DNA of 64,000 nt from Streptomyces marispadix (lineage in GTDB: Bacteria; Actinomycetota; Actinomycetes; Streptomycetales; Streptomycetaceae), in contig NZ_JAKWJU010000002.1 of NCBI RefSeq assembly GCF_022524345.1, positions 6,066,001-6,130,000 of the forward strand, given 5' to 3'. The stretch's first letter is position 1, and the number at the start of each line of letters is the position of its first letter. The notes under the pieces were generated by a model. The model was not told where the DNA came from, made no database searches, and saw nothing but the letters and a program-made list of their open reading frames with translations. Positions 1-64,000 of this stretch are shown one piece after another. The position numbers and the translations under genes are program-made.

Positions 1-794
1 GCGTCACCGGAAGAGCCGGAGACGTCACCGGACGACGAGGAACGCGGGGCGCGCTCCTCGGAGAACGCGCCCCGCAGCTCCTCCTTAAGCGACCGCTGGA
101 AAGCGGTCATCAGCGCCTGCACCACCATCGGCTGCATATGGGCCGACAGCGACTTCATCCGCTCGACCTGGTCCGGGTCCTCCTCCAGCGCCCGGTACGG
201 CGCCCACACCTCGTCCTTGAACAGGCGGCTCAGCTCACGTGCCGCCGCTCTCGCGTGCTCCAGCATCGCCTCACGCGCCGCGATGATCGTCTTCTGCGAC
301 AGCGGCACGTCCAGCAACCGCACCCCGAGGTGCAGCAGCGCGGGATCGACCAGGAAACGCTCCGGGTCGCCGGTGGTCTCCAGCACGCCCATCGCCGTGA
401 GCCGCTCCAGATCGTCGCCGGTCAGCTCGCGGCCGACCCGCCGCTCCAGTTCCTCACGTCCCGCCTCGTCGACGGTGTCGGGCATCCAGGACGCCACCAT
501 GGCGCGGTGGATGGCCAGATCGTGCGGGTCGGTGTCCTCCGGGAGGCGCCGCAGATAGCGCTCGATCGCCGCCAGCGTCATGCCCTGGTTCTGCAACTCC
601 TCGATCAGCGCCAGCCGGGACAGATGCGCCGGGCCGTAGCGGCCGACCCTGCGCGGGCCGATCGCGGGCGGAGGCAGCAGGCCGCGGGTGCTGTAGAAGC
701 GGATCGTACGGACCGTCACGCCCGCCCGCGCGGCGAGCTCGTCCACGGTCAGGCTCTCCATGCCGCCCTGGCCGTTCGGCTGCTGCTGCTCCAT
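1..794 (-). CDS. MerR-family transcriptional regulator (3' end outside window)
   Basis: A DNA-binding regulator read leftward and cut by the window edge; 264 codons are present. Residues about 15-82 form a MerR winged helix with the diagnostic run VRTIRFYSTRGLLPP. A long helical region follows and then a Ser/Gly-rich end. No clustered cysteines are visible, so a metal sensor is unlikely and the ligand is unknown. The ATG at 794 has AGGAG eight bases upstream. It is divergent from the acyl-CoA ligase across 161 bp, and MerR proteins often control such a neighbour, so I infer local control of fatty-acid activation. Confidence 0.88.
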   Translation of the reverse strand, partial: MEQQQPNGQGGMESLTVDELAARAGVTVRTIRFYSTRGLLPPPAIGPRRVGRYGPAHLSRLALIEELQNQGMTLAAIERYLRRLPEDTDPHDLAIHRAMVASWMPDTVDEAGREELERRVGRELTGDDLERLTAMGVLETTGDPERFLVDPALLHLGVRLLDVPLSQKTIIAAREAMLEHARAAARELSRLFKDEVWAPYRALEEDPDQVERMKSLSAHMQPMVVQALMTAFQRSLKEELRGAFSEERAPRSSSSGDVSGSSGD

Positions 795-833
795 GCGCGT
801 TTCTCCTGACACCGTCCGGTCGAACTACGTTCA

Positions 834-846
834 ACAGTATTGCTGT
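834..846. promoter_or_regulatory. Candidate operator between merR and the ligase
   Basis: An inverted repeat ACAG-TATTG-CTGT lies in the divergent gap 40 bases in front of the MerR start. MerR proteins bind dyads between promoter elements, so this is a plausible site, but the arms are only 4 bp and chance is not excluded. Confidence 0.3.
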
Positions 847-955
847 CTCACTGGGCATGTACTGCAATGCCCCCGTAGGGGATCTCTCCAGCACACATGG
901 GCCCGCCTCACCGGCCCCTGAACGGCAAGGCCGTGCATGCACACCGGAGGCTGTT

Positions 956-2899
956 TTGAACACGACCCTTCGACTTCCCGCCACGGATACGGCCCGACTC
1001 ACCGTCCCCGAACTGCTGTCGCGCAACGCCGAGGACCACGGAGACCTGCCCGCCCTGTCCTGGAAGGAGAACGCCGACACCGGCCGAGCCCGCTGGACCA
1101 CGCTGACCTGGGCCGAGGTCCGCGAACGCACCGCACGGCTCGCCGCCGGACTCGCCGACCTGGGCGCCCGCCGCGGCGACCTGGTGCTGATGATGATGGG
1201 CAACCGCCCCGAGCACTGGCTCACCGACCTCGCACTCATGCACCTCGGAGCCGTCCCCGTCTCCGTCTACGCCACCGCCGCCCCCGAACAGGTCGCCCAC
1301 ATCGTCGAACACAGCCGCGCCAGGCTCGCCGTCGTCGAAGGAGCGGCCGAGGCGGCGCTGTGGCAGCCGCTCGTGGAACACCTCGTGGTGGCCGAACCCG
1401 GCGCCGCCGCCGGGCACACGGCCTGGACCGAGCTGGAACGCCCCTACGACCAGGACCAGTTCGAGCGCACATGGCGTGCCGTGCGCGCCGAGGACCCCGT
1501 CACCGTCGTCTACACCTCCGGCACCACCGGCGACCCCAAGGGCGTCGTCGTCTCCCATCGCAACGTCGTCGTCAACGCCCTCGCCCTCGACGAGGTCGTC
1601 GAACTCCCCGCCCACGTCGAGCACATCTGCTACCTGCCTTTCGCGCACATCGCCGAGCGGATGCTCGGCATCTATCTGCCGCTCTACCGCGCCTCGCACG
1701 TCTATCTGTGCGCCGACCCGGCCCAAGTGGCCGCGACGGCACAGGAGTTGCACCCCGCGCAGTTCTTCGGCGTGCCACGCGTATGGGAGAAGCTCGCCGC
1801 GTCCGTACGGGCGGCCCTCACACGGCTTCCCGAGGAGCAGCGGCGGGCCGTCGAGGAGGCCGGGGACGTCGCCCGCGAGTACGTCCGCCACCGCGAACGA
1901 GGCGAGGAGGTGCCCGAGAGCCTCGCGTCGGCCTACGAGCGTGCCAGGCGGGAGGTGCTTCAGCCGCTGCTGGCCCTCGCGGGCTTCGACCGGCTGGTGT
2001 GGACGGGCAGCGCGTCCGCGCCGATGCCGCAGGAAGTGGTCCGGTTCTGGGCCGGGTTCGGCATTGTGATCATGGACGCCTGGGGTCTGACGGAGACGGC
2101 GGGCGCCGCCACCGCCAACGGCCCCGGAGCGTTCCGGCTGGGCTCCGTCGGCAGGCCCGTCGACGGCGTCGAACTGCGTACCGCCGAGGACGGTGAGATC
2201 GAGGTGCGCGGCCCCACCGTCTTCGAGGGCTATCTGCGCGCCGACGGCACGGTGGAGCCCGCCGTCGACGACGAGGGCTGGTTCGCCACCGGCGACATCG
2301 GACGCATCGACGACGACGGCTTCCTGTGGGTCACCGACCGCAAGAAGGAGATGATCGTGACCTCGACCGGAGTGAACGTCTCACCAGCGCTCGTCGAGAA
2401 CACCCTCAAGGAACACCCGCTCGTTGGGCAGGCGTTCGTACACGGCGACGGCCGGTCCTACCTGGTGGCGCTGCTCGTGCTGGACGGCGAGACGGCACCC
2501 GCATGGGCGGCAGCCAACGGCATCGACGACGGCGCCGATCCCGCGCGGCTGGCCGCCCTTCCCGAGGTGCTGGCGGAGACCGACCGCGCCGTGGCGGCGG
2601 CCAACGCGCGCCTCAGCCGCACGGAGCAGGTCAAGAGGTACCGGCTGCTCGGCGAGGAATGGGCGCCCGGCACAGGCGAGTTGACGCCGTCGCTGAAGCT
2701 GCGCCGCAGCGTGGTGAGGGAGAAGTACGGGCATCTCGTCGAGGAGCTGTACGAGGGAGGCGGGCGCACGCCCGCCGACGGTGCCTCAGCCTCAGGCGGT
2801 GCCTCGGACCGCACTGCCGACGGCCCCGCGGACAACCTCACGGAAGGCCCCACGAAGGGCCCCGCGGACGGCGCGGATGGCAGCGACGCCGCGGACTGA
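956..2899 (+). CDS. AMP-dependent synthetase, long-chain fatty acid-CoA ligase
   Basis: Activates a carboxylic acid, probably a long-chain fatty acid, to acyl-AMP and then acyl-CoA in the cytoplasm. The adenylate-forming signature YTSGTTGDPKG starts near residue 186, a WGLTET run follows near 378, and the C-terminal hinge region TDRKKEMIV is near 461. The best start is TTG at 956, because GGAGG ends five bases before it; the upstream ATG at 857 lacks a ribosome site. The result is 647 residues, a usual size for FadD15-type ligases. The last 30 or so residues are Gly/Ala/Asp/Pro-rich and look disordered. It is divergent from merR. Chain length specificity cannot be read from the sequence. Confidence 0.88.
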   Translation: MNTTLRLPATDTARLTVPELLSRNAEDHGDLPALSWKENADTGRARWTTLTWAEVRERTARLAAGLADLGARRGDLVLMMMGNRPEHWLTDLALMHLGAVPVSVYATAAPEQVAHIVEHSRARLAVVEGAAEAALWQPLVEHLVVAEPGAAAGHTAWTELERPYDQDQFERTWRAVRAEDPVTVVYTSGTTGDPKGVVVSHRNVVVNALALDEVVELPAHVEHICYLPFAHIAERMLGIYLPLYRASHVYLCADPAQVAATAQELHPAQFFGVPRVWEKLAASVRAALTRLPEEQRRAVEEAGDVAREYVRHRERGEEVPESLASAYERARREVLQPLLALAGFDRLVWTGSASAPMPQEVVRFWAGFGIVIMDAWGLTETAGAATANGPGAFRLGSVGRPVDGVELRTAEDGEIEVRGPTVFEGYLRADGTVEPAVDDEGWFATGDIGRIDDDGFLWVTDRKKEMIVTSTGVNVSPALVENTLKEHPLVGQAFVHGDGRSYLVALLVLDGETAPAWAAANGIDDGADPARLAALPEVLAETDRAVAAANARLSRTEQVKRYRLLGEEWAPGTGELTPSLKLRRSVVREKYGHLVEELYEGGGRTPADGASASGGASDRTADGPADNLTEGPTKGPADGADGSDAAD

Positions 2900-2908
2900 C
2901 CGCGTCGA

Positions 2909-2996
2909 ACCGGCAGGGCCGCACCGGCAGGACGACCGGAGGGGGCGACCGGCAGGGACGACCGGCAGGGCTGAACCAGCAGTGCCGGACCGGCCG
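2909..2996. repeat. Degenerate 13-bp tandem repeat
   Basis: Six to seven imperfect copies of a unit close to ACCGGCAGGGACG follow the ligase stop in the gap between two convergent genes. It looks like slippage-derived spacer DNA. Confidence 0.55.
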
Positions 2997-3011
2997 TTGA
3001 CGACCCGGGGA

Positions 3012-3035
3012 GGGCCCGGCACGCAGCCGGGGCCC
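3012..3035. terminator. Hairpin between convergent genes
   Basis: GGGCCCGGC pairs with GCCGGGGCCC around a 5-nt loop with one bulged G. It lies just past the P450 stop and 112 bp past the ligase stop, so it could end both transcripts. There is no T run, which is normal in Streptomyces. Confidence 0.5.
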
Positions 3036-3040
3036 GCACC

Positions 3041-4360
3041 TCACCGGCTGCGGCCCACCGCCGACGTCGGCGTGAAGGTCACCGGCAGCGATTCGAGCCC
3101 GCGCAGGAAAGGGGAGGGGCGCCACACCAACTCGCCCTCCCCGACGGCCAGATCGACGTCCGGCAGCCGGTCCAGCAGCACCTCGATGCCCGTACGGGCG
3201 ATGCCCTCGGCGATCTCCTGCGCCGGATAGGGGCAGCGGTGCGAGCCGTGCCCGAAGGAGAAGAACGCGCTGTTGCCGCCGGTGAAGGAGTGCTGGTCCG
3301 GACGGATCTGAGGATCGGCGTTGGCGGCGGCGAAGCTGAGGACGAGCAGATCCCCGGCCTGGATGCGCCTGCCGCCGAGCTGGGCGTCGCGCGTAGCCCA
3401 CCGCCCGGCGATGTTCTGCGTGGGGGTCTCCTCCCACAGCACCTCGTTCATCGCCTCACCGACACTCGCGCGGCCCCCCGCGAGGGAGGCGGCGAACCGG
3501 TCGTCGGTGAGCATCAGCCGCAGCGAGTTGCTGATCCAGTCTGCGGTCGGCTGATGGCCGGAGACGATGTTGACCATCATGTCCTCGAGGATCTCCTCCG
3601 AGGAGAACTCCGCCGAGTTGGGATGGGTCTGCATCCGCGTGGCCACGTCGCCCGCGGGCGCGATGGCGCGCGAGCGCAGCAGCGTCCCCATGGCCCGCTG
3701 GAGGTGCTGCCTGCCTTCGAGCGCGCCCTCGGCGCCGTCGACGACGGCGTTGATGCTCGGCACCAGCGCCGAGCCGTCGTCGTCGGTGAAGCCGAAGATG
3801 CGCGCGAGGACCAGCGCGGGCAGCTTCATGGCGTACTCGTCGATGAGATCGGCCTCGCCGCGTGAGCAGAAGCCGTCGATCAGCTCGTCGGCGTGCTGCT
3901 CGGAGTGCGTACGCAGCTCGAACGGGTCGACGCCGCGGAGGGCGTCGCCCACGAGCGCCGAGCGGCGCTCGTGCCGGTCGCCCACCTCGTAGAGGATCGA
4001 GGGCTGACGGCCCACCATCGGCATCAGCGGCCAGTCGTGCGGAATGCGGTCCCACATGTTCCAGACCGACGAATCGCGCGTGAACAGCGCGGGGTTGCCG
4101 GTGATCTGGTGCAGCTCGCGGTAGCCGAGGACCAGCCACGCGGGCACGTCGCCGATGAGCGTCACAGGAGCGATCGGCCCGTGCTTCTCCCGCATGTCGC
4201 GGTAGAGCTGCCCGCGGTCCCCGGAGATGAAGCCGGGTCCGAACATCGCGACGGCGTCGGGATGCGCGGGGGAGCCGGACGGCGGTGCGGTCCACCCGTC
4301 GTCCGGGCCGCCGTGCTCATGGGACTCGCCGGAGGAGGACTGCGGGTCGGACGTGGTCAC
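3041..4360 (-). CDS. Cytochrome P450 of conservon 1 (CYP157-like)
   Basis: A soluble haem monooxygenase fold. The haem-ligand loop FGHGSHRCP places Cys near residue 376. The K-helix motif that is ExxR in nearly all P450s reads EVLW here (Glu306, Trp309); as I recall, CYP157 proteins of Streptomyces show the same loss. The I-helix region reads IVSGHQPTAD. The usual Gly after the haem Cys is Pro. The GTG start overlaps the cvnD stop as GTGA, so it is translationally coupled as the last gene of the conservon. The length of 439 residues is normal. The substrate is unknown, and the family may not be an ordinary oxygenase. Confidence 0.9.
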   Translation of the reverse strand: MTTSDPQSSSGESHEHGGPDDGWTAPPSGSPAHPDAVAMFGPGFISGDRGQLYRDMREKHGPIAPVTLIGDVPAWLVLGYRELHQITGNPALFTRDSSVWNMWDRIPHDWPLMPMVGRQPSILYEVGDRHERRSALVGDALRGVDPFELRTHSEQHADELIDGFCSRGEADLIDEYAMKLPALVLARIFGFTDDDGSALVPSINAVVDGAEGALEGRQHLQRAMGTLLRSRAIAPAGDVATRMQTHPNSAEFSSEEILEDMMVNIVSGHQPTADWISNSLRLMLTDDRFAASLAGGRASVGEAMNEVLWEETPTQNIAGRWATRDAQLGGRRIQAGDLLVLSFAAANADPQIRPDQHSFTGGNSAFFSFGHGSHRCPYPAQEIAEGIARTGIEVLLDRLPDVDLAVGEGELVWRPSPFLRGLESLPVTFTPTSAVGRSR

Positions 4361-4974
4361 TTAGCGCGCTCCCGTGCGGAGGAGGACAGGGTGTACAGGT
4401 GGTCGACGAGCGTGATCAGCACTTCCTTGCTGGACTCACGGGAACGTGCGTCGCATTCGATGAGGGGGACGCTCTCCGGCAGATCCAGCGCCTCGCGTAC
4501 GTCCTCGGCGGAGTAGTGCGGTCCGCCGAAGTCGTTGCGCGCCACGATGAAGGGCATGCCGTGGTGTTCGAGACGGTCGATGGCGTACCAGGAGTCGGCG
4601 AGTCTGCGGGTGTCCACGAGGACCACCGCGCCGAGCGTGCCCGTGAAGAGCCGGTCCCACAGGAACCAGAAACGCTCCTGCCCCGGCGCTCCGAACAGAT
4701 AGAGCACCGTGCGCGCGTCGAGGCTGATGCGCCCGAAGTCGAAGGCGATCGTGGTCGTCGTCTTCGTGGGCACGTCGTCGGCGTCGTCGACGCCCTCGCC
4801 CGCCCGCGTCATCGTCTCCTCCGTGTTGAGCGGACGGATGTCGCTGACGGAGCGCACCATCGTCGTCTTGCCGACACCGAAGCCGCCGACGATGACGATC
4901 TTCAGTCCGTTGTCGGCGGTGCTGCGCAGCGGGGGGCGGGTTCCGGTCGTCAGGTCAGAGGTTGCGGAGTCCAA
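4357..4974 (-). CDS. cvnD: Conservon GTPase CvnD
   Basis: A small Ras-like/MglA-like GTP-binding protein of the conservon type (ATP/GTP-binding protein, DUF402-unrelated). The P-loop GGFGVGKTT is near residue 31, the FGAPGQERFWFLW switch-II region is near 95, and an N/D specificity patch follows (VARNDFGG). Conservon members A to D form a membrane-associated complex in which the GTPase is the output; this is known from S. coelicolor work on Cvn9. The gene starts 20 bases inside cvnC and ends in the P450 start. It has 205 residues, the usual size. Confidence 0.92.
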   Translation of the reverse strand: MDSATSDLTTGTRPPLRSTADNGLKIVIVGGFGVGKTTMVRSVSDIRPLNTEETMTRAGEGVDDADDVPTKTTTTIAFDFGRISLDARTVLYLFGAPGQERFWFLWDRLFTGTLGAVVLVDTRRLADSWYAIDRLEHHGMPFIVARNDFGGPHYSAEDVREALDLPESVPLIECDARSRESSKEVLITLVDHLYTLSSSARERAK

Positions 4975-5311
4975 CGAGCACCTGCTTCAGGATTTCTGGA
5001 TCGGGAAGTTGATCCGCGGCCGAGGCCGTACGCGGATGCCGGGCGGTGATCCGGCCTGCTGCATGCAGGTCGCCGAGCAGGATCCGCACGATGCTCACCG
5101 GCAGCCCGAGATCCGAGGCGATCTCGACGACTGCCGTGGGCGAGCGGCAGATCCGCAGGATGGAGGCGTGCTCGGACTGCATCCCGGGGGTCGGCCCGGA
5201 CTCGCTGACCACCAGCGTCACCAGGTCGAAGGCGTCGGTGCCGGACCGGCTGCGCCCGCCCGTGACGGTGTACAGACGGTCCGGGTCGTCGTCCCGGCCC
5301 GGCCGTTTCAT
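4955..5311 (-). CDS. cvnC: Conservon DUF742 protein CvnC
   Basis: A DUF742 protein of 118 residues, found almost only in conservons. It begins with a run typical of the family (KRPGRDDDPDRLYTVTGGR) and has a small winged-helix-like core (SPTAVVEIASDLGLPVSIVR) ending in PDPEILKQVLVGLRNL. Its exact job is not known; it interacts with the A, B and D members in the characterised system. ATGA overlap with cvnB upstream and a 20-base overlap with cvnD downstream imply one translationally coupled operon. Confidence 0.9.
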   Translation of the reverse strand: MKRPGRDDDPDRLYTVTGGRSRSGTDAFDLVTLVVSESGPTPGMQSEHASILRICRSPTAVVEIASDLGLPVSIVRILLGDLHAAGRITARHPRTASAADQLPDPEILKQVLVGLRNL

Positions 5312-5724
5312 GCGGGGTCTCTGGTCTCGTCCTGCTGCCTGGGCGGAGTGGTGAGGTACTCGCTCAGCTGCTCGACGAGTTCGTTCATGTTGTGGCCGAT
5401 GAGGCCGACGTCCGAGTCCTCACTGGCGACGACGGCGAGATGCGCGCCGGAGCCGGCCTCCACGACGAAGAGGATGCCGCCGTAGAACTCGGCCATCGCC
5501 TGGCGCACGCCTCCGCTGCCGTTGCCGAACTCCACGGACGCGCCGTGAGAGAGGCTCTGGATGCCCGCGGAGATGGCGGCGAGCTGGTCGGCCTGGTCCA
5601 TGTCCAGCTCGGAGGAGCTGCACAACTTGAGTCCGTCGCGGGAGAGTACGAGGGCGTGGCGTGCCCCCGGTGTCCGCCGCAGCAGACTCTCCAGCAGCCA
5701 GTCGAGTTTGCCGTCAGTGATCAT
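5308..5724 (-). CDS. cvnB: Conservon roadblock/LC7 protein CvnB
   Basis: A roadblock/LC7-fold protein of 138 residues. It starts LDWLLESLLRRTPGARHALVLSRDG and ends in the helix GHNMNELVEQLSEYLTT. Roadblock proteins act as regulators or partners of small GTPases, here CvnD. The start at 5724 overlaps the cvnA stop as ATGA. Much longer readings of this frame run through cvnA in a wrong frame and can be ignored. It is a useful reference for the broken second copy at 50.3 kb, which has the same repaired length. Confidence 0.92.
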   Translation of the reverse strand: MITDGKLDWLLESLLRRTPGARHALVLSRDGLKLCSSSELDMDQADQLAAISAGIQSLSHGASVEFGNGSGGVRQAMAEFYGGILFVVEAGSGAHLAVVASEDSDVGLIGHNMNELVEQLSEYLTTPPRQQDETRDPA

Positions 5725-7523
5725 TCGCTGTTGTCCTCCGGGCGGGACGAGGAGGGGGAGGGTGACACGGAAGAGGATGTGCCGTCGGGGTCGTCGGGTT
5801 TCTGGTCCGCGGCGGCCGAACCGCCCTGCACGGCACGGCGGAAGGCGCCGAACCGCGAACCCGACTGCTCGGCCGACCTCGCCGGCTCGGCCCTCTTGTC
5901 CTGGTCGGACGACGCGCTGCGCTGCTGTGCCGCGGCGAGCGTCTGCCCGCGCCGCCGCTTGGGCAGGCCGCTGGGACCGGTCTCCGTGGCCGAGGCGTGC
6001 TCCGGGGAGGGCTCGCCGGAGCCTCCCGCAGCGGAACCGCCGGAGACGTCCGCGGCCTTGCCCGTCTCCTCGCTCGACGAGGCGGCCTCCGGGCGCCTGC
6101 GCCGTGGCAGGCCGCCGGCCGGCTGCGAATCGCCGCCGGACGAGCCGGAGTCGGCACCGGTGCGGCCGACGGGCTCGGAGGGCCGCGGCCCGGAAGGGGC
6201 GCCGGGCGAACGCGTCCCCGAGCCTGCCCCGGGCCCCCTGGACTGCGACGGGAACGGCGTCGGCGCCGACGACAGCGCCGCAGACGAGGACGACGCAGAC
6301 GACGCAGGCGACGCAGACGTCGACGACAGGGAGGACGACGGAGCGGTGCTCTCGGCGTCCCGCTTCGGCGCCTGCGTGATCAGCGTCTGCGGGATCATCA
6401 GCAGCACCCCGGTGCCTCCGTGCGCGGAGGGCCGGAAGGAGACCGACAGGTTGTGCTTGTGCGCCAGGCGCCCCACGACGGCGAGCCCGAGGCGCGTACC
6501 GGAGAGGTTCGTCAGGTCCAGCGACTCCGAGGAGACCGCCTGCTGGGCGCGTTCCAGGGCGACTTCGCCCATGGTGAGCCCGCCGTCCTCGACGGTGATG
6601 ATGACCCCGGCGGACGCCTCCTCGACGTAGACGTGCACCTCGGACGTCGGCGGTGAGAAGTTCGCGGCGTTGTCCATGAGTTCGGCGAGCGCGTGCATCA
6701 CGCCCTCCGCGGCGTGACCGGCCACGGCCAGTTCGCACGAGGAGTGCAGCCGGATGCGCTGATAGCCGCTGATGCGTCCCATCGCGCCGCGCAGGATGCT
6801 CTCCATGACGATGGGCTTGGCCCAGCGCCGCCCGGTACGTGCGCCGGTCAGCACGGCGATCGAGTCGGCGAGGCGTCCCGTCTGCGCCGTGCGGTGGTCC
6901 AAGTGCAGCAGATCCCCGAGCACTTCCTCATCCGAGTACTTGTGCTCCATCTCCCGCAGGTCGGCCGCCATGCTCGTGGCCAGCGCCTGTACGCGGCCCG
7001 CGGCGTTGGCGCACGCGGCCATCGCGGCGGCGCGCATTCCCTCGCCGCGGTGGACCTCGTTGGCCAGGGAGTGCAGTACGCGCTGGTGTGTGCTGTTGGC
7101 GACCGTCGGAACGGCGGCCAGCGCCGTCTGCGCGGAGGCCCCGGAGCGGAGCCGTTCCACCAGGATCGGGACGATGACGTCCGCGAAGTGCGAAGCGACC
7201 GCGCGCTCGGCGTCGGCCTCGTCGTTCTGCCGCGCGATCACCGCGCGCAGCCCGCGCGCCACGAGGATTCCGCGGGTCGCCAGCGCGACGGCGACGCTCA
7301 GCAGCACGGCGGCCGAACCGCTGCCCCAGGCGATTCCCGGACGTATGGACTGCGGCGCGGCATAGACCGCGGCCAGGCACGCCGGGCCCGTGACGAGCAC
7401 CGCTATCAGCAGGGCGAGCGCGGTTCCCGTGCCCGTTCTCGGCTTGGCCGGCGGCTGCTCGGAGCCGGGAGCCGCGGCGCCTGCGGCGGAGCGTTTGGGC
7501 GGTGGAGAGGTCTCGGGGGTCAT
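5721..7523 (-). CDS. cvnA: Conservon sensor histidine kinase-like protein CvnA
   Basis: A membrane histidine-kinase-like protein heading conservon 1 (600 residues). Two hydrophobic segments lie near residues 33-52 and 60-80, with almost no extracellular loop, so it lacks the large nitrate-sensing domain of many relatives. A helical dimerisation region precedes the HATPase domain (LMDNAANFSPPTSEVHV, N-box, and LGLAVVGRLAHKHNL). From about residue 395 the chain is disordered, rich in Ser/Pro/Gly, and carries GLPRRRRPE and GLPKRRRGQ. The ATG at 7523 is preferred over the TTG one codon earlier. Autokinase activity is uncertain in this family. Confidence 0.9.
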   Translation of the reverse strand: MTPETSPPPKRSAAGAAAPGSEQPPAKPRTGTGTALALLIAVLVTGPACLAAVYAAPQSIRPGIAWGSGSAAVLLSVAVALATRGILVARGLRAVIARQNDEADAERAVASHFADVIVPILVERLRSGASAQTALAAVPTVANSTHQRVLHSLANEVHRGEGMRAAAMAACANAAGRVQALATSMAADLREMEHKYSDEEVLGDLLHLDHRTAQTGRLADSIAVLTGARTGRRWAKPIVMESILRGAMGRISGYQRIRLHSSCELAVAGHAAEGVMHALAELMDNAANFSPPTSEVHVYVEEASAGVIITVEDGGLTMGEVALERAQQAVSSESLDLTNLSGTRLGLAVVGRLAHKHNLSVSFRPSAHGGTGVLLMIPQTLITQAPKRDAESTAPSSSLSSTSASPASSASSSSAALSSAPTPFPSQSRGPGAGSGTRSPGAPSGPRPSEPVGRTGADSGSSGGDSQPAGGLPRRRRPEAASSSEETGKAADVSGGSAAGGSGEPSPEHASATETGPSGLPKRRRGQTLAAAQQRSASSDQDKRAEPARSAEQSGSRFGAFRRAVQGGSAAADQKPDDPDGTSSSVSPSPSSSRPEDNSE

Positions 7524-8099
7524 CAATCAGGGTCCTTGTGGACAGGTCCGGGCAGGGAGGGTATGAGCCGCGACAGTCCGTTCAGCGCCGCACCAATATA
7601 GGGGAGTCGGCGATCATTTAAAGTCGCAGGCCGAAAACATCTGATCAATCGCTCACCTACGTCCGGCCGTTCAGATCCTCGGGGTGCGCAGGACGGACGT
7701 CCGTGGCCGAAAGTGGCGCATGTGACGACCCGTTGGATCTCATCCGCGCCGCCGCAGACCGCGGAGACCGCCGGGACCACTGCTGCACGTACTGCCGTTC
7801 CATGTCGTATTCCGTCGAATAGCCGAAAACGCCCGCTGCGGCAAGCCTCACGGGAGCGTACGCGGCCGGTTCCGCCCCTCAGTCTGGCCATGGAAGCCTT
7901 CCGTGGGAAGGCCTTGTCAGGTTCCGCTCTGCCCGGCCGTCCCCTCCGTACGCAGCGGCCATCCGCTTTCCGCCGCCGTGGCCGGATCGGTTCGCGGAGG
8001 GCGCGATGTCCGAAGACGACCGGCGGTCGGACCGGCGCCGGCCGTGCACGGAGAGCACCGTCGAAGGGTGGCAGGCGTCGGCGATCCGCCGGGAGCATC
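7524..8099. other. Divergent intergenic region, 576 bp
   Basis: The gap separates cvnA from the MpaB-type oxygenase. Apart from the possible cvnA promoter it holds a short hairpin (GCCTTCC-GTG-GGAAGGC at 7896-7912). Open frames here show no family resemblance and no ribosome sites, so I call no gene. Confidence 0.5.
7595..7622 (-). promoter_or_regulatory. Possible cvnA promoter
   Basis: Reading leftward, TTTAAA and TATATT are separated by 16 bases in the only AT-rich stretch upstream of cvnA, about 70-100 bases before its start. The -10 match is fair and the -35 match is poor, so this is a suggestion only. Confidence 0.3.
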
Positions 8100-9032
8100 A
8101 TGAGGAAGGTGAGCAGTACGAGCAGCGACCGAGGCGGCAGCGACCACGGGGACGGGACGGCCCGTCAGGCCGCACGGCAGCGACAGCCCCAACCACCGCC
8201 CCCCGGCGGCATGCTGTGGGACCTGGCCGGGGAGGTGCGGATGCTGCTGGCGCTGCCCGCCGCCCTCACCATGCAGGTCGCGCACCCCGTCGTCGGCGCC
8301 GGAGTAGACGAGCACTCGGTCTTCCGCACCGACCCGTGGGGGAGGGGCGAGCGCTCACTGACGAGCGTGCAGCTATGGGTCTACGGCGGCGAGGACGCCG
8401 CCCGGGAAGGACGGCGCCTGCGCAGGCTGCACCGCGAGATCCGCGGCGTCGACGCGCACGGCCGCGAGTACCACGCCCTCGACCCCGCCAACTACTCCTG
8501 GGTGCACGCCACCGGCTTCCCCGTCTACCAGCACGCCCAGCGCTACCTCGGGCGCCGCCCGTACACCGAGGACGAGGAGCGGCGGCTGTACGCGGAGTGG
8601 CTTCAGGTGGGCGACGTCCTCGGCCTCCGCGAACGGGACATGCCGCAGACGCTGGAGGAGTTCTGGCCGTACTACCAGCGCGTGCTCGACGAGGAGCTGG
8701 AGAGGAACGCCGTGGTGGAGGAGCTGGTCGCGCCCGGCGCCGCCGTGCCGCCGCCCGACCGAGGTCCCAGGCCCGTCGTCGCGGCGCTGCGGCTGCTGTG
8801 GCCCGTGCTGCGGCCCGCGTTCACGCGGCTGAGGCGGTTCTTCACCATCGGGCTGATGCCGCCCGGCGCACGGGAGGCGATCGGTCTGCCCTGGACACCC
8901 CGTCAGGAGCGGCGGCTGGTGCGGCTGGGGCGGGTGCTCAGCGTGGTGGTGCCGAGGCTGCCGGAGCGAGTGCGGTTCCTGCCGATCGCCTACGAGTCCC
9001 GCAAGGAGTACCGCGCACGGGCGCACGGCTGA
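8100..9032 (+). CDS. MpaB/Lcp-type oxygenase (DUF2236)
   Basis: A 310-residue protein of the ER-bound oxygenase MpaB / latex-clearing-protein fold (DUF2236, PF09995), which binds b-type haem and cleaves or oxidises lipid or isoprenoid-like substrates in studied members. Family marks include QVAHPVVGAGVDEHSVF near residue 60, YSWVHATGFPVYQ near 139 and LPWTPRQERRL near 262. The His in VAHP and in WVHAT are candidate haem-linked residues. I take the ATG at 8100 with GGGAG before it; the frame is open further upstream but the sequence there is not protein-like. It stands alone, divergent from the conservon. The substrate is unknown. Confidence 0.85.
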   Translation: MRKVSSTSSDRGGSDHGDGTARQAARQRQPQPPPPGGMLWDLAGEVRMLLALPAALTMQVAHPVVGAGVDEHSVFRTDPWGRGERSLTSVQLWVYGGEDAAREGRRLRRLHREIRGVDAHGREYHALDPANYSWVHATGFPVYQHAQRYLGRRPYTEDEERRLYAEWLQVGDVLGLRERDMPQTLEEFWPYYQRVLDEELERNAVVEELVAPGAAVPPPDRGPRPVVAALRLLWPVLRPAFTRLRRFFTIGLMPPGAREAIGLPWTPRQERRLVRLGRVLSVVVPRLPERVRFLPIAYESRKEYRARAHG

Positions 9033-9198
9033 CGCGCATCCGTACGCGCGGCGCGGTTCGTACGCGGCGGACGCCGGGGACGCGGCGGGATGCGGGTGAA
9101 TTCACGGCGCCCGCGCACCGGCGGCGGCGTGGCGCAAGCGGCAGGGACGGGCTGCCTCGGCACAGTGACCGGCACCCGAGACCCGACAAGGAGCAGTC

Positions 9199-9984
9199 AT
9201 GCCCGAGGTAACTGAGAGGTACGAGCCCGGCGTTCCCTGCTGGGCCGACCTGATGGTCCCCGACCAGCAGGCGGCCCTCGACTTCTACAAGGATCTCTTC
9301 GGCTGGCAGGGCGAGATCGGGCCGCCGGAAACCGGCGGATACTCGGTCTGCACCCTGCACAAGAAGCCCGTGGCGGGCGTCATGGCCACCAGGGCCCCCG
9401 AGGGGCAGCCGGCCCCGCCGCCCACGTGGACGATGTATCTCGCGACGCAGGACGTCGACGCCGCCGTGCACCGGATCACACAGAACGGCGGGACGGTGGC
9501 GGTCGAGCCCAGGGACGTGATGGACCTGGGACGGATGGCCGTCGCGAAGGACCCCACGGGAGCGGTCTTCGGCCTGTGGCAGTCGAAGGAGTTCACCGGC
9601 GCACAGGTCGTCAACGAGCACGGTGCCGTCATCTGGACCGAACTCAACACCTCCGACCTGGACGCCGCCGCGTCCTTCTACCGTGCGCTGGGCATCGAGA
9701 CCTCGCCGATGGAGGGCGCGCCCGGCTATCAGGCGCTGTCCGTCGGCGGCCGAACCGTCGGCGGCATGCAGGGACTTGAGAACTCGCCGCCCGGAGCGCC
9801 CTCGCACTGGATCACCTACTTCGCGATCGACGACACCGACAGCGCGGTCGACGCCCTCACCAGGAGGGACGGCTCCGTGCTGGTGCCGCCGTTCGACATG
9901 ATGGCGGGACGGATGGCCGTCGTTCAGGACCCGCAGGGCGCTACCTTCGCGCTCATCAAGCCCGTGCCGATGCAGAACGCCTGA
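9199..9984 (+). CDS. VOC family protein with two glyoxalase-like domains
   Basis: A cytoplasmic protein of 261 residues with two tandem vicinal-oxygen-chelate modules (about 10-125 and 140-258). Each contains the typical LDFYKDLFGW / ASFYRALGIE helix and DPTGAVFGLW / DPQGATFALI strand. It resembles the mycobacterial CFP30B antigen group and the SgaA-like hydroxylase label often given to Streptomyces members. Metal-ligand positions are not obvious, so catalysis is uncertain. The start ATG has AGGAG six bases upstream. It is a single gene followed by a strong terminator. Confidence 0.85.
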   Translation: MPEVTERYEPGVPCWADLMVPDQQAALDFYKDLFGWQGEIGPPETGGYSVCTLHKKPVAGVMATRAPEGQPAPPPTWTMYLATQDVDAAVHRITQNGGTVAVEPRDVMDLGRMAVAKDPTGAVFGLWQSKEFTGAQVVNEHGAVIWTELNTSDLDAAASFYRALGIETSPMEGAPGYQALSVGGRTVGGMQGLENSPPGAPSHWITYFAIDDTDSAVDALTRRDGSVLVPPFDMMAGRMAVVQDPQGATFALIKPVPMQNA

Positions 9985-10025
9985 ACCCCTACGGCGAGAG
10001 CCCCGCAGGCAGGCCCGTGGAGGCG

Positions 10026-10071
10026 AAGGCCCGGTCCCCGTCGGCGAATCGGCCGACGGAGACCGGGCCTT
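10026..10071. terminator. Bidirectional terminator
   Basis: A 20-bp stem with one mismatch (arms 10026-10045 and 10052-10071) closes a 6-nt loop; AAGGCCCGG starts and CCGGGCCTT ends it, with TTTT on the plus side and AAAA-like context on the other. It sits between the convergent VOC and peptidase genes. Confidence 0.85.
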
Positions 10072-10173
10072 TTGCATCGCGGCCGGGTGCGGCGCGGCGT
10101 TACCGACGACGCGGCGCCACCGGACACCGGTCCTCGGTCTCGGCGGCGCAGCTCGCGGCACCCGCTCAGTGGC

Positions 10174-11676
10174 TCAGCGCCGGTGCGCCCCGTGCACGGC
10201 CTGGATCTCCTCCCATGACTCCGGGCGCTTGCGCTCGTCGCTCCCCGCGTCCTGCCGCTCGCCCCCGAGCGCCGCCTTCGACGGCTTGGCGGGCGTACGC
10301 AGCCAGGTGTCGAAGAGCGAGGAGAGCGACTTGCCCGAGACCTTCTCCGCGTACTTCTCGAACTCCTCCACGCGGGCGTTGCCGCCCCGGTGCTCGGTCG
10401 GCCAGCCCTTGAGGATCTTGAAAAAGCTCTTGTCGCCGATCTTGTTCCGCAGTGCCTGGAGCGCCATCGCGCCACGGTCGTAGACGGCGTCGTGGAACTG
10501 GTTCTTCGCGCCCGGGTCGGCGGGCTTGACCTTCCAGAACTCGTCGCCGGCCGGGTGGGAGCCGTAGACCTCGTCGGCGATCTCCTGCGCCGTGCCGTCG
10601 CCCTCCTTCTCCGACCACAGCCACGAGGCGTACGAGGCGAAGCCCTCGTTCAGCCAGATGTCGCGCCACCTGCGCACCGAGACGCTGTCCCCGTACCACT
10701 GGTGAGCCAGCTCGTGGACGACGACGGAGACGTCCGTGCCCCGCTTGAAGCGCTCGTTGCCGTAGAAGGGCCGCGTCTGCGTCTCCAGTGCGAAGCCCTC
10801 ACCCGTCGCAGGCACATAGCCGCCGACCGAACTGAAGGGGTAGTCGCCGAAGACGGTCTGGAGCCAGTCGGTGATCTCGGCGGTGCGCTCGACGCTCGCG
10901 CGAGCGGAGCCGTCCTCGTCGCCGAGTCTCCTGCTGTAGGCGTTGACGACGGGAATGCCGCTGTCCGTACGGCTCTTGGTGACGTCGAACTTGCCCACCG
11001 CCAGCGTCGCCAGATACGTCGTCTGCGGCTGTGCGGAGCGCCAGCTCGAACGGACCCAGCCCTTCCCCGCCGGACCCTTGGAGACGCGGTCGCCGTTGCT
11101 GATGGTCTCGTAGCCCTCCGGCACGGTGACGGCGATGTCGTAGGTCGCCTTGTCGCTCGGGTGGTCGTTGCTGGGGAACCACCACCAGGCGGCCTCGGGC
11201 TCGTTCGCGGCGACCCCGCCGTCGGGGGTGCGGTGCCAGGAGGTGTAGCCGTCGACCTCGACCTCGGAGGGGACGCCGGAGTAGCGCACGACGACGCTGA
11301 AGTGCTCGCCCTCGGTGAGGGGCTTCGCGGGGGTGATCTCCAGTTCGTGCGCGCCGGAGGTCGCCGTCTTCGCCTTGCGGCCGTTGACCCGCACCTCCTC
11401 GACGTCGAGCGCGAAGTCCAGGTTGAAGCGGCTCAGGTCCTTAGTCGCCTTGGCGAGCACGGTGGCCGTGCCGCTCAACTCATCGGTCTTCGGGCGGTAT
11501 TTCAGGCCCAGGTCGTAGTGGGAGACGTCGTAGCCGCCGTTGCCGTAGTCCGGGTAGTAGGAGTCGCCCGCTCCTGGAGCGCCGGGCTCCGGCCCCGCGC
11601 CTGTGGCCGACGCCGGGGTGACGGTGAGCGCGAGTGCGGCCACCACCGCGCCCGTGACGATGAGTCTGTGACGCAC
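10174..11676 (-). CDS. Secreted M1 family metallopeptidase
   Basis: A zinc aminopeptidase-like enzyme, exported. A Sec signal (RLIVTGAVVAALALTVTPASA) is followed by a Gly/Pro-rich start of the mature chain and the M1 beta-domain. The zinc site HELAHQW is followed by NEGFASYASW, which supplies the third ligand; a FALETQ run takes the place of the GAMEN exopeptidase loop. At 500 residues it lacks the C-terminal helical domain of full-length aminopeptidase N. I use GTG at 11676, which has GGAGG four bases upstream and gives a clean signal peptide. It is monocistronic and convergent with the VOC gene. Confidence 0.9.
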   Translation of the reverse strand: MRHRLIVTGAVVAALALTVTPASATGAGPEPGAPGAGDSYYPDYGNGGYDVSHYDLGLKYRPKTDELSGTATVLAKATKDLSRFNLDFALDVEEVRVNGRKAKTATSGAHELEITPAKPLTEGEHFSVVVRYSGVPSEVEVDGYTSWHRTPDGGVAANEPEAAWWWFPSNDHPSDKATYDIAVTVPEGYETISNGDRVSKGPAGKGWVRSSWRSAQPQTTYLATLAVGKFDVTKSRTDSGIPVVNAYSRRLGDEDGSARASVERTAEITDWLQTVFGDYPFSSVGGYVPATGEGFALETQTRPFYGNERFKRGTDVSVVVHELAHQWYGDSVSVRRWRDIWLNEGFASYASWLWSEKEGDGTAQEIADEVYGSHPAGDEFWKVKPADPGAKNQFHDAVYDRGAMALQALRNKIGDKSFFKILKGWPTEHRGGNARVEEFEKYAEKVSGKSLSSLFDTWLRTPAKPSKAALGGERQDAGSDERKRPESWEEIQAVHGAHRR

Positions 11677-11809
11677 GAGTCCTCCAACTCCTCTGCGGCA
11701 ACGCCGAGATGTGCGATGTGACCCGATCGAGGGTATGTACTCCGCTCCCCGCCGGGATCGCAATCGTATGCATCTACATCTGAATGACATGCGCCCGGCA
11801 TCCCCCGTC

Positions 11810-11888
11810 GTACGCGATCTCCGTACGCGTCTCCGTGCGCGTCTGAGTACCCGTCTGCCTACGCGTCCGGGTACGCGGCGTACGCGAC
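11810..11888. repeat. 12-bp tandem repeat around GTACGCGTCTCC
   Basis: About six imperfect copies of GTACGCGTCTCC lie between the peptidase promoter region and the end of the flavoprotein gene. The central four copies keep a strict 12-bp period. It is non-coding. Confidence 0.6.
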
Positions 11889-11902
11889 GCCCTCGGGCGC
11901 GC

Positions 11903-12817
11903 TCAGTCGCGGCGTGCGGCGTCCAGCAGACGCACGGCCTCCAGCGCACAGCCCCAGGAGACCGTGACGCCCCCGCCGCCGTGACCGTAGTTGTGCACGC
12001 ACAGCGCGCCGTCCGGCAGCCTCTCCGCCTCCAGCCGCACCCGCGGCCTGAACGGCCGCAGCCCCACCCGCACTTCGAGGATGCGCGCCTCCGCGAGCGC
12101 CGGGTGCACCCGGGCGCAGCGCTCCACGATCGCCCGTGTCACGGCCGGATCGGGGGCGGTGTCCTCCGCGTCCTCGTCGGCGGTGCCGCCGAGGAGGAGA
12201 CCGTAGGGCTGAGGCAGTACGTAGGCGGTCTCGGCGGCTCCGGCCTCCGACGACAGATACCACTCGTCGACGCCGGGGTTCTCCACGACCACTATCTGGC
12301 CGCGCACGGCCCGCATTCCGCGGTCCCCGGCGAGTTCACGCGCACCGAGCCCCGCGCAGTCGAAGACCACCGGCGCCCGCGCCGACGCCTCCGCCAGCGA
12401 CTCCGCCGAACGCTGCTCCCAGCGCCCGCCCGCGGCGGTCAACCGGCGCCGCAGATAAGGGAGATACCTCAGCATGTCCGCGATCGGAGTGCGCGGCGGC
12501 GACCCGATGAGCCGAAGCCACCGCTCCGGCACCGACGCCGAAGCGCCGTCCTCCAGCCTGCCTCGCACCAGACGCACCCCGGTCAGCTCCGGCTGCTCCG
12601 CGAGCCAGGCGAAATGGCGGAACGAACGCTCCGCCCACTCCAGCGCCTTCTGCTGCGGCTCGACGCGGTACGGCCAGCACAGTCCCCCGGAGACACCGGA
12701 CGCCGTCTCACGGTCGCGGTCGCGGCTCCAGACCGTCACGTCCATGCCGCGCTCCGCGAGGAGCACCGCCGTCGTCAGTCCGCTCACCCCGCCGCCCACG
12801 ACGATCACTTCGTCCAT
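11903..12817 (-). CDS. D-amino-acid-oxidase-like FAD oxidoreductase
   Basis: A 304-residue flavoprotein of the DAO family. The N-terminal FAD-binding motif is VIVVGGGVSGLTTAVLL and the C-terminal one is HNYGHGGGGVTVSWGCA, both characteristic of D-amino-acid oxidases. Active-site equivalents (a YVLPQPYGLLLGGT strand and the Arg of VGLRPFRPRVRLE) are present. It would oxidatively deaminate a D-amino acid to an imino acid with H2O2 release. It is divergent from the large helical-repeat gene, with 160 bp between the starts. The specific substrate is unknown. Confidence 0.88.
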   Translation of the reverse strand: MDEVIVVGGGVSGLTTAVLLAERGMDVTVWSRDRDRETASGVSGGLCWPYRVEPQQKALEWAERSFRHFAWLAEQPELTGVRLVRGRLEDGASASVPERWLRLIGSPPRTPIADMLRYLPYLRRRLTAAGGRWEQRSAESLAEASARAPVVFDCAGLGARELAGDRGMRAVRGQIVVVENPGVDEWYLSSEAGAAETAYVLPQPYGLLLGGTADEDAEDTAPDPAVTRAIVERCARVHPALAEARILEVRVGLRPFRPRVRLEAERLPDGALCVHNYGHGGGGVTVSWGCALEAVRLLDAARRD

Positions 12818-12977
12818 GGGGCGACGTTAACGCGGGCGGCCGAGCGGGCAGCGTTCAACCCTTGGAGATGTCCAGCGGGGCGCCGGTGCACACGAAGCAG
12901 CCGCAAAACACTCACGTCCTGCACATTCCTTTGAAGAACTCTTACCCGGCGCACATGCAGCGGGCAGAATCCCGACC

Positions 12978-15900
12978 ATGTCCCGTGCAGCCGCCACCGA
13001 ACTTCTCGACACCCTCGAGCCGCTCGCGTACCCGCAGCGCACCAGGCAGATCGCCGCCCGCGCGAGCGCCGCCGACGGCGACGAACTGACGGGTCTTCTC
13101 GAGGGCCTCGAGGAGTACGGGATGTACGGCCGCAGGGTCGCCGTGATCGTCGCGTGCGCGGCGCAGGCCACGGTCTATCTCTCCGCCCGGCTCGCACACC
13201 CCGACCCGTACATCCGCGGCCACGCCCAACGGGCCGCCATCGCCCGCTCGTCCGGCATCAGCGACGACGCGCTGTGGGTTGCGCTGCACGACGCGCCCTC
13301 GGCGGTACGGGCCCAGCTCACCCGCACCATCGTCCGTGGGCGGCGCACACAGCTCGCGGACGGACTCATCGACGCCGTACGGGTCCGCTGGGGAGACGAC
13401 GAGGCCGCACGTCTGCTGCCCGGATGCGGACCGGAGACGGTGGCCCGTCTGCTGCCGGAACTCTTCCACGCCGTCACGGCCTGGACCTCGCTCGCCACCC
13501 GCCACCCCGACGTCCTGCTCGCGGAGGCGGGACGGCAGTTGGACGGTCTGCCGCACGTGCTGCGCGAGCAGTGGTGGCAGCGGTACGGAGCGGGCGTCGC
13601 ACGCACCGCGGGCGACCGGCCGAGGCGCGTACTGGACCTGCTGGAGCAGTACCGCGAAGGCGGCCTGCTCACACCGGAGTTCAAGCCCCGTCTGGTGCCG
13701 CTCGTCGCCGCCGACGCGGCCCGTACGCTGCGGCTGCTGCTGCGTCCCGGGCAGGTCGCCGAGCTGCGCCGGCAGGGCCTGCCCGCGCCGGTGCTTCGGC
13801 GGCTCGTGGACGCGGACCCGCCCGAACTGGAGGACCTGGGCCGGGTGCTGAGCGGCTACCCGGAACGCTTCGCCGAACTGCTGCACGCCCTCCCGCCTGG
13901 TCAGCGCGCCGACTTCTACGACGCTGTCACCGACGCCGAGGCACGTGCACACGGGGCACTCCACGAGGACGTGCTCGAAGCGCTGCCGCACGACCGCCGC
14001 GAGGAGGAAGCCCGGCGGATGGTGCAGCAGGCACGCAGACGCGGGGCGCACTGGTCCAAGGTGCTGGCCGCCCAGGCACATCTGCCCGACGAGTCCGCCT
14101 ACGCCGAGCTGACCGCCGCCACCCGCCGCCCCTCGCCCGAGGACCGGGCCTGCGCCTGGCCGATGCTCGTCCGCCAGGCCGCGCACACCGCGGAGCGCCA
14201 CGGCGGCAACCGCTCGGTCGTGACCGCCCTGATCGCCGACATGGCACGGCTGCGCGAGGAGCACGAGTCCGTACGGGCGGCGGCGCTGGGCGCGTTGGCG
14301 GACATACCGGCCCGGCTCTTCGAGGACGAGGCCGTCGACCACCTCGACCGTGTCGCCGGTGACGCGCTGCGGGCCACGGGCTCCACGCACGACAGCCGGG
14401 CCGCGCTGGGACGCCTCGCCCGCTCGCTGCTGCGCGAACACGTCGCACACAGCGGACAGGGCCTCACCGGCTGGGCGTTGCGCACCGTCGTACGGCTGTC
14501 CGGCAACACCGACGACGCCGACCTCGGACGGCTGGACCGCAGACTGCCGCACGGCCAGGAGCACGCCGTGCACGAGGCGCTGCGCTACTGGCTGGAGGCG
14601 GGAGCCGAGAACGACGACCACGGGCTGACGTTCGCACTGGCCCGTGCCGTCGGCAGGCGTGCCGTCGGCATGCCGGAGTTGCAGCAACTGCTGTGGCAGG
14701 CCGTGCAGTTCGGCACCGAGGCCACCGCGCGCACCGCCGTGGAACTGTGGATGGACAACCCGGCCACCCGAGGCGAGAGGGCGGAGCGGGTGCTGGCCGT
14801 GGACGCCTCGGCGGCCCTGCTGCCCAGCGTGTCGCGGACCATCACGATGCGGCGCACGGACCTGCTCGACCCCGTACTGGACGCCACCCCGCCCTACGGC
14901 CGCTTCCTCAGCAAGGAGAGCCGCCGCCCGCACCCGCCCGTGGGTCCGTGGACCGCGCGCTGGCTGCCGCGACAGCAGCGCGCCGCGGCCAAGCTGCTGG
15001 CGCAGGAGGCCGACGACGACGCCAACGCGATGGACGTGCGCCGCGAGGCACTGCGACGGCTTGCCTCCATACCCGGCGAGGGCGCGAGGGAGTTGCGCCT
15101 GTGGGCCAACGACCCCGTCGAGGACGAGTCGGAGCTGGCGGACACCGCGCTGGCGGCGACGGTGCGTACCGAACGGCCGGAAGAGGCGATGCCGTTACTG
15201 CTGGAGCACGCCCGCGACGGGCGCGCTCGCATCGCCGTACCCGCGCTGGCACGTGCGTTCCGGTACACCGACCCCTGGCGGCTGTCCGACGTACTGCACC
15301 GTCTGCTGCCGGCGGCGACGGCGAAGTCACCGGAGAGCGCGTCGCGTTCACACCCCCCGGCGTCGGCAGCAGCGTCGGCGCCCCAGCCGTCCGCGTCCTC
15401 TGCCGGGTCCTCTCCGGCATCCTCTGCCGCGTCTGCCGCGTCCCAGGGGGCGTCCGCGCAGGACGAGACCGCCGGCGCCGCCGCCTCGCTCACCATGCGC
15501 AAGGCGATGGTGCGGCTGGCCGCGGACTGCCTGCCGCTCGCCGAGGCGGCCGAACTCCTGCTGAACGTCTACTCGTTCCCCAGCCAGCACACCGACGTCA
15601 AGGCGGTCTGCGTCGCGTGCGCACCCGGACTGCTCGACGACGACCGGGCGTGGGAGATCGTCGAATCGGCCGCGCAGGGAGTGCCCGCCCTGCGCCACGC
15701 ACTGCTGCGCGCACACCCCCTCGCACTGCCCGAGCGGCACCGCGAACGGTACGCGCGGCTGATCACCGGCCTGTGCCACGCCGACGACCGTGGCATCACC
15801 GAGGCCGTCTACCAGCGGCTGCCCGACTGGGCGCTGTGGGCCCCGGACGCACCGGCCGTGCTCTCGACCGCCGTCACCGACCTCGGCAACCGAGGCACGT

Positions 15901-16544
15901 GGCGGCAGGCCGCCGAGAGCCTCGTCGAGCTGGTCATCGCCCTGCCCAACACCGGCCGCACCCTCGAACAGGTGCTGTCCGGGCTGATCGCCGCGGATTC
16001 CGCACCCGACACCCCCGACGCCCGAGCCGACCGCGACCGCCCGGCGAGACGGCGCGTGGAGCACATCGCGCTCACCCTCGGCGAGCAGGCACGCCGCAGG
16101 CCACTCGCCAGGCGGCACGCCGGACGCACCGGCGTACTCCTCGCCCAGTACGAGGAGTTCGTGCCGGTCGCGGCGCGGCTGCTCTGCTCCGCGGTGACGC
16201 TGGAGAACGACGCCGAGACGCTCGGCAGGCAGATGCGCGGAATCGCGGGGCTGCACGTCGGCAGGCCCGGCCTGGCCTGGCGCACGGCGGGCGAGCTGCG
16301 CCGCTGCCTGCCCGCCGTCCACCGCCCCGCGGAGACCCGCGAGCGGGTGCTGCCCGTCGCAAAGGAGCTCGCCGACGACGGCGGTACGGCCGCGGGCCTG
16401 CTGGCCGTGACGCTGGCGGCGGCCGTCAACCCGGCGAGCGGCTGGCCTGAGCCATGGCGTGAACTCCTGCGCGCGATACGCCGCCACGACGAGCCCGACG
16501 TGCGGGCCGCGGCGCTGGAACTGGCGACCGACGCGGGGGAGTGA
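12978..16544 (+). CDS. 1188-residue HEAT-like helical-repeat protein, unknown function
   Basis: I do not recognise a named family. The chain is almost wholly amphipathic helices of HEAT/Armadillo style, with repeated motifs such as DPYIRGHAQRAA, VRAAALGALADIP and VRREALRRLASIP. No transmembrane segment, signal peptide, P-loop or catalytic motif is visible. Residues about 784-831 are a Ser/Ala/Pro linker that splits the solenoid in two. It is probably a cytoplasmic scaffold. Codon 740 is TTA (15195-15197), implying bldA-dependent translation. The ATG at 12978 lacks a strong ribosome site. It stands alone and ends at a strong hairpin. Antisense frames over it are GC artefacts. Confidence 0.85.
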   Translation: MSRAAATELLDTLEPLAYPQRTRQIAARASAADGDELTGLLEGLEEYGMYGRRVAVIVACAAQATVYLSARLAHPDPYIRGHAQRAAIARSSGISDDALWVALHDAPSAVRAQLTRTIVRGRRTQLADGLIDAVRVRWGDDEAARLLPGCGPETVARLLPELFHAVTAWTSLATRHPDVLLAEAGRQLDGLPHVLREQWWQRYGAGVARTAGDRPRRVLDLLEQYREGGLLTPEFKPRLVPLVAADAARTLRLLLRPGQVAELRRQGLPAPVLRRLVDADPPELEDLGRVLSGYPERFAELLHALPPGQRADFYDAVTDAEARAHGALHEDVLEALPHDRREEEARRMVQQARRRGAHWSKVLAAQAHLPDESAYAELTAATRRPSPEDRACAWPMLVRQAAHTAERHGGNRSVVTALIADMARLREEHESVRAAALGALADIPARLFEDEAVDHLDRVAGDALRATGSTHDSRAALGRLARSLLREHVAHSGQGLTGWALRTVVRLSGNTDDADLGRLDRRLPHGQEHAVHEALRYWLEAGAENDDHGLTFALARAVGRRAVGMPELQQLLWQAVQFGTEATARTAVELWMDNPATRGERAERVLAVDASAALLPSVSRTITMRRTDLLDPVLDATPPYGRFLSKESRRPHPPVGPWTARWLPRQQRAAAKLLAQEADDDANAMDVRREALRRLASIPGEGARELRLWANDPVEDESELADTALAATVRTERPEEAMPLLLEHARDGRARIAVPALARAFRYTDPWRLSDVLHRLLPAATAKSPESASRSHPPASAAASAPQPSASSAGSSPASSAASAASQGASAQDETAGAAASLTMRKAMVRLAADCLPLAEAAELLLNVYSFPSQHTDVKAVCVACAPGLLDDDRAWEIVESAAQGVPALRHALLRAHPLALPERHRERYARLITGLCHADDRGITEAVYQRLPDWALWAPDAPAVLSTAVTDLGNRGTWRQAAESLVELVIALPNTGRTLEQVLSGLIAADSAPDTPDARADRDRPARRRVEHIALTLGEQARRRPLARRHAGRTGVLLAQYEEFVPVAARLLCSAVTLENDAETLGRQMRGIAGLHVGRPGLAWRTAGELRRCLPAVHRPAETRERVLPVAKELADDGGTAAGLLAVTLAAAVNPASGWPEPWRELLRAIRRHDEPDVRAAALELATDAGE

Positions 16545-16594
16545 CCCGGGAAGGGTAGGCGGCGCAACGGCCGAGGTGCTGCGGTCCTGCGCCC

Positions 16595-16732
16595 CCGAGC
16601 CTGAACTCGCGTCCGTGTGCGTCCGGTCGACGGTGGCGGCTCCGCGCGGCGGTTGCGGCTTGCGCTCACCGAGCCTGAACTCGCGTCCGTGTGCGTCTGG
16701 TTGACGGTGGCGGCTCCGCGCGGCGGTTGCGG
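16595..16732. repeat. 64-bp direct repeat, two copies
   Basis: Copies at 16595-16658 and 16669-16732 differ by two C/T changes and are separated by 10 bases (74-bp period). They fill most of the 338-bp convergent gap after the helical-repeat gene. No coding capacity is evident; each copy contains CGCGCGGCGGTTGCGG, which could fold weakly. Confidence 0.85.
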
Positions 16733-16791
16733 GCGTGCGCCGCCGTACCGAGCAGCCGGACGGCCTCCGCCACCACGCGTCAGACGAGCAA

Positions 16792-16827
16792 GCGGGCGGA
16801 CCGCTCCCGCCGGAGCCGTCCGCCCGC
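16792..16827. terminator. Bidirectional hairpin terminator
   Basis: GCGGGCGGAC (16792-16801) pairs with GTCCGCCCGC (16818-16827), and an inner GCTCC/GGAGC stem is separated by a C-C mismatch around a CGCC loop. It lies between the convergent helical-repeat and tex genes. Confidence 0.75.
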
Positions 16828-16882
16828 CGTGTGCCCGTTCATGTGCGCGGCACGTCGCCGCCCTGACCGGACGGCCGGTCCC

Positions 16883-19306
16883 TCAGCGCTTCTTGCCGTC
16901 GCCGCCCAGCAGCCCCGCGCGGCGCAGCGCGTCCGCCATCTCGCTGTTGGCGGGAGCGGAGTCGCGGCGCTGCTGCCTGCCGCCGTTGCCGCCGCCCTGC
17001 TTGCGGCCGTCCCGTCGTCCGCCGTTCTGCCGCTGCCGTGGCGCACGGTCCGGGCCGCCGGAGCGCCTGCGGCCTTCGCCGCCACCGCCGCCCGAGCCCG
17101 ATCCGCCGTCGCCCCCTGAGCCTGAGACGTCGTCGTCCAGCCGCATCGTCAGCGAGATCCGCTTCCGCGCGGCGTCGACCTCGCGGACCTTCACCTTCAC
17201 GATGTCCCCGGGCTTGGCGACGTCCCTCGGGTCCTTCACGAACGTCCTCGACATCGCCGACACGTGCACGAGCCCGTCCTGGTGCACACCCACGTCCACG
17301 AAGGCGCCGAAAGCCGCGACGTTGGTGACGACGCCCTCCAGGACCATCCCCGGTTCGAGATCGGTGAGCTTCTCGACGCCTTCCTTGAACTCGGCCGTCC
17401 TGAACGCGGGACGCGGGTCCCGTCCGGGCTTCTCAAGCTCCCGCAGGATGTCCGTGACGGTCGGCAGCCCGAACGTGTCGTCCACGAACTGCTCGGCGTT
17501 CAGGGAGCGCAGCACCGCCGTGTTCCCGATCAGCGTGGGCACGTCGGTGCCCGCGGCGCGCACCATCGTGCGGACGACCGGATAGGACTCCGGGTGCACG
17601 CTGGAGGCGTCCAGGGGGTCCTCGCCGTCGCGGATGCGCAGAAAGCCCGCGCACTGCTCGTACGCCTTGGGCCCGAGCCGTGCCACGTCCTTCAGCTCGC
17701 GGCGGCTCTTGAACGGGCCGTGCCCGTCGCGGTGCGCCACGATGTTCTCGGCGAGCACCGAGCCGATGCCGGAGACGCGTGAAAGCAGCGGAGCCGAGGC
17801 CGTGTTGACGTCGACGCCGACGCCGTTGACGCAGTCCTCCACCACGGCGTCCAGCGAGCGCGACAGCTTCACCTCGGACAGATCGTGCTGGTACTGGCCG
17901 ACGCCGATCGACTTCGGGTCGATCTTGACCAGTTCGGCGAGCGGGTCCTGGAGCCGCCGTGCGATGGAGACGGCGCCGCGCAACGAGACGTCCAGCTCGG
18001 GCAGTTCCTGGGAAGCGAAGGACGACGCCGAGTAGACCGACGCGCCCGCCTCCGAGACCGTCACCTTCGTGAGCTTCAACTCCGGCTGCCGCGCGATCAG
18101 TTCACCGGCGAGCTTGTCCGTCTCGCGAGAGGCGGTGCCGTTGCCGATGGCGATCAGCTCCACGGAGTGCTCACGCGCCAGCGCGGCCAGCTTCGCAAGC
18201 GACTCCTCCCACTGCTTCTGCGGCGCGTGCGGATACACGGTGTCGGTGGCGGCCACCTTGCCCGTCGCGTCCACGACGGCGACCTTCACGCCCGTACGCA
18301 GGCCGGGGTCGAGGCCGAGCGTGGGCCGGGTCCCCGCAGGCGCGGCCAGCAGCAGATCGCGCAGGTTGGACGCGAAGACCCCGACCGCCTCGTCCTCGGC
18401 GGCAGTACGCAGCCGCTGCCGCAGATCCAGACCGAGCCGCACCAGGATGCGGGTACGCCACGCCCAGCGCACCGTCTCCGCCAGCCAGCGGTCCGCGGGG
18501 CGGCCCTCGTCACGTACACCGAAGTGGTGCGCCACGGTGCGCTCGTAGGCGGTCGGGCCCGCTGCCTCCTGCTCGCCGGGCTCCTCCGGCTCCAGGGCCA
18601 GGTCGAGGACCTCCTCCTTCTCGCCGCGCAGCATGGCCAGCACCCGGTGGGAGGGCAGCTCGGTGAAGGACTCGGAGTAGTCGAAGTAGTCCTTGAACTT
18701 CGCGCCCTGCTCCTCCTTGCCCTCCCGCACCTTGGCGACGAGACGCCCCCGAAGCCACATGCGCTCACGCAGCTCACCGATGAGGTCGGCGTCCTCGCTG
18801 AAGCGCTCCGCGAGGATCGCGCGGGCGCCCTCCAGCGCCGCCGCGGCGTCCGCCACGCCCTTGTCGGCGTCGACGAACGCGGCCGCCGCGGCCTCCGGTT
18901 CGACGTTCGGATCGCCCAGCAGCCCGTCGGCGAGCGGTTCGAGCCCGGCCTCGCGGGCGATCTGCGCCTTGGTGCGCCGCTTCGGCTTGAACGGCAGATA
19001 GATGTCCTCAAGACGTGCCTTCGTCTCGGCCGTCCGGATCTGCTGTTCCAGCTTCGGGTCGAGCTTGCCCTGCGACCGTACGGATTCGAGGACAGCCTCG
19101 CGCCGCTCCTCCAACTCCCGCAGATAGCGCAGCCGTTCCTCCAGGGAACGAAGCTGCGCGTCGTCGAGCATCTCGGTCGCTTCCTTGCGGTAGCGAGCGA
19201 TGAACGGCACGGTCGAACCGCCGTCGAGCAGCTCGACGGCGGCCTTGACCTGGCGCTCGAGTACGCCGAGTTCCTCGGCGATCCTGCCTTCGATGGTCGT
19301 CGTCAC
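16883..19306 (-). CDS. tex: Tex family RNA-binding transcription accessory protein
   Basis: A cytoplasmic nucleic-acid-binding protein of 807 residues. The order is an N-terminal Tex helical region (1-190), a YqgF/RNase H-like fold (about 320-450, with LGLDPGLRTGVKVAVVD), helix-hairpin-helix repeats (about 490-570, SGIGSVLAENIVAHRDG) and an S1 domain (about 650-725, GVVTNVAAFGAFVDVGVHQD). A Gly/Arg/Lys-rich disordered tail follows, as is common in actinobacterial Tex. Tex influences transcription and stress tolerance in other bacteria. The gene is monocistronic. Start ATG at 19306, and I see no conflict with other starts. Confidence 0.95.
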   Translation of the reverse strand: MTTTIEGRIAEELGVLERQVKAAVELLDGGSTVPFIARYRKEATEMLDDAQLRSLEERLRYLRELEERREAVLESVRSQGKLDPKLEQQIRTAETKARLEDIYLPFKPKRRTKAQIAREAGLEPLADGLLGDPNVEPEAAAAAFVDADKGVADAAAALEGARAILAERFSEDADLIGELRERMWLRGRLVAKVREGKEEQGAKFKDYFDYSESFTELPSHRVLAMLRGEKEEVLDLALEPEEPGEQEAAGPTAYERTVAHHFGVRDEGRPADRWLAETVRWAWRTRILVRLGLDLRQRLRTAAEDEAVGVFASNLRDLLLAAPAGTRPTLGLDPGLRTGVKVAVVDATGKVAATDTVYPHAPQKQWEESLAKLAALAREHSVELIAIGNGTASRETDKLAGELIARQPELKLTKVTVSEAGASVYSASSFASQELPELDVSLRGAVSIARRLQDPLAELVKIDPKSIGVGQYQHDLSEVKLSRSLDAVVEDCVNGVGVDVNTASAPLLSRVSGIGSVLAENIVAHRDGHGPFKSRRELKDVARLGPKAYEQCAGFLRIRDGEDPLDASSVHPESYPVVRTMVRAAGTDVPTLIGNTAVLRSLNAEQFVDDTFGLPTVTDILRELEKPGRDPRPAFRTAEFKEGVEKLTDLEPGMVLEGVVTNVAAFGAFVDVGVHQDGLVHVSAMSRTFVKDPRDVAKPGDIVKVKVREVDAARKRISLTMRLDDDVSGSGGDGGSGSGGGGGEGRRRSGGPDRAPRQRQNGGRRDGRKQGGGNGGRQQRRDSAPANSEMADALRRAGLLGGDGKKR

Positions 19307-19385
19307 GATGGTTGGTCCGCCTTCTTGGTGCTGGGTGTCCCCGGTGAGCCTGCATTGTGGCAGGTGGCACCTTCGAGCGGAGGTA

Positions 19386-19431
19386 CGGACCGGCTCGCGC
19401 GCCGTAGCCGTTCGGCGCGCGAACCGGTCCG
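19386..19431. terminator. Strong hairpin between the LPFR gene and tex
   Basis: A 19-bp stem with one mismatch (19386-19404 with 19413-19431) closes an 8-nt loop; the arms begin CGGACCGG and end CCGGTCCG. It lies 44 bases past the stop of the small leftward gene and would isolate tex from it. Confidence 0.8.
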
Positions 19432-19474
19432 CGGTCGCGTCTCCCCGTCCTCACACGGGGCGGCGCGGGGGAGT

Positions 19475-19600
19475 TCAGACCCTGCGGCCCGCCCGTGAGG
19501 CGCCGCCGAAGAGACGCGCCAGCAGGCGGAACGGCAGGGTCACTACGGTGGCGACGGCGCCCCCGATCATCCGGAGGCCGTCTGCGATTGCTCGGAACAT
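19475..19600 (-). CDS. LPFR-motif small protein, 41 residues
   Basis: A very short leftward gene, easily missed. The peptide runs MFRAIADGLRMIGGAV and continues through a hydrophobic segment with TLPFRLLARLFGGAS to a basic end. This matches what I remember as the LPFR-motif small proteins of Streptomyces. One amphipathic or membrane-associated helix is likely. The function is unknown. No clear ribosome site is seen before the ATG at 19600, but codon use has normal third-position G/C and a strong hairpin follows the stop. Confidence 0.75.
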   Translation of the reverse strand: MFRAIADGLRMIGGAVATVVTLPFRLLARLFGGASRAGRRV

Positions 19601-19678
19601 GACGACCGGGTGACCGCCGCCGGTACGCCTAAACGGCAACACCCGCCGCGGACACGTCCGTACCGCCCGGACCTGCGC

Positions 19679-20542
19679 TCAGCCCTTGCCGAACAGATCC
19701 CCGGGGAAGGCGCCCGCGTTCGCGGCCGCAGCGGAGAAACCACCGGCCAGTTCGGTCAGCCGCTCCACTCCCTCCGCACCCAGGTACTCGTAGGGGCCGC
19801 GGTCGAGACGGTCGGTATTCTCCTCCAACTCCTTGCGCAGGGCGGTGCCTTCGGCGGTGAGTTCGCCGTCGGCGTCCAGCACGCCCCGCTCACGCAACCG
19901 CTCCTGGGCCGCCGTCCAGTCCTGCTGGTTGTAACCTCGGGTCGACAGAACCCACTTGGGCGCCATGCCGCGTCCGCTGGCGGTGTGGCTGACGAGCGCC
20001 TCCAGCGGGTCGAGACCGGCCGACTGGAGCACCGCTATGTGCGCGTCGCCGCGGTGCTCGCGCAGCAGCGTGGCCGCATGCCAGTACGCGAGGTGCGGGT
20101 CGTCCGGCACGGGCAGATCGGCGTTGGCCGCGTACAGCGGGCGCCCCGCCCGGGTGCACGCCTCGGCCGCCTTCAGCGCGAGCCCCGCCGCCTCGGCCAT
20201 CTCCGGGGAGGAGACGGCCTCGTCGCCGAGCAGTTCGCGCAGCATCGTGTCGACCGCCCGCACCCGCGCGGCGAGCACCGTCGCGGGCGAGGCCGACTCC
20301 CATACGGCGGGCACGGAGCGCGCGACGAGGGCGTGGCTGAAGTTGTAGAAGGTCGCCGTCACGGTGCCGGCGCTGGCGGCGCCCAGCGGCGCGGCACGTC
20401 CGGCGAAGTAGACGGCGCTGCGGTCCTCGATGCCGTACGGGGCGAGTTCCTTGCCCAGCGCGGGGGAGAAGTAGACGGCCGAGTGGAGGGGGTTGACCAT
20501 GTTGTGGCACCGGCGGGCGGCGCCTTCCGGGAGAGACGTCAT
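19679..20542 (-). CDS. SCO6745-like family protein
   Basis: A 287-residue helical protein of the family often labelled SCO6745 (SalK-like). Marks include AARRCHNMVNPLHSAVYFSP near the start, TFYNFSHALVARSVPAVW near 65 and GYNQQDWTAAQERLRERG near 220. The C-terminal half resembles a MarR-type winged helix, but no regulator function is proven. I use the ATG at 20542; two codons of GTG-led sequence upstream are possible. It is downstream of the enoyl-CoA hydratase gene in the same direction but 89 bp away, with an operator-like palindrome in the gap, so it is probably a separate unit. Confidence 0.8.
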   Translation of the reverse strand: MTSLPEGAARRCHNMVNPLHSAVYFSPALGKELAPYGIEDRSAVYFAGRAAPLGAASAGTVTATFYNFSHALVARSVPAVWESASPATVLAARVRAVDTMLRELLGDEAVSSPEMAEAAGLALKAAEACTRAGRPLYAANADLPVPDDPHLAYWHAATLLREHRGDAHIAVLQSAGLDPLEALVSHTASGRGMAPKWVLSTRGYNQQDWTAAQERLRERGVLDADGELTAEGTALRKELEENTDRLDRGPYEYLGAEGVERLTELAGGFSAAAANAGAFPGDLFGKG

Positions 20543-20551
20543 GACCACACG

Positions 20552-20565
20552 TTACCGATAGGTAA
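20552..20565. promoter_or_regulatory. Palindrome TTACC-GATA-GGTAA
   Basis: A perfect 5-4-5 inverted repeat lies 9 bases upstream of the SCO6745-like start, in locally AT-richer DNA. The position would block initiation if bound. The binding protein is unknown; autoregulation by the downstream winged-helix-like protein is one option. Confidence 0.45.
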
Positions 20566-20631
20566 TCCGGCTGTCCCGGGCGCTCCCCGTCGCGATCCCG
20601 TCCCCGCTGCCCGTCGCACCGCCCGGCCCGT

Positions 20632-21480
20632 TCACGGCGTCCAGCGGAAGCACGGCGCGCGCCGCTCCAGGAATGCGGCCGCGCCCTCCGCCGCCTCGCC
20701 GCTCTCCGCGGCCACCCGCCGCCAGTGCTCGGTGCGTGACGCGCCGGGGGCCTCGGCACCGGTGAACTCCTTCGCCGCCGCCTGCGTGAGCTGCGAGCGT
20801 GCGACCAGCGTGCGTGCGAAGTCCGACACCCTCGCGTCCAGGTCCTCCTCGGGGTGCACCTCGTCCACCAGTCCGCTTCGCAGCGCGCGTTCGGCGTCGA
20901 TCAACTCCCCCGAGAAAAGCAGGAACTTGGCGGTCGACGGGCCGACGAGCCGTACCAGCCGGCGCGTCGAGGACGCCGGATAGACGATGCCGAGCTTGGC
21001 GGGCGTCACCCCGAACAGCGCGTCCCGAGACGCGAACCGCAGATCGCACGCCGCCGCGAGCTGGGCGCCGCCTCCCACGCAGTGGCCCCGTACCGCTGCC
21101 AGCGTCGGCTTGGGGAAGGCGCTCAAGGCCTCCTCGGCGGCCACCGCGAGGGCCTGAGAGGACTCCACGGAGTCACGCAGCGTGGCGATGTCGGCGCCCG
21201 CGCAGAAGGTGTTCTCCGCGCCGGTGACGACGAGGACACGTACGGACGCGTCGTCCGCCAACCCGGCCAGCAGCCCCGGCAGTTCGCGCCACATGGCCTC
21301 CGTCATGGCGTTGCGTTTCGCCGGGTTGTGCAGGACGAGGGTGGTGACGCCGTCCTCGTGCCGGGTCAGCAGGACGGCCCGTGACCGTGCGGACTGCCGT
21401 GCCTGCTCGGCCTGTCGGGCGTCCGCCGCCTGCTGTGTCTCCTCCGGGTGCTCCGGCTGCGCGGGTTCTGCTCGCTCCAT
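20632..21480 (-). CDS. Enoyl-CoA hydratase/isomerase family protein
   Basis: A crotonase-fold enzyme of 282 residues acting on acyl-CoA thioesters. The N-terminal 35 residues are a Gln/Ala-rich extension. The oxyanion-hole segments are TFCAGADIATL (about 91) and GHCVGGGAQLAAACDLRFAS (about 130). The two usual catalytic carboxylates are not both evident: position 1 falls in GGGAQLAA and the second region reads PAKLGIVYP. The exact reaction (hydratase, isomerase or other) is therefore open. ATG at 21480 is chosen because the upstream frame is not protein-like. Confidence 0.88.
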   Translation of the reverse strand: MERAEPAQPEHPEETQQAADARQAEQARQSARSRAVLLTRHEDGVTTLVLHNPAKRNAMTEAMWRELPGLLAGLADDASVRVLVVTGAENTFCAGADIATLRDSVESSQALAVAAEEALSAFPKPTLAAVRGHCVGGGAQLAAACDLRFASRDALFGVTPAKLGIVYPASSTRRLVRLVGPSTAKFLLFSGELIDAERALRSGLVDEVHPEEDLDARVSDFARTLVARSQLTQAAAKEFTGAEAPGASRTEHWRRVAAESGEAAEGAAAFLERRAPCFRWTP

Positions 21481-21693
21481 GTACGGATCGTAACCGGGCC
21501 ATGGCCTATGCCTGCCGCAGCATGGATGCAAGCTCTGTCACAGGGCCGTCCCCTGCGTAAGTCTTCTGTCAAATGCCATCGATAAGTGCCGACTTGCGGT
21601 CAGTCGGCCGGACCTGACTTCCGGTAACCCAACACTCGATGCACGTACATCTGCAAGAACACTGCGATGCAAGAACACTCGGAGGAGATCGGG

Positions 21694-22251
21694 GTGCGGG
21701 AGATGGAGAGCCGCGGGAGTCATCCACCCGGGCCAGGGGGATGGTCCACGGTAGCGCTGTCGGCGCAGGAGCGGACCGAATCCCGCGTGCGCGAGGGGAC
21801 TTGGCGCTTCACGGCCCCGGCGCTCGACTCCTCGGTGCCACGGCTCCGCAGAGCCGTGGACGATCTCGTCCGGCGCCAGGGCGCCGTGCCGGACGAGATC
21901 CTCCAGAATCTGCTGCTGATCCTCTCCGAACTGGCCACCAACGCCGTGAAGCACGCGGCGCTGCTGTCACCGGAGATCGGAGTGGAGGTGTCGCTGCGAT
22001 ACGGACGGCTGCGCGTCGCCGTGGAGGACAGCCATCCCTACCGGCCCAAGGCCCTGGACGCCGCTCCCGACGAGGAGCACATCGGCGGCCGGGGCCTTCT
22101 GCTCGTCAAGGTGATCACGGCCGAGTCGGGCGGGCGCTGCGACGTCGAACAGACCGGTGCGGGAGGGAAGGTGATCTGGGCCGAACTGCCGCTGCCCAGC
22201 GCGGACGGGGCGCTGCGCCCCGCGGTCACCAGCCCGACGCCCCTCCCGTGA
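21694..22251 (+). CDS. RsbW-like ATP-binding regulatory protein
   Basis: A GHKL ATPase of the anti-sigma-factor/serine-kinase type (HATPase_c_2), one of the many small copies typical of Streptomyces. The N box is ILSELATNAVKHAA (about 75) and the G box is EEHIGGRGLLLVKVIT (about 130). Partners would be an anti-sigma antagonist or sigma factor, but none is adjacent. GTG at 21694 is chosen because GGAGG lies eight bases upstream; a longer version from ATG 21667 lacks one. The length is 185 residues. Its 3' end overlaps the convergent idi gene by 26 bp, so the two transcripts share antisense sequence. Confidence 0.85.
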   Translation: MREMESRGSHPPGPGGWSTVALSAQERTESRVREGTWRFTAPALDSSVPRLRRAVDDLVRRQGAVPDEILQNLLLILSELATNAVKHAALLSPEIGVEVSLRYGRLRVAVEDSHPYRPKALDAAPDEEHIGGRGLLLVKVITAESGGRCDVEQTGAGGKVIWAELPLPSADGALRPAVTSPTPLP

Positions 22252-22786
22252 CCTCGCCGATCGCGGGCCGCGCGGCGTCGAGAACCGTCATGAACCAGGC
22301 GGAGAACGCCCCTTCGGCATGCCGCCGCTTCAGCTCGTCCGCGGTGACGAAGGCCGTCTCCGCGATCTCCTCAGGGTCGGGGCGCGGTTCACCGCGTACG
22401 AGGCCCGCGAAGAGGTGATTGAACTCCTGCTCCACCAGACCCGAGTCGGGGTCGGGGTGGTTGTAGCGGACCGTGCCCGCTTCACGCATCGAGAAGGGCG
22501 CGACGCCCAGCTCCTCGCTTACGCGCCGCGCGGCGGCGACGAAGGGCGCTTCCCCCGGAAAGGGGTGCCCGCAGCAGGTGTTGGACCACACACCGGGGGA
22601 GTGGTACTTGCCCAGCGCGCGACGCTGGAGCAGCAGCCGGCCCTCGTCGTCGAAGAGGAAGACCGAGAACGCCCGGTGCAGCCTGCCCGGTGCCACATGA
22701 GCGGAAAGCTTCTCCGCGGTGCCGATCGTCGTCCCGTCCTCATCGACCAGTTCGAGCATGATCGGTGCCGCCGAGCTGTTCGCCAT
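22226..22786 (-). CDS. idi: Isopentenyl-diphosphate delta-isomerase, type I
   Basis: Interconverts isopentenyl and dimethylallyl diphosphate in the cytoplasm; a Nudix-fold metalloenzyme of 186 residues. The catalytic Cys lies in NTCCGHPFPGE (about 69), and the Glu/metal region is VRYNHPDPDSGLVEQEFNHLF (two parts, about 106-126). The ATG at 22786 has AGGGAG before it. Isoprene units from this step feed the polyprenyl synthase of the hopanoid operon 14 kb away. The last codons overlap the convergent RsbW-like gene by 26 bp. Confidence 0.95.
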   Translation of the reverse strand: MANSSAAPIMLELVDEDGTTIGTAEKLSAHVAPGRLHRAFSVFLFDDEGRLLLQRRALGKYHSPGVWSNTCCGHPFPGEAPFVAAARRVSEELGVAPFSMREAGTVRYNHPDPDSGLVEQEFNHLFAGLVRGEPRPDPEEIAETAFVTADELKRRHAEGAFSAWFMTVLDAARPAIGEVTGGASGW

Positions 22787-22883
22787 GTTGCTCCCTCTGT
22801 CGGGCGTCCGGTGTCCATGTGCCCTCCGGCGTAAGGCGTTTGGGGCGCCCGCCGTCCGGCGATGTGTCCCAGTCTGCCGCAGA

Positions 22884-23819
22884 TCAGTGGCACAACTTGG
22901 CTTCGTGGGCCGCATGTCCGCGCGGCTCGAGCTGGAACGTGCAGTGCTCCACGTCGAAGTGATCGCCGAGGCAGAGCTGAAGATCGTGCAGCACCCGCTC
23001 GTGTGCCACGGAGTCCAGCGTCGGCTGCGTGACCACCACATGCGCCGAGAGCACCGGCATGCCCGAAGTGATCGTCCACACATGCAGATCGTGCAGATCG
23101 ACCACGCCCTCGACGGAGAGGATGTGCTCGCGCACCTCGGCCATGTCCACATCCCGCGGCGCGGCCTCCAGCAGTACGTCGATCGCCTCGCGGGCGAGCC
23201 GCAGCGTACGCGGGACGATCATCGCGCCGATGACGAGCGACGCCGCCGGGTCGGCGGCCTGCCAGCCGGTCGTGGCGATGATCGCCGCGGAGACGAGCAC
23301 GGCCAGCGACCCCAGCGCATCCGCCAGCACCTCCAGGAAGGCGCCGCGTACGTTGAGGCTCTCGCGCCGCCCGCGCAGGAGCAGCGAGAGCGAAATGACG
23401 TTCGCCACGAGGCCGATGGCGCCGAAGAGCGCCATGAGGGGGCCGTCGGTCGGTGCCGGTCGGATGAAGCGCTCGACGGACTCGAAGAGGACGTAGCCGC
23501 CGACTCCCAGCAGCAGAAGGCAGTTGGCGAGCGCGGCGAGGATCTCCGCGCGGGCGAAGCCGTAGGTGCGCCGCTCGCTCGACGGCCGGTTGGCGAAGTG
23601 GATGGCCAGAAGGGCCATGCCGAGGCCGAGGGCGTCCGTCGCCACATGGCCCGCGTCGGCGAGCAGTGCGAGCGAATCGGCCAGCAGTCCGCCGATGATC
23701 TGGGTGACCAGCACGGAGAGCGTGATGAACAGCGCGACCCGCAGCCGCTTGCGGTACGCGGCGGCGGCCGTGCCGCCCGCTGCCGGAGCGGGCCCTCCGT
23801 GAGCGTGCCCAGCGCCCAT
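22884..23819 (-). CDS. Cation diffusion facilitator (CDF), zinc-type exporter
   Basis: A six-helix membrane antiporter that exports divalent metal, most likely Zn2+. The N-terminal end is His-rich (GHAHGG). Helix II carries LALLADAGHVATDALGLG and helix V has FLEVLADALGSLAV, giving the HxxxD/DxxxD-type metal site seen in ZnT/CzcD members. The cytoplasmic C-terminal domain follows (VDLHDLHVWTITSG). I prefer the ATG at 23819, with GGAGG nine bases upstream, over the GTG 12 codons earlier. The length is 311 residues. No clear Zur box was found. Confidence 0.92.
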   Translation of the reverse strand: MGAGHAHGGPAPAAGGTAAAAYRKRLRVALFITLSVLVTQIIGGLLADSLALLADAGHVATDALGLGMALLAIHFANRPSSERRTYGFARAEILAALANCLLLLGVGGYVLFESVERFIRPAPTDGPLMALFGAIGLVANVISLSLLLRGRRESLNVRGAFLEVLADALGSLAVLVSAAIIATTGWQAADPAASLVIGAMIVPRTLRLAREAIDVLLEAAPRDVDMAEVREHILSVEGVVDLHDLHVWTITSGMPVLSAHVVVTQPTLDSVAHERVLHDLQLCLGDHFDVEHCTFQLEPRGHAAHEAKLCH

Positions 23820-24137
23820 CGCTGCGAGCCTCCGCTCGTCGGTCCTGTGCGTCACGCGCCTGTCGGTGGCAAGTCAACTACGCCGGACGGGCAGGTGCAA
23901 CGCGACGCTGAACACCGTTGTCATGTGCCGTGACCTGCGATTTCGAGGGCGACCGCCGCGGTCTTACGATCATGGCCGGGAGCAGGCGGCCGGTCCGGCC
24001 GCCTGCCAGCCGAAGGCGCGCGGCGCCCTCCCGGGGCCGTGATGCCGGAGCGGACCCGTCCTTGTCAGGGTCCGTATCCGGGTGCGCATCGGGGCCGAAG
24101 TCCGGCCGGTCTCCCCATCGGTGCATCGGTGTGCGAG
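23820..24137. other. Intergenic region upstream of the CDF gene, 318 bp
   Basis: The region holds the CDF promoter and the 3' flank of galE. I see one weak dyad (TGAACACCGTTGTCA at 23909-23923) but no recognisable Zur or MerR site and no gene. Confidence 0.4.
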
Positions 24138-24168
24138 CCCGGCGCGGACGCATCCCGCGAGCGCCGGG
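24138..24168 (-). terminator. Hairpin directly after galE
   Basis: CCCGGCGC (24138-24145) pairs with GCGCCGGG (24161-24168), with the stem abutting the galE stop codon. The loop is 15 nt and can partly pair itself. Confidence 0.55.
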
Positions 24169-25200
24169 TCAGCGCGCTTCCGGATGCCGCAGACACCAGC
24201 CCTCCCAGGCGGAGGAGATCATGTCCCGCACGCTGTGCCGCGCCGTCCAGCCCAGCTCCTTCTCCGCCAGCTCCGCCGAGGCGACCACGCGTGCCGGGTC
24301 GCCGGGCCGACGGGGCGCGACCTTCGCGGCGGGCTCGCGCCTGCCCGTGATCTCGGCGACGAGATCCGCCATCTCCCGTACGGAAAGGCCCCTGCCCGTA
24401 CCGATGTTCACGGTCAGGTCGCCCCCGCCGGTGCCCGACGGGGCGCCGCCGTCGGAGCCGCCCACGGACGCGGCCAGTCTGCGGGCCGCGGCCAGATGCG
24501 CCTCGGCCAGGTCCTGTACGTGGATGTAGTCCCGCACGCAGGTGCCGTCCTGCGTCGGATAGTCGTCACCGAAGATCAACGGCGCCTCGCCGCGGGTGAG
24601 CGCGTCGAAGAACATCGGCACGATGTTGAAGACCCCGGTGTCCGCCAGCCGCGGCTCGGCCGCCCCCGCGACGTTGAAGTACCGCAGGCAGGCCGTCGCC
24701 ACGCCCTCGGCACCGCCGACGGCACGCACCAGCCACTCTCCGGTGAGCTTCGTCTCACCGTAGGGATTCATCGGCACACACGGGGTCCCCTCGGTGACGA
24801 GGTCGACGTCGGGAGTGCCGTAGACCGCCGCGGAGGAGGAGAAGACGAAGCGGCGCACGCCCGCGGCCACGACGGCCTCCAGCAGCACCGTCAGCCCGTG
24901 CACGTTCTCCCGGTAGTAGCGCAGCGGCTGCTCGACGGACTCACCGACCTGCTTGCGGGCGGCGAGATGCACCACGCCCGTCACCCCGTGCTCGGCGAAC
25001 GTACGGTCCAGCAGCGCGCGGTCCAGGACCGAGCCGTGCACCAGCACCGGCTGCCCGGCGGGCCCCGCCAATCCGTCCAGGCGCTCGGGCACCCCCGCCG
25101 AGAGGTCGTCCAGAACGACCACCCGCTCACCGGCCTCCGCCATCGTCCGCGCGACGTGCGCCCCGATGTATCCCGCCCCGCCTGTGATCAACCACGTCAT
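24169..25200 (-). CDS. galE: UDP-glucose 4-epimerase
   Basis: A short-chain dehydrogenase-fold enzyme interconverting UDP-glucose and UDP-galactose with bound NAD. The dinucleotide motif is ITGGAGYIGAHVA at the N-terminus, the catalytic SSSAAVYG Ser region is near 118, and the YGETK Tyr-Lys pair is near 144. An 18-residue Gly/Ser insert near residue 255 is unusual but probably a loop. The length is 343 residues. It is divergent from the CDP-alcohol cassette across 410 bp, and it could supply UDP-galactose for the cassette's glycosyltransferase. Confidence 0.93.
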   Translation of the reverse strand: MTWLITGGAGYIGAHVARTMAEAGERVVVLDDLSAGVPERLDGLAGPAGQPVLVHGSVLDRALLDRTFAEHGVTGVVHLAARKQVGESVEQPLRYYRENVHGLTVLLEAVVAAGVRRFVFSSSAAVYGTPDVDLVTEGTPCVPMNPYGETKLTGEWLVRAVGGAEGVATACLRYFNVAGAAEPRLADTGVFNIVPMFFDALTRGEAPLIFGDDYPTQDGTCVRDYIHVQDLAEAHLAAARRLAASVGGSDGGAPSGTGGGDLTVNIGTGRGLSVREMADLVAEITGRREPAAKVAPRRPGDPARVVASAELAEKELGWTARHSVRDMISSAWEGWCLRHPEAR

Positions 25201-25610
25201 GCCCGGAAGCCTATCCGCCGCCCCTGCGGGCCCCTCCGGGCACGGAAGCCGCCTGCCCCACGCCTTCGCGGCCGTAGCGCTACGGGCCTCCGGCGCCGTC
25301 ACCCGAACGTGTAAGCGCGGGCACATGCGCACCGGCCCTCGTCCCAGGTCCCGGCGGTGCCATGGCGGGAACCGATGCCGGAAGCGGCGCCGCCGGCCCG
25401 CATTTGGCGCTCCGTCCAAGATCGACCATGCTGTGCGGCGGCAGTGCAACGCCCGTCCGGTGAACGCGCGATGAAGGCCCGGCTGTTCGATCCGATAGCC
25501 TCTGCCGACGCGCCGCCCGCCGACGGACGGGCCATGCGCGCCCTGCCCGCTGCCCGGCCGCCGCCCCGGCCGGAAGTCGCGCTGTGCCAGCGTCCAAGGA
25601 GTGAGTTCGA
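25201..25610. other. Divergent promoter region galE / CDP-alcohol cassette
   Basis: A 410-bp gap between divergent starts. It contains a perfect 14-bp palindrome CCGTAGCGCTACGG (25272-25285), about 70 bases upstream of galE, and AAGGAG at 25596-25601 in front of the cassette. I see no gene here; a TAGCCT box near 25496 could be a -10 element. Confidence 0.45.
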
Positions 25611-27551
25611 CTGTCGACCGCAATCCTCACCGGTCCGCCGGTCGCGGGGTCGCCGCTGGAGAGCGACCTGCGGTCGCTGGGGTTCGACGTACGCGTCGCC
25701 GCCGAACCGGGCCAGGTGTCCGCGGAAGTGGCCGCCGCCCCTGCCGGTGAGCGGATCGCCCTCGTCGACCCGCACTTCACCGGTCACGTACACGCCCTGC
25801 GGCTCGCGCTGACCGACCCGCGCTTCGCGGCAGGCGCCGTCGAGGGCGCGCTGTCGGTGCAGCCGCAGGCGCGCGGCGCGCTCACCCGCGCCCTGCACGA
25901 GACGGGCGCCGCGGACCACGCCCGTACGGCCGCCGAAACCGCGGGAGCGGCGGTGGACGCGGGCCGTTCCTCCGGTGACGAGGGCCAGGTCACCGCACCG
26001 CCGCGCACCCTGCCCGACGCCGTCGCCGCCGCCCTCGAAGCGGACGAAGTCGCAGTGCACCGCCCGGAGTTGGGCCCGCTCGTCGCGTCCGTCCCCACCG
26101 GCGAGGAGGCACGCGCCGCCGCACGTGAGGCAGTCGGCGCCGTCGACGACGAGGCCGTGCGCCTGCGCAACGCGGTCAAGGCCCGCGACGGCTTCTTCAC
26201 CACGTTCTGCGTCAGCCCCTACTCCCGCTACATCGCCCGCTGGTGCGCCCGCCGTGGCCTGACTCCCAACCAGGTCACCACCGCGTCCCTGGTCACCGCG
26301 CTGATCGCCGCCGCCTGCGCGGCCACGGGCACCCGTCCGGGGTTCGTCGTCGCCGGCGTACTGCTGATCGCCTCCTTCGTGCTGGACGCGACCGACGGAC
26401 AGCTCGCCCGCTACGACCTCCAGTACTCCACCCTCGGCGCCTGGCTCGACGCCACCTTCGACCGCGCCAAGGAGTACGCCTACTACGCAGGGCTCGCCCT
26501 CGGCGCCTCACGCGGCGGCGACGACGTATGGGCGCTGGCGCTCGGCGCGATGGTCCTTCAGACCGTCCGGCACGTCGTCGACTTCTCCTTCAACGAGGCC
26601 AACCACGACGTCACCGCCAACACCAGCCCCACCGCGGCGCTCTCCAGCCGCCTCGACAGCGTCGGCTGGACGGTCTGGCTGCGCCGCATGATCATCCTGC
26701 CCATCGGTGAACGCTGGGCGCTCATCGCGGTGTTGACCGCCGCCACCACACCCCGCATCACCTTCGTGGTGCTGCTGATCGGATGCGCCCTCGCCGCCTG
26801 CTACACCACCGCGGGCCGCGTGCTGCGCTCCCTCACACGAAGGGCGAACCGCACCGACCGCGCCGCCCTCGCGCTCGCCGAACTCGCCGACGGCGGACCG
26901 CCGGCCGAGGCCTTCGCCTCGTTCGCCCGCCGCGCCCGGGTGCGCCTGCCCGGATTCGGGTCCCCCGCCGTGGCGCTTGTGGGCACCGCCGTGCTTCTCG
27001 CCTGCGCCCTGTGGACGCCGCAGGGCAGCGTCTGGACCCCTCTGGCCGCCCTCCTCTACGCCCTGACCTCGGGCCTCGCCGTCTGCGTACCGCTGCGGGG
27101 CGCACTGGACTGGCTCGCGCCGCCCCTGTTCCGTACCGCCGAATACGTGCTCGTGCTCGTCCTCGCGGTACGCGCGGACCAATCAGGGGTGAACGGCGCG
27201 CTGCCCGCCGCTTTCGGCCTGGTGGCGGCGGTCGCCTACCATCACTACGACACGGTGTACCGCATTCGCGGCGGCACCGGCGCGCCTCCGCACTGGCTTG
27301 TCCGTGCGACCGGGGGTCACGAAGGACGAGCCCTGGTCGTAGCCGTCGCAGCGGCCCTGTGGGCCGACGGCCACGGCACGGACCGGGCGGGGCAGGGACA
27401 GGTTTTGGGCCAGGAACTGGGCCAAGGTTTCACCATCGCGCTGACCACGCTCGCTGTGGCCATCGCGGCAGTGGTGCTCGTCGAGAGCATCCGCTTCTGG
27501 GTGTCCTCCAAAGCACCCGCCGTACACGACGAAACAGGAGAACCCGCATGA
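25611..27551 (+). CDS. CDP-alcohol phosphatidyltransferase-like protein with long N-terminal domain
   Basis: First gene of the exporter cassette, 646 residues. Residues 1-190 form a soluble domain (STAILTGPPVAGSPL...) that resembles a worn nucleotidyltransferase or DIPPS-type N-terminus; no catalytic motif is clear. The CDP-alcohol phosphotransferase domain begins near 205. Its signature is complete: D259, D262-G263, A266-R267, G276, D280, D284. About six to eight membrane helices follow. It would transfer a phospho-alcohol from a CDP-alcohol to a second alcohol or lipid. The only well-placed start is CTG at 25611, nine bases after AAGGAG; GTG at 25716 would remove 35 family-like residues. 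Confidence 0.85.
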   Translation: MSTAILTGPPVAGSPLESDLRSLGFDVRVAAEPGQVSAEVAAAPAGERIALVDPHFTGHVHALRLALTDPRFAAGAVEGALSVQPQARGALTRALHETGAADHARTAAETAGAAVDAGRSSGDEGQVTAPPRTLPDAVAAALEADEVAVHRPELGPLVASVPTGEEARAAAREAVGAVDDEAVRLRNAVKARDGFFTTFCVSPYSRYIARWCARRGLTPNQVTTASLVTALIAAACAATGTRPGFVVAGVLLIASFVLDATDGQLARYDLQYSTLGAWLDATFDRAKEYAYYAGLALGASRGGDDVWALALGAMVLQTVRHVVDFSFNEANHDVTANTSPTAALSSRLDSVGWTVWLRRMIILPIGERWALIAVLTAATTPRITFVVLLIGCALAACYTTAGRVLRSLTRRANRTDRAALALAELADGGPPAEAFASFARRARVRLPGFGSPAVALVGTAVLLACALWTPQGSVWTPLAALLYALTSGLAVCVPLRGALDWLAPPLFRTAEYVLVLVLAVRADQSGVNGALPAAFGLVAAVAYHHYDTVYRIRGGTGAPPHWLVRATGGHEGRALVVAVAAALWADGHGTDRAGQGQVLGQELGQGFTIALTTLAVAIAAVVLVESIRFWVSSKAPAVHDETGEPA

Positions 27552-28300
27552 TCGGCCTCGTGCTGGCCGCCGGCGCCGGACGGCGTCTGCGTCCCTACAC
27601 CGACACCCTCCCCAAGGCGCTCGTGCCGGTGGGCCCCGAGGGCGACGAGGAGTCCCAGACCGTCCTCGACATCGCCCTCGCCAACTTCGCCGCCGTCGGG
27701 CTCACCGACGTCGCCGTCGTCGTCGGCTACCGCAAGGAGGCCGTGTACGAGCGCAAGGAGGCCCTGGAGAAGAAGCACGGCGTCAAGCTCACCCTCGTCG
27801 ACAACGACAAGGCCGAGGAGTGGAACAACGCCTACTCCCTCTACTGCGCCCGCGACGTCATCAAGCAGGGCGCCCTCCTCGCCAACGGCGACACCGTCCA
27901 CCCCGTCTCCGTCGAGAAGACCCTCCTCGACGCCCGCGGCGACGGCCAGAAGATCATCCTCGCCCTCGACACGGTCAAGCACCTCGACGAGGAGGAGATG
28001 AAGGTCGTCACCGACCCGGAGAAGGGCGTCCAGCAGATCACCAAGCTGATGGACCCCTCCACCGCCAGCGGCGAGTACATCGGCCTCACCCTCATCGAGC
28101 CCGAGGCGGCCGAGGAGCTGGCCGACGCCCTGAAGACCACCTTCGAGCGCGACCCGCAGCTCTACTACGAGGACGGCTACCAGGAGCTGGTCAACCGCGG
28201 CTTCAAGATCGACGTGGCCCCCATCGGCGACGTTCAGTGGGTCGAGATCGACAACCACGACGACCTCGCAAAGGGCAGGGAGATCGCATGCCGGTACTGA
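27548..28300 (+). CDS. Sugar/polyol-phosphate nucleotidyltransferase (IPCT-like)
   Basis: A cytoplasmic NTP transferase of 250 residues. The N-terminal motif LAAGAGRRLRPYTDTLPK and the metal-binding GALLANGDTV are those of sugar-phosphate and inositol-1-phosphate/phosphocholine cytidylyltransferases. Its gene partner is a CDP-alcohol transferase, so CTP is the likely nucleotide and a CDP-polyol the likely product; that is inference. Translation is coupled by ATGA overlap to the gene before, and it overlaps the next gene by 13 bases. Choline versus inositol versus glycerol phosphate cannot be decided from the sequence. Confidence 0.88.
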   Translation: MIGLVLAAGAGRRLRPYTDTLPKALVPVGPEGDEESQTVLDIALANFAAVGLTDVAVVVGYRKEAVYERKEALEKKHGVKLTLVDNDKAEEWNNAYSLYCARDVIKQGALLANGDTVHPVSVEKTLLDARGDGQKIILALDTVKHLDEEEMKVVTDPEKGVQQITKLMDPSTASGEYIGLTLIEPEAAEELADALKTTFERDPQLYYEDGYQELVNRGFKIDVAPIGDVQWVEIDNHDDLAKGREIACRY

Positions 28301-29349
28301 CCCGCCTCATCCCGTCGCCCGTCGTCGTCGACATCAGCCGCGGCGCCCTGGACGACCTGGCGGGCCTGCTGGCCGATCAGCGGATCTCCTCCAACGGCAA
28401 GCTCGCCTTCGCCATCAGCGGTGGCTCGGGCGCGGCTCTGCGTGAGCGCTTCGCCCCCGCCCTCCCCAGCGCGGACTGGTACGAGGTCGGCGGCGGCACC
28501 ATCGACGACGCCATCAAGCTCGCCGACTCCATGAAGTCCGGGCGCTACGACGCGGTCGTGGGCCTGGGCGGCGGCAAGATCATCGACTGTGCGAAGTTCG
28601 CCGCGGCGCGCATCGGCCTGCCGCTGGTCGCCGTGGCCACCAACCTCAGCCATGACGGCCTGTGTTCGCCGGTCGCCACGCTCGACAACGACGCGGGCCG
28701 CGGCTCCTACGGCGTGCCCAATCCGATCGCCGTCGTCATCGACCTCGACGTCATCAGGGAGGCGCCGGCCCGGTTCGTACGCTCCGGGATCGGCGACGCC
28801 ATCTCCAACATCTCCGCCGTACGGGACTGGGAGCTGGCCCACACCGTGCGCGGCGAGGACATCGACGGCCTCGCCGCCGCCATGGCCCGCCAGGCCGGGG
28901 AGGCCGTGCTGCGGCACCCCGGCGGGGTCGGCGACGACGCCTTCCTCCAAGTGCTCGCCGAGGGACTGGTGCTGACCGGCATCTCCATGTCGGTCGCCGG
29001 TGACAGCCGCCCCGCCTCGGGGGCCTGCCACGAGATCAACCACGCCTTCGACCTGCTCTACCCCAAGCGCGCCGCCAGCCACGGCGAACAGTGCGGTCTG
29101 GGGGCGGCGTTCGCCACGTTCCTGCGGGGCGACCGGGAGATGTCGATGCTGATGGTCGAGGTGCTGCGGCGCCACGGCCTTCCCGTATTGCCTCACGAAA
29201 TCGGCTTCGACGAGGACGAGTTCGTGAAAGTGGTCGAATACGCCCCGGACACCCGGCCCGGGCGGTACACCATTCTCGAACACCTCGACCTGTCCGCCGA
29301 CCAGATCAGGGACGCATACCGCGACTATGCACAAGCCATCAGTAGCTGA
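28288..29349 (+). CDS. Glycerol-1-phosphate-dehydrogenase-like Fe/Zn alcohol dehydrogenase
   Basis: A 353-residue enzyme of the dehydroquinate synthase / glycerol-1-phosphate dehydrogenase superfamily (archaeal EgsA, Bacillus AraM). The NAD-binding loop VVGLGGGKIIDCAKFAA is near 90-106. Three metal ligands are in place: Asp170 in GIGDAIS, His248 in CHEINH and His265 in SHGEQCG. Known relatives reduce dihydroxyacetone phosphate to sn-glycerol-1-phosphate, but some make cyclitols. It sits between the nucleotidyltransferase and a second CDP-alcohol transferase and overlaps both, so it probably makes the phospho-polyol that is activated by CTP. Confidence 0.87.
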   Translation: MPVLTRLIPSPVVVDISRGALDDLAGLLADQRISSNGKLAFAISGGSGAALRERFAPALPSADWYEVGGGTIDDAIKLADSMKSGRYDAVVGLGGGKIIDCAKFAAARIGLPLVAVATNLSHDGLCSPVATLDNDAGRGSYGVPNPIAVVIDLDVIREAPARFVRSGIGDAISNISAVRDWELAHTVRGEDIDGLAAAMARQAGEAVLRHPGGVGDDAFLQVLAEGLVLTGISMSVAGDSRPASGACHEINHAFDLLYPKRAASHGEQCGLGAAFATFLRGDREMSMLMVEVLRRHGLPVLPHEIGFDEDEFVKVVEYAPDTRPGRYTILEHLDLSADQIRDAYRDYAQAISS

Positions 29350-30106
29350 ACTCCGCCCGGTCGTACATCCCGAGGGAGTGAAGGACCGGCGCAGCGGTGA
29401 GCACTGGGCGGGGCGGCTCTACATGCGCGAGGTGTCCCTGCGCATCGACCGGCACCTGGTGAACACGCGGGTCACGCCCAATCAGCTCACGTACCTGATG
29501 ACTGTCGCCGGTTTCCTCGCCGCCCCGGCACTGCTGGTGCCGGGGATCGGCGGGGCTGTACTCGGCGCGGTGATGGTCCAGCTCTATCTGCTCCTGGACT
29601 GCGTGGACGGCGAACTGGCGCGCTGGAAGAAGCAGTACTCCCTCGGCGGCGTGTATCTGGACCGAGTCGGTGCCTATCTGTGCGACGCCGCCGTCCTGCT
29701 GGGCCTCGGCCTGCGCGCCGCCGACCTGTGGGGCGGCGGCCGGATCGACTGGCTGTGGGCCTTCCTGGGCACCCTCGCCGCGCTCGGCGCCGTACTGATC
29801 AAGGCGGAGACCGACCTGGTGGGCGTGGCACGCCACCAGAACGGGCTGCCGCCCGTGAAGGAGGCCGCGAGCGAGCCGCGTTCGTCAGGTGTGGCGCTGT
29901 TGCGCAAGGCCGCGGCGGCGCTGAGGTTCCACCGGCTCATACTCGGGATCGAGGCGTCACTGCTGATCGTCCTCCTGGCGGTCCTGGACCAGATCAGAGG
30001 CGACCTCTTCTTCACCAGGCTCGGAGTGGCCGTGCTCGCGGGCATCGCCGTCGTCCAGACGCTGCTGCATCTGGTGTCCATCCTCGCCTCCAGCAGGCTC
30101 AAGTGA
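29327..30106 (+). CDS. Second CDP-alcohol phosphatidyltransferase-family protein, altered motif
   Basis: An integral membrane protein of 259 residues with about six helices. The CDP-alcohol signature reads D91, D94-G95, A98-R99, G108, D112, but the fourth Asp, the proposed catalytic base, is Ala116 (LDRVGAYLCDA). Either another residue (for example Asp120) serves, or the protein does not catalyse the standard transfer. It overlaps the dehydrogenase gene by 23 bases, so it is tightly coupled. With the first transferase it may form a pair with divided roles. Confidence 0.85.
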   Translation: MHKPSVAELRPVVHPEGVKDRRSGEHWAGRLYMREVSLRIDRHLVNTRVTPNQLTYLMTVAGFLAAPALLVPGIGGAVLGAVMVQLYLLLDCVDGELARWKKQYSLGGVYLDRVGAYLCDAAVLLGLGLRAADLWGGGRIDWLWAFLGTLAALGAVLIKAETDLVGVARHQNGLPPVKEAASEPRSSGVALLRKAAAALRFHRLILGIEASLLIVLLAVLDQIRGDLFFTRLGVAVLAGIAVVQTLLHLVSILASSRLK

Positions 30107-30120
30107 CGGAGGGAGCCCTC

Positions 30121-31041
30121 ATGCCGCAGCAGAGCCCCCAGCAGAGCCCCGGGCGTTCCGCGCAGACGCCGAGGCTGGGCGCCGTCGTGCTGACGATGGG
30201 CAACCGCCCCGAGGAACTGCGTGCGCTGCTCGACTCCGTCGCCAAGCAGGACGGCGACCGGATCGAGACCGTCGTGGTCGGTAACGGCGCGCCGCTGCCC
30301 GAGTTGCCGGAAGGTGTACGGACGGTCGAGCTTCCGGAAAATCTCGGCATCCCCGGAGGCCGCAACGTGGGCATCGAGGCGTTCGGCCCCTCCGGCGCGG
30401 ACGTCGACGCCCTGCTCTTCCTCGACGACGACGGCCTGCTCCCGGAGACGGACACCGCCGAACTCGTACGCGAGGCATTCGCCGCCGACCCCACCCTGGG
30501 AATCATCAGCTTCCGCATCGCCGACCCCGACACGGGCGAGACCCAGCGCCGCCATGTGCCGAGGCTGCGCGCCGCCGATCCGATGCGCTCCTCCCGGGTC
30601 ACCACCTTCCTCGGTGGCGCAAACGCCGTACGTACGAAGGTCATCGCCGAAGTCGGCGGACTCCCGGACGAGTTCTTCTACGCACATGAGGAGACGGACC
30701 TGGCCTGGCGGGCCCTGGACGCGGGCTGGTCGATCGACTACCGCGCCGACATGGTGCTGCACCACCCCACCACCGCCCCCAGCCGTCACGCGGTCTACCA
30801 CCGCATGGTCGCCCGTAACCGGGTCTGGCTCGCCCGCCGCAACCTGCCCGCCCCCCTGATCCCCGTCTACCTCGGCGTCTGGCTGCTCCTCACCCTCGCC
30901 CGCCGCCCCTCGCGCCCGGCGCTTCGCGCGTGGCTCGGCGGATTCAGGGAGGGGTGGGCCAAACCGTGCGGCGCCCGCAGGCCCATGCGGTGGCGTACGG
31001 TGTGGCGCCTGACCCGACTAGGTCGCCCGCCGGTGATCTGA
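30121..31041 (+). CDS. Family 2 glycosyltransferase
   Basis: An inverting GT-A glycosyltransferase of 306 residues, cytoplasmic face. The N-terminal strand is LGAVVLTMGNRPEELRALL, the metal-binding FLDDDG is near residue 100, and a donor-site HEETDLAWRALDAGW run is near 190. A hydrophobic stretch near 245-258 (LIPVYLGVWLLLTLA) suggests membrane contact. It follows the transferase gene by 14 bases with GGAGGG before the ATG. It probably adds a sugar to the lipid- or polyol-phosphate intermediate; the galE product is one possible donor. Confidence 0.9.
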   Translation: MPQQSPQQSPGRSAQTPRLGAVVLTMGNRPEELRALLDSVAKQDGDRIETVVVGNGAPLPELPEGVRTVELPENLGIPGGRNVGIEAFGPSGADVDALLFLDDDGLLPETDTAELVREAFAADPTLGIISFRIADPDTGETQRRHVPRLRAADPMRSSRVTTFLGGANAVRTKVIAEVGGLPDEFFYAHEETDLAWRALDAGWSIDYRADMVLHHPTTAPSRHAVYHRMVARNRVWLARRNLPAPLIPVYLGVWLLLTLARRPSRPALRAWLGGFREGWAKPCGARRPMRWRTVWRLTRLGRPPVI

Positions 31042-31108
31042 CAAGCTCGTCTCCAGCACCACCATTTCCCCCTGTTCCGCTTCGCGTGTGAGGACGAAAG
31101 TTTCCAAC

Positions 31109-32050
31109 GTGACCGAGACAACGCACGGCGGTGCGGTGGGCGTGAAGCCCCCGCCCACACCGGATGACCGTTTGTCCCCGGCCGAGCTCGCGGCCAAGTA
31201 CGGCTTGTCGGTGAGCGGGGCGCGCCCCTCGCTGCCGGAGTACGTAAGGCAGTTGTGGGCCCGGCGCCACTTCATCCTCGCCTTCTCGCGGGCGAAGCTC
31301 ACCGCGCAGTACAGCCAGGCGAAGCTGGGCCAGCTCTGGCAGGTGGTGACGCCGCTGCTGAACGCCGCCGTCTACTTCTTCATCTTCGGCGTGATCATGG
31401 GCGGCCGTAACGGCATCCCCGGCGGCCAGGGCAACTACGTGCCCTTCCTGGTGACGGGCGTGTTCGTCTTCACCTTCACCCAGACCTCCGTGCTCAACGG
31501 CGTCCGTGCGATCTCCGGCAATCTCGGGCTGGTCCGCGCGCTGCACTTCCCGCGGGCGTCGCTGCCGATCTCCATCTCGCTCCAGCAGTTGCAGCAACTG
31601 CTGTACTCGATGATCGTGCTCGTGCTGATCCTGGTCGGATTCGGTCATTTCCCCGCCTGGTCCTGGCTGTTGATCGCGCCGGCGCTCGTCTGCCAGTTCC
31701 TCTTCAACACCGGCCTGGCGCTGATCATGGCGAGGCTCGGCAGCAAGACCCCCGACCTGGCGCAGCTCATGCCGTTCATCACGCGGACCTGGCTGTACGC
31801 GTCGGGCGTGATGTTCTTCCTGCCGTACCAGCTCTCGAAGATCGACGCCCCGACGTGGGTGGTCGACCTGCTCCAGGCCAACCCGGCCGCGGTGTACATG
31901 GATCTGATCCGGTTCGCGTTCATCGACGGCTATCCGGCCTCCTCCCTGCCGCCGCACGTCTGGTCGCTGGCGCTCGGCTGGGGCCTGCTCGCGGGCATCG
32001 GCGGATTTGTTTTCTTCTGGAAGTCGGAGGAGCGTTATGGCCGTGGCTGA
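31109..32050 (+). CDS. ABC-2 exporter permease (TagG/Wzm type)
   Basis: Membrane subunit of a polysaccharide/teichoic-acid-type ABC exporter, about 313 residues. A cytoplasmic N-terminal part with the amphipathic SRAKLTAQYSQAKLG is followed by six helices (for example LLNAAVYFFIFGVIMGG and SMIVLVLILVGFGHF). The start is uncertain: GTG 31109 fits relatives, and GTG 31088 would add seven residues. The 3' end overlaps the ATPase gene by 14 bases. It carries an undecaprenyl- or phospholipid-linked product across the membrane in known relatives. Confidence 0.9.
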   Translation: MTETTHGGAVGVKPPPTPDDRLSPAELAAKYGLSVSGARPSLPEYVRQLWARRHFILAFSRAKLTAQYSQAKLGQLWQVVTPLLNAAVYFFIFGVIMGGRNGIPGGQGNYVPFLVTGVFVFTFTQTSVLNGVRAISGNLGLVRALHFPRASLPISISLQQLQQLLYSMIVLVLILVGFGHFPAWSWLLIAPALVCQFLFNTGLALIMARLGSKTPDLAQLMPFITRTWLYASGVMFFLPYQLSKIDAPTWVVDLLQANPAAVYMDLIRFAFIDGYPASSLPPHVWSLALGWGLLAGIGGFVFFWKSEERYGRG

Positions 32051-32870
32051 GGACACCCAGGAGGAGACGAAGACGGTCCAGGAGCAGGCGAGCCCTGCCC
32101 GGCAGGAGCCGTGGATCCCCACCGTCATCGCCGAGGACCTGCACATCGTCTACCGCGTCTACGGCGGCGCGAAGGGCAAGGGCAGCGCGACCGCGGCGCT
32201 GAACCGCATCATCCGCCGCAAGCCGGGCGGCGGCAGCGTCCGCGAGGTGCACGCGGTCAGGGGCGTCAGCTTCACCGCCTACCGCGGCCAGGCCATCGGA
32301 CTCATCGGCTCCAACGGCTCCGGCAAGTCGACGCTGCTGCGCGCCATCGCGGGTCTGCTGCCCGCCGAGAGCGGATGCGTCTACACCAACGGCCAGCCGT
32401 CGCTGCTGGGCGTCAACGCGGCGCTGATGAACGACCTCACTGGCGAGCGGAACGTCGTGCTCGGCGGGCTCGCGATGGGAATGTCGCGCGACCAGATCGC
32501 CGAGCGCTACCAGGGCATCGTCGACTTCTCCGGCATCAACGAGAAGGGCGACTTCATCACGCTCCCGATGCGCACCTACTCCTCCGGCATGGCGGCACGG
32601 CTGCGCTTCTCCATCGCCGCCGCGAAGGACCACGACGTGCTGATGATCGACGAGGCGCTGGCGACGGGCGACAAGAAGTTCCAGCGGCGCTCCGAGCAGC
32701 GGGTGCGCGAACTGCGCGAGGAGGCCGGCACTGTCTTCCTCGTGAGCCACAACAACAAGTCGATCCGCGACACCTGCGAGCGGACGCTGTGGCTGGAGAA
32801 GGGCGAGCTGGTGCACGACGGCCCGACTGACGAAGTGCTCAAGGAGTACGAGAAGTTCACGGGCAAGTAG
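32037..32870 (+). CDS. ABC exporter ATPase (TagH/Wzt type)
   Basis: Nucleotide-binding subunit partnering the permease just upstream, 277 residues. Walker A is GSNGSGKS (91-98), the signature is YSSGMAARLRF, and Walker B is VLMIDEALATGDKKF. There is no C-terminal carbohydrate-binding extension of the long Wzt kind, so export of a modified chain end need not be recognised. The ATG at 32037 has GGAGGAG before it; the upstream in-frame ATG at 32007 lies inside the permease. Last gene of the cassette; a perfect hairpin follows. Confidence 0.92.
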   Translation: MAVAEDTQEETKTVQEQASPARQEPWIPTVIAEDLHIVYRVYGGAKGKGSATAALNRIIRRKPGGGSVREVHAVRGVSFTAYRGQAIGLIGSNGSGKSTLLRAIAGLLPAESGCVYTNGQPSLLGVNAALMNDLTGERNVVLGGLAMGMSRDQIAERYQGIVDFSGINEKGDFITLPMRTYSSGMAARLRFSIAAAKDHDVLMIDEALATGDKKFQRRSEQRVRELREEAGTVFLVSHNNKSIRDTCERTLWLEKGELVHDGPTDEVLKEYEKFTGK

Positions 32871-32906
32871 CGCCCTGCGTGCACCTGCCGCGCACGCGAA
32901 ACGAAG

Positions 32907-32949
32907 GCGGCGGCTGATCCGGACCCCCGAGTACCGGATCAGCCGCCGC
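32907..32949. terminator. Bidirectional terminator after the exporter cassette
   Basis: A perfect 16-bp stem (GCGGCGGCTGATCCGG with its complement, arms 32907-32922 and 32934-32949) closes an 11-nt loop, between the convergent ATPase and MMPL genes. Confidence 0.85.
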
Positions 32950-33001
32950 TGTCGTGTGCGCCCCCGGCTCGGGGCGCCCGCGTCGCCGGATCTGCGTCGC
33001 G

Positions 33002-35314
33002 TCAGACGCCCGCGCCCGTGGGCGCCTGCGCCTCTCCTTGCGTCTCTCCCCGCGGCCGCTGTTCCCGCGCTTTTCCGGCTTCAGGCTGCTGCGAGTCGTA
33101 GCGTCCGGGCTCGGTGCCCGGCCGCCCGCCCGACTCCTCCAGACCGACCCTGCCGTGCAGCCTCCGCAGCACACGCGGCGCGTACCAGGCACCGCGTCCC
33201 AGCAGCCGCATCGCCGCCGGTACGAGCACACCGCGTACGGCGACCGCGTCGATCAGGATCGCCAGCCCGCTGCCCAGCCCGAACATCTGGAGGAAGCTGA
33301 TCTCGCTGGTCGCGAAGGCGAAGAAGCTCACCGCCAGCAGGCCCGCCGCCATCGTCACGATGCGTCCGGTGCGCGACAGTCCCCGGGTGACGGCCGTTGC
33401 GTTGTCGGCGCCGCCGTCGTGCAGTTCCTTGATGCGGCTGGTGACGAACACCTCGTAGTCCATGGAGAGTCCGAAGACGATGCAGAACATCAGCACCGTC
33501 ATCGAGGTGTCCATGGGCATCTCCGTGAAGCCCAGCACCGACGACAGATGCCCCTCCTGGAAGATCCACACCATCGCGCCGATGGACGCCGTAAGGCTCA
33601 CCGCGTTCAGCACCAGCGCCCTCAGCGGCTGTAGGACGCTGCCCGTGAAGAGGAAGAGCAGCACGAAGGTGCTCCCTACGACCATCCCGATCGCCCCCGG
33701 CAGCCGGTCGCCGATCGACGCCTTGGTGTCGACGAGCTGTGCGTCGCGCCCGCCCACCAGGGCCTCGCCGGTGCCCGGCGCCTCCAGGTCGCGGACCTCG
33801 CGGACCACGTCCTGACGCTCCTCCGCCGTCGAGCCCGCCTCCGGTACGACGTTGATCAGCTCGGCGTCCGCTGTGCCCAGCGCGGCCTGTGCCCGCCCTG
33901 CCGGAGCGGCCTTTCCGTCCACGTGTAGGCCGCTGCTCGCCTCGACCCGGGCCACGCCGTCGAGACGCGATATCCGCCCCGCGTATGCGTCGAGTGCGTC
34001 CCTCGGCACTCCCGCCGTGGTGACGACCTGCGCCGCCTCCGTGGAACTGCCGGGGAACTCCTTCTCCAGCACGCTGCTGACCTGCCTGCTCTGTGCGTCC
34101 TCCGGAAGCACGCGCTCGTCCGGCATCCCGAAGCGCGCCCCCAGCAGCGGGCTCGCCGCCAGCAGCAGCACCGCGAGTACGGGCAGCGCCGTGAGCACGG
34201 GACGGCGCATGACCGTGCGTGCGAGCCGCCCCCACACCGGTGCGTCCGGACGCCGTACGGCCTCGGCCCACGGCAGCCGCCCCTTGTTCACCCGGTGTCC
34301 CAGCACCGCCAGCAGCGCCGGTACGACGATCAGCGCCGCGAGCGCCGCAATGGCCACGACCCCGATCCCCGCGTAGGCGAACGACCGCAGGAAGAAGGGC
34401 GGGAAGAGCAGCAGGGCCGCCAGCGCTGCGACGACCGTGGCCGCCGAGAAGGCGATCGTGCGCCCGGCCGTCGTCACCGTCGTACGCAGCGCGTCCCCGA
34501 CCTCGTCGCCCTCCGAGAGCCGCTCACGGAAGCGGCTGACGATCAGCAGGCCGTAGTCGATGCCGAGGCCGAGCCCCAGGGCGGTGGTGAGGTTGACCGA
34601 GAACACCGAGACATCGGTGATGCTGCCGAGCACGAACAACTCCGCGAAGGTGCCGAGGATCGCGATCAGCCCGATCGCGAGCGGCAGCAGCGCGGCCACG
34701 AAGCTGCCGAAGGCGACGACGAGCAGCACCAGCGTCAGCGGCACCGCGATGGATTCGGCCACCGCCAGGTCCTTGGAGACCTGCCCGGAGATGTCGTTGT
34801 TGAGCGCGGCGCCGCCGCCCGCCCGCACCTCGACCGGGCCCTGGTCGCCGCTCCACTCGTCGGTGATCTCCTCGGTGCGGTCGGCGACTTGGCTGCTGTC
34901 GCCCTTCACATGGGCCAGTACGAGCGCCTGCGAGCCGTCCCGTGAGGTGAGCGCGGAGCCGCCCGCGTCCCAGTAGGAGGAGACATGGGAGACCTGCTCC
35001 GACTCCCGCAGCTCCTTCGTGAGTTTCTCCCCGGCCTCGCGCACCGGGGCCGACTTCAGGCTCGCGCTGCCGCCGTCGGCGCGCACGAGCAGTACGAGGT
35101 TGTCCTCGCCGCCGAACTTGTCGGCGATGAGAGTGCGTGCGCGGCTCGACGGTGCGTCGGGGTCCTCGAAGCCGCCCGCCTGGAGCTTGCCGAAGGCCCC
35201 GAATCCGACGGCTCCCATGGCCACCACGGCTATGAGGCTGAGTACGAGCAGAGCACGCGGCCGGTGCAGGGCCAGCTCCGCGATTCTTCGTAGCACTGTC
35301 TTCGTCCCCCCCAT
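33002..35314 (-). CDS. MMPL/RND-family membrane transporter
   Basis: A 770-residue exporter of the MMPL branch of RND proteins. One helix near 20-42 is followed by an extracytoplasmic domain to about 165, a block of helices (for example LALIVVPALLAVLGH near 330), a second periplasmic-type domain (about 395-540) and a second block with the family run GLSMDYEVFVTSRIKE near 620. It moves lipids or hydrophobic molecules in known cases. It is divergent from a TetR gene with two matching operator-like repeats between them, so repression and release by a ligand is likely. The substrate is unknown. Confidence 0.92.
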   Translation of the reverse strand: MGGTKTVLRRIAELALHRPRALLVLSLIAVVAMGAVGFGAFGKLQAGGFEDPDAPSSRARTLIADKFGGEDNLVLLVRADGGSASLKSAPVREAGEKLTKELRESEQVSHVSSYWDAGGSALTSRDGSQALVLAHVKGDSSQVADRTEEITDEWSGDQGPVEVRAGGGAALNNDISGQVSKDLAVAESIAVPLTLVLLVVAFGSFVAALLPLAIGLIAILGTFAELFVLGSITDVSVFSVNLTTALGLGLGIDYGLLIVSRFRERLSEGDEVGDALRTTVTTAGRTIAFSAATVVAALAALLLFPPFFLRSFAYAGIGVVAIAALAALIVVPALLAVLGHRVNKGRLPWAEAVRRPDAPVWGRLARTVMRRPVLTALPVLAVLLLAASPLLGARFGMPDERVLPEDAQSRQVSSVLEKEFPGSSTEAAQVVTTAGVPRDALDAYAGRISRLDGVARVEASSGLHVDGKAAPAGRAQAALGTADAELINVVPEAGSTAEERQDVVREVRDLEAPGTGEALVGGRDAQLVDTKASIGDRLPGAIGMVVGSTFVLLFLFTGSVLQPLRALVLNAVSLTASIGAMVWIFQEGHLSSVLGFTEMPMDTSMTVLMFCIVFGLSMDYEVFVTSRIKELHDGGADNATAVTRGLSRTGRIVTMAAGLLAVSFFAFATSEISFLQMFGLGSGLAILIDAVAVRGVLVPAAMRLLGRGAWYAPRVLRRLHGRVGLEESGGRPGTEPGRYDSQQPEAGKAREQRPRGETQGEAQAPTGAGV

Positions 35315-35330
35315 GAGGCATCGATGCGCC

Positions 35331-35348
35331 GATGTTTACGGCGTAAAC
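35331..35348. promoter_or_regulatory. Operator-like palindrome 1 (MMPL/TetR)
   Basis: A perfect 6-3-6 palindrome GTTTAC-GGC-GTAAAC (35334-35348) preceded by GAT. It begins 17 bases upstream of the MMPL start. It matches the second site in the pattern GATGTTnA....GTnAAC. Confidence 0.6.
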
Positions 35349-35363
35349 TTGACTCTTGCAGGG

Positions 35364-35384
35364 GATGTTAATGCTGTCAACATC
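35364..35384. promoter_or_regulatory. Operator-like inverted repeat 2 (MMPL/TetR)
   Basis: GATGTT and AACATC are separated by nine bases. This begins 33 bp (about three helical turns) after site 1 and ends 16 bases before the TetR start. TetR dimers bind such dyads, so both divergent genes could be controlled together. Confidence 0.6.
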
Positions 35385-35399
35385 GGGCAGGATGAAAGC

Positions 35400-36209
35400 A
35401 TGGCGGACGTGGAGGCGAAGACCGGTTCGAGCACGTCCCGGGCGGCGGCGAACGAACCGGGGGAGGGGCGCACCCCGCAGACCCCTGCCGGCGGCGGCAG
35501 CCGACCGGGCCGCGGCAAGGGCGGCGGCGCGAAGAGCGGCAAGGGCGCCTACCACCACGGCGACCTTCGCAACGCCCTCATCAGCGCGGCGACCGACCTC
35601 GCCCGCGAGGGCGGCCCCGAGTCCGTCGTGCTGCGCGCTGTCGCCCGCCGCGTCGGCGTCTCACCCACGGCCGCCTACCGGCACTTCGCCGGCCAGGCCG
35701 AACTGCTCCACGCCGTGAAGGAGCTGGGCCAGGAACGCCTCGCCCGGAGCATGGAGTCAGGCGGCCACGCCACGACCTCCGAGGCAGACGGACCGGAGTC
35801 CGCCGAGGCGCGGATGCGGGCCCTCGGCCATGGCTACCTCTCGTTCGCACTGGCCGAACAGGGCCTCTATCGCGTCGCGTTCTGCCGCGACACCCTCCAC
35901 CTCAGCCCCCTGGACGGTGCCTTCGCCCCGGGGAAGGCCGTCCCTGGGAGCGACCAGGAGGACGGCGCGAACTGGGACTTCCGCTCCTTCGGAATCCTGG
36001 TGAGCGCCCTGGACGACATGGTCGAGCAGGGCCGCATGCCCCCCGAGCGGCGTCCGGGCGCGGAGCTGACCGCCTGGGCCACCGTGCACGGACTGGCCAT
36101 GCTCTGCCTCGACGGCCCCCTCGCGGGGGCGTCCCCCGAGGAGATCCACGTCGTGGCCGAGCGCGCCTTCGACGTACTGATCGCGGGATTCACCGCCCGG
36201 TCCGCCTAG
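35400..36209 (+). CDS. TetR-family transcriptional regulator
   Basis: A repressor-type DNA-binding protein of 269 residues. The first 45 residues are a disordered Gly/Lys/Arg-rich extension. The HTH follows (YHHGDLRNALISAATDLA through LRAVARRVGVSPTAAYRHFAG, about 47-95). The ligand domain has the C-terminal dimer-helix region of the TetR_C_33/WHG type (FRSFGILVSALDDMVEQG...). ATG at 35400 follows AGGA. It is divergent from the MMPL transporter and likely represses it and itself; it also precedes the hopanoid operon by 244 bp, but nothing shows it controls that. Confidence 0.92.
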   Translation: MADVEAKTGSSTSRAAANEPGEGRTPQTPAGGGSRPGRGKGGGAKSGKGAYHHGDLRNALISAATDLAREGGPESVVLRAVARRVGVSPTAAYRHFAGQAELLHAVKELGQERLARSMESGGHATTSEADGPESAEARMRALGHGYLSFALAEQGLYRVAFCRDTLHLSPLDGAFAPGKAVPGSDQEDGANWDFRSFGILVSALDDMVEQGRMPPERRPGAELTAWATVHGLAMLCLDGPLAGASPEEIHVVAERAFDVLIAGFTARSA

Positions 36210-36453
36210 CGGCCCGTGCCGGATCTGAGTCCGTGGTCCGGCGTGCGGCCCGCTGCTCCGGGCCGGCGTCCGCGGCTCCCGCCGGGCACCGCAGACCCCG
36301 CGTCCGCCCCTGTTCTGACGCCTCTTCTCCCGCTCCCGTAAGGCCCCGCAGGGCGCTCCGCCGCCGCCGTGCCGGAGCGGCGTGTCCGAAATAGGATGTT
36401 TTCGCCCAGCGGTGTAGAAACGGAGATGTGACGGCAATGGCTTCTGGCAGCAC

Positions 36454-37368
36454 GTGGTGAGCGCGGAGGCGGACGCGCATGCGCGTGCCGTCCTCGCCAA
36501 GGCCACGCGGGAGAACTTCCCAGTGGCGCCCGGATTCCTGCCGCGCGAGTGGCGCTACGACCTGATGGCCGTGTACGGCTACGCCCGCCTCGTCGACGAC
36601 ATCGGCGACGGCGACCTCGCCCCCGGCGGACTCGACGCCGAATATCTGGGCCTCGACCGCACACATGGGAGCGAGCCCGGCACCGACCGCCTCTCGATGC
36701 TCGACGCCTTCGAGACCGACCTGCTCCGCCTCTTCGACGACGCCCGTGCAGCCCCGGGGCACCCGCTGCTGCGGGCCCTGGCACCGACCGTGCGCCGCCG
36801 CCGCCTTTCACCCGAGCCGTTCCTCGCCCTCATCGAGGCCAACCGCCAGGACCAGAAGGTCCGCCGCTACACCGACCACGCCGAACTCGTCGGCTACTGC
36901 GAGCTGTCCGCCAACCCCGTGGGACACCTCGTACTGGCCATCACCGGAACCGCCACCCCCGAACGGATCCGCTACTCCGACGACGTCTGCACCGCCCTCC
37001 AGATCGTCGAGCACCTCCAGGACGTCGCCGAGGACCTCGGACGGGACCGCATCTACCTGCCCGCCGAGGACATGGCCCGCTTCCACGTCACCGAGTCCGA
37101 CCTGGCCGCCCCCCGTGCCAACGCGTCGGTCCGTGCCCTGCTGGCCTACGAAGCCGACCGCGCCCACGCCCTGCTCTCCGCCGGCGACCCCCTGGTGGCC
37201 AGCGTCCGCGGCCGGCTCCGGCTGCTGCTCGCCGGGTTCACAGGCGGCGGACGCGCCACCCTCCGTGCCATCAGCCGCGCCGGATACGACGTACTCCCAG
37301 GACCTCCCCGGGCCACCACGCGCGGGCTGCTGCGCGAGGTGGCCGCAACCCTGCGACGAGAGGGGTGA
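36454..37368 (+). CDS. hpnC: Squalene synthase HpnC (presqualene diphosphate to hydroxysqualene)
   Basis: First enzyme gene of the hopanoid operon, about 304 residues, prenyltransferase-like all-helical fold. The acidic motif ARLVDDIGDGD (about 46) and the second QDVAEDLGRDRIYLP (about 190) are those of trans-isoprenyl synthases in the HpnC branch. It hydrolyses presqualene diphosphate to hydroxysqualene in the three-enzyme squalene route. Only GTG starts (36454, 36457) are possible, because a TAG lies upstream in frame. A 7-codon ATG frame (36437-36460) with upstream GGAG ends at the GTG as GTGA, so it may be a coupling leader or the trace of a 5' frameshift. Confidence 0.9.
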   Translation: MVSAEADAHARAVLAKATRENFPVAPGFLPREWRYDLMAVYGYARLVDDIGDGDLAPGGLDAEYLGLDRTHGSEPGTDRLSMLDAFETDLLRLFDDARAAPGHPLLRALAPTVRRRRLSPEPFLALIEANRQDQKVRRYTDHAELVGYCELSANPVGHLVLAITGTATPERIRYSDDVCTALQIVEHLQDVAEDLGRDRIYLPAEDMARFHVTESDLAAPRANASVRALLAYEADRAHALLSAGDPLVASVRGRLRLLLAGFTGGGRATLRAISRAGYDVLPGPPRATTRGLLREVAATLRREG

Positions 37369-37375
37369 GCGGACC

Positions 37376-38314
37376 GTGGACAGAGCCCGGCCCGTACCGC
37401 ACGTGCCGCCGCCGGTGGCCGCCGCGTACGACTACTGCGAGTCCGTGACGGGCCAGCAGGCCCGCAACTTCGCCTACGGAATCCGGTTGCTGCCAGGCGG
37501 CAAACGCCGGGCCATGTCCGCGCTCTACGCCTTCTCCCGACGGGTCGACGACATCGGCGACGGCCCCCTGCCGCAGACGGCCAAGGTCGCCCGGCTCGAA
37601 CAGACACGGGAACTGCTCGGCCGCATCCGCGACGGCGCCATCGACCAGGACGACACCGACCCCGTGGCCGTCGCCCTTGCGGACGCCGCGCGCCGCTACC
37701 CCGTCCCGATGGGCGGGCTCGACGAACTCATCGACGGGGTGCTGCTGGACGTGCACGGCACCACATACGGCAGTTGGGAGGAGCTGGAGGTCTACTGCCG
37801 GTGCGTGGCCGGTGCGATCGGCCGGCTGTCGCTCGGCGTGTTCGGCACCCTTCCCGGGGTGCGCGACGCCGTACGCGCCTCCGAGTACGCCAACACCCTG
37901 GGGCTCGCGCTCCAACTCACCAATATCCTCAGGGATCTTCGGGAAGACGCGGATCACGGACGTATGTATCTGCCCGCGGAGGATCTTGAAAAGTTCGGCT
38001 GCTCCACGGACTTCCGCAGTGATGTACGGCCCGGGAGTGACTTCCGGGGGCTGGTGCATCACGAAGTCCAGCGCGCCCGCGCCCTGTTCACCCAGGGCTA
38101 CCGGCTGCTTCCGCTCCTCGACCGCAGATCGGGCGCTTGCGTCGCCGCGATGGCCGGGATCTACCAGCGTCTGCTGGAACGTATCGCCGCCGACCCCTAC
38201 GCCGTGCTGCGCGAGCGGGTCTCCCTGCCCAGCAGACAGAAGGCGTACGTGGCGGTGCGCGGACTCACCGGCATCGACGCCCGGAACGCCACGAAACGGA
38301 GCGTAAGCACATGA
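37376..38314 (+). CDS. hpnD: Presqualene diphosphate synthase HpnD
   Basis: A 312-residue prenyl synthase joining two farnesyl diphosphates into presqualene diphosphate. The two acidic motifs are SRRVDDIGDG near 46 and LTNILRDLREDADHGRMYLP near 180, the second typical of squalene/phytoene synthase-like enzymes. GTG at 37376 follows a purine-rich GAGAGG(G) stretch within the operon, seven bases past hpnC. The last codons overlap hpnE as ATGA, so it is translationally coupled. Confidence 0.93.
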   Translation: MDRARPVPHVPPPVAAAYDYCESVTGQQARNFAYGIRLLPGGKRRAMSALYAFSRRVDDIGDGPLPQTAKVARLEQTRELLGRIRDGAIDQDDTDPVAVALADAARRYPVPMGGLDELIDGVLLDVHGTTYGSWEELEVYCRCVAGAIGRLSLGVFGTLPGVRDAVRASEYANTLGLALQLTNILRDLREDADHGRMYLPAEDLEKFGCSTDFRSDVRPGSDFRGLVHHEVQRARALFTQGYRLLPLLDRRSGACVAAMAGIYQRLLERIAADPYAVLRERVSLPSRQKAYVAVRGLTGIDARNATKRSVST

Positions 38315-39918
38315 CCGGATCCGAGCGCGGTCCTCAGCCCCGCCGTGATGCCGACGAAGCCCATGACGCCCCCCGGCCCGGCGGTGCCGTCGTGGTCGGG
38401 GGCGGCATCGCCGGTACCACCGCCGCGCTTCGGCTCGCCGACGCCGGAGTTCCGACCACCCTGCTGGAGTCGCGTCCGCGTCTCGGTGGCCTTGCCTTCT
38501 CGTTCCGGCGCGACTCCCCGGCCGGGAGGATCACCGTCGACAACGGGCAGCATGTGCACCTGCGTTGCTGCACCGCGTACACCTGGTTCCTCCAGCGGAT
38601 CGGCGGCGCCGGGCTCGCGCCCTTGCAGCGCCGTCTCGACGTACCCGTACTCGATGTGGCCCGTGCGAAGCCCCGGTTGGCCCGACTGCGCCGCAACTCC
38701 CTGCCCGTACCACTGCACTTGGCGGCCGGTCTCGCCAACTACCGTCATCTGACGGCGGGGGAGCGCGGCCGCGCCGCCCGCGCCGCGCTCGCTCTGCGTG
38801 AACTCGACCCGGCCGACCCGGCGTTGGACAGCGTCGACTTCGCGACCTGGCTGCACGGCCAGGGCCAGAGCGACCGCGCCATCCGGGCGCTGTGGGACCT
38901 GGTGGGCACAGCCACCCTCAACGCCCGTGCCCCGCAAGCCTCGTTGGGCCTCGCCGCGAAGGTCTTCCGTACGGGCCTGCTGTCCGAACCGGGCGCCGCC
39001 GACATCGGAGTCTCGCGCGTACCGCTCGGGCATCTGCACGACACCCTCGCCCGAAGGGCACTGCACGCGGCCGGTGTTCGCGTACTGACCCAGGCGCGCG
39101 CCCGCGCCCTCACCGCGGTGCCCGGCGGGGGCTGGACGGTCGACGCCGAACACGGTCAGGGCTCCGCGGCGGAGCACCGGGAACACCGTGCCGCCGCCGT
39201 CGTGCTGGCGGTGCCCCAGCGGGAGGCGCACGGCCTGCTGCCCGACGGAGCGCTGCCCGCGCCCGGCCGCCTGCTGGAGATCGGGACCGCCCCGATCCTC
39301 AACCTCCACGTCGTCTACGACCGGCCCGTGCTGCGCCGCCCCTTCTTCGCCGCGCTCAACTCGCCCGTCCAGTGGGTCTTCGACCGCACCGGCGCCGCCG
39401 GACTCGGCGAGGGCCAGTACCTCGCCGTCTCGCAGTCCGCCGCCCAGCAGGAGATCGACCAGCCGGTCGCGGCGCTGCGCGAGCGCTATCTCCCGGAGCT
39501 GGCACGGCTGTTGCCCGCCGCCCGCACCGCCCGCGTGCTCGACTTCTTCGTCACCCGTGAGCGCACCGCCACCTTCGACCCCCGCCCCGGCGTCGGACGG
39601 CTGCGCCCCGCTGCCCGTACGGCGGCGCCCGGTGTCTGCCTCGCCGGAGCCTGGACGGATACTGGCTGGCCGGCGTCCATGGAGAGCGCCGTACGGAGTG
39701 GGACGACCGCCGCCAGGGAGGCGCTCACCGCCATGGGCCGCCCGTACGACAATGATCCGGTGCCCGGCACCACACGAAAGGGCGGTGGCATGAGCAGCGC
39801 CGACAGAGGCGGCACGTCCGGCGGACCCGGCCGGACGGCACCGCACGTACCCCCCACACCCGCACCGCGAGCAGCCGCAGCCCCACGAGCGGCGCACAAC
39901 GCAGAGGAGACCCCGTGA
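38311..39918 (+). CDS. hpnE: Hydroxysqualene dehydroxylase HpnE
   Basis: An FAD-dependent amine-oxidase-fold enzyme of 535 residues that reduces hydroxysqualene to squalene. The nucleotide-binding motif AVVVGGGIAGTTAALRL is near residue 25, followed by VDNGQHVHLRCCTAYTWF near 80. The C-terminal FAD contact is CLAGAWTDTGWPASMESAV near 447. After residue 480 the chain is a long Gly/Pro/Ala-rich tail without predicted fold, longer than most relatives. ATGA overlap with hpnD and GTGA overlap with the next gene. Confidence 0.92.
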   Translation: MTGSERGPQPRRDADEAHDAPRPGGAVVVGGGIAGTTAALRLADAGVPTTLLESRPRLGGLAFSFRRDSPAGRITVDNGQHVHLRCCTAYTWFLQRIGGAGLAPLQRRLDVPVLDVARAKPRLARLRRNSLPVPLHLAAGLANYRHLTAGERGRAARAALALRELDPADPALDSVDFATWLHGQGQSDRAIRALWDLVGTATLNARAPQASLGLAAKVFRTGLLSEPGAADIGVSRVPLGHLHDTLARRALHAAGVRVLTQARARALTAVPGGGWTVDAEHGQGSAAEHREHRAAAVVLAVPQREAHGLLPDGALPAPGRLLEIGTAPILNLHVVYDRPVLRRPFFAALNSPVQWVFDRTGAAGLGEGQYLAVSQSAAQQEIDQPVAALRERYLPELARLLPAARTARVLDFFVTRERTATFDPRPGVGRLRPAARTAAPGVCLAGAWTDTGWPASMESAVRSGTTAAREALTAMGRPYDNDPVPGTTRKGGGMSSADRGGTSGGPGRTAPHVPPTPAPRAAAAPRAAHNAEETP

Positions 39919-40985
39919 CCACGGCGAACCAGCGCTCCGTCGTCGACAACACGAGCGTCAGCGCTCTGCTGGAGCGTGGGCGCAGGCTCGCGACTCCCGT
40001 GCTGCGCGCCGCAGTCGCCCGGCTCGCACCCCCGATGGACACCGTCGCCGCCTACCACTTCGGCTGGATCGACGAGTCCGGCCGTCCCTCCGAGGCGGAC
40101 GGCGGCAAGGCCGTACGGCCCGCGCTCGCGCTGCTGTCGGCCGAGGTGACCGGCGCACCGCCGGAGACGGGCCTCCCAGGCGCCGTAGCAGTCGAGCTGG
40201 TGCACAACTTCTCGCTCCTGCACGACGACCTGATGGACGGCGACGAGCAGCGGCGCCACCGCGACACCGTGTGGAAGGTTCACGGACCGGCCCAGGCGAT
40301 CCTCGTCGGCGACGCGCTCTTCGCACTCGCCAACGAGATACTGCTGGAGCTGGGCACACCCGAGGCCGGCCGCGCCACACAGCGGCTGACACGGGCCAGC
40401 CGCAGCCTCATCGACGGCCAGGCCCAGGACATCTCCTACGAGCACCGCGAACAGGTCACGGTCGAGGAGTGCCTGGAGATGGAGGGCAACAAGACCGGCG
40501 CGCTGCTGGCCTGCGCCGTCTCCATCGGGGCCGTGCTCGGAGGCGCCGACGACCGCACCGCAGACGCCCTGGAGTCGTACGGCTACCACCTGGGGCTCGC
40601 CTTCCAGGCGGTCGACGACCTGCTGGGCATCTGGGGCGACCCGGGGGCCACCGGCAAGCAGACCTGGAGCGACCTGCGGCAGCGCAAGAAGTCGCTGCCC
40701 GTGGTGGCGGCCCTCGCCGCCCCGGACCCGGCCGCCACCCGGCTCGCCGAGCTGATGAGGAACGACGCGAAGAAGAGCCAGGCGGAGTTCGAGGACTTCG
40801 ACGAGGCCGAGTTCGCCACGCGTGCCGCGCTGATCGAGGAGGCGGGCGGACGCGAATGGACCTCGGCGGAGGCACAGCGGCAGCACGCCACCGCCCTCGC
40901 CGCCCTCAAGCCGCTGGAGATGCCCGGCCACGTGCGCGAACAGCTCACCGCGCTGGCCGACTTCGTCGTCGTACGACAGAGATGA
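39915..40985 (+). CDS. Polyprenyl (farnesyl-type) diphosphate synthase
   Basis: A trans-prenyltransferase of 356 residues that would make the farnesyl diphosphate used by HpnD. The first aspartate-rich motif DDLMD starts at 104 and the second, DDLLGIWGD, is at 234-242. The GxWGD ending of the second motif resembles bacterial terpene-type family members rather than the classical DDxxD. Translation is coupled to hpnE through GTGA. The chain length of the product is inferred from the operon, not read from the motif. Confidence 0.9.
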   Translation: MTTANQRSVVDNTSVSALLERGRRLATPVLRAAVARLAPPMDTVAAYHFGWIDESGRPSEADGGKAVRPALALLSAEVTGAPPETGLPGAVAVELVHNFSLLHDDLMDGDEQRRHRDTVWKVHGPAQAILVGDALFALANEILLELGTPEAGRATQRLTRASRSLIDGQAQDISYEHREQVTVEECLEMEGNKTGALLACAVSIGAVLGGADDRTADALESYGYHLGLAFQAVDDLLGIWGDPGATGKQTWSDLRQRKKSLPVVAALAAPDPAATRLAELMRNDAKKSQAEFEDFDEAEFATRAALIEEAGGREWTSAEAQRQHATALAALKPLEMPGHVREQLTALADFVVVRQR

Positions 40986-41036
40986 CCATCGCCCCGGCGC
41001 TCGGGGCGTCGCCGGAGCATCCGGGAAGGAAATGAG

Positions 41037-43067
41037 ATGACAGCGACGACGGACACCGGCACCGGGGACACCGCATCCGCCGCACCCGCCACCTCGCAGG
41101 CGGGCGGCCCTGAGGCCGGGAGTCTCGCCGACCGTGCCGCACGCTCCGCGGCACTCGCCGTGGAGCACCTGCTCGCCAGGCAGGACGAGGCGGGCTGGTG
41201 GAAGGGCGATCTGGAGACCAACGTCACCATGGACGCCGAGGACTTGCTGCTCCGCGAGTTCCTCGGCGTCCGCGACGAGACCACCACGCGGGAGGCGGCC
41301 CGCTTCGTACGCTCCCGGCAGCGCGACGACGGCACCTGGGCCACCTTCCACGGCGGGCCGGGCGACCTCTCCACCACGATCGAGGCGTATGTCGCGCTGC
41401 GCCTGGCGGGCGACGCCCCGCACGCCCCGCACATGGAGCGGGCCTCGGCATGGGTGCGCGAGCAGGGCGGCGTCGCCGCGAGCCGGGTCTTCACACGGAT
41501 CTGGCTGGCGCTCTTCGGCTGGTGGCGCTGGTCGGACCTGCCGGAGATGCCGCCCGAGATGATCTGGTTCCCGAAGTGGTTCCCGCTCAACATCTACGAC
41601 TTCGGCTGCTGGGCGCGGCAGACGATCGTGCCGCTCACCGTCGTCTGCGCGAAGCGCCCCGTACGGGCGGCGCCGTTCTCCCTCGACGAGCTGCACCGCG
41701 ACCCCGCTCGCCCCAACCCGCCCAAAAGCATGGCGCCCGCGGCCAGTTGGGAGGGCTTCTTCGAGCGGCTGGACCGCGCTCTGCACGCCTACCGCCGGAT
41801 CGGCTCGCGCTCGCTGCGCCGGGCCGCGCTGCGCAGCGCCGCCCGCTGGATCATCGAACGGCAGGAGAACGACGGCTGCTGGGGCGGCATCCAGCCGCCG
41901 GCCGTCTACTCGCTGATCGCGCTGCGCCTCCTCGGCTACGACCTCGACCACCCGGTGATGCGTGCCGGGCTGGACTCCCTGGACCGCTACACGGTCCGCT
42001 ACCGGTCCGCCCCGGGCGAGGGCGGCGACCGGGAGGCCGCAGGCGGCACCGCACGGATGGTCGAGGCGTGCCAGTCCCCGGTCTGGGACACCTGCCTCGC
42101 CACCATCGCCCTCGCCGACGCCGGACTGCCGTCCGACCATCCGGCGCTGGTCAAGGCCGCCGACTGGATGCTGGGCGAGCAGGTGCTGCGGAGCGGCGAC
42201 TGGTCCGTACGCAAGCCTCAACTGCCGCCCGGCGGCTGGGCGTTCGAGTTCCACAACGACAACTACCCGGACGCCGACGACACCGCCGAGGTCGTTCTCG
42301 CCCTGCGCCGCGTACGCCACCACGATCAGGTCCGCGTGGACACCGCCGTACGCAGGGCCGTGCGCTGGAGCCTGGGGATGCAGTCGCGCAACGGGGCCTG
42401 GGGCGCCTTCGACGCCGACAACGACAGCCCCTTCCCGAACCGGCTGCCGTTCTGCGACTTCGGCGAAGTCATCGACCCTCCCTCCGCCGATGTCACGGCC
42501 CACATGGTGGAGATGCTCTGCGCCGAGGGCAGGCGCGACGACCCCCGCGTGCGCAGGGCGGTGTCCTGGCTGCTGTCCGAACAGGAGGCGGGCGGCGCCT
42601 GGTTCGGCCGTTGGGGCGTCAACTACGTATACGGCACGGGCTCCGTCGTACCGGCTCTCGTAGCGGCCGGGCTGCCCGCCTCCCATCCGGCCGTGCGCCG
42701 CGCCGTCGGCTGGCTGGAGAGCGTGCAGAACGGCGACGGCGGCTGGGGCGAGGACCTGCGCTCCTACCGGCCCGGGCACGAGCAGGAGTGGGCCGGACGC
42801 GGCACCTCCACCGCCTCGCAGACAGCCTGGGCCCTGATGGCGCTGCTCGCGGCGGGGGAGCGGGAGTCGATGGCGGTGGAGCAGGGCGTGAGCTGGCTCG
42901 CGCGTACGCAGCGGGAGGACGGTTCCTGGGACGAGCCGCACTTCACCGGCACCGGCTTCCCCTGGGACTTCTCGATCAACTACCACCTCTACCGGCAGGT
43001 CTTCCCGCTCACCGCACTCGGCCGGTATCTGCACGGCACGGGCACCGGGACGCGGGAAGAGAGATGA
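41037..43067 (+). CDS. shc: Squalene-hopene cyclase
   Basis: A monotopic membrane triterpene cyclase converting squalene to hopene and hopanol, 676 residues. The catalytic acid motif DADD is at 412-415 (PDADDTAEVVLALRR). Several QW repeats are visible, for example ENDGCWGGIQ, SRNGAWGAFDADN and NGDGGWGEDLRSY. The first 35 residues are a Thr/Ala/Gly-rich extension. The ATG at 41037 follows AAGGAA; a 51-bp gap separates it from the polyprenyl synthase. ATGA overlap with hpnG. Confidence 0.96.
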   Translation: MTATTDTGTGDTASAAPATSQAGGPEAGSLADRAARSAALAVEHLLARQDEAGWWKGDLETNVTMDAEDLLLREFLGVRDETTTREAARFVRSRQRDDGTWATFHGGPGDLSTTIEAYVALRLAGDAPHAPHMERASAWVREQGGVAASRVFTRIWLALFGWWRWSDLPEMPPEMIWFPKWFPLNIYDFGCWARQTIVPLTVVCAKRPVRAAPFSLDELHRDPARPNPPKSMAPAASWEGFFERLDRALHAYRRIGSRSLRRAALRSAARWIIERQENDGCWGGIQPPAVYSLIALRLLGYDLDHPVMRAGLDSLDRYTVRYRSAPGEGGDREAAGGTARMVEACQSPVWDTCLATIALADAGLPSDHPALVKAADWMLGEQVLRSGDWSVRKPQLPPGGWAFEFHNDNYPDADDTAEVVLALRRVRHHDQVRVDTAVRRAVRWSLGMQSRNGAWGAFDADNDSPFPNRLPFCDFGEVIDPPSADVTAHMVEMLCAEGRRDDPRVRRAVSWLLSEQEAGGAWFGRWGVNYVYGTGSVVPALVAAGLPASHPAVRRAVGWLESVQNGDGGWGEDLRSYRPGHEQEWAGRGTSTASQTAWALMALLAAGERESMAVEQGVSWLARTQREDGSWDEPHFTGTGFPWDFSINYHLYRQVFPLTALGRYLHGTGTGTREER

Positions 43068-43720
43068 CGGTATCCGGCGACCGCGGCCCGCTGCTGATCG
43101 CCTGCGCGCTGGGCATCGAGAGGCTCGCGCTGCGGCGCTTCGGCACCGCACCGCCCGGGGCGGACGGGCCGGTCACCGTATTGCGCACCGGCATGGGTCC
43201 CCAGGCCGCCGAACGCGCCGTGGAGCGGGCCCTGCGCGACGAGCGCGAGCCGGGCCGCACCGCCGTGGTTGCGACCGGCTTCTGCGCCGGGCTCATGCCG
43301 GGCATGCACCCCGGCGACCTCGTCGTCGCCGACGAGACTCGGGACGCCACGGGCCGTACCGAGTGCACCGACACGGAGCTGCTGGCCGACGCGCTGCGCC
43401 CCTACGGGACGGTGCACGTCGGGGCGCTCGCCGGCTCCGCGCACATCGTGCACGGGCTCGCCCGTGCCGCCCTGCACACCACTACCGCCGCCGTGGCCGC
43501 GGACATGGAGTCCGCCGCCACGCTGCGTACCGCCCGGCAGACGTCCGTGTCGGAGCGGCAGCGGCCCGTTGCGGCCGTACGGGTGGTGGTCGACGCCCCA
43601 GGACATGAACTGATCCGTCCAGGGACACTGCGAGGTGGAATATCGGCATTCCGCGTACTTCGCGGCGTTATGCCCGCATTCCTCGAATGGCACCGATCCT
43701 TGCTGCTCCCCTGGAGGTGA
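43064..43720 (+). CDS. hpnG: Adenosylhopane nucleosidase HpnG
   Basis: A nucleoside phosphorylase/nucleosidase-fold protein of 218 residues. It removes adenine from adenosylhopane to leave ribosylhopane in the hopanoid side-chain route. Marks: LLIACALGIERLAL at the start, TGMGPQAAERAVERAL near 44, ATGFCAGLMPGMHPGDLVVAD near 70, and the MESAA base-binding region near 149. It is coupled to shc by ATGA and sits eight bases before hpnH, whose ribosome site lies within its own 3' end. Confidence 0.9.
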   Translation: MTVSGDRGPLLIACALGIERLALRRFGTAPPGADGPVTVLRTGMGPQAAERAVERALRDEREPGRTAVVATGFCAGLMPGMHPGDLVVADETRDATGRTECTDTELLADALRPYGTVHVGALAGSAHIVHGLARAALHTTTAAVAADMESAATLRTARQTSVSERQRPVAAVRVVVDAPGHELIRPGTLRGGISAFRVLRGVMPAFLEWHRSLLLPWR

Positions 43721-43727
43721 GCGAGTC

Positions 43728-44741
43728 ATGGCCATGCCTCTGCGCCAGACCGTCCGTATCGGCAGCTATCTCTTCCAGCAGAAGCTGCGAGGCCGCGAGA
43801 AGTTCCCCCTGATCGTGGAGCTGGAACCGCTGTTCGCATGCAATCTGAAGTGCGAGGGCTGCGGGAAGATCCAGCACCCCGCGGGTGTGCTCAAGCAGCG
43901 GATGCCGGTGGCGCAGGCGGTGGGAGCCGTGACGGAGTCGGGTGCGCCGATGGTCTCCATCGCCGGCGGGGAGCCGCTGATGCACCCCCAGATCGGGGAG
44001 ATCGTCCGACAGCTCGTGGCGAAGCGCAAGTACGTCTTCCTGTGCACCAACGCCATGCTGCTGCGCAAGAAACTGGAGGAGTTCACGCCGTCCCGGTACT
44101 TCGCCTTCGCCGTGCACATCGACGGGCTGCGCGAGCGGCACGACGAGTCCGTGGCGAAGGAAGGCGTCTTCGACGAGGCGGTCGAGGCGATGAAGGAGGC
44201 CAAGCGGCGCGGCTTCCGCGTCACCACCAACTCCACCTTCTTCAACACCGACACACCGCAGACCGTCATCGAGGTCCTCGACTACCTCAACGACGAGCTG
44301 AAGGTGGACGAGATGATGGTCTCGCCCGCATACGCCTACGAAAAGGCCCCGGATCAGGAGCACTTCCTCGGCGTCGAGCAGACCCGCGAGCTGTTCCGCA
44401 AGGCGTTCGCCGGGGGCAACAGGCGGCGCTGGCGTCTCAATCACAGCCCCCTGTTCCTCGACTTCCTGGAGGGGCGGGCCGACTTCCCGTGCACCGCCTG
44501 GGCGATCCCCAACTACTCGCTCTTCGGCTGGCAGAGGCCCTGCTATCTGATGAGCGACGGCTATGTGCCGACGTACAAGCAGCTCATCGAGGAAACCGAC
44601 TGGGAGGCGTACGGGCGGGGACGCGATCCGCGGTGCGCCAACTGCATGGCGCACTGCGGCTACGAGCCCACCGCCGTGCTGGCGACGATGGGTTCGCTGA
44701 AGGAGTCGCTGCGCGCGGCGCGGGACACCGTACGCGCCTGA
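43728..44741 (+). CDS. hpnH: Adenosyl-hopene transferase HpnH (radical SAM)
   Basis: A radical SAM enzyme of 337 residues adding the 5'-deoxyadenosyl group to hopene. The iron-sulphur cluster motif CNLKCEGC is Cys38, Cys42, Cys45 (CxxxCxxC). SIAGGEPLMHP near 80 is the SAM-binding GGE motif. A C-terminal cysteine pair region CANCMAHCGYEPT near 301 is conserved in the family. The ATG at 43728 has GGAGG ten bases upstream. Confidence 0.95.
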   Translation: MAMPLRQTVRIGSYLFQQKLRGREKFPLIVELEPLFACNLKCEGCGKIQHPAGVLKQRMPVAQAVGAVTESGAPMVSIAGGEPLMHPQIGEIVRQLVAKRKYVFLCTNAMLLRKKLEEFTPSRYFAFAVHIDGLRERHDESVAKEGVFDEAVEAMKEAKRRGFRVTTNSTFFNTDTPQTVIEVLDYLNDELKVDEMMVSPAYAYEKAPDQEHFLGVEQTRELFRKAFAGGNRRRWRLNHSPLFLDFLEGRADFPCTAWAIPNYSLFGWQRPCYLMSDGYVPTYKQLIEETDWEAYGRGRDPRCANCMAHCGYEPTAVLATMGSLKESLRAARDTVRA

Positions 44742-44901
44742 ACGAGCGGCGAACCGGCCCCGGCGGACGGGCCGTTGGGATCGCGCCAGGTGAACGGGCC
44801 GCAGGGAAACGGCCGTCGGCAACAGGCCGGAGCAGACGGGCCGCAACTGTGCGGGCCCTACACCACGATGACCAGACCGGGACCGAGAAGGGGGCCGGGG
44901 G
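44742..44901. other. Short spacer where ispG and dxs are expected
   Basis: The 160-bp gap contains degenerate ACGGGCCG-type repeats and no gene. In S. coelicolor, as I remember it, ispG and dxs homologues lie here; the repeated spacer may mark their deletion. Confidence 0.5.
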
Positions 44902-46284
44902 ATGAGCGACTTCGACCTCAAGGAGCTGCTGGCGCAGCGCGGAGCCGAGCGGTACGAGCTGCACGCACGCCATCTGAACCACCAGCAGCCGCGGATGCTC
45001 CGCACGATCGGCTTCGACAAGGTCTACGAACGGGCCGAGGGAGCCCTGCTGTTCGACGCCGACGGCAACGACTACCTCGACATGCTCGCCGGGTTCGGCG
45101 TGATGGGAGTCGGACGGAACCACCCCGTGGTGAGGCAGGCGCTGCACGACGTACTCGAAGCACAGCTCGCCGACCTCACCCGCTTCGACTGCCCGCCGCT
45201 GCCGGGGCTGCTCGCCGAGCGGCTGCTCGCGCTGGCGCCCGGCATGGAGCGGGCCTACTTCGGCAACAGCGGAACCGAAGCCGTCGAGACGGCGCTGAAG
45301 TTCGCCCGCTACGCCACCGGACGGCCCCGAATCCTCTACTGCGACCACGCCTTCCACGGGCTCACCACCGGGTCGCTGTCCGTCAACGGTGAGGCGGCGT
45401 TCCGGCGCGGGTTCGGGCCGCTGCTGCCGGATGTGGCCGTGCCGCTGGGTGATCTGAACGCGCTGGAGCGTGAGTTGAGGCGGGGAGAGGTCGCGGCGCT
45501 CATCGTCGAACCCGTCCAGGGCAAGGGCGTGCACCCCGCGCCGCCGGGATATCTGGCCGCGGCGGGCGAACTGCTCCACCGGCACGGCGCGTTGCTGATC
45601 GCGGACGAGGTGCAGACGGGGCTCGGCCGCACCGGGGACTTCTTCGCGTATCAGCACGAGGACGGCGTACAGCCGGACTTGGTGTGTGTGGCGAAGGCGC
45701 TGTCCGGGGGCTACGCGCCCGTCGGTGCGACGCTCGGCAAGGAGTGGATCTTCAGGAAGGTCTACTCGTCGATGGACCGGGTGCAGATCCACTCGGCGAG
45801 CTTCGGCGCCAACGCCCAGGCGATGGCCGCCGGTCTGGCGACGCTGGCCGTCCTGGAGAACGAGGACCTCACGGCGCGGGCCCGCCGCACCGGGGAGGTG
45901 CTGCACTCCCGGCTCTCGGCGCTCGTCGGTCAGTACGAGATGCTGCACGAGGTGCGCGGGCGGGGCCTGATGATCGGCATCGAGTTCGGCAGGCCCAAGT
46001 CACTGAAGCTGCGCGGACGTTGGGCGATGCTCCAGGCCGCGCGCAAGGGACTGTTCGCGCAGATGGTGGTCGTACCGCTGCTTCAGCGGCACCGCATCCT
46101 CACCCAGGTCTCCGGCGACGAACTCGAAGTCATCAAGCTCACGCCGCCGTTGGTGATCGACGAGTCGGACGCCGACCGTTTCGTCCGGGCGTTCAAGGAG
46201 ATCATGGACGAGGCGCACGAAGGCGGGGGCCTGGTATGGGAGTTCGGACGCAACCTGATCAAACAGGCCGCCGCGAACCGCTGA
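44902..46284 (+). CDS. hpnO: Hopanoid aminotransferase HpnO-like
   Basis: A PLP-dependent class III aminotransferase of 460 residues that would convert a hopanoid aldehyde/ribosylhopane derivative to aminobacteriohopanetriol. Marks: GVMGVGRNHP near 71, YFGNSGTEAVETALKFA near 116, LIADEVQTGLGRTGDFF near 232, and the PLP Lys in VCVAKALSGGYAPVGA near 258. The ATG is preceded by a purine-rich AGAAGGGGG run. It is the last gene of the operon and is followed by a convergent phosphatase. Confidence 0.9.
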   Translation: MSDFDLKELLAQRGAERYELHARHLNHQQPRMLRTIGFDKVYERAEGALLFDADGNDYLDMLAGFGVMGVGRNHPVVRQALHDVLEAQLADLTRFDCPPLPGLLAERLLALAPGMERAYFGNSGTEAVETALKFARYATGRPRILYCDHAFHGLTTGSLSVNGEAAFRRGFGPLLPDVAVPLGDLNALERELRRGEVAALIVEPVQGKGVHPAPPGYLAAAGELLHRHGALLIADEVQTGLGRTGDFFAYQHEDGVQPDLVCVAKALSGGYAPVGATLGKEWIFRKVYSSMDRVQIHSASFGANAQAMAAGLATLAVLENEDLTARARRTGEVLHSRLSALVGQYEMLHEVRGRGLMIGIEFGRPKSLKLRGRWAMLQAARKGLFAQMVVVPLLQRHRILTQVSGDELEVIKLTPPLVIDESDADRFVRAFKEIMDEAHEGGGLVWEFGRNLIKQAAANR

Positions 46285-46341
46285 ACGCACCCGCAACCGC
46301 ACTCGCACCCGCACCGGGAGCGGCCCGCCCGCCGTGCCGCG

Positions 46342-47133
46342 TCAGGCGTCCTCCAGCAGCCTCTCCCGCAGACGTTCCCGCGTGGCCGGGTCCAGGCCGA
46401 GCCCCTCGGTGAGGTAGCGCTCGACACCGCCCCACGTCTCCTCGATGGTGGTCATCGCTGCGGCGAGATAGGCGGCACGCGCGTCGAAGAGCGGCGAGAG
46501 CAGCTCCACCACCTCGGGGGACATCTCGCCCTTCGAGCCGCGGTGCATCTTGTAGCGGCGGTGGGGCGAGTTGGAGCGCAGATAGTCCTCCTCGATCGCC
46601 TCCTGGTCCACGCCGACCGCCATCAGCGTCACCGCGACCGACAGTCCCGCACGGTCCTTGCCCGCCGCGCAGTGCATCAGCGCCGGCACGCTGTCGTCCG
46701 CCAGCGCGTGCAGAATCCTGCTGTGCTCGGCCGTGCGGTTCTTGATCATCGAGCGGTACGAGGCGATCATGCGGGCCGCGCCCTGTCCGTCGGCGAGCAC
46801 GGTCCGCAACTGGTCAAGCTCGCCGTCCCGCACCATCTTCCAGAACTCGGCGCCGTCCGCCGGGTCGGAGAGCGGGATGTTGACGTTGCGCACGCCCGGC
46901 AGCTCCACGTCGGGGCCCTCAAGGGCCTGGTCGGCGGAGTTGCGGAAGTCGAAGACGGTGTGCAGTCCCAGGCTGCTGAGGAACCGGGCGTCCTCCGGGG
47001 TCGCGTGGGCGAGATGGCCGCTGCGGAAGAGCACTCCGTGCCGCAGGCGCCGTCCGTCCGCCGTCGGCACTCCGCCGACGTCGCGGAAGTTGCGTACGCC
47101 GGTCAACGTGGGTTCGGTGGACTGCTGGCTCAC
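46342..47133 (-). CDS. Tyrosine-protein phosphatase (Y_phosphatase3/PtpB-type)
   Basis: A cytoplasmic 263-residue phosphatase of the MptpB/Y_phosphatase3 kind. The N-terminal NFRDVGG motif is near 14, and the active-site loop is HCAAGKDRAG (about 153) with Cys and Arg in place. In known members it acts on phosphotyrosine and phosphoinositides. GTG at 47133 has AGGAG before it. It is convergent with hpnO and stands alone. Confidence 0.92.
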   Translation of the reverse strand: MSQQSTEPTLTGVRNFRDVGGVPTADGRRLRHGVLFRSGHLAHATPEDARFLSSLGLHTVFDFRNSADQALEGPDVELPGVRNVNIPLSDPADGAEFWKMVRDGELDQLRTVLADGQGAARMIASYRSMIKNRTAEHSRILHALADDSVPALMHCAAGKDRAGLSVAVTLMAVGVDQEAIEEDYLRSNSPHRRYKMHRGSKGEMSPEVVELLSPLFDARAAYLAAAMTTIEETWGGVERYLTEGLGLDPATRERLRERLLEDA

Positions 47134-47907
47134 GGATGCTCCTCGTCTGCGCGACAGCCTGGTGCCCGCCCCGACGATACGACATGAGTTCGGGTGGGCC
47201 CCGTCCCGTGAAGCGGGACGATGACCCGCGGTGTGCGGGCGTATGCGGAGGGTGTCCCCGCGTGCCCGCCCGTTTCGTCATGCGCGGTGGCCTGTGTGCC
47301 GCCAGGGTCGATTTCAGGCCCCATATCCGGGCCTGCGGCCTGAACATCACGAGGGGTGGCGCGAGGGCGGCTGGACCTGAATATGCCGGTGTCAGCGGAA
47401 GGGTGCGGGTCCTGCATGCACGCGTATGGCCCGTTCGCCCGAATCGCCGCCCGCAGTCAACTGGGTAGGTCAATTCCGGTTGTGAATCGGTTCATGGAGA
47501 CGTGCGGGAGAGCGTCCGTTCAAGCTGGGAGTTCCGCGTCAACTCGCCTCTCCCGGCCGTGAATTCGCAGCTCAGAAGTGATGAATCGGTGAACTCGGTG
47601 ATGGCCGGGGCGACTTGACGCCCTTCCGGAACCGCTCCGGCGGCACCCGCGCAAGGCCCCGTACGAGTGGCTAGGAGTAACTGAAGGGCTGCACAAGGGA
47701 GTTACGCTCACCTCCCGTGACCCCGCGCATACGGCTGCGAATTCACTCGTTAGGAGCTGGCGAAGGGTGGCGAATATGTCATCGGCGTCCGCGATGAGCG
47801 GTTGTGCGCACTAGCGTGGCCGCGGCGCTGCCAGAGCCGGCGTGCACTGTGCCCGTGTGCTTCGAAGAAGCCCGACAGCAGACCTCAAAAGACGACCGAG
47901 GAATCCG
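47134..47907. other. 774-bp region upstream of conservon 2
   Basis: Between divergent phosphatase and cvnA2. It contains nested hairpin options: TTCAGGCC/GGCCTGAA (47313-47320, 47337-47344) and CAGGCCC/GGGCCTG inside it. AT-richer stretches near 47480-47600 and 47650-47800 may hold the conservon promoter. Open frames here show no recognisable protein. Confidence 0.45.
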
Positions 47908-50130
47908 ATGCCTGAACCTCCGAGCCATGCGGTGCAGACAGGAAGGGGAACGTCCGGTCCGGCGGTGAAGTCGGGGCCCCACTCCGGGAACGCTCCCTTG
48001 CCGGTCGCCGCCACGGGACCCCGCGCCGCCGCCCCGCAGGGCGTGACGACGGCGCACACGGCGAGCGCGGCGCCCGCGGTGCTCTCGTCCAACGGCTCAG
48101 GGCCGCGGCACGGCCGCACCTCTCCACGGCAGAGCCCGGGGGACACGGCGCTCAGGCTGCGCATGGTGCGCCTGGCCGTGGTCCCCGCGTGCGTCGTCGC
48201 CGTCGCCGGTGCCGCCGTGGTCGCATACGTGATGCTCGCCGAGGGCAGCACCGACAGCTCGGGAGCCCCCGCGCCCGGCACCGACGGCATCGTGCTCTGG
48301 AGCGTCCTCGGCGCGGCTCTGTTACTCGTCTGCGGCGTGATCTTCGGCGCCGCGCACTCCGCCGGTGCGCAGGCCCGCCGCACCCTCGAACGGCAGAACG
48401 TGCTGCGCCGCTCCGTGGCACGCGGACGTTCCGACATCCGCGCCCTGCTGGCCGGTATCGAGCAGGGCACGTACCCGCGTCCCCGTCCGCTGCCGGCACT
48501 GGCCGAACCGGGCGCGCACGCCGACTCGTTCGACCTGCTCACCCATGAACTCGCCCACGCCCAGCACGCCGCCGAGACGGCGGTCACCGAGGCCGTGGCC
48601 CTCGTACGCAGCAGCACCAGCGGCAGCGAGGAGAAGGTCGAGGTCTTCGTCAACCTCGCCCGCCGTCTCCAGTCCCTCGTGCACCGCGAGATCGAGCTGC
48701 TCGACGAACTGGAGAACGAGGTCGAGGACCCCGACCTGCTCAAGGGCCTCTTCCACGTCGACCACCTCGCCACCCGCATCCGCAGGCACGCGGAGAACCT
48801 CGCCGTGCTCGGCGGCGCCGTCTCCCGCCGCCAGTGGAGCCGCCCGGTCACCATGACCGAAGTGCTGCGCTCCTCCATCGCCGAGGTCGAGCAGTATCCG
48901 CGGGTCAAGCTGGTGCCGCCGATCGAGGGCACCCTGCGCGGCCACGCCGTCGCCGACGTGATCCATCTCCTGGCCGAACTCGTCGAGAACGCAACGGTGT
49001 TCTCCGCACCCGGCACCCAAGTCCTCCTGCGCGCACAGCATGTGACGGCGGGCCTCGCCATCGAGGTCGAGGACCGCGGCCTGGGCATGCCCGCCGCCGA
49101 GCAGAACCGTATGAACGCCGTGCTCTCCGACCCCGAGCGGATCGACGTGGGCGAGCTGCTGCGCGACGGACGCATCGGGCTGTTCGTGGTCTCGGCGCTC
49201 GCACAGCGGCACGGCATCGTCGTACAGCTCCAGAGCAACATCTACGGGGGAATCCAGGCGGTGCTGGTGCTGCCCCGCGAGGTGCTCGGGGACGAGCCCG
49301 CGAGCCCGGCGGAACAGTCCGGCGCGGTCGTCGGGCCCAAGTCCGCCGGTTCGGGGGAGCGGACCCGGATGCCGCGCGCACGCACCGAGAGCACGGAACA
49401 TCCGCTTCCGGCCGCTTCGGAATCCCACGGCGCGCTCCCGTCGCAGGCGCGGTCCGCGGCCGAAGCGGAGCCCGCCCCGGCGGAGGCCCGCCGTCAGCCG
49501 CAGCCCCCGCTGCGGACCAACGGTACGCAGCCGCAGGCCCAGCCCCTTCCACAGCCCCGGCCCCAAGTGCCGCAGACACAGGCGCAGTCACCGGTGGACG
49601 GCGCTTCCTCCGCTTCCGGCACGCCTGCCGCGTCCGGCTTCACGGCCGCGCCCGGCCCGGCCCCTGCGGCCTCGTCGTCGTACTCATCGGCACGGCCCGG
49701 CCCTCAGCCCCACCCCCAGAGCCGGACGCCGGGGCAGCCCGCTCCCGGCGGCGCCCTCAACGGCGAGCGTCCCGAACTGCCCCGCCGCAGGCGGCAGGAG
49801 CATCTCGCGCCCGAGCTGCGGGAGGCGCCGCCCGCCCGTGGCACCGGGGCCGGCGAGAGCTGGGACGAGGAGACGCAGGGCCACGACCCCGGCCTGCTGG
49901 CCGCGTTCCGGCGCGGCACCAGCCTCGCCGAGGAGCCCGGCGCCTCCGGGCCGGGTGCGAGCGGCACCGGTGCCACGGCCCCGGGCGCCTCGGTCCCCGA
50001 CGCCTCGTATGACGCGGCCGGATCGGGCCATGCCGCAGGTGCGTACGGCACCCCCGGCGCGTACGACGCAACCAGTACGAACGACGCCCCCGGCACCGGC
50101 TCCGGCGATGCCCCCCACCCCGCCGACTGA
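47908..50130 (+). CDS. cvnA: Conservon 2 sensor histidine kinase-like protein CvnA
   Basis: Second conservon kinase, 740 residues. Two membrane segments (about 85-107 and 124-146) are followed by a helical dimer region and a HATPase domain (LLAELVENATVFSAPGTQV N box near 355; DGRIGLFVVSALAQRHG near 418). It has no large extracellular sensor. From about 455 to the end the chain is disordered and Pro/Gln/Ala-rich, with LPRRRRQEH near 620. Codon 139 is TTA (48322-48324), so translation should depend on the bldA tRNA. The ATG at 47908 follows GGAA; the upstream GTG-led reading is not supported. Confidence 0.9.
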   Translation: MPEPPSHAVQTGRGTSGPAVKSGPHSGNAPLPVAATGPRAAAPQGVTTAHTASAAPAVLSSNGSGPRHGRTSPRQSPGDTALRLRMVRLAVVPACVVAVAGAAVVAYVMLAEGSTDSSGAPAPGTDGIVLWSVLGAALLLVCGVIFGAAHSAGAQARRTLERQNVLRRSVARGRSDIRALLAGIEQGTYPRPRPLPALAEPGAHADSFDLLTHELAHAQHAAETAVTEAVALVRSSTSGSEEKVEVFVNLARRLQSLVHREIELLDELENEVEDPDLLKGLFHVDHLATRIRRHAENLAVLGGAVSRRQWSRPVTMTEVLRSSIAEVEQYPRVKLVPPIEGTLRGHAVADVIHLLAELVENATVFSAPGTQVLLRAQHVTAGLAIEVEDRGLGMPAAEQNRMNAVLSDPERIDVGELLRDGRIGLFVVSALAQRHGIVVQLQSNIYGGIQAVLVLPREVLGDEPASPAEQSGAVVGPKSAGSGERTRMPRARTESTEHPLPAASESHGALPSQARSAAEAEPAPAEARRQPQPPLRTNGTQPQAQPLPQPRPQVPQTQAQSPVDGASSASGTPAASGFTAAPGPAPAASSSYSSARPGPQPHPQSRTPGQPAPGGALNGERPELPRRRRQEHLAPELREAPPARGTGAGESWDEETQGHDPGLLAAFRRGTSLAEEPGASGPGASGTGATAPGASVPDASYDAAGSGHAAGAYGTPGAYDATSTNDAPGTGSGDAPHPAD

Positions 50131-50345
50131 GGCCCGCCCTGTGCGTTTTCCGCGATCCTCCGGCCTTCGGCACGGGCGCTTCCACCTGCCCACCGTGACG
50201 GCGGATCAGACGTCCCCGAGCCCGCGGCCGTACGCATGCCACGTACGCGCCGCGGGACTGATCCCGAGATTCCGACGGACCGGGCCCGGTACGGCCCTCG
50301 TCCCGCCCGCTCTGCGGTTATCGCCCTGAAGGAGAAGAACGCGTC

Positions 50346-50766
50346 ATGGTGAGCGAAGCCCCCATCGGCCACTCGGCAGACCTGTCCTGGCTGCTGACCG
50401 GACTCGTCCAGCGCGTGCCCCACGCGCGCAGCGCACTGCTGCTGTCCTCCGACGGCCTGGTCAAGGCCTCACACGGTCTGGAGACCGACACCGCCGACCA
50501 CATGGCGGCTCTCGCCTCCGGGCTCTACTCCCTGGCACGCAGCGCCGGCGTGCGTGCGTCTCGGCGACGGCGGTGAGGTGCGCCAGGTGGTGGTGGAGCT
50601 CGACACGTCGCTGCTCTTCGTCTCGACGGCGGGCCAGGGCGCCTGCATCGCCGTGCTCGCCGGGAGCGAGGCCGACGCCGCCGTTCTCGGGTACGAGATG
50701 GCGATGCTGGTGAAGAGCGTCCGCCCCTATCTGGGCACACCTGCGCGACAGCCCGCCGGCCACTGA
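50346..50766 (+). pseudogene. cvnB: Conservon 2 cvnB, frameshifted by a tetranucleotide repeat
   Basis: A roadblock/LC7 partner gene that reads through residues MVSEAPIGHSADLSWLLTGL and on for 68 codons, then shifts frame and stops at 50576. The remainder (LGDGGEVRQVVVELD...) continues in another frame to 50766. The break is at (GCGT)3, 50548-50559; with two copies the frame is restored and the protein would have 138 residues, the same as CvnB1. A GTG at 50554 could start the downstream 70-residue part. AAGGAG precedes the ATG. Real mutation, switchable state or assembly error remain possible. Confidence 0.75.
50548..50559. repeat. (GCGT)3 microsatellite inside cvnB2
   Basis: Three tandem GCGT units sit exactly at the frameshift. 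Loss of one unit, or gain of two, would restore the reading frame. Confidence 0.85.
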
Positions 50767-50773
50767 GGCCCGG

Positions 50774-51162
50774 ATGAGAAGACAGCAGCCGTTAGAGGAG
50801 CCGTGGCTCGACGACGACGCGGGGCGGTTGATCCGCCCCTACACCGTCAGCAACGGACGTACGAAACCCTCGGCCCAGTTCGACCTGCTGACCATGGTGA
50901 TGGCGACCGGAGACCGGCCCCACAGCTATCTCGGCCCGGACCACAGCCATGTACTGAAACTCTGCGGCGGTCCCGTCTCCGTGGCCGAGATCGCCGCACA
51001 GATAGCCCAGCCCGCAGTGGTCACCAAGGTGCTGCTGTCCGACCTGGTGGGGACTGCGGAGCGATCACTTCGCGTGCTCCGGGACGTGCGCCGCTGGGCA
51101 ACGACCCGACCGATCGACAACTGCTGGAGGCGGTGCTGGATGGGCTCCGTAGACGACTCTGA
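50774..51162 (+). pseudogene. cvnC: Conservon 2 cvnC, frameshifted at a G run
   Basis: A DUF742 gene whose frame is correct through KVLLSDLV and then shifts at GGGG (51049-51052). The expected ending (DCGAITSRAPG... DRQLLEAVLDGLRRRL and stop 51160-51162) lies in a second frame; adding one G or losing two restores it, giving 128-129 residues. As read, the frame continues past the lost stop into cvnD as one 323-codon CvnC-CvnD fusion. Codon 7 is TTA (50792-50794). It overlaps the cvnD start by 23 bases, as conservon 1 does by 20. Confidence 0.75.
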
Positions 51163-51745
51163 GGCGAGCCGTGCCGATCCGTTCCCTACCGCGCTGAAAA
51201 TCCTCATCGCCGGCGGCTTCGGCGTCGGCAAGACGACGTTCGTCGGCGCGGTGAGCGAGATCGAGCCACTCAGTACGGAGGAACTGCTGACCCAGGTCAG
51301 TGCTGCCACCGACAGCCTGGAGGGCGTCGAGGACAAGGCCACCACGACCGTGGCCATGGACTTCGGGCGCATCACCCTCAGCGCCGAGCACATGCTCTAT
51401 CTCTTCGGTACGCCGGGCCAGGAACGGTTCTGGTTCATGTGGAACGAGCTGTCCGAGGGCGCGCTGGGCGCCGTCGTGCTCGCCGACACCCGGCGCCTCG
51501 AACACTGCTTCGCCGCCGTGGACTTCTTCGAACGGCGCGGCATCACCTTCATCGTCGCGGTCAACGAGTTCGACAACTCCTACCGCTACGAACCCGACGA
51601 AGTACGCGCCGCGATCGACCTCAAACCCGATGTGCCGGTGGTGCTCTGCGACGCCCGGCAGTCGAGTTCGGGCACGCAGGTTCTCGTCTCACTTGTCCAG
51701 CATCTGATCAACACGAGGAGCTTCCATGGCACCGATGTCGTATGA
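51140..51745 (+). CDS. cvnD: Conservon 2 GTPase CvnD
   Basis: A 201-residue conservon GTPase with an intact P-loop GGFGVGKTT near 27, the FGTPGQERFWFMW switch near 91 and VAVNEFDN near 136. It closely parallels CvnD of conservon 1. The ATG at 51140 lies inside cvnC; because cvnC is frameshifted, the same frame also continues from the cvnC start. The end overlaps the GAF gene by 20 bases. Confidence 0.9.
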   Translation: MGSVDDSEASRADPFPTALKILIAGGFGVGKTTFVGAVSEIEPLSTEELLTQVSAATDSLEGVEDKATTTVAMDFGRITLSAEHMLYLFGTPGQERFWFMWNELSEGALGAVVLADTRRLEHCFAAVDFFERRGITFIVAVNEFDNSYRYEPDEVRAAIDLKPDVPVVLCDARQSSSGTQVLVSLVQHLINTRSFHGTDVV

Positions 51746-52304
51746 CCCCACCAGCCATCTGCTGCTGACACCGGAGGACAGGGAGGCGCCGAACAGGGTC
51801 GTGCGGCTGCGGGAGTTGGGCCTCGGCGACGCTCCCGTGCCAGAGTTCGACGACTTCGCACGTCAGCTCGCGCGGGTCACCGGTGCCCCGTACGCGATGG
51901 TCAACTTCATCGACGAGGACCGCCAGTACTTCGCCGGGCTGTACGCGCCCGGGGCCGACCAGGCGGTCGAGCTGGACCCTTCGTCGAACGCCGGCGGCTC
52001 GGTCGGCCGTGTCATGGCCCGCGACCACGGCTACTGCCCCCATGTCATCGTGCGGCGCAAGGCGTTGGTACTGGAGGACGTCTGCGACTATCCGCGCTTC
52101 GCCGGGAACCCCGTGGTCGACGAGATCGGCATCCGCTCCTATCTGGGTGCGCCGCTGATAGACCGTACGGGCATGGCCCTCGGGACGGTGTGCGTGGTCG
52201 ACCAGGAGCCCAGGCCGTGGGGTCGGCAGGGGCTGGAGACCATCAAGTCGATGGCCGCGGACCTGGTGGAGCAGATCCACCGGCGCGAGCAGCAGGGGGC
52301 CTGA
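51726..52304 (+). CDS. GAF-domain protein closing conservon 2
   Basis: A 192-residue cytoplasmic protein with one GAF domain (about 30-185), with marks GAPYAMVNFIDEDRQYFAG, CPHVIVRRKALVLEDV, IRSYLGAPLIDRTGMALG and TVCVVDQEPRPW. GAF proteins of this type are frequent tail genes of conservons. A ligand or redox cofactor is possible but no cysteine/histidine set pinpoints it. The ATG at 51726 has GAGGAG five bases upstream and overlaps cvnD. Confidence 0.9.
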   Translation: MAPMSYDPTSHLLLTPEDREAPNRVVRLRELGLGDAPVPEFDDFARQLARVTGAPYAMVNFIDEDRQYFAGLYAPGADQAVELDPSSNAGGSVGRVMARDHGYCPHVIVRRKALVLEDVCDYPRFAGNPVVDEIGIRSYLGAPLIDRTGMALGTVCVVDQEPRPWGRQGLETIKSMAADLVEQIHRREQQGA

Positions 52305-52406
52305 GGGCGCCCGAACCCGCCCCGTACGCACGGGAGTTCGGCGTGGGCGGGCTCTGTCTGCCGGGGACTTCGGCGACTTGGCGGTCGCTGTGTGCGCCGC
52401 TTGTAC

Positions 52407-52424
52407 GGCCCGCTCCCACGGGCC
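52407..52424. terminator. Short hairpin between convergent GAF and dehydrogenase genes
   Basis: GGCCCG and CGGGCC are separated by six bases, inside a stretch with several TGTACGG repeats. The stem is only 6 bp, so this is a weak candidate. Confidence 0.35.
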
Positions 52425-52467
52425 CGCTTGTACGGGCCGCCTGTACGGCAGTCCGGCGCGGCGGGTG

Positions 52468-53670
52468 TCAGCCCGTCGGTTCGGGTTCCAGCCGCACCAG
52501 TTCGCTCAGGCGCTCGGACCAGGAGCCCTTGGCGGTGCCGAGGGCGAGCTCTCCGAGGCGCAGGCGCTGCACGTCGGAGGTGCCCGCGGGGGCGAAGATG
52601 TGGTGGGCGTCGCGGAGATAGCGCTCGACGGGCCGGTCCGTGAACAGGCCGCAGGCCGCGTGGATCTCCATGGCGTCGCGTGCGGAGTCCAGCGCGTACT
52701 CGACGTTCACGAGTTTGGCGTTCATCAACTCCGCGTCGCACGGCTGGCCTTGGTCGAGCAGATGCACCGCGTGGTAGGCGGCCAGACGTGCCGTCATCAG
52801 GCGGGACTGCATCTGTCCGAGCTTGAGCTTGATCGAGCCGAGTTCGCCCAACGGGGCGCCGTAGCGCCTGCGTTCGGCGCAGAAGGCGGAGGTCTCGTCG
52901 AGGATCGCCTGGTGGATGCCGAGTGAGACGGCGGTGAGGTTCGCGCGCCCGTAGAGGACGCTGGAGGAGTAGGCGACCGCGAGTCCGTCGCCTTCTTCGC
53001 CCAGCCGATTGGCCGCGGGCACACGGCAGTCGTCGAAGACCAGCTCGCCGAAGCTGAAGCCGTGCAGCCCCATGGCGGGGCGCTGGCTGCCGAGGGAGAA
53101 GCCGGGGGTGTCCGACTCCACGAGGAAGGCGGTGAGTCCCTTGGAGCCTTCTCCTGTGCGGACCACCACGCCGTGCAGGTCGCCGACGTGGGAGTTGCCG
53201 ACGTAGACCTTGCTGCCGTTGAGGATGTAGTCGTCGCCGTCACGCACGGCGGAGGAGGTCATTCCGAGTACGTGGCCGCCGGACTCGGGCTCTGTCACGG
53301 CTATGGTCGGCAGGCAGTCGCCCGAGGCAATTGCTGGCAGCCAGGTTTTCTTTTGCTCCTCGTTGCCAAAGTGAATGATCTTTGCCACGCCGAGCTGTGA
53401 GGCCTGGACCATCGCGCCCATCGCGCCGCTCACACGGGACAGTTCCTCGATCACCACGGTCTTGCCGAGGTGGCCCACGCCCATGCCTCCGTATCCGGGC
53501 GGCACGGTGGCCCCGATCCAGCCCTGGCGGGCGATCAGGCGGGACAGTCCCACGGATGCGGTGCGGGCCTCCTCCATCTCCGCTATCCGGGGTTTGACCT
53601 CGGTGTCCGCGAACTCCCGGACCGCCGCGCGTAATTCCTCGTGACGATGGTCCGTGAAGTAGCGTTCCAT
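52468..53670 (-). CDS. Acyl-CoA dehydrogenase
   Basis: A 400-residue FAD acyl-CoA dehydrogenase. The FAD/substrate strand AVTEPESGGHVLGMTSSAV is near 126, YGRANLTAVSLGIHQAIL is near 235 and the C-terminal RDAHHIFAPAGTSDVQRL is near 360. The catalytic base is not obvious from sequence alone, so chain specificity is open. Codon 13 is TTA (53632-53634). A patch near 53300-53390 uses many A/T-ending codons (TTT, AAA, ATT, CCA), unlike its neighbours. The ATG at 53670 is the natural start; longer readings are not protein-like. Convergent with the GAF gene. Confidence 0.9.
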   Translation of the reverse strand: MERYFTDHRHEELRAAVREFADTEVKPRIAEMEEARTASVGLSRLIARQGWIGATVPPGYGGMGVGHLGKTVVIEELSRVSGAMGAMVQASQLGVAKIIHFGNEEQKKTWLPAIASGDCLPTIAVTEPESGGHVLGMTSSAVRDGDDYILNGSKVYVGNSHVGDLHGVVVRTGEGSKGLTAFLVESDTPGFSLGSQRPAMGLHGFSFGELVFDDCRVPAANRLGEEGDGLAVAYSSSVLYGRANLTAVSLGIHQAILDETSAFCAERRRYGAPLGELGSIKLKLGQMQSRLMTARLAAYHAVHLLDQGQPCDAELMNAKLVNVEYALDSARDAMEIHAACGLFTDRPVERYLRDAHHIFAPAGTSDVQRLRLGELALGTAKGSWSERLSELVRLEPEPTG

Positions 53671-54307
53671 GACGAGCCCTTCTCCGCGGTGTGATTCCGC
53701 TTCCGGTTCGGTGGAGGTCCTGCATCGGTTTGTGACCCGCCCCTGGCATAGGCCGATCGCATTATCCTCCATCGTCGCGCTCCCAGTTCAAGATCGTCAG
53801 ATCGTTTTGGCCGAAACCCTCCCTCCTGCAATCCCAACTGGCTTGTGTGACGGGGCACACAGGCCGGCCGCGGGCCGGAGTATGCGGGGGGCACCCCGCC
53901 AGCATTACCCACTGGCATAGCATCGTCACCGGTTGCGGTCAGCATTTCCTGTCGATTGGCGGCAAGTCGACACCTCGGGTGCCGATGAGGATTCGTGAGT
54001 ATCCGATGGAGATCGTCGGACTGTGTCGCGGTTTGTGCTGCCTGGTGGCGCTGTGCACCTGCTCTAAGGGACATCGCGTGCATCGCACCACCGGCGTGTG
54101 CGGCGCATGCGCCCGGGGTGCCACGGCTGACGCGCGCCGCGAGGCCGGGCGAGTCCGCTCCCACGCAAACGATGCGGCCCCGACTCCCGTACGAGTAGCG
54201 GCAGTACGCAACCCGCGAGACGTACGCCGACTGCGCGTGCTGTACGGACTCTCATCCCGCCGGGCCCGTCGCCCCGCCCCCCGCCCGCGGGCGGCGAGTC
54301 GCCCCCG
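53671..54307. other. 637-bp divergent region
   Basis: Between the acyl-CoA dehydrogenase and the alpha/beta hydrolase. It is less GC-rich than the genes. A rightward open frame from ATG 53985 contains the Cys-rich run LCRGLCCLVALCTC (from about 54024), but it has no ribosome site and runs into the hydrolase gene. No other feature is evident. Confidence 0.4.
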
Positions 54308-55324
54308 GTGACCTTCACTCAGAACGCACCGGACAGTACGGTTCCGTCTGCAAGTGACAGCCGAGGCGAGGAGGCAGAGAGCGTGGGCGGCGTACGGCAG
54401 GACCACACGACGGCAGCGGACGGCACCCTCCTCGCCACCTACACCTGGCACCCCGACGACGCCGAAGGCGCCGGAAGACTGCCCCGTGCCCTCGTCCAGA
54501 TCGCACACGGCGCCGCCGAACACGCCCAGCGCTACGACCGGTTCGCCCGCTTCCTGGGCCGCTTCGGATACACCGTCGTAGCCTCCGACCACCGGGGCCA
54601 CGGCGCGACCGCGGAGCACACCGGCGGATACGGCGTGGTGGGGGAGAGCGGATGGCGTGCCACGGTCGACGACCTCAAGGCCGTCGGCGACCGCGTGCGC
54701 GCCGAACTCCCCGACGGCACGCCCTTCGTCTTCCTCGGGCACAGCATGGGCTCACAGCTCGCCCGCGACTACGTGCAGGAGTACGGCGACGGCCTGGCCG
54801 GGCTCATCCTCTCCGGCACGTTCCGCTCACTGCCGGGCTGCGAACCGGAGACGGCGATCCGGCAGTTGGAGGGCGAGATCGACAAGGGCGGCAGGGGCGC
54901 CGTCTCGGACTTCGTGCCGGACCTCTTCAGCTCCTTCAACGACCCCTACACCCATCGCACCGGCTTCGAATGGCTCTCCCGCGACGAGGACGAGGTCGAC
55001 GTCTACGCCGGGGACGAGCGCTGCGGCTTCGCCTTCAGCGCCGGGCTCTCCCTGGACTGGGTGCTCGGCAGCCGTAAGATCAACGACCCCGAGCAGCTCG
55101 GGCGCATCCCGCGCGACCTGCCCGTGCACATCGCCGTGGGCGACCGGGACCCGTGCAACCAGGGCATGACGCTCGTCTACGAACTCCTGGAGGACTTCCG
55201 CTACTTGGGGATGCGCGACCTCACGTGGAAGGCGTATGCGGACGCCCGTCACGAGATCCTCAACGAGACGAACCGCGACGAGGTGCACAGCGATCTGCTT
55301 CAGTGGCTCAACGCGCATGTGTGA
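54308..55324 (+). CDS. Alpha/beta hydrolase (monoacylglycerol lipase / serine aminopeptidase type)
   Basis: A 338-residue cytoplasmic hydrolase of the S33/Hydrolase_4 group. HGAAEHAQRYDRFARFL near 65 forms the oxyanion region, the nucleophile elbow is GHSMGS near 142, and the acid and base are in VGDRDPC near 275 and ADARHEI near 312. It has monoacylglycerol-lipase-like features, but the substrate is unproven. The first 30 residues are a disordered acidic extension. It starts at GTG 54308; the frame before it is unlikely to be coding. Stand-alone gene. Confidence 0.9.
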   Translation: MTFTQNAPDSTVPSASDSRGEEAESVGGVRQDHTTAADGTLLATYTWHPDDAEGAGRLPRALVQIAHGAAEHAQRYDRFARFLGRFGYTVVASDHRGHGATAEHTGGYGVVGESGWRATVDDLKAVGDRVRAELPDGTPFVFLGHSMGSQLARDYVQEYGDGLAGLILSGTFRSLPGCEPETAIRQLEGEIDKGGRGAVSDFVPDLFSSFNDPYTHRTGFEWLSRDEDEVDVYAGDERCGFAFSAGLSLDWVLGSRKINDPEQLGRIPRDLPVHIAVGDRDPCNQGMTLVYELLEDFRYLGMRDLTWKAYADARHEILNETNRDEVHSDLLQWLNAHV

Positions 55325-55406
55325 GCGGCGCGTCGGCTGACCGGCGCAACGGCCGCCGTGGGGACGGCCGTCGGGGCAGGGCGCACCGAAGGCGGCCCCG
55401 CCCGGC

Positions 55407-57644
55407 TCACGGCAGTACGGCGAAGCCCTGCTGGAAGCTGGAGGGCGGGCCGGGGCGTGCGTAGTACCAGCCCTGAGCGGTGTCGCAGCCCAAGTCCCGG
55501 AGTTTCGACGCCTGATGCTCGGTCTCCACGCCCTCCACGGTCACGGCGAGGCCCAGCGCGTGCGCGAGGGTCACGATCCCCTCGACGAAGGTGACGTCGG
55601 CCGGGTCGGCGGGGTGCTGCTGGAGCCCCTGGGTGAACGAGCGGTCCAACTTCAGCGTGGTGGCGGGCAGTCGGCGCAGATTGGCGAGGTTGGAGTAGCC
55701 GGTGCCGAAGTCGTCGAGCGCGATCTCCACGCCCAGCTCGGCGAGTTGGCGCAGCGGCTTCAGCTCGTCCTCGTCGGCGCCGATCAGCGCGCTCTCCGTC
55801 ACCTCCAGGCAGAGCGAGGAGGGTTCCATGCCCGCCGCCTCCAGCACGGCCACCGTGTCCGGCACCAGATCGGGGTGGTGGAGCTGGCGGGGCGAGAGGT
55901 TGACGTTCACCCGCAGCGGCCTGAAGTCGCCTCCAGCGCCGCTTGTGCCCGCGGACTTCCCCTTGCCTTTGCCCTTGCCGTTCGACTTCGCCTTCGCCCT
56001 CGTCTCGGCGCTGCGCTCCTCGTGCCAGGCGCATGCCTGCCGCACGGCCTGCTCCAGCACCCAGCGGCCCAACGGGACGATGAGACCGGTGTGTTCGGCG
56101 AGCGGGATGAACCGGTCGGGGCCCAGCAGACCGTGCACCGGGTGCTTCCAGCGCACCAGGGCCTCCGCGCCGTCGATGTGTCCGTCGCTCATGCGGATGA
56201 GCGGCTGGTACTCCAGGAAGAACTCGTCGCGCTCCAGCGCCGTCGGCAGCCGGTTGGTCAGGCTGTGCCGGTCGATGGCGCGTGCGTCGGAGTCGGGGTC
56301 AGCCAGTTCGTAGCGGTTGCCGCCGGCGTCCTTCGCCCGGTACATCGTGATGTCCGCGCTGCGCATGACGTCCTCGGGGCGCAGCTCGCCGCTCGGGCCC
56401 TCGACGATGCCGATGCTCGCCCGTACCGACAGCTCACGCCCGTCGACGCCGATGGGTGTCGCCAGCGCGGCCAGCACCTGACGGGCCAGCTCGGCGACCT
56501 CCTCCGGGCCGGTGGGGTCGGTGAACAGCGCCGCGAACTCGTCGCCTCCGATGCGGGCAACGAGGTGGCCCGAGCCCGCGGTGCAGGACTGCAGGCGCTC
56601 GGCGACGGCGATGAGCAACTGGTCGCCGACGGCGTGGCCGAGGCTGTCGTTGACGGCCTTGAAGCCGTCGATGTCGAGATAGCACAGCCCGAACCGCTTC
56701 ACGTCGCCGCTCGCGGAGAGCAGCCGGTCCAGACGCTCCGCGAACAGGGTGCGATTGGGCAGCCCCGTCAGCTCGTCGTGCGTGGCCTCGTAGCGCAGCC
56801 GCAGATGCAGCAGGCGCCGCTCGGTGATGTCCTCCAGCAGCGCGAGCTGGTACTTGGGTTCGCCGTCGGCGTCGCGCAGCAGCGAGACGGTGAGGTTGGT
56901 CCACAGCACCGTGCCGTCGGGGCGGTGGTACGGCTTCTCCACACGGAAATGGTCGCGCTCGCCGCGCACCAACTGCCGGTGCATACGCCAGACTTGGGGC
57001 GCGTCGTCGGGGTGCACCCACTCGTTGACGTTGCGTCGGCGCATCTCCTCCTCGGAGCGCCCGAACATCTTGGCGAGCGCCCCGTTGGCGTCCCGGATAC
57101 GGCCGTCCATGTCCGCGATGGAGATGCCGATGGTGGCACCGTTGAACACCGCGCGGAAGCGCGTCTCACTGGCGTGCAGCGCCTCCTCGACCGCGGTCTG
57201 CGCGGCGAGTGCGGCCCTGGAGAGGGCCTCCTGCTCGCTGAGGGTGCGGTCGCGCAGAGCCCGGGTGAAGCCCGCCGCGATGGAGTGCTGTAGCCGGGAG
57301 CAGCGGGCGCGTGCCTCGTCCACGTCCAGCGTGCTGGTCTCCGGATCGCGTCCGTAGAGCACCAGATAGGAGTCGATGACGCCGAGCAGATGCGGCAGGG
57401 CGTCGGGACTGGTGCAGTGGCCGTCCACGAGCGCGGCGCCCACCTCGCGCCCGACGGCGGGCGTGAAGGGGTGTGCGTGCAGCGCGTCGCAGAGCTGTAC
57501 GGCCAACGGGTAGAGGTAGTCCTCCAGTTCGGCACGCGTCATGGAGGTCTGCGTCACCGGGTACACGGCGCGGCTCCAGATGGTCGCGAAGCGCCGTAGT
57601 CCGTCGTTCTCGAGCCGTTCGGGCTCGTGCGGCCCCGAACTCAC
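55407..57644 (-). CDS. PAS-GGDEF-EAL protein (cyclic di-GMP synthesis/breakdown)
   Basis: A 745-residue protein with an N-terminal helical region (1-150), a PAS domain (about 155-275), GGDEF (about 285-445) and EAL (about 460-745). The cyclase site IGGDEFA is intact, but the upstream inhibitory RxxD is absent (GSGH). The EAL site looks complete: EALVRW, DDFGTGYSN, LKLDRSF, EGVET and QGWYY. A Lys/Gly-rich insertion with GKGKGKGK lies in the EAL domain near 540-560. Both activities are therefore possible. The GTG start overlaps the methyltransferase stop, so it is coupled to it. Confidence 0.93.
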   Translation of the reverse strand: MSSGPHEPERLENDGLRRFATIWSRAVYPVTQTSMTRAELEDYLYPLAVQLCDALHAHPFTPAVGREVGAALVDGHCTSPDALPHLLGVIDSYLVLYGRDPETSTLDVDEARARCSRLQHSIAAGFTRALRDRTLSEQEALSRAALAAQTAVEEALHASETRFRAVFNGATIGISIADMDGRIRDANGALAKMFGRSEEEMRRRNVNEWVHPDDAPQVWRMHRQLVRGERDHFRVEKPYHRPDGTVLWTNLTVSLLRDADGEPKYQLALLEDITERRLLHLRLRYEATHDELTGLPNRTLFAERLDRLLSASGDVKRFGLCYLDIDGFKAVNDSLGHAVGDQLLIAVAERLQSCTAGSGHLVARIGGDEFAALFTDPTGPEEVAELARQVLAALATPIGVDGRELSVRASIGIVEGPSGELRPEDVMRSADITMYRAKDAGGNRYELADPDSDARAIDRHSLTNRLPTALERDEFFLEYQPLIRMSDGHIDGAEALVRWKHPVHGLLGPDRFIPLAEHTGLIVPLGRWVLEQAVRQACAWHEERSAETRAKAKSNGKGKGKGKSAGTSGAGGDFRPLRVNVNLSPRQLHHPDLVPDTVAVLEAAGMEPSSLCLEVTESALIGADEDELKPLRQLAELGVEIALDDFGTGYSNLANLRRLPATTLKLDRSFTQGLQQHPADPADVTFVEGIVTLAHALGLAVTVEGVETEHQASKLRDLGCDTAQGWYYARPGPPSSFQQGFAVLP

Positions 57645-58489
57645 CCGAGGCTTCCCGCCTTGCGGCCCACCCCTGCGTACCCGCTGAGGAGGAGGGGGTC
57701 CGCCGTCTCCGGCATGTCCTCGGGACGCCAGCGCGGCAGCGGTACGACACCGGGCTCGACGAGGTCGAAGCCGTCGAAGAACTGCTTGATCTCGGAGCGG
57801 CTGCGTGTGATCAGTGGTGAACTCGTCTGTCTGTACACGTCGCGTACCTCTGCTCCGACGCTGCGCATGGGGCCCTCGTCGGCCGAACTGTGCGACACCA
57901 CAAGGAGACTGCCGGGCGCCAGCGAGTCGGAGATCTCCCGCACGGTCTTCCAGGGGTCGTCCTTGTCCTCCACGAAGTGCAGCAGCGCGACCAGCAGCAG
58001 CGCCACCGGCCGGTCGAGGTCCAGCAGGCGGTCCACCTCGGCGCTGTAGAGGATGTCCTGCGGGGAGCGGAAGTCAGCCGAGACGACGTCGGCGCGGTCG
58101 TTGCCTTCGAGCACGGCGCGGCTGTGGGCCACGGCCACGGGGTCGTTGTCGACGTAGACGACGCGGGCCGACTCGTCGGCGCGCTGGGCCACTTCGTGTA
58201 CGTTGCCGAAGGTCGGTATGCCCGAGCCGATGTCGAGGAACTGGGTCACGCCTTCGCCGATCGCAAAACGGATGGCCCGGCGCATGAAGGCACGATTCGC
58301 CTGGATGATTTTCGGAAGCCCCGGCCAGGCCTCTATGGCCCGCTGCCCGGCTTCCCTGTCCACCTCGAAGTTGTGCGAGCCGCCCAGATAGTAGTCGTAC
58401 ATCCGGGACACGCTCGGCACCGTCAGGTCTATCCCCTGCGGGGCCCAGGCAGGACGTTCCATCCGGGTCTCCAGCTCGTTCAATTCCAC
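57641..58489 (-). CDS. SAM-dependent methyltransferase (Methyltransf_19/DUF574)
   Basis: A cytoplasmic methyltransferase of 282 residues of the actinobacterial DUF574 family. Marks: YDYYLGGSHNFEVDREAG near 31, QFLDIGSGIPTFGNVHEV near 83 for the SAM site, and VVYVDNDPVAVAHSRAVL near 109. Targets are unknown for the family. Coupled to the GGDEF-EAL gene (GTGA), which suggests they are expressed together. GTG start at 58489; the frame upstream of it is not protein-like. Confidence 0.9.
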   Translation of the reverse strand: MELNELETRMERPAWAPQGIDLTVPSVSRMYDYYLGGSHNFEVDREAGQRAIEAWPGLPKIIQANRAFMRRAIRFAIGEGVTQFLDIGSGIPTFGNVHEVAQRADESARVVYVDNDPVAVAHSRAVLEGNDRADVVSADFRSPQDILYSAEVDRLLDLDRPVALLLVALLHFVEDKDDPWKTVREISDSLAPGSLLVVSHSSADEGPMRSVGAEVRDVYRQTSSPLITRSRSEIKQFFDGFDLVEPGVVPLPRWRPEDMPETADPLLLSGYAGVGRKAGSLG

Positions 58490-58976
58490 GGCTCTTGCCG
58501 TCGGGTCATGAGGCTACTGACAGGAGCGGGGCAGTTGGAAGGAATCGGTGCCTCCAGGGCTTGATCTTGCCCCGCCGGTACGGGAGTTTCCGGGGCATAG
58601 CACATCGGCAATTCACCCCCGGCCGGATGAGGCCCCCGAGAACGGCACGAACTGTCAGGCCCCGCACCTGCGTTGGCTTCAGCGGGTCCGGCGGCGCGGG
58701 TCGCGTCGCGCGGATGAATGGCACCGTAACCCCCTTCGGTACGTGAGCGCTCAATAACGGCGGACCTTCTGCGCGAATCCCGTACGAGCCGGACCCTGGG
58801 ACGGCGCCTGGAGGGTGCGGGGCCGGTCGCGCCCGGGGCGATCCGGCGTCGCCTGCGCGTGCTCCGGCCGTTTCCGTCGGGTGCCGGCCGTTTCCGTCGA
58901 CTCGGCGGTGATACCCGGACGTTCGGGAGCGGCGTGCCCCGGCGCGCCGCCGAAGCCGGGCGAGAGGAAGACGATC
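58490..58976. other. Divergent intergenic region, 487 bp
   Basis: Between the methyltransferase and the DUF2180 gene. It holds a 16-bp direct repeat (see next entry) and an AATAAC patch near 58750. Other open frames are GC artefacts. Confidence 0.45.
58864..58899. repeat. Exact 16-bp direct repeat upstream of DUF2180 gene
   Basis: CCGGCCGTTTCCGTCG occurs at 58864-58879 and 58884-58899, a 20-bp period (two helical turns). It is placed 78 bases before the DUF2180 start, as activator or repressor sites often are. Confidence 0.6.
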
Positions 58977-59177
58977 ATGAACTGCTACGACTGCCTGACG
59001 CGGCAGGAGATCAGCGCGGCGGTGGCGGTGTGCACCCGCTGCGGAGCGGGACTCTGCCTGGACCACGCGCATGTCGCGCCGCAGATGGTGCATGAGGCCG
59101 CCGGTACGGGCAGGTCCACGCACAGCCACAACGCACGCAGGCTGACCTGCGGTGTGTGCCACGAGGCCGAGATCTGA
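58977..59177 (+). CDS. DUF2180 family small zinc-ribbon-like protein
   Basis: A 66-residue Cys/His-rich protein (MNCYDC, CTRCGAGLCLDHAH, LTCGVCHEAE) of the DUF2180 family of actinobacteria. Pairs of CxxC and HxH suggest one or two zinc sites. The function is unknown. ATG at 58977 has GAGAGGAAG before it. Stand-alone, 187 bp before the next gene. Confidence 0.88.
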   Translation: MNCYDCLTRQEISAAVAVCTRCGAGLCLDHAHVAPQMVHEAAGTGRSTHSHNARRLTCGVCHEAEI

Positions 59178-59363
59178 GCGGCGAGTCTGAGCGGAGGGCC
59201 TGAGCGAAAGGTCTGAGGGCGTTCCCGCTCCGGGGGCGCGCTGCGGTGCGCAGCGCGTGGCGGCCGCCCTGCGGTCATGGCGCCATGGGCCGACGGCGCC
59301 GGTGACGCGCTCGCTGGAGGACACTGGAAGTGGCAGACCCGAGAGCGGGAAGAGGCGAGAGAG

Positions 59364-59726
59364 ATGACGCTTCGCCGTCCCGGACAGCGAGCCGGCACGC
59401 CGCACGCACAGCGTCCCCCGCGTCCCGAGCCGCCCCAGCCCTTCGAGCGCTACTGGTCACGTACGGGCACCGAACCGGTCACGGCCCGTAGCGCGATGGG
59501 CGTGCGGCTCATACTGGCGGCGATCTTCACACCCGTCTTCCTCGCCGCCACGGCACTGTTCTGGTACTGGACGACGCAGACCGGCCCGGGAGACGTACCG
59601 GGTGCGGACTCCCTGCGCACCCTCACCGCGATCAGCGCGGGACTGGCGCTGTTCGCGGTGACCGATCTGATCGTCGTGCTGAGGCGGAGGAGGCGGCGAA
59701 GGGGACCACCACGGCCCTCTCCATGA
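59364..59726 (+). CDS. DUF6343-like membrane protein
   Basis: A 120-residue protein with the family stretch RSRTGTEPVTARSAMGVRL-like region (SRTGTEPVTARSAMG) followed by two hydrophobic helices (about 47-68 and 84-103), and a basic Arg/Gly end. It sits in the membrane, function unknown. GAGAGAG precedes the ATG. It resembles the Streptomyces family I know as DUF6343. Confidence 0.78.
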   Translation: MTLRRPGQRAGTPHAQRPPRPEPPQPFERYWSRTGTEPVTARSAMGVRLILAAIFTPVFLAATALFWYWTTQTGPGDVPGADSLRTLTAISAGLALFAVTDLIVVLRRRRRRRGPPRPSP

Positions 59727-59793
59727 GGGCGCTCATGAACGTTTTCGGCAGGCCCGTACGGGTACCGCCGGGTGGCATGACTGAGGATGCGGC

Positions 59794-60294
59794 ATGACCG
59801 AGGACGAAGGCCACGACCCGGGGGCGGAGCCGGAGGACGAGGGAATCCCCGACCTCCAGGACGGCTCGCCCGAGGCGGAACTCGCCAGCGACCCCCAGCG
59901 TGCGCCCGTGCCGGGCGATGAGCCCGTGGCCGTCGAGAGCTACGGCACCACCTTCGCCGAGCAGGTCGAGGGCGAGTCCCTGGACGATCGCCTGGCGGAG
60001 GAGGAGCCCGATGTGGGGGACGAGGGCGCCGAGGAACCGTCCGACGAGCCCGCGGGGCAGCTCAGCGACGATCCGCTGTCCTGGCGGGCCGCCAACCAGG
60101 ACACCTTCTCGACGGCGACACCGGCGCAGGGGCTGTCCGGGGAGGAGACAGCCATGCACGTCGCCGACGACGACGAGCGTGAACTCGGCCTGGACATCGA
60201 GGACATCGAGCAGGCCGCGGAGGGTCCCGACCGCCGTCCCGCCAAGCCCGTGGGACCGCAGCGGGTCGATCTCGACACCGACGAGGACCGGTGA
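59794..60294 (+). CDS. DUF5709-like acidic protein
   Basis: A 166-residue very acidic, poorly folded protein with the family core GTTFAEQVEGESLDDRLAEE near 51. It resembles the DUF5709 proteins that occur singly in Streptomyces. No enzyme motif. It starts at ATG 59794 with GAGG ten bases upstream, 67 bp after the previous gene. Confidence 0.8.
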   Translation: MTEDEGHDPGAEPEDEGIPDLQDGSPEAELASDPQRAPVPGDEPVAVESYGTTFAEQVEGESLDDRLAEEEPDVGDEGAEEPSDEPAGQLSDDPLSWRAANQDTFSTATPAQGLSGEETAMHVADDDERELGLDIEDIEQAAEGPDRRPAKPVGPQRVDLDTDEDR

Positions 60295-60364
60295 GGGCGC
60301 TGCCCTCACCGCCTCACCGCCTCACCGCCGCGGTTCGGCGTTCGCGGTTCGCCGGGCGGGCCCG

Positions 60365-61842
<1,478 letters not shown>

Positions 61843-62052
61843 CGCCCACAATACGTTCGGCGCCCAAAAGGTCACAAGGGGTCACAACAAGTCGCACAGA
61901 GGCACACACGAGACGAGGGCGTCCCAGGACGGTGGGTCCGACTCCGGTGCACGGCACGGCGGAACGGCCGGGAGCGCCGTAGGCCGACAGGGGTCGAACG
62001 GCCGCAACGGCCCTTTGGCGGCCAGGTGTCAGGTGTCCAAGCGGCCCAAGTG

Positions 62053-62832
62053 TCAGGAGCCGATGCCGCGTTCACGCACCAGGCGGTTGACGGCCCGGTC
62101 CGCGAAGCCCTCCTCCAGATACACCTCGCACACCAGCCCGCCCGTGCCCGACAGATCGTGCTCCACCTCGTAGAGGCTGATCTCGGAGCCGTCGGCCAGC
62201 AGGAACGCATGCTCGTAGACCGTGCACCACACCTGCCACTCGTGGGCCAGCACCTGCGGCTTGGGCACGGGCAGGATCTCGTGGCCCCGAGCGTTCTCCA
62301 GCAGCCGCGCCACGTCCTCGCCGGGACGGTCGCTGTTCTCCGCGCGGCGCAGCAGCCGGCGTGCGTGGTCGGGGGAGCCGCTCTCGCTGTACGTGCGGCG
62401 GCCGAAGGGATGGTCCGCCGTCAGCAGGAGTTCGACGGGGACCTCGCGCTGGCCGTGCCGTCTGCCGCGCGGCCCGCGGGCGGCGGCCCTGTGCGCCTGC
62501 TGCACGCGGCGCTCGGAGCGGATCAGCGCCTCCTCGGTCTCGTAGACCTCGTGCAGCACGCGGTCGTCGCCGTGGCCCCCGCCCTCGTCGTAGCTCAGCT
62601 CCCACAGCGACAGCAGTTCGCCGTCGGGAAGCAGGAAGACATGGCGGTGACTGCTGCACCGCAGGCTCGGTGCGGGGGCCTTCCGCTGGCGCCAGCCGTG
62701 GAGTTCGACATGGCAGAGCAGCGCCTCGTCCAGGCGGGACAGCACGGCGTCGGACACGTCGAACGGATTGCGGGCACGCGCCAGCAGTTCACGCACATGC
62801 ACAGCAGGCGTCGGCACTGCTTCCATGCCCAT
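62053..62832 (-). CDS. DUF6227 family protein
   Basis: A 259-residue protein with two similar halves: each has a CHVELHGWR/ILPVP region and a pair of similar strands (SSHRHVFLLPDGELLSLWEL and TVYEHAFLLADGSEISLYEV). This internal duplication is typical of the family. No enzyme motif or membrane segment. The start ATG at 62832 has GGGAGGGG before it; the longer reading upstream is not credible. Function unknown. Confidence 0.85.
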   Translation of the reverse strand: MGMEAVPTPAVHVRELLARARNPFDVSDAVLSRLDEALLCHVELHGWRQRKAPAPSLRCSSHRHVFLLPDGELLSLWELSYDEGGGHGDDRVLHEVYETEEALIRSERRVQQAHRAAARGPRGRRHGQREVPVELLLTADHPFGRRTYSESGSPDHARRLLRRAENSDRPGEDVARLLENARGHEILPVPKPQVLAHEWQVWCTVYEHAFLLADGSEISLYEVEHDLSGTGGLVCEVYLEEGFADRAVNRLVRERGIGS

Positions 62833-62915
62833 GGCGGAGCCCCTCCCCGGCATATTCCATATGACGATCCCCGCAGGCACACAGCGTAGTCCTGAGAGCA
62901 CGCTCGCGGGAGCGG

Positions 62916-62927
62916 ATTCCATGGAAT
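62916..62927. promoter_or_regulatory. 12-bp palindrome ATTCCATGGAAT
   Basis: A perfect palindrome in the divergent gap between the DUF6227 and phosphoribosyltransferase genes, about 84 and 103 bases from the two starts. It could be an operator for both. Confidence 0.35.
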
Positions 62928-63029
62928 TCCGGTGCGGGAAGCGGAACTTCCCTGGCGAGTGCTGTGTAGCTCCTTTGAAGGCGGGTACCGCGCCGTCTCG
63001 GAGCCCCTCGGCTCCGAGAGGAGGCCGCC

Positions 63030-63674
63030 ATGCAGTTCCGCGACCGTCGAGAGGCCGGAAGGGCCCTCGCCGAGAAACTGACCGGGCGGCGGGAGGACGG
63101 ACGGCTTCCGGACCCTGTCGTGCTGGCGCTGCCGCGCGGCGGAGTGCCCGTGGCCGACGAGATCGCCCGTGCGCTCGGCGCACCCCTGGACGTCGTCGTC
63201 GCCCGTAAGATCGGCGCTCCCTTCCAGCCGGAACTGGGCGTCGGCGCCGTCGCGGGAGACGCGCCGCCCGTCTACGACCCTGTGCTGCTGGGGCAGTTGA
63301 GGCTGAGCGAACGCGATCTGGCGCCGACGGCCGAGCGCGAGCAGGCCGAGCTGAGGCGCCGCGAGGAGGTCTACCGCAGGGGCCGCGGCCCGCTGGATCT
63401 GGCAGGGCGCTCAGCCGTCCTCGTCGACGACGGCGTCGCTACGGGATCGACCGCGCGTGCCGCTCTGCGTGCCGTACGGCAGGCGGGTCCGGTGCACACC
63501 GTTCTCGCCGCGCCCGTCTGCTCACGGGAGGCGCTGGAGCAACTGTCCGGCGACGCCGACGAGATCGTCTGTGTGTACGTGCCGCCGGCGTTCGGGGCGG
63601 TGGGCTTCTGGTACGAGGACTTCCCGCAGTTGAGCGACGACGAGGTGCTGGACATCCTGCACGTCACGAAGTGA
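63030..63674 (+). CDS. Phosphoribosyltransferase-fold protein
   Basis: A 214-residue type I phosphoribosyltransferase-like protein. The PRPP loop VLVDDGVATGSTARAA is near 134, and the N-terminal VLALPRGGVPVADEIARAL is characteristic of the stand-alone group found with phospholipase-like or dienelactone hydrolase genes. The acceptor base is unknown. ATG at 63030 has GAGGAGG seven bases upstream. The stop codon lies inside the first unit of a 23-bp tandem repeat. Confidence 0.88.
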   Translation: MQFRDRREAGRALAEKLTGRREDGRLPDPVVLALPRGGVPVADEIARALGAPLDVVVARKIGAPFQPELGVGAVAGDAPPVYDPVLLGQLRLSERDLAPTAEREQAELRRREEVYRRGRGPLDLAGRSAVLVDDGVATGSTARAALRAVRQAGPVHTVLAAPVCSREALEQLSGDADEIVCVYVPPAFGAVGFWYEDFPQLSDDEVLDILHVTK

Positions 63675-63803
63675 CGCGACAGGGCAGTACGAAGTGACGC
63701 GACAGGGCAGTACGAGGTGACCCCACAGGCCAGTACGAGGTGAGGCGAGGCGCCAGTACGAAGCGGCGAGAGGGCGTCGCATGAAGTGACGCGAGGAGGC
63801 GCC
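63666..63803. repeat. 23-bp tandem repeat, six copies
   Basis: Units of 23 bp beginning ACGAAGTGACGCGACAGGG start at 63666, 63689, 63712, 63735, 63758 and 63781; the first two are identical, later ones diverge. The first unit includes the last codons and stop of the phosphoribosyltransferase gene (AAG TGA). Confidence 0.9.
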
Positions 63804-63850
63804 GACTTGGGGCCCGGCCACGGTGGACGACCGCGACCGGGCCCCAAGTC
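63804..63850. terminator. Strong hairpin 1
   Basis: GACTTGGGGCCCGG (63804-63817) pairs perfectly with CCGGGCCCCAAGTC (63837-63850) around a 19-nt loop. It follows the repeat array and precedes a convergent gene. Confidence 0.75.
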
Positions 63851-63865
63851 CCGGTCCTGGAGCGG

Positions 63866-63900
63866 GGGTTGGCCCGGGGCTTCGACTCCCGGGCCAACCC
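63866..63900. terminator. Strong hairpin 2
   Basis: GGGTTGGCCCGGG (63866-63878) pairs perfectly with CCCGGGCCAACCC (63888-63900) around a 9-nt loop. With hairpin 1 it forms a double terminator between convergent genes. Confidence 0.75.
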
Positions 63901-63955
63901 GGCGCCGGCTCCGGTCCCGGACTCCCGGTCCCGCCAGGGCCGAACGCCCTCCGCC

Positions 63956-64000
63956 CTACGGCCGGAACACCACCTTCACCGCGCCGTCGGCCTTCTTCTG
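63956..64000 (-). CDS. C-terminal end of a leftward gene, possibly zinc alcohol dehydrogenase
   Basis: Only 14 codons and the TAG stop are in the window. The peptide QKKADGAVKVVFRP resembles the end of medium-chain zinc alcohol dehydrogenases (the glutathione-dependent type in Streptomyces), but this is too little to be certain. It is convergent with the phosphoribosyltransferase across the repeat and hairpins. Confidence 0.45.
   Translation of the reverse strand, partial: QKKADGAVKVVFRP

Follow-up and report, generated by a model that had tools for sequence, protein, structure and literature searches.

The seven-gene cassette at positions 25611..32870 (+ strand) of the window, the 64,000-nucleotide stretch of Streptomyces marispadix DNA that was analysed, is probably (at roughly 60%) a single operon for a teichoic-acid-like envelope glycopolymer containing glycerol phosphate. 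Re-examination of the sequence with Pfam and NCBIfam profiles bore out the place, strand and family of all seven genes given in the first-pass annotation: cdpA, ntp, gdh, cdpB, gt2, a TagG/Wzm-like permease and a TagH/Wzt-like ATPase (Table 1). In the proposed pathway, Gdh would convert dihydroxyacetone phosphate to sn-glycerol-1-phosphate (G1P), and Ntp would join this with CTP to form CDP-glycerol, the mirror image of the type used by TagF. The membrane enzymes CdpB and CdpA would transfer glycerol-1-phosphate from CDP to a lipid-linked acceptor, the role that TagB and TagF have in Bacillus, with CdpB probably making a primer or linkage unit with GT2 and CdpA probably extending it or adding repeats. 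GT2 would add a sugar, perhaps galactose supplied through the galE product. The polymer on its lipid carrier would be flipped by the TagG/TagH-like transporter and joined to the wall by an LCP-type ligase whose gene lies outside the cassette. We infer the substrates, stereochemistry, step order, division of labour between CdpA and CdpB, ligase and final product of this scheme.

Table 1. Features of the cassette and its flanks, in window positions.
Feature	Position	Strand	Assignment and basis
galE	24169..25200 (start approximate)	-	UDP-glucose 4-epimerase, divergent neighbour; NCBIfam galE 280.9 bits (cut-off 262.3), Pfam Epimerase
cdpA	25611..27551	+	IspD-like nucleotidyltransferase fold (1-178), CDP-alcohol phosphotransferase (190-411), DUF5941 (412-646); CTG start
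ntp	27548..28300	+	Nucleotidyltransferase; Pfam NTP_transferase; nearest solved relative CTP:phosphocholine cytidylyltransferase
gdh	28288..29349	+	Glycerol-1-phosphate dehydrogenase-like (EgsA/AraM group); PF13685, G1PDH model, 4RGQ
cdpB	29327..30106	+	Second CDP-alcohol phosphotransferase; PF01066; fourth Asp of the motif changed to Ala (to His in many relatives)
gt2	30103..31041	+	Family-2 glycosyltransferase; PF00535; start GTG 30103 or ATG 30121
Permease	31109..32050	+	TagG/Wzm-like ABC permease; PF01061; TarG 6JBH; galactan export permease model
ATPase	32037..32870	+	TagH/Wzt-like ABC ATPase, 277 aa; PF00005; TagH model; no additional domain found
Inverted repeat	32901..32955	.	Candidate terminator without T-run; 22-nt arms

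The overlaps of 4, 13 and 23 bases joining genes 1-4 match the first reading and are kept in 80/80, 80/80 and 75/80 Streptomyces loci, respectively, these loci being the nearest relatives and an uneven sample. The permease/ATPase overlap (14 bases) and the divergent orientation of galE were likewise confirmed. The 14-bp gap described between cdpB and gt2 was not upheld, as gt2 can start at GTG 30103, which gives a 4-base overlap with the end of cdpB; a start-choosing script places the same overlap in 72 of the 80 orthologous loci, so that translational coupling probably extends over all of genes 1-5. The start of cdpA is a non-standard CTG, and the exact string GGAGTGAGTTCG stands directly before it in 70 of the 76 orthologues with sufficient upstream sequence, the start codon being CTG in 63 and TTG in 4 of the 67 parsable among these 70. 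The terminator reported after the cassette is an inverted repeat (91% complementary) lacking a T-run; a scan for T-run terminators gave no match at 32901-32955 and a single match, at 31796, against a chance mean of 1.7. According to the available text of one study, SCO6753 is among the predicted targets of PhoP and has a PHO box (PMC4173021). The window contains 8 PHO-box-like sites against 5.04 expected, the best two (25461-25476 and 44739-44754) with one mismatch each; as 14 of 100 shuffles reach 8, PHO-box control of the cassette is not claimed.

Gene order is fixed in all 80 Streptomyces loci, and this conservation of the set excludes chance linkage. In the genus sample of 61 Streptomyces genomes gdh and cdpB are adjacent in every one, while 21 of the 396 genomes of the phylum sample carry gdh at >=300 bits, with cdpB adjoining in 19 (12 of them Streptomyces). 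The best 120 homologues listed are near relatives, and their named organisms are all Streptomyces except for one "Actinobacteria bacterium". Linkage, kept throughout the Streptomyces loci examined, holds in part beyond the genus: the core ntp-gdh-cdpB-gt2 mostly stays together, but cdpA or the exporter is sometimes moved, interrupted or outside the stretch examined. Three distant actinobacterial loci have all seven genes in the same order at ~28-58% identity, uninterrupted in L126 but, in L127 and L128, split between gt2 and the permease by ~5 kb carrying other genes. Elsewhere, no exporter was found within the stretch examined at L129 and L133, gene order differs at L130 and L132, and genome G262 has ntp, gdh and a CDP-alcohol phosphotransferase gene with no GT2 or exporter nearby. 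The neighbouring galE is divergent in 54/80 Streptomyces loci, missing from 26/80 (some of these loci being cut) and adjoins ntp on the same strand in all four same-order loci. Twenty more distant loci gave no galE match; since it is missing from these and from the 26, galactose is a weak guess.

Gdh scores 238.5 bits on the NCBIfam G1PDH model PRK00843, below the curated cut-off of 413, with glycerol dehydrogenase next at 90.8 bits, and its best solved relative is the glycerol-1-phosphate dehydrogenase 4RGQ (E 1.3e-42). The motifs G[IV]GD, HDG and HGEQ occur in 80/80 Streptomyces loci and SRP[AC]SGACHE..HA in 77/80. In alignment with distant homologues the GGG loop and positions D170, H248 and H265, which we take to be the metal ligands, are kept, with one Asp-to-Glu exchange (L132). 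The earlier suggestion of sn-glycerol-1-phosphate as the polyol is, on these sequence matches, our best guess: G1PDH is the best-scoring family, but the score lies under the cut-off, so that another ketose phosphate is a possible substrate. Ntp matches 1JYK at E 2.3e-12 over residues 3-107 only, among NCBIfam models it scores highest on a UTP enzyme (62 bits against a cut-off of 400), and its nucleotidyltransferase loop and PK motifs are kept in 80/80 loci. The best reading of this protein is a LicC-like role with CTP as predicted nucleotide, forming CDP-glycerol. The sub-cut-off score of Gdh, together with solved relatives of Ntp among which are enzymes acting on phosphocholine, phosphonates and sugar phosphates, would also suit an alternative in which both act on another phospho-polyol (tetritol, ribitol or inositol phosphate) to give a different polyol-phosphate polymer. 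This we consider improbable, given that Gdh is by score nearest to G1PDH among characterised families and that the available text of a published G1PDH analysis covers a Streptomyces homologue, possibly the same gene as gdh, and an actinobacterial group (PMC5059525).

The G1P seemingly does not feed the known bacterial ether lipid, because PcrB was found in none of the 61 Streptomyces genomes by a search whose controls were recovered; an archaeal-type (AraM-PcrB) ether lipid as its fate is rejected on the same count. Gdh resembles the G1PDH of the AraM/EgsA-PcrB route of Bacillus, but gdh here adjoins a nucleotidyltransferase gene.

CdpA shares with AF2299 and IPCT-DIPPS of Archaeoglobus the order of a nucleotidyltransferase-like domain, recognised by structure comparison, before the CDP-alcohol phosphotransferase. 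It differs in carrying DUF5941, and visual inspection of the CdpA sequences did not show the usual nucleotidyltransferase motif, LAAGxGxR...PK; the cassette moreover has a separate nucleotidyltransferase gene, a linked G1PDH-like gene and an ABC exporter. The motif D1xxD2GxxAR...GxxxD3xxxD4 is present in CdpA of 78/80 Streptomyces loci, the other two being incomplete. In CdpB, whose closest solved relative is AF2299 (4O6M), D1-D3 are present and D4 is absent in 80/80 loci (Ala in 60, His in 20). The position is His in all seven cassettes outside the class, whereas the other six CDP-alcohol phosphotransferases of the S. marispadix genome keep D4. CdpB may be catalytically weak; the D158A mutant of human CEPT1 is described as keeping ~15% activity (PMC10156783, accessible text). 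Three genes scanned in the neighbourhood of stand-alone cdpB paralogues (L170 and L171) gave no functional clue. Tentatively, and with somewhat less confidence than the operon reading, we suggest that actinobacteria may build a wall polymer of teichoic-acid type by a second chemical route, from sn-glycerol-1-phosphate, the archaeal enantiomer, via CDP-1-glycerol, in which CDP-alcohol phosphotransferases would prime and polymerise in place of TagB/TagF and CdpB would represent a new subfamily with the fourth Asp changed to His or Ala and a rebuilt catalytic site.

The resemblance of CdpA and CdpB to AF2299 and IPCT-DIPPS is also what a soluble phosphodiester solute would lead one to expect, an analogue of di-glycerol-phosphate or di-inositol-phosphate, with the transporter serving something else. 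We regard this as very unlikely, for exporter genes 6-7 belong to the conserved Streptomyces operon, the GT2 motifs DDD and HEETDLAWR are intact in 80/80 loci and silencing of what is probably this transporter lowers growth, as far as the available text reports (PMC12892944). From residue 190 onward CdpA overlays the layout of eukaryotic CPT1/CEPT1 (residues 191-641 on CPT1 with VIA-align), but in sequence DUF5941 is not clearly related to CDP-alcohol phosphotransferases (profile probabilities 2.3% and 1.1%) and Foldseek matches to CPT1/CEPT1 structures are weak (E 5.5e-3 to 0.34). On these values we did not adopt DUF5941 as a decayed second CDP-alcohol phosphotransferase unit, an origin proposed for the dimerisation half of CEPT1 in the accessible part of PMC10156783. 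A Kennedy-type membrane (glyco)phospholipid, in which CdpA would move glycerol-1-phosphate onto diacylglycerol or a different lipid alcohol, with glycosylation by GT2 and flipping of the small glycolipid by the ABC transporter, is unlikely, although the strongest of the alternatives: besides the weak matches, a shared fold reveals no acceptor, the exporter belongs to the polymer-exporting TagG/Wzm class, and glycosyltransferase, sulfotransferase and TagA/TagF-like genes lie near some homologous modules. Exporter class and these neighbours make a surface polymer likelier than a second polyol or small lipid as the target; the originally outlined route of phospho-polyol synthesis, CTP activation, transfer, glycosylation and export fits the gene content, with those two acceptors less likely.

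The best solved relative of the permease is TarG 6JBH (E 1.9e-10); it scores 52.7 bits on the NCBIfam galactan export permease model (cut-off 380), and the ATPase 177.7 bits on TagH (cut-off 320). In mycobacteria the galactan exporter genes are arranged with GlfT1. The cassette likewise places a GT2 beside the transporter and scores on the models of that exporter, but below cut-off, and it adds G1PDH-like, nucleotidyltransferase and two CDP-alcohol phosphotransferase genes. With the Bacillus wall teichoic acid pathway (TagD, TagA, TagB, TagF, TagGH) it shares a predicted CDP-activated glycerol phosphate, a glycosyltransferase, a TagG/TagH-like exporter and a single linked locus. However, it has no TagD-type gene, having CDP-alcohol phosphotransferases and a LicC-like enzyme instead, its predicted glycerol-phosphate enantiomer is opposite, and the S. 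marispadix genome gave no match to the TagB/TagF (PF04464) or TagA (PF03808) family, both controls being recovered in B. subtilis. No TagO, LCP or known-type polymerase gene lies within the cassette. TagF-family genes occur in 56/61 Streptomyces genomes, making the cassette a second system in most species. Among the homologous modules, L126 and L127 have genes for glycosyltransferases and sulfotransferases as well, one locus (L137) has a G1PDH-CDP-alcohol phosphotransferase pair followed by a TagA/TarA-like gene, and in another (L193) cdpB-gt2 adjoins a gene weakly assigned to the TagF family (25.8 bits on PF04464, cut-off 22.1) whose product matched no NCBIfam model. No glycan genes were seen around L129 and L132, two of the four distant cassettes with neighbours scanned.

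The cassette adjoins a hopanoid cluster: hpnC is downstream in 65/80 loci, the remaining 15 ending too early, and shc, present in 58 genus genomes, lies <=15 kb away in 52 of them. This would suit a cassette that decorates hopanoids, for instance as phosphoglycerol hopanoid, and exports them. Two of the 59 good-quality genus genomes (G037 and G043) keep the cassette without shc, and in stretches of <=20 kb (linked genes only) hpnC had no match in 20 distant loci, and the four same-order loci gave none to hpnC, shc or hpnH. The hopanoid cluster is a non-obligate partner, and hopanoid decoration appears the least probable of the alternatives.

We take the cassette to be XNR_0273-0279, from the gene count, gene order and annotation that a paper gives in its text rather than from sequence, and SCO6752-SCO6758, counted between flanking genes on the assumption that no galE intervenes, likewise not from sequence. 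The available text gives as flanking genes zitB (SCO6751; PMC5472717) on one side and SCO6759-71, the hopanoid genes (PMC2374992), on the other. In a 2026 CRISPRi study of S. albidoflavus, growth is reported to be reduced when TagGH is silenced, and the adjacent genes are labelled as teichoic-acid genes (PMC12892944, accessible sections); this TagGH is very probably the exporter of the cassette. The first-pass annotation knew of no named system with this content, but the synteny had already been called teichoic-acid-related in PMC13118837 and, very probably, PMC12892944; the accessible sections of both give the label without a G1P or CDP-alcohol phosphotransferase argument. New here are the G1P logic of the cassette and the absence of the fourth catalytic aspartate from CdpB. 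In the literature searched, outside which most subscription papers lie, we found neither a mention of DUF5941 nor the suggestion of a teichoic acid built on G1P. The S. roseosporus tagGH/TagR system, which has its own TetR gene in the available text (PMC10269677), could not be tied to the cassette. Reported Streptomyces wall polymers are a phosphate-free teichulosonic acid and a minor poly(diglycosyl 1-phosphate) with a galactose-GlcNAc repeat (PMC11481543, available sections), and these count against a glycerol-phosphate polymer.

G1P is viewed as belonging to the archaeal side of the "lipid divide", and the bacterial use named in the accessible text of PMC8262930 is an ether lipid confined to Bacillales. 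A G1P wall polymer across Streptomyces would, if true, give this enantiomer a second bacterial role and a reason for the retention of gdh in the genus, and would amount to an envelope pathway that matters for fitness in the leading genus of antibiotic producers.

The seven genes of the cassette encode, in order, a CDP-alcohol phosphotransferase (cdpA), a nucleotidyltransferase (ntp), a G1PDH-like dehydrogenase (gdh), a second CDP-alcohol phosphotransferase (cdpB), a family-2 glycosyltransferase (gt2), a TagG/Wzm-like permease and a TagH/Wzt-like ATPase. The first four had been described as linked by overlaps in the first-pass annotation, and we indeed measured overlaps of 4, 13 and 23 bases between them. 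A GTG start for gt2 at position 30103 would give a 4-base overlap with cdpB, the arrangement seen at 72 of the 80 orthologous loci compared (the best 80 of at least 528). The start codon of cdpA is the non-canonical CTG. The exact string GGAGTGAGTTCG precedes this start in 70 of the 76 orthologues with enough upstream sequence, and among 67 parsable orthologues the start was CTG in 63 and TTG in 4, lying 1, 2 or 3 bases past the string in 53, 10 and 4 loci, respectively. An upstream GTG is excluded as the start of the cdpA frame, because this spacing is variable (1, 2 or 3 bases). The conserved string exceeds the length required for a ribosome-binding site.

Features of the window and their coordinates.
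Feature	Coordinates	Strand	Content
Open frame	12978–16544		1188 aa; no Pfam match
Cation-efflux gene	22884–23855
GGAGTGAGTTCG	25595–25613		the string together with the CTG start of cdpA that it precedes
Cassette	25611–32870	+	cdpA, ntp, gdh, cdpB, gt2, permease, ATPase
MMPL-family exporter	33002–35314		between cassette and hopanoid genes
Hopanoid cluster	36454–46284		downstream of cassette; two squalene/phytoene synthases, amine oxidase, polyprenyl synthase, squalene-hopene cyclase, HpnH-type radical SAM, class-III aminotransferase

The source genome is a Streptomyces of 98.93% completeness, and its dehydrogenase is 98% identical to those of S. abyssalis and strain WMMB 322. Scanning of genome contigs found at least 528 matching stretches, of which the best 80 loci were used, a choice biased toward near relatives; genes 1–6 were present in all 80, and the ATPase in 78, the remaining two loci being short. 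In an even sample of the genus, gdh and cdpB were present and adjacent in 61 of 61 genomes. At the level of the order, gdh was found in 108 of 119 genomes, the absences being 11 of the 15 non-Streptomyces genomes, and all seven genes occurred in four of four relatives from the same order, with cdpA set apart in one (L168). Across the phylum, matches were found in 42 of 396 genomes for gdh (E≤1e-30) and in 24 of 396 for cdpB (E≤1e-15), some of the latter being weak general CDP-alcohol phosphotransferase matches. Where gdh scored at least 300 bits (21 phylum genomes), cdpB was adjacent in 19, 12 of them Streptomyces and 7 outside the class; the exceptions were G262, with a different CDP-alcohol phosphotransferase, and G428, on a 4.3-kb contig. 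Outside the class, the cassette recurs with all seven genes in order at L126, and likewise at L127 and L128, where about 5 kb of other genes separate gt2 from the permease. Identity in these full cassettes is approximately 28–58%. Elsewhere outside the class, genes 1–5 were seen at L129, a partly different order at L130 and L132, and only gdh, cdpB and gt2 at L133.

CDP-alcohol phosphotransferases carry the motif D1xxD2GxxAR...GxxxD3xxxD4, whose four aspartates bind two metals. The available text of PMC10156783 reports approximately 15% residual activity for CEPT1 D158A (D4 by our reading of the motif) and proposes a histidine close to the site as the base. In CdpB, D1–D3 are intact, whereas D4 is replaced. 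Among 80 Streptomyces loci (the best 80 of at least 528 stretches), 60 have alanine at this position and an Asp four residues further along, and the other 20 have histidine and a Glu at that distance; G037 and G043 also carry histidine. Alanine was likewise found in four same-order cassettes and in the four stand-alone paralogues fetched; histidine was found in all seven cassettes outside the class, and in L193 and L194. D4 is kept in the six other CDP-alcohol phosphotransferases of the source genome, CdpA included (five by a strict pattern, L198 by a looser one). With D1–D3 intact, CdpB is therefore probably an active, altered enzyme, and the occurrence of histidine in distant lineages suggests that it may be the ancestral state of the subfamily. 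Stand-alone cdpB paralogues (50–53% identical) occur in 5 of 61 Streptomyces (L169–L172; G011 C7:545426-546178), with the other cassette genes absent from the stretches fetched.

A divergent galE was present in 54 of the best 80 of at least 528 Streptomyces loci; it adjoins ntp on the same strand in four of four same-order relatives. This placement hints at galactose as the sugar, but galE was not found in the 20 more distant loci. Glycosyltransferase and sulfotransferase genes neighbour the cassettes at L126 and L127, the latter genes hinting at a sulfated polymer there; the genes scanned alongside L129 and L132 included neither kind. In another actinobacterial family (L137), a G1PDH, a CDP-alcohol phosphotransferase and a TagA/TarA-like gene are consecutive, and at L193 cdpB and gt2 are followed by a gene with a weak PF04464 (TagF-family) match, to which no NCBIfam model matched. 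A nucleotidyltransferase–G1PDH pair is accompanied by DUF4012 and phosphodiesterase genes at L136 and L141, and by a bacterial sugar transferase at L136. Most of these gene neighbourhoods suggest a link with the cell surface.

Among 58 shc-bearing genomes of the genus, the cyclase gene shc lies within 15 kb of the cassette in 52, within 30 kb in two more and on other contigs in four. No shc match (E≤1e-100) was found in two near-complete Streptomyces genomes, G037 and G043, which both keep the cassette, so the neighbouring hopanoid cluster does not seem to be required by it; two hpnC-like genes, that is, squalene genes without the cyclase, lie beside the cassette there (L163, L164). The MMPL-family exporter gene is probably a lineage-specific insertion or replacement, since it is present in only 13 of the best 80 of at least 528 loci, some of which are cut. 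The cation-efflux gene is positioned like S. coelicolor zitB (SCO6751), described in the available text of PMC5472717 as a Zur-activated zinc exporter.

PcrB, the enzyme of the archaeal-type ether-lipid route of Bacillus, was not found in any of the 61 genus genomes, although the control gave matches in B. subtilis and archaea. The use of sn-glycerol-1-phosphate (G1P) that is known from bacteria is therefore unlikely here. A Streptomyces homologue is included in the G1PDH alignment of PMC5059525, whose tree, in the part available, has a group of Gammaproteobacteria and Actinobacteria. TagF-family genes were found in 56 of 61 genus genomes, the source genome and four others being negative, and TagA was not found in the source genome, so that a canonical Tag polymerase is no evident source of a glycerol-phosphate polymer in this strain.

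In the available passages of PMC13118837, crtB, tagH, tagG, araM, a CDP-alcohol transferase, a GT2 and a nucleotidyltransferase form one syntenic Streptomyces region tied to teichoic acid. In those of PMC12892944, silencing of tagH/tagG (XNR_0273-0274, validated hits) lowers growth of S. albidoflavus, and XNR_0275-0279 are stated to make teichoic acids; by the paper's description, XNR_0273-0279 agree with the cassette in gene number and order. The same passages of both papers contain no argument for G1P or for CDP-alcohol transferases replacing TagB/TagF. Both the identity of the phospho-polyol as G1P and the way in which CdpA and CdpB share the work are inferred. The cassette would work similarly to the Tag pathway, yet TagF and TagA are missing from the matches in this genome, and for this reason we class it as a variant of that pathway. 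A route to a teichoic-acid-like surface polymer is the best-supported reading of the cassette, with a probability of roughly 0.6.
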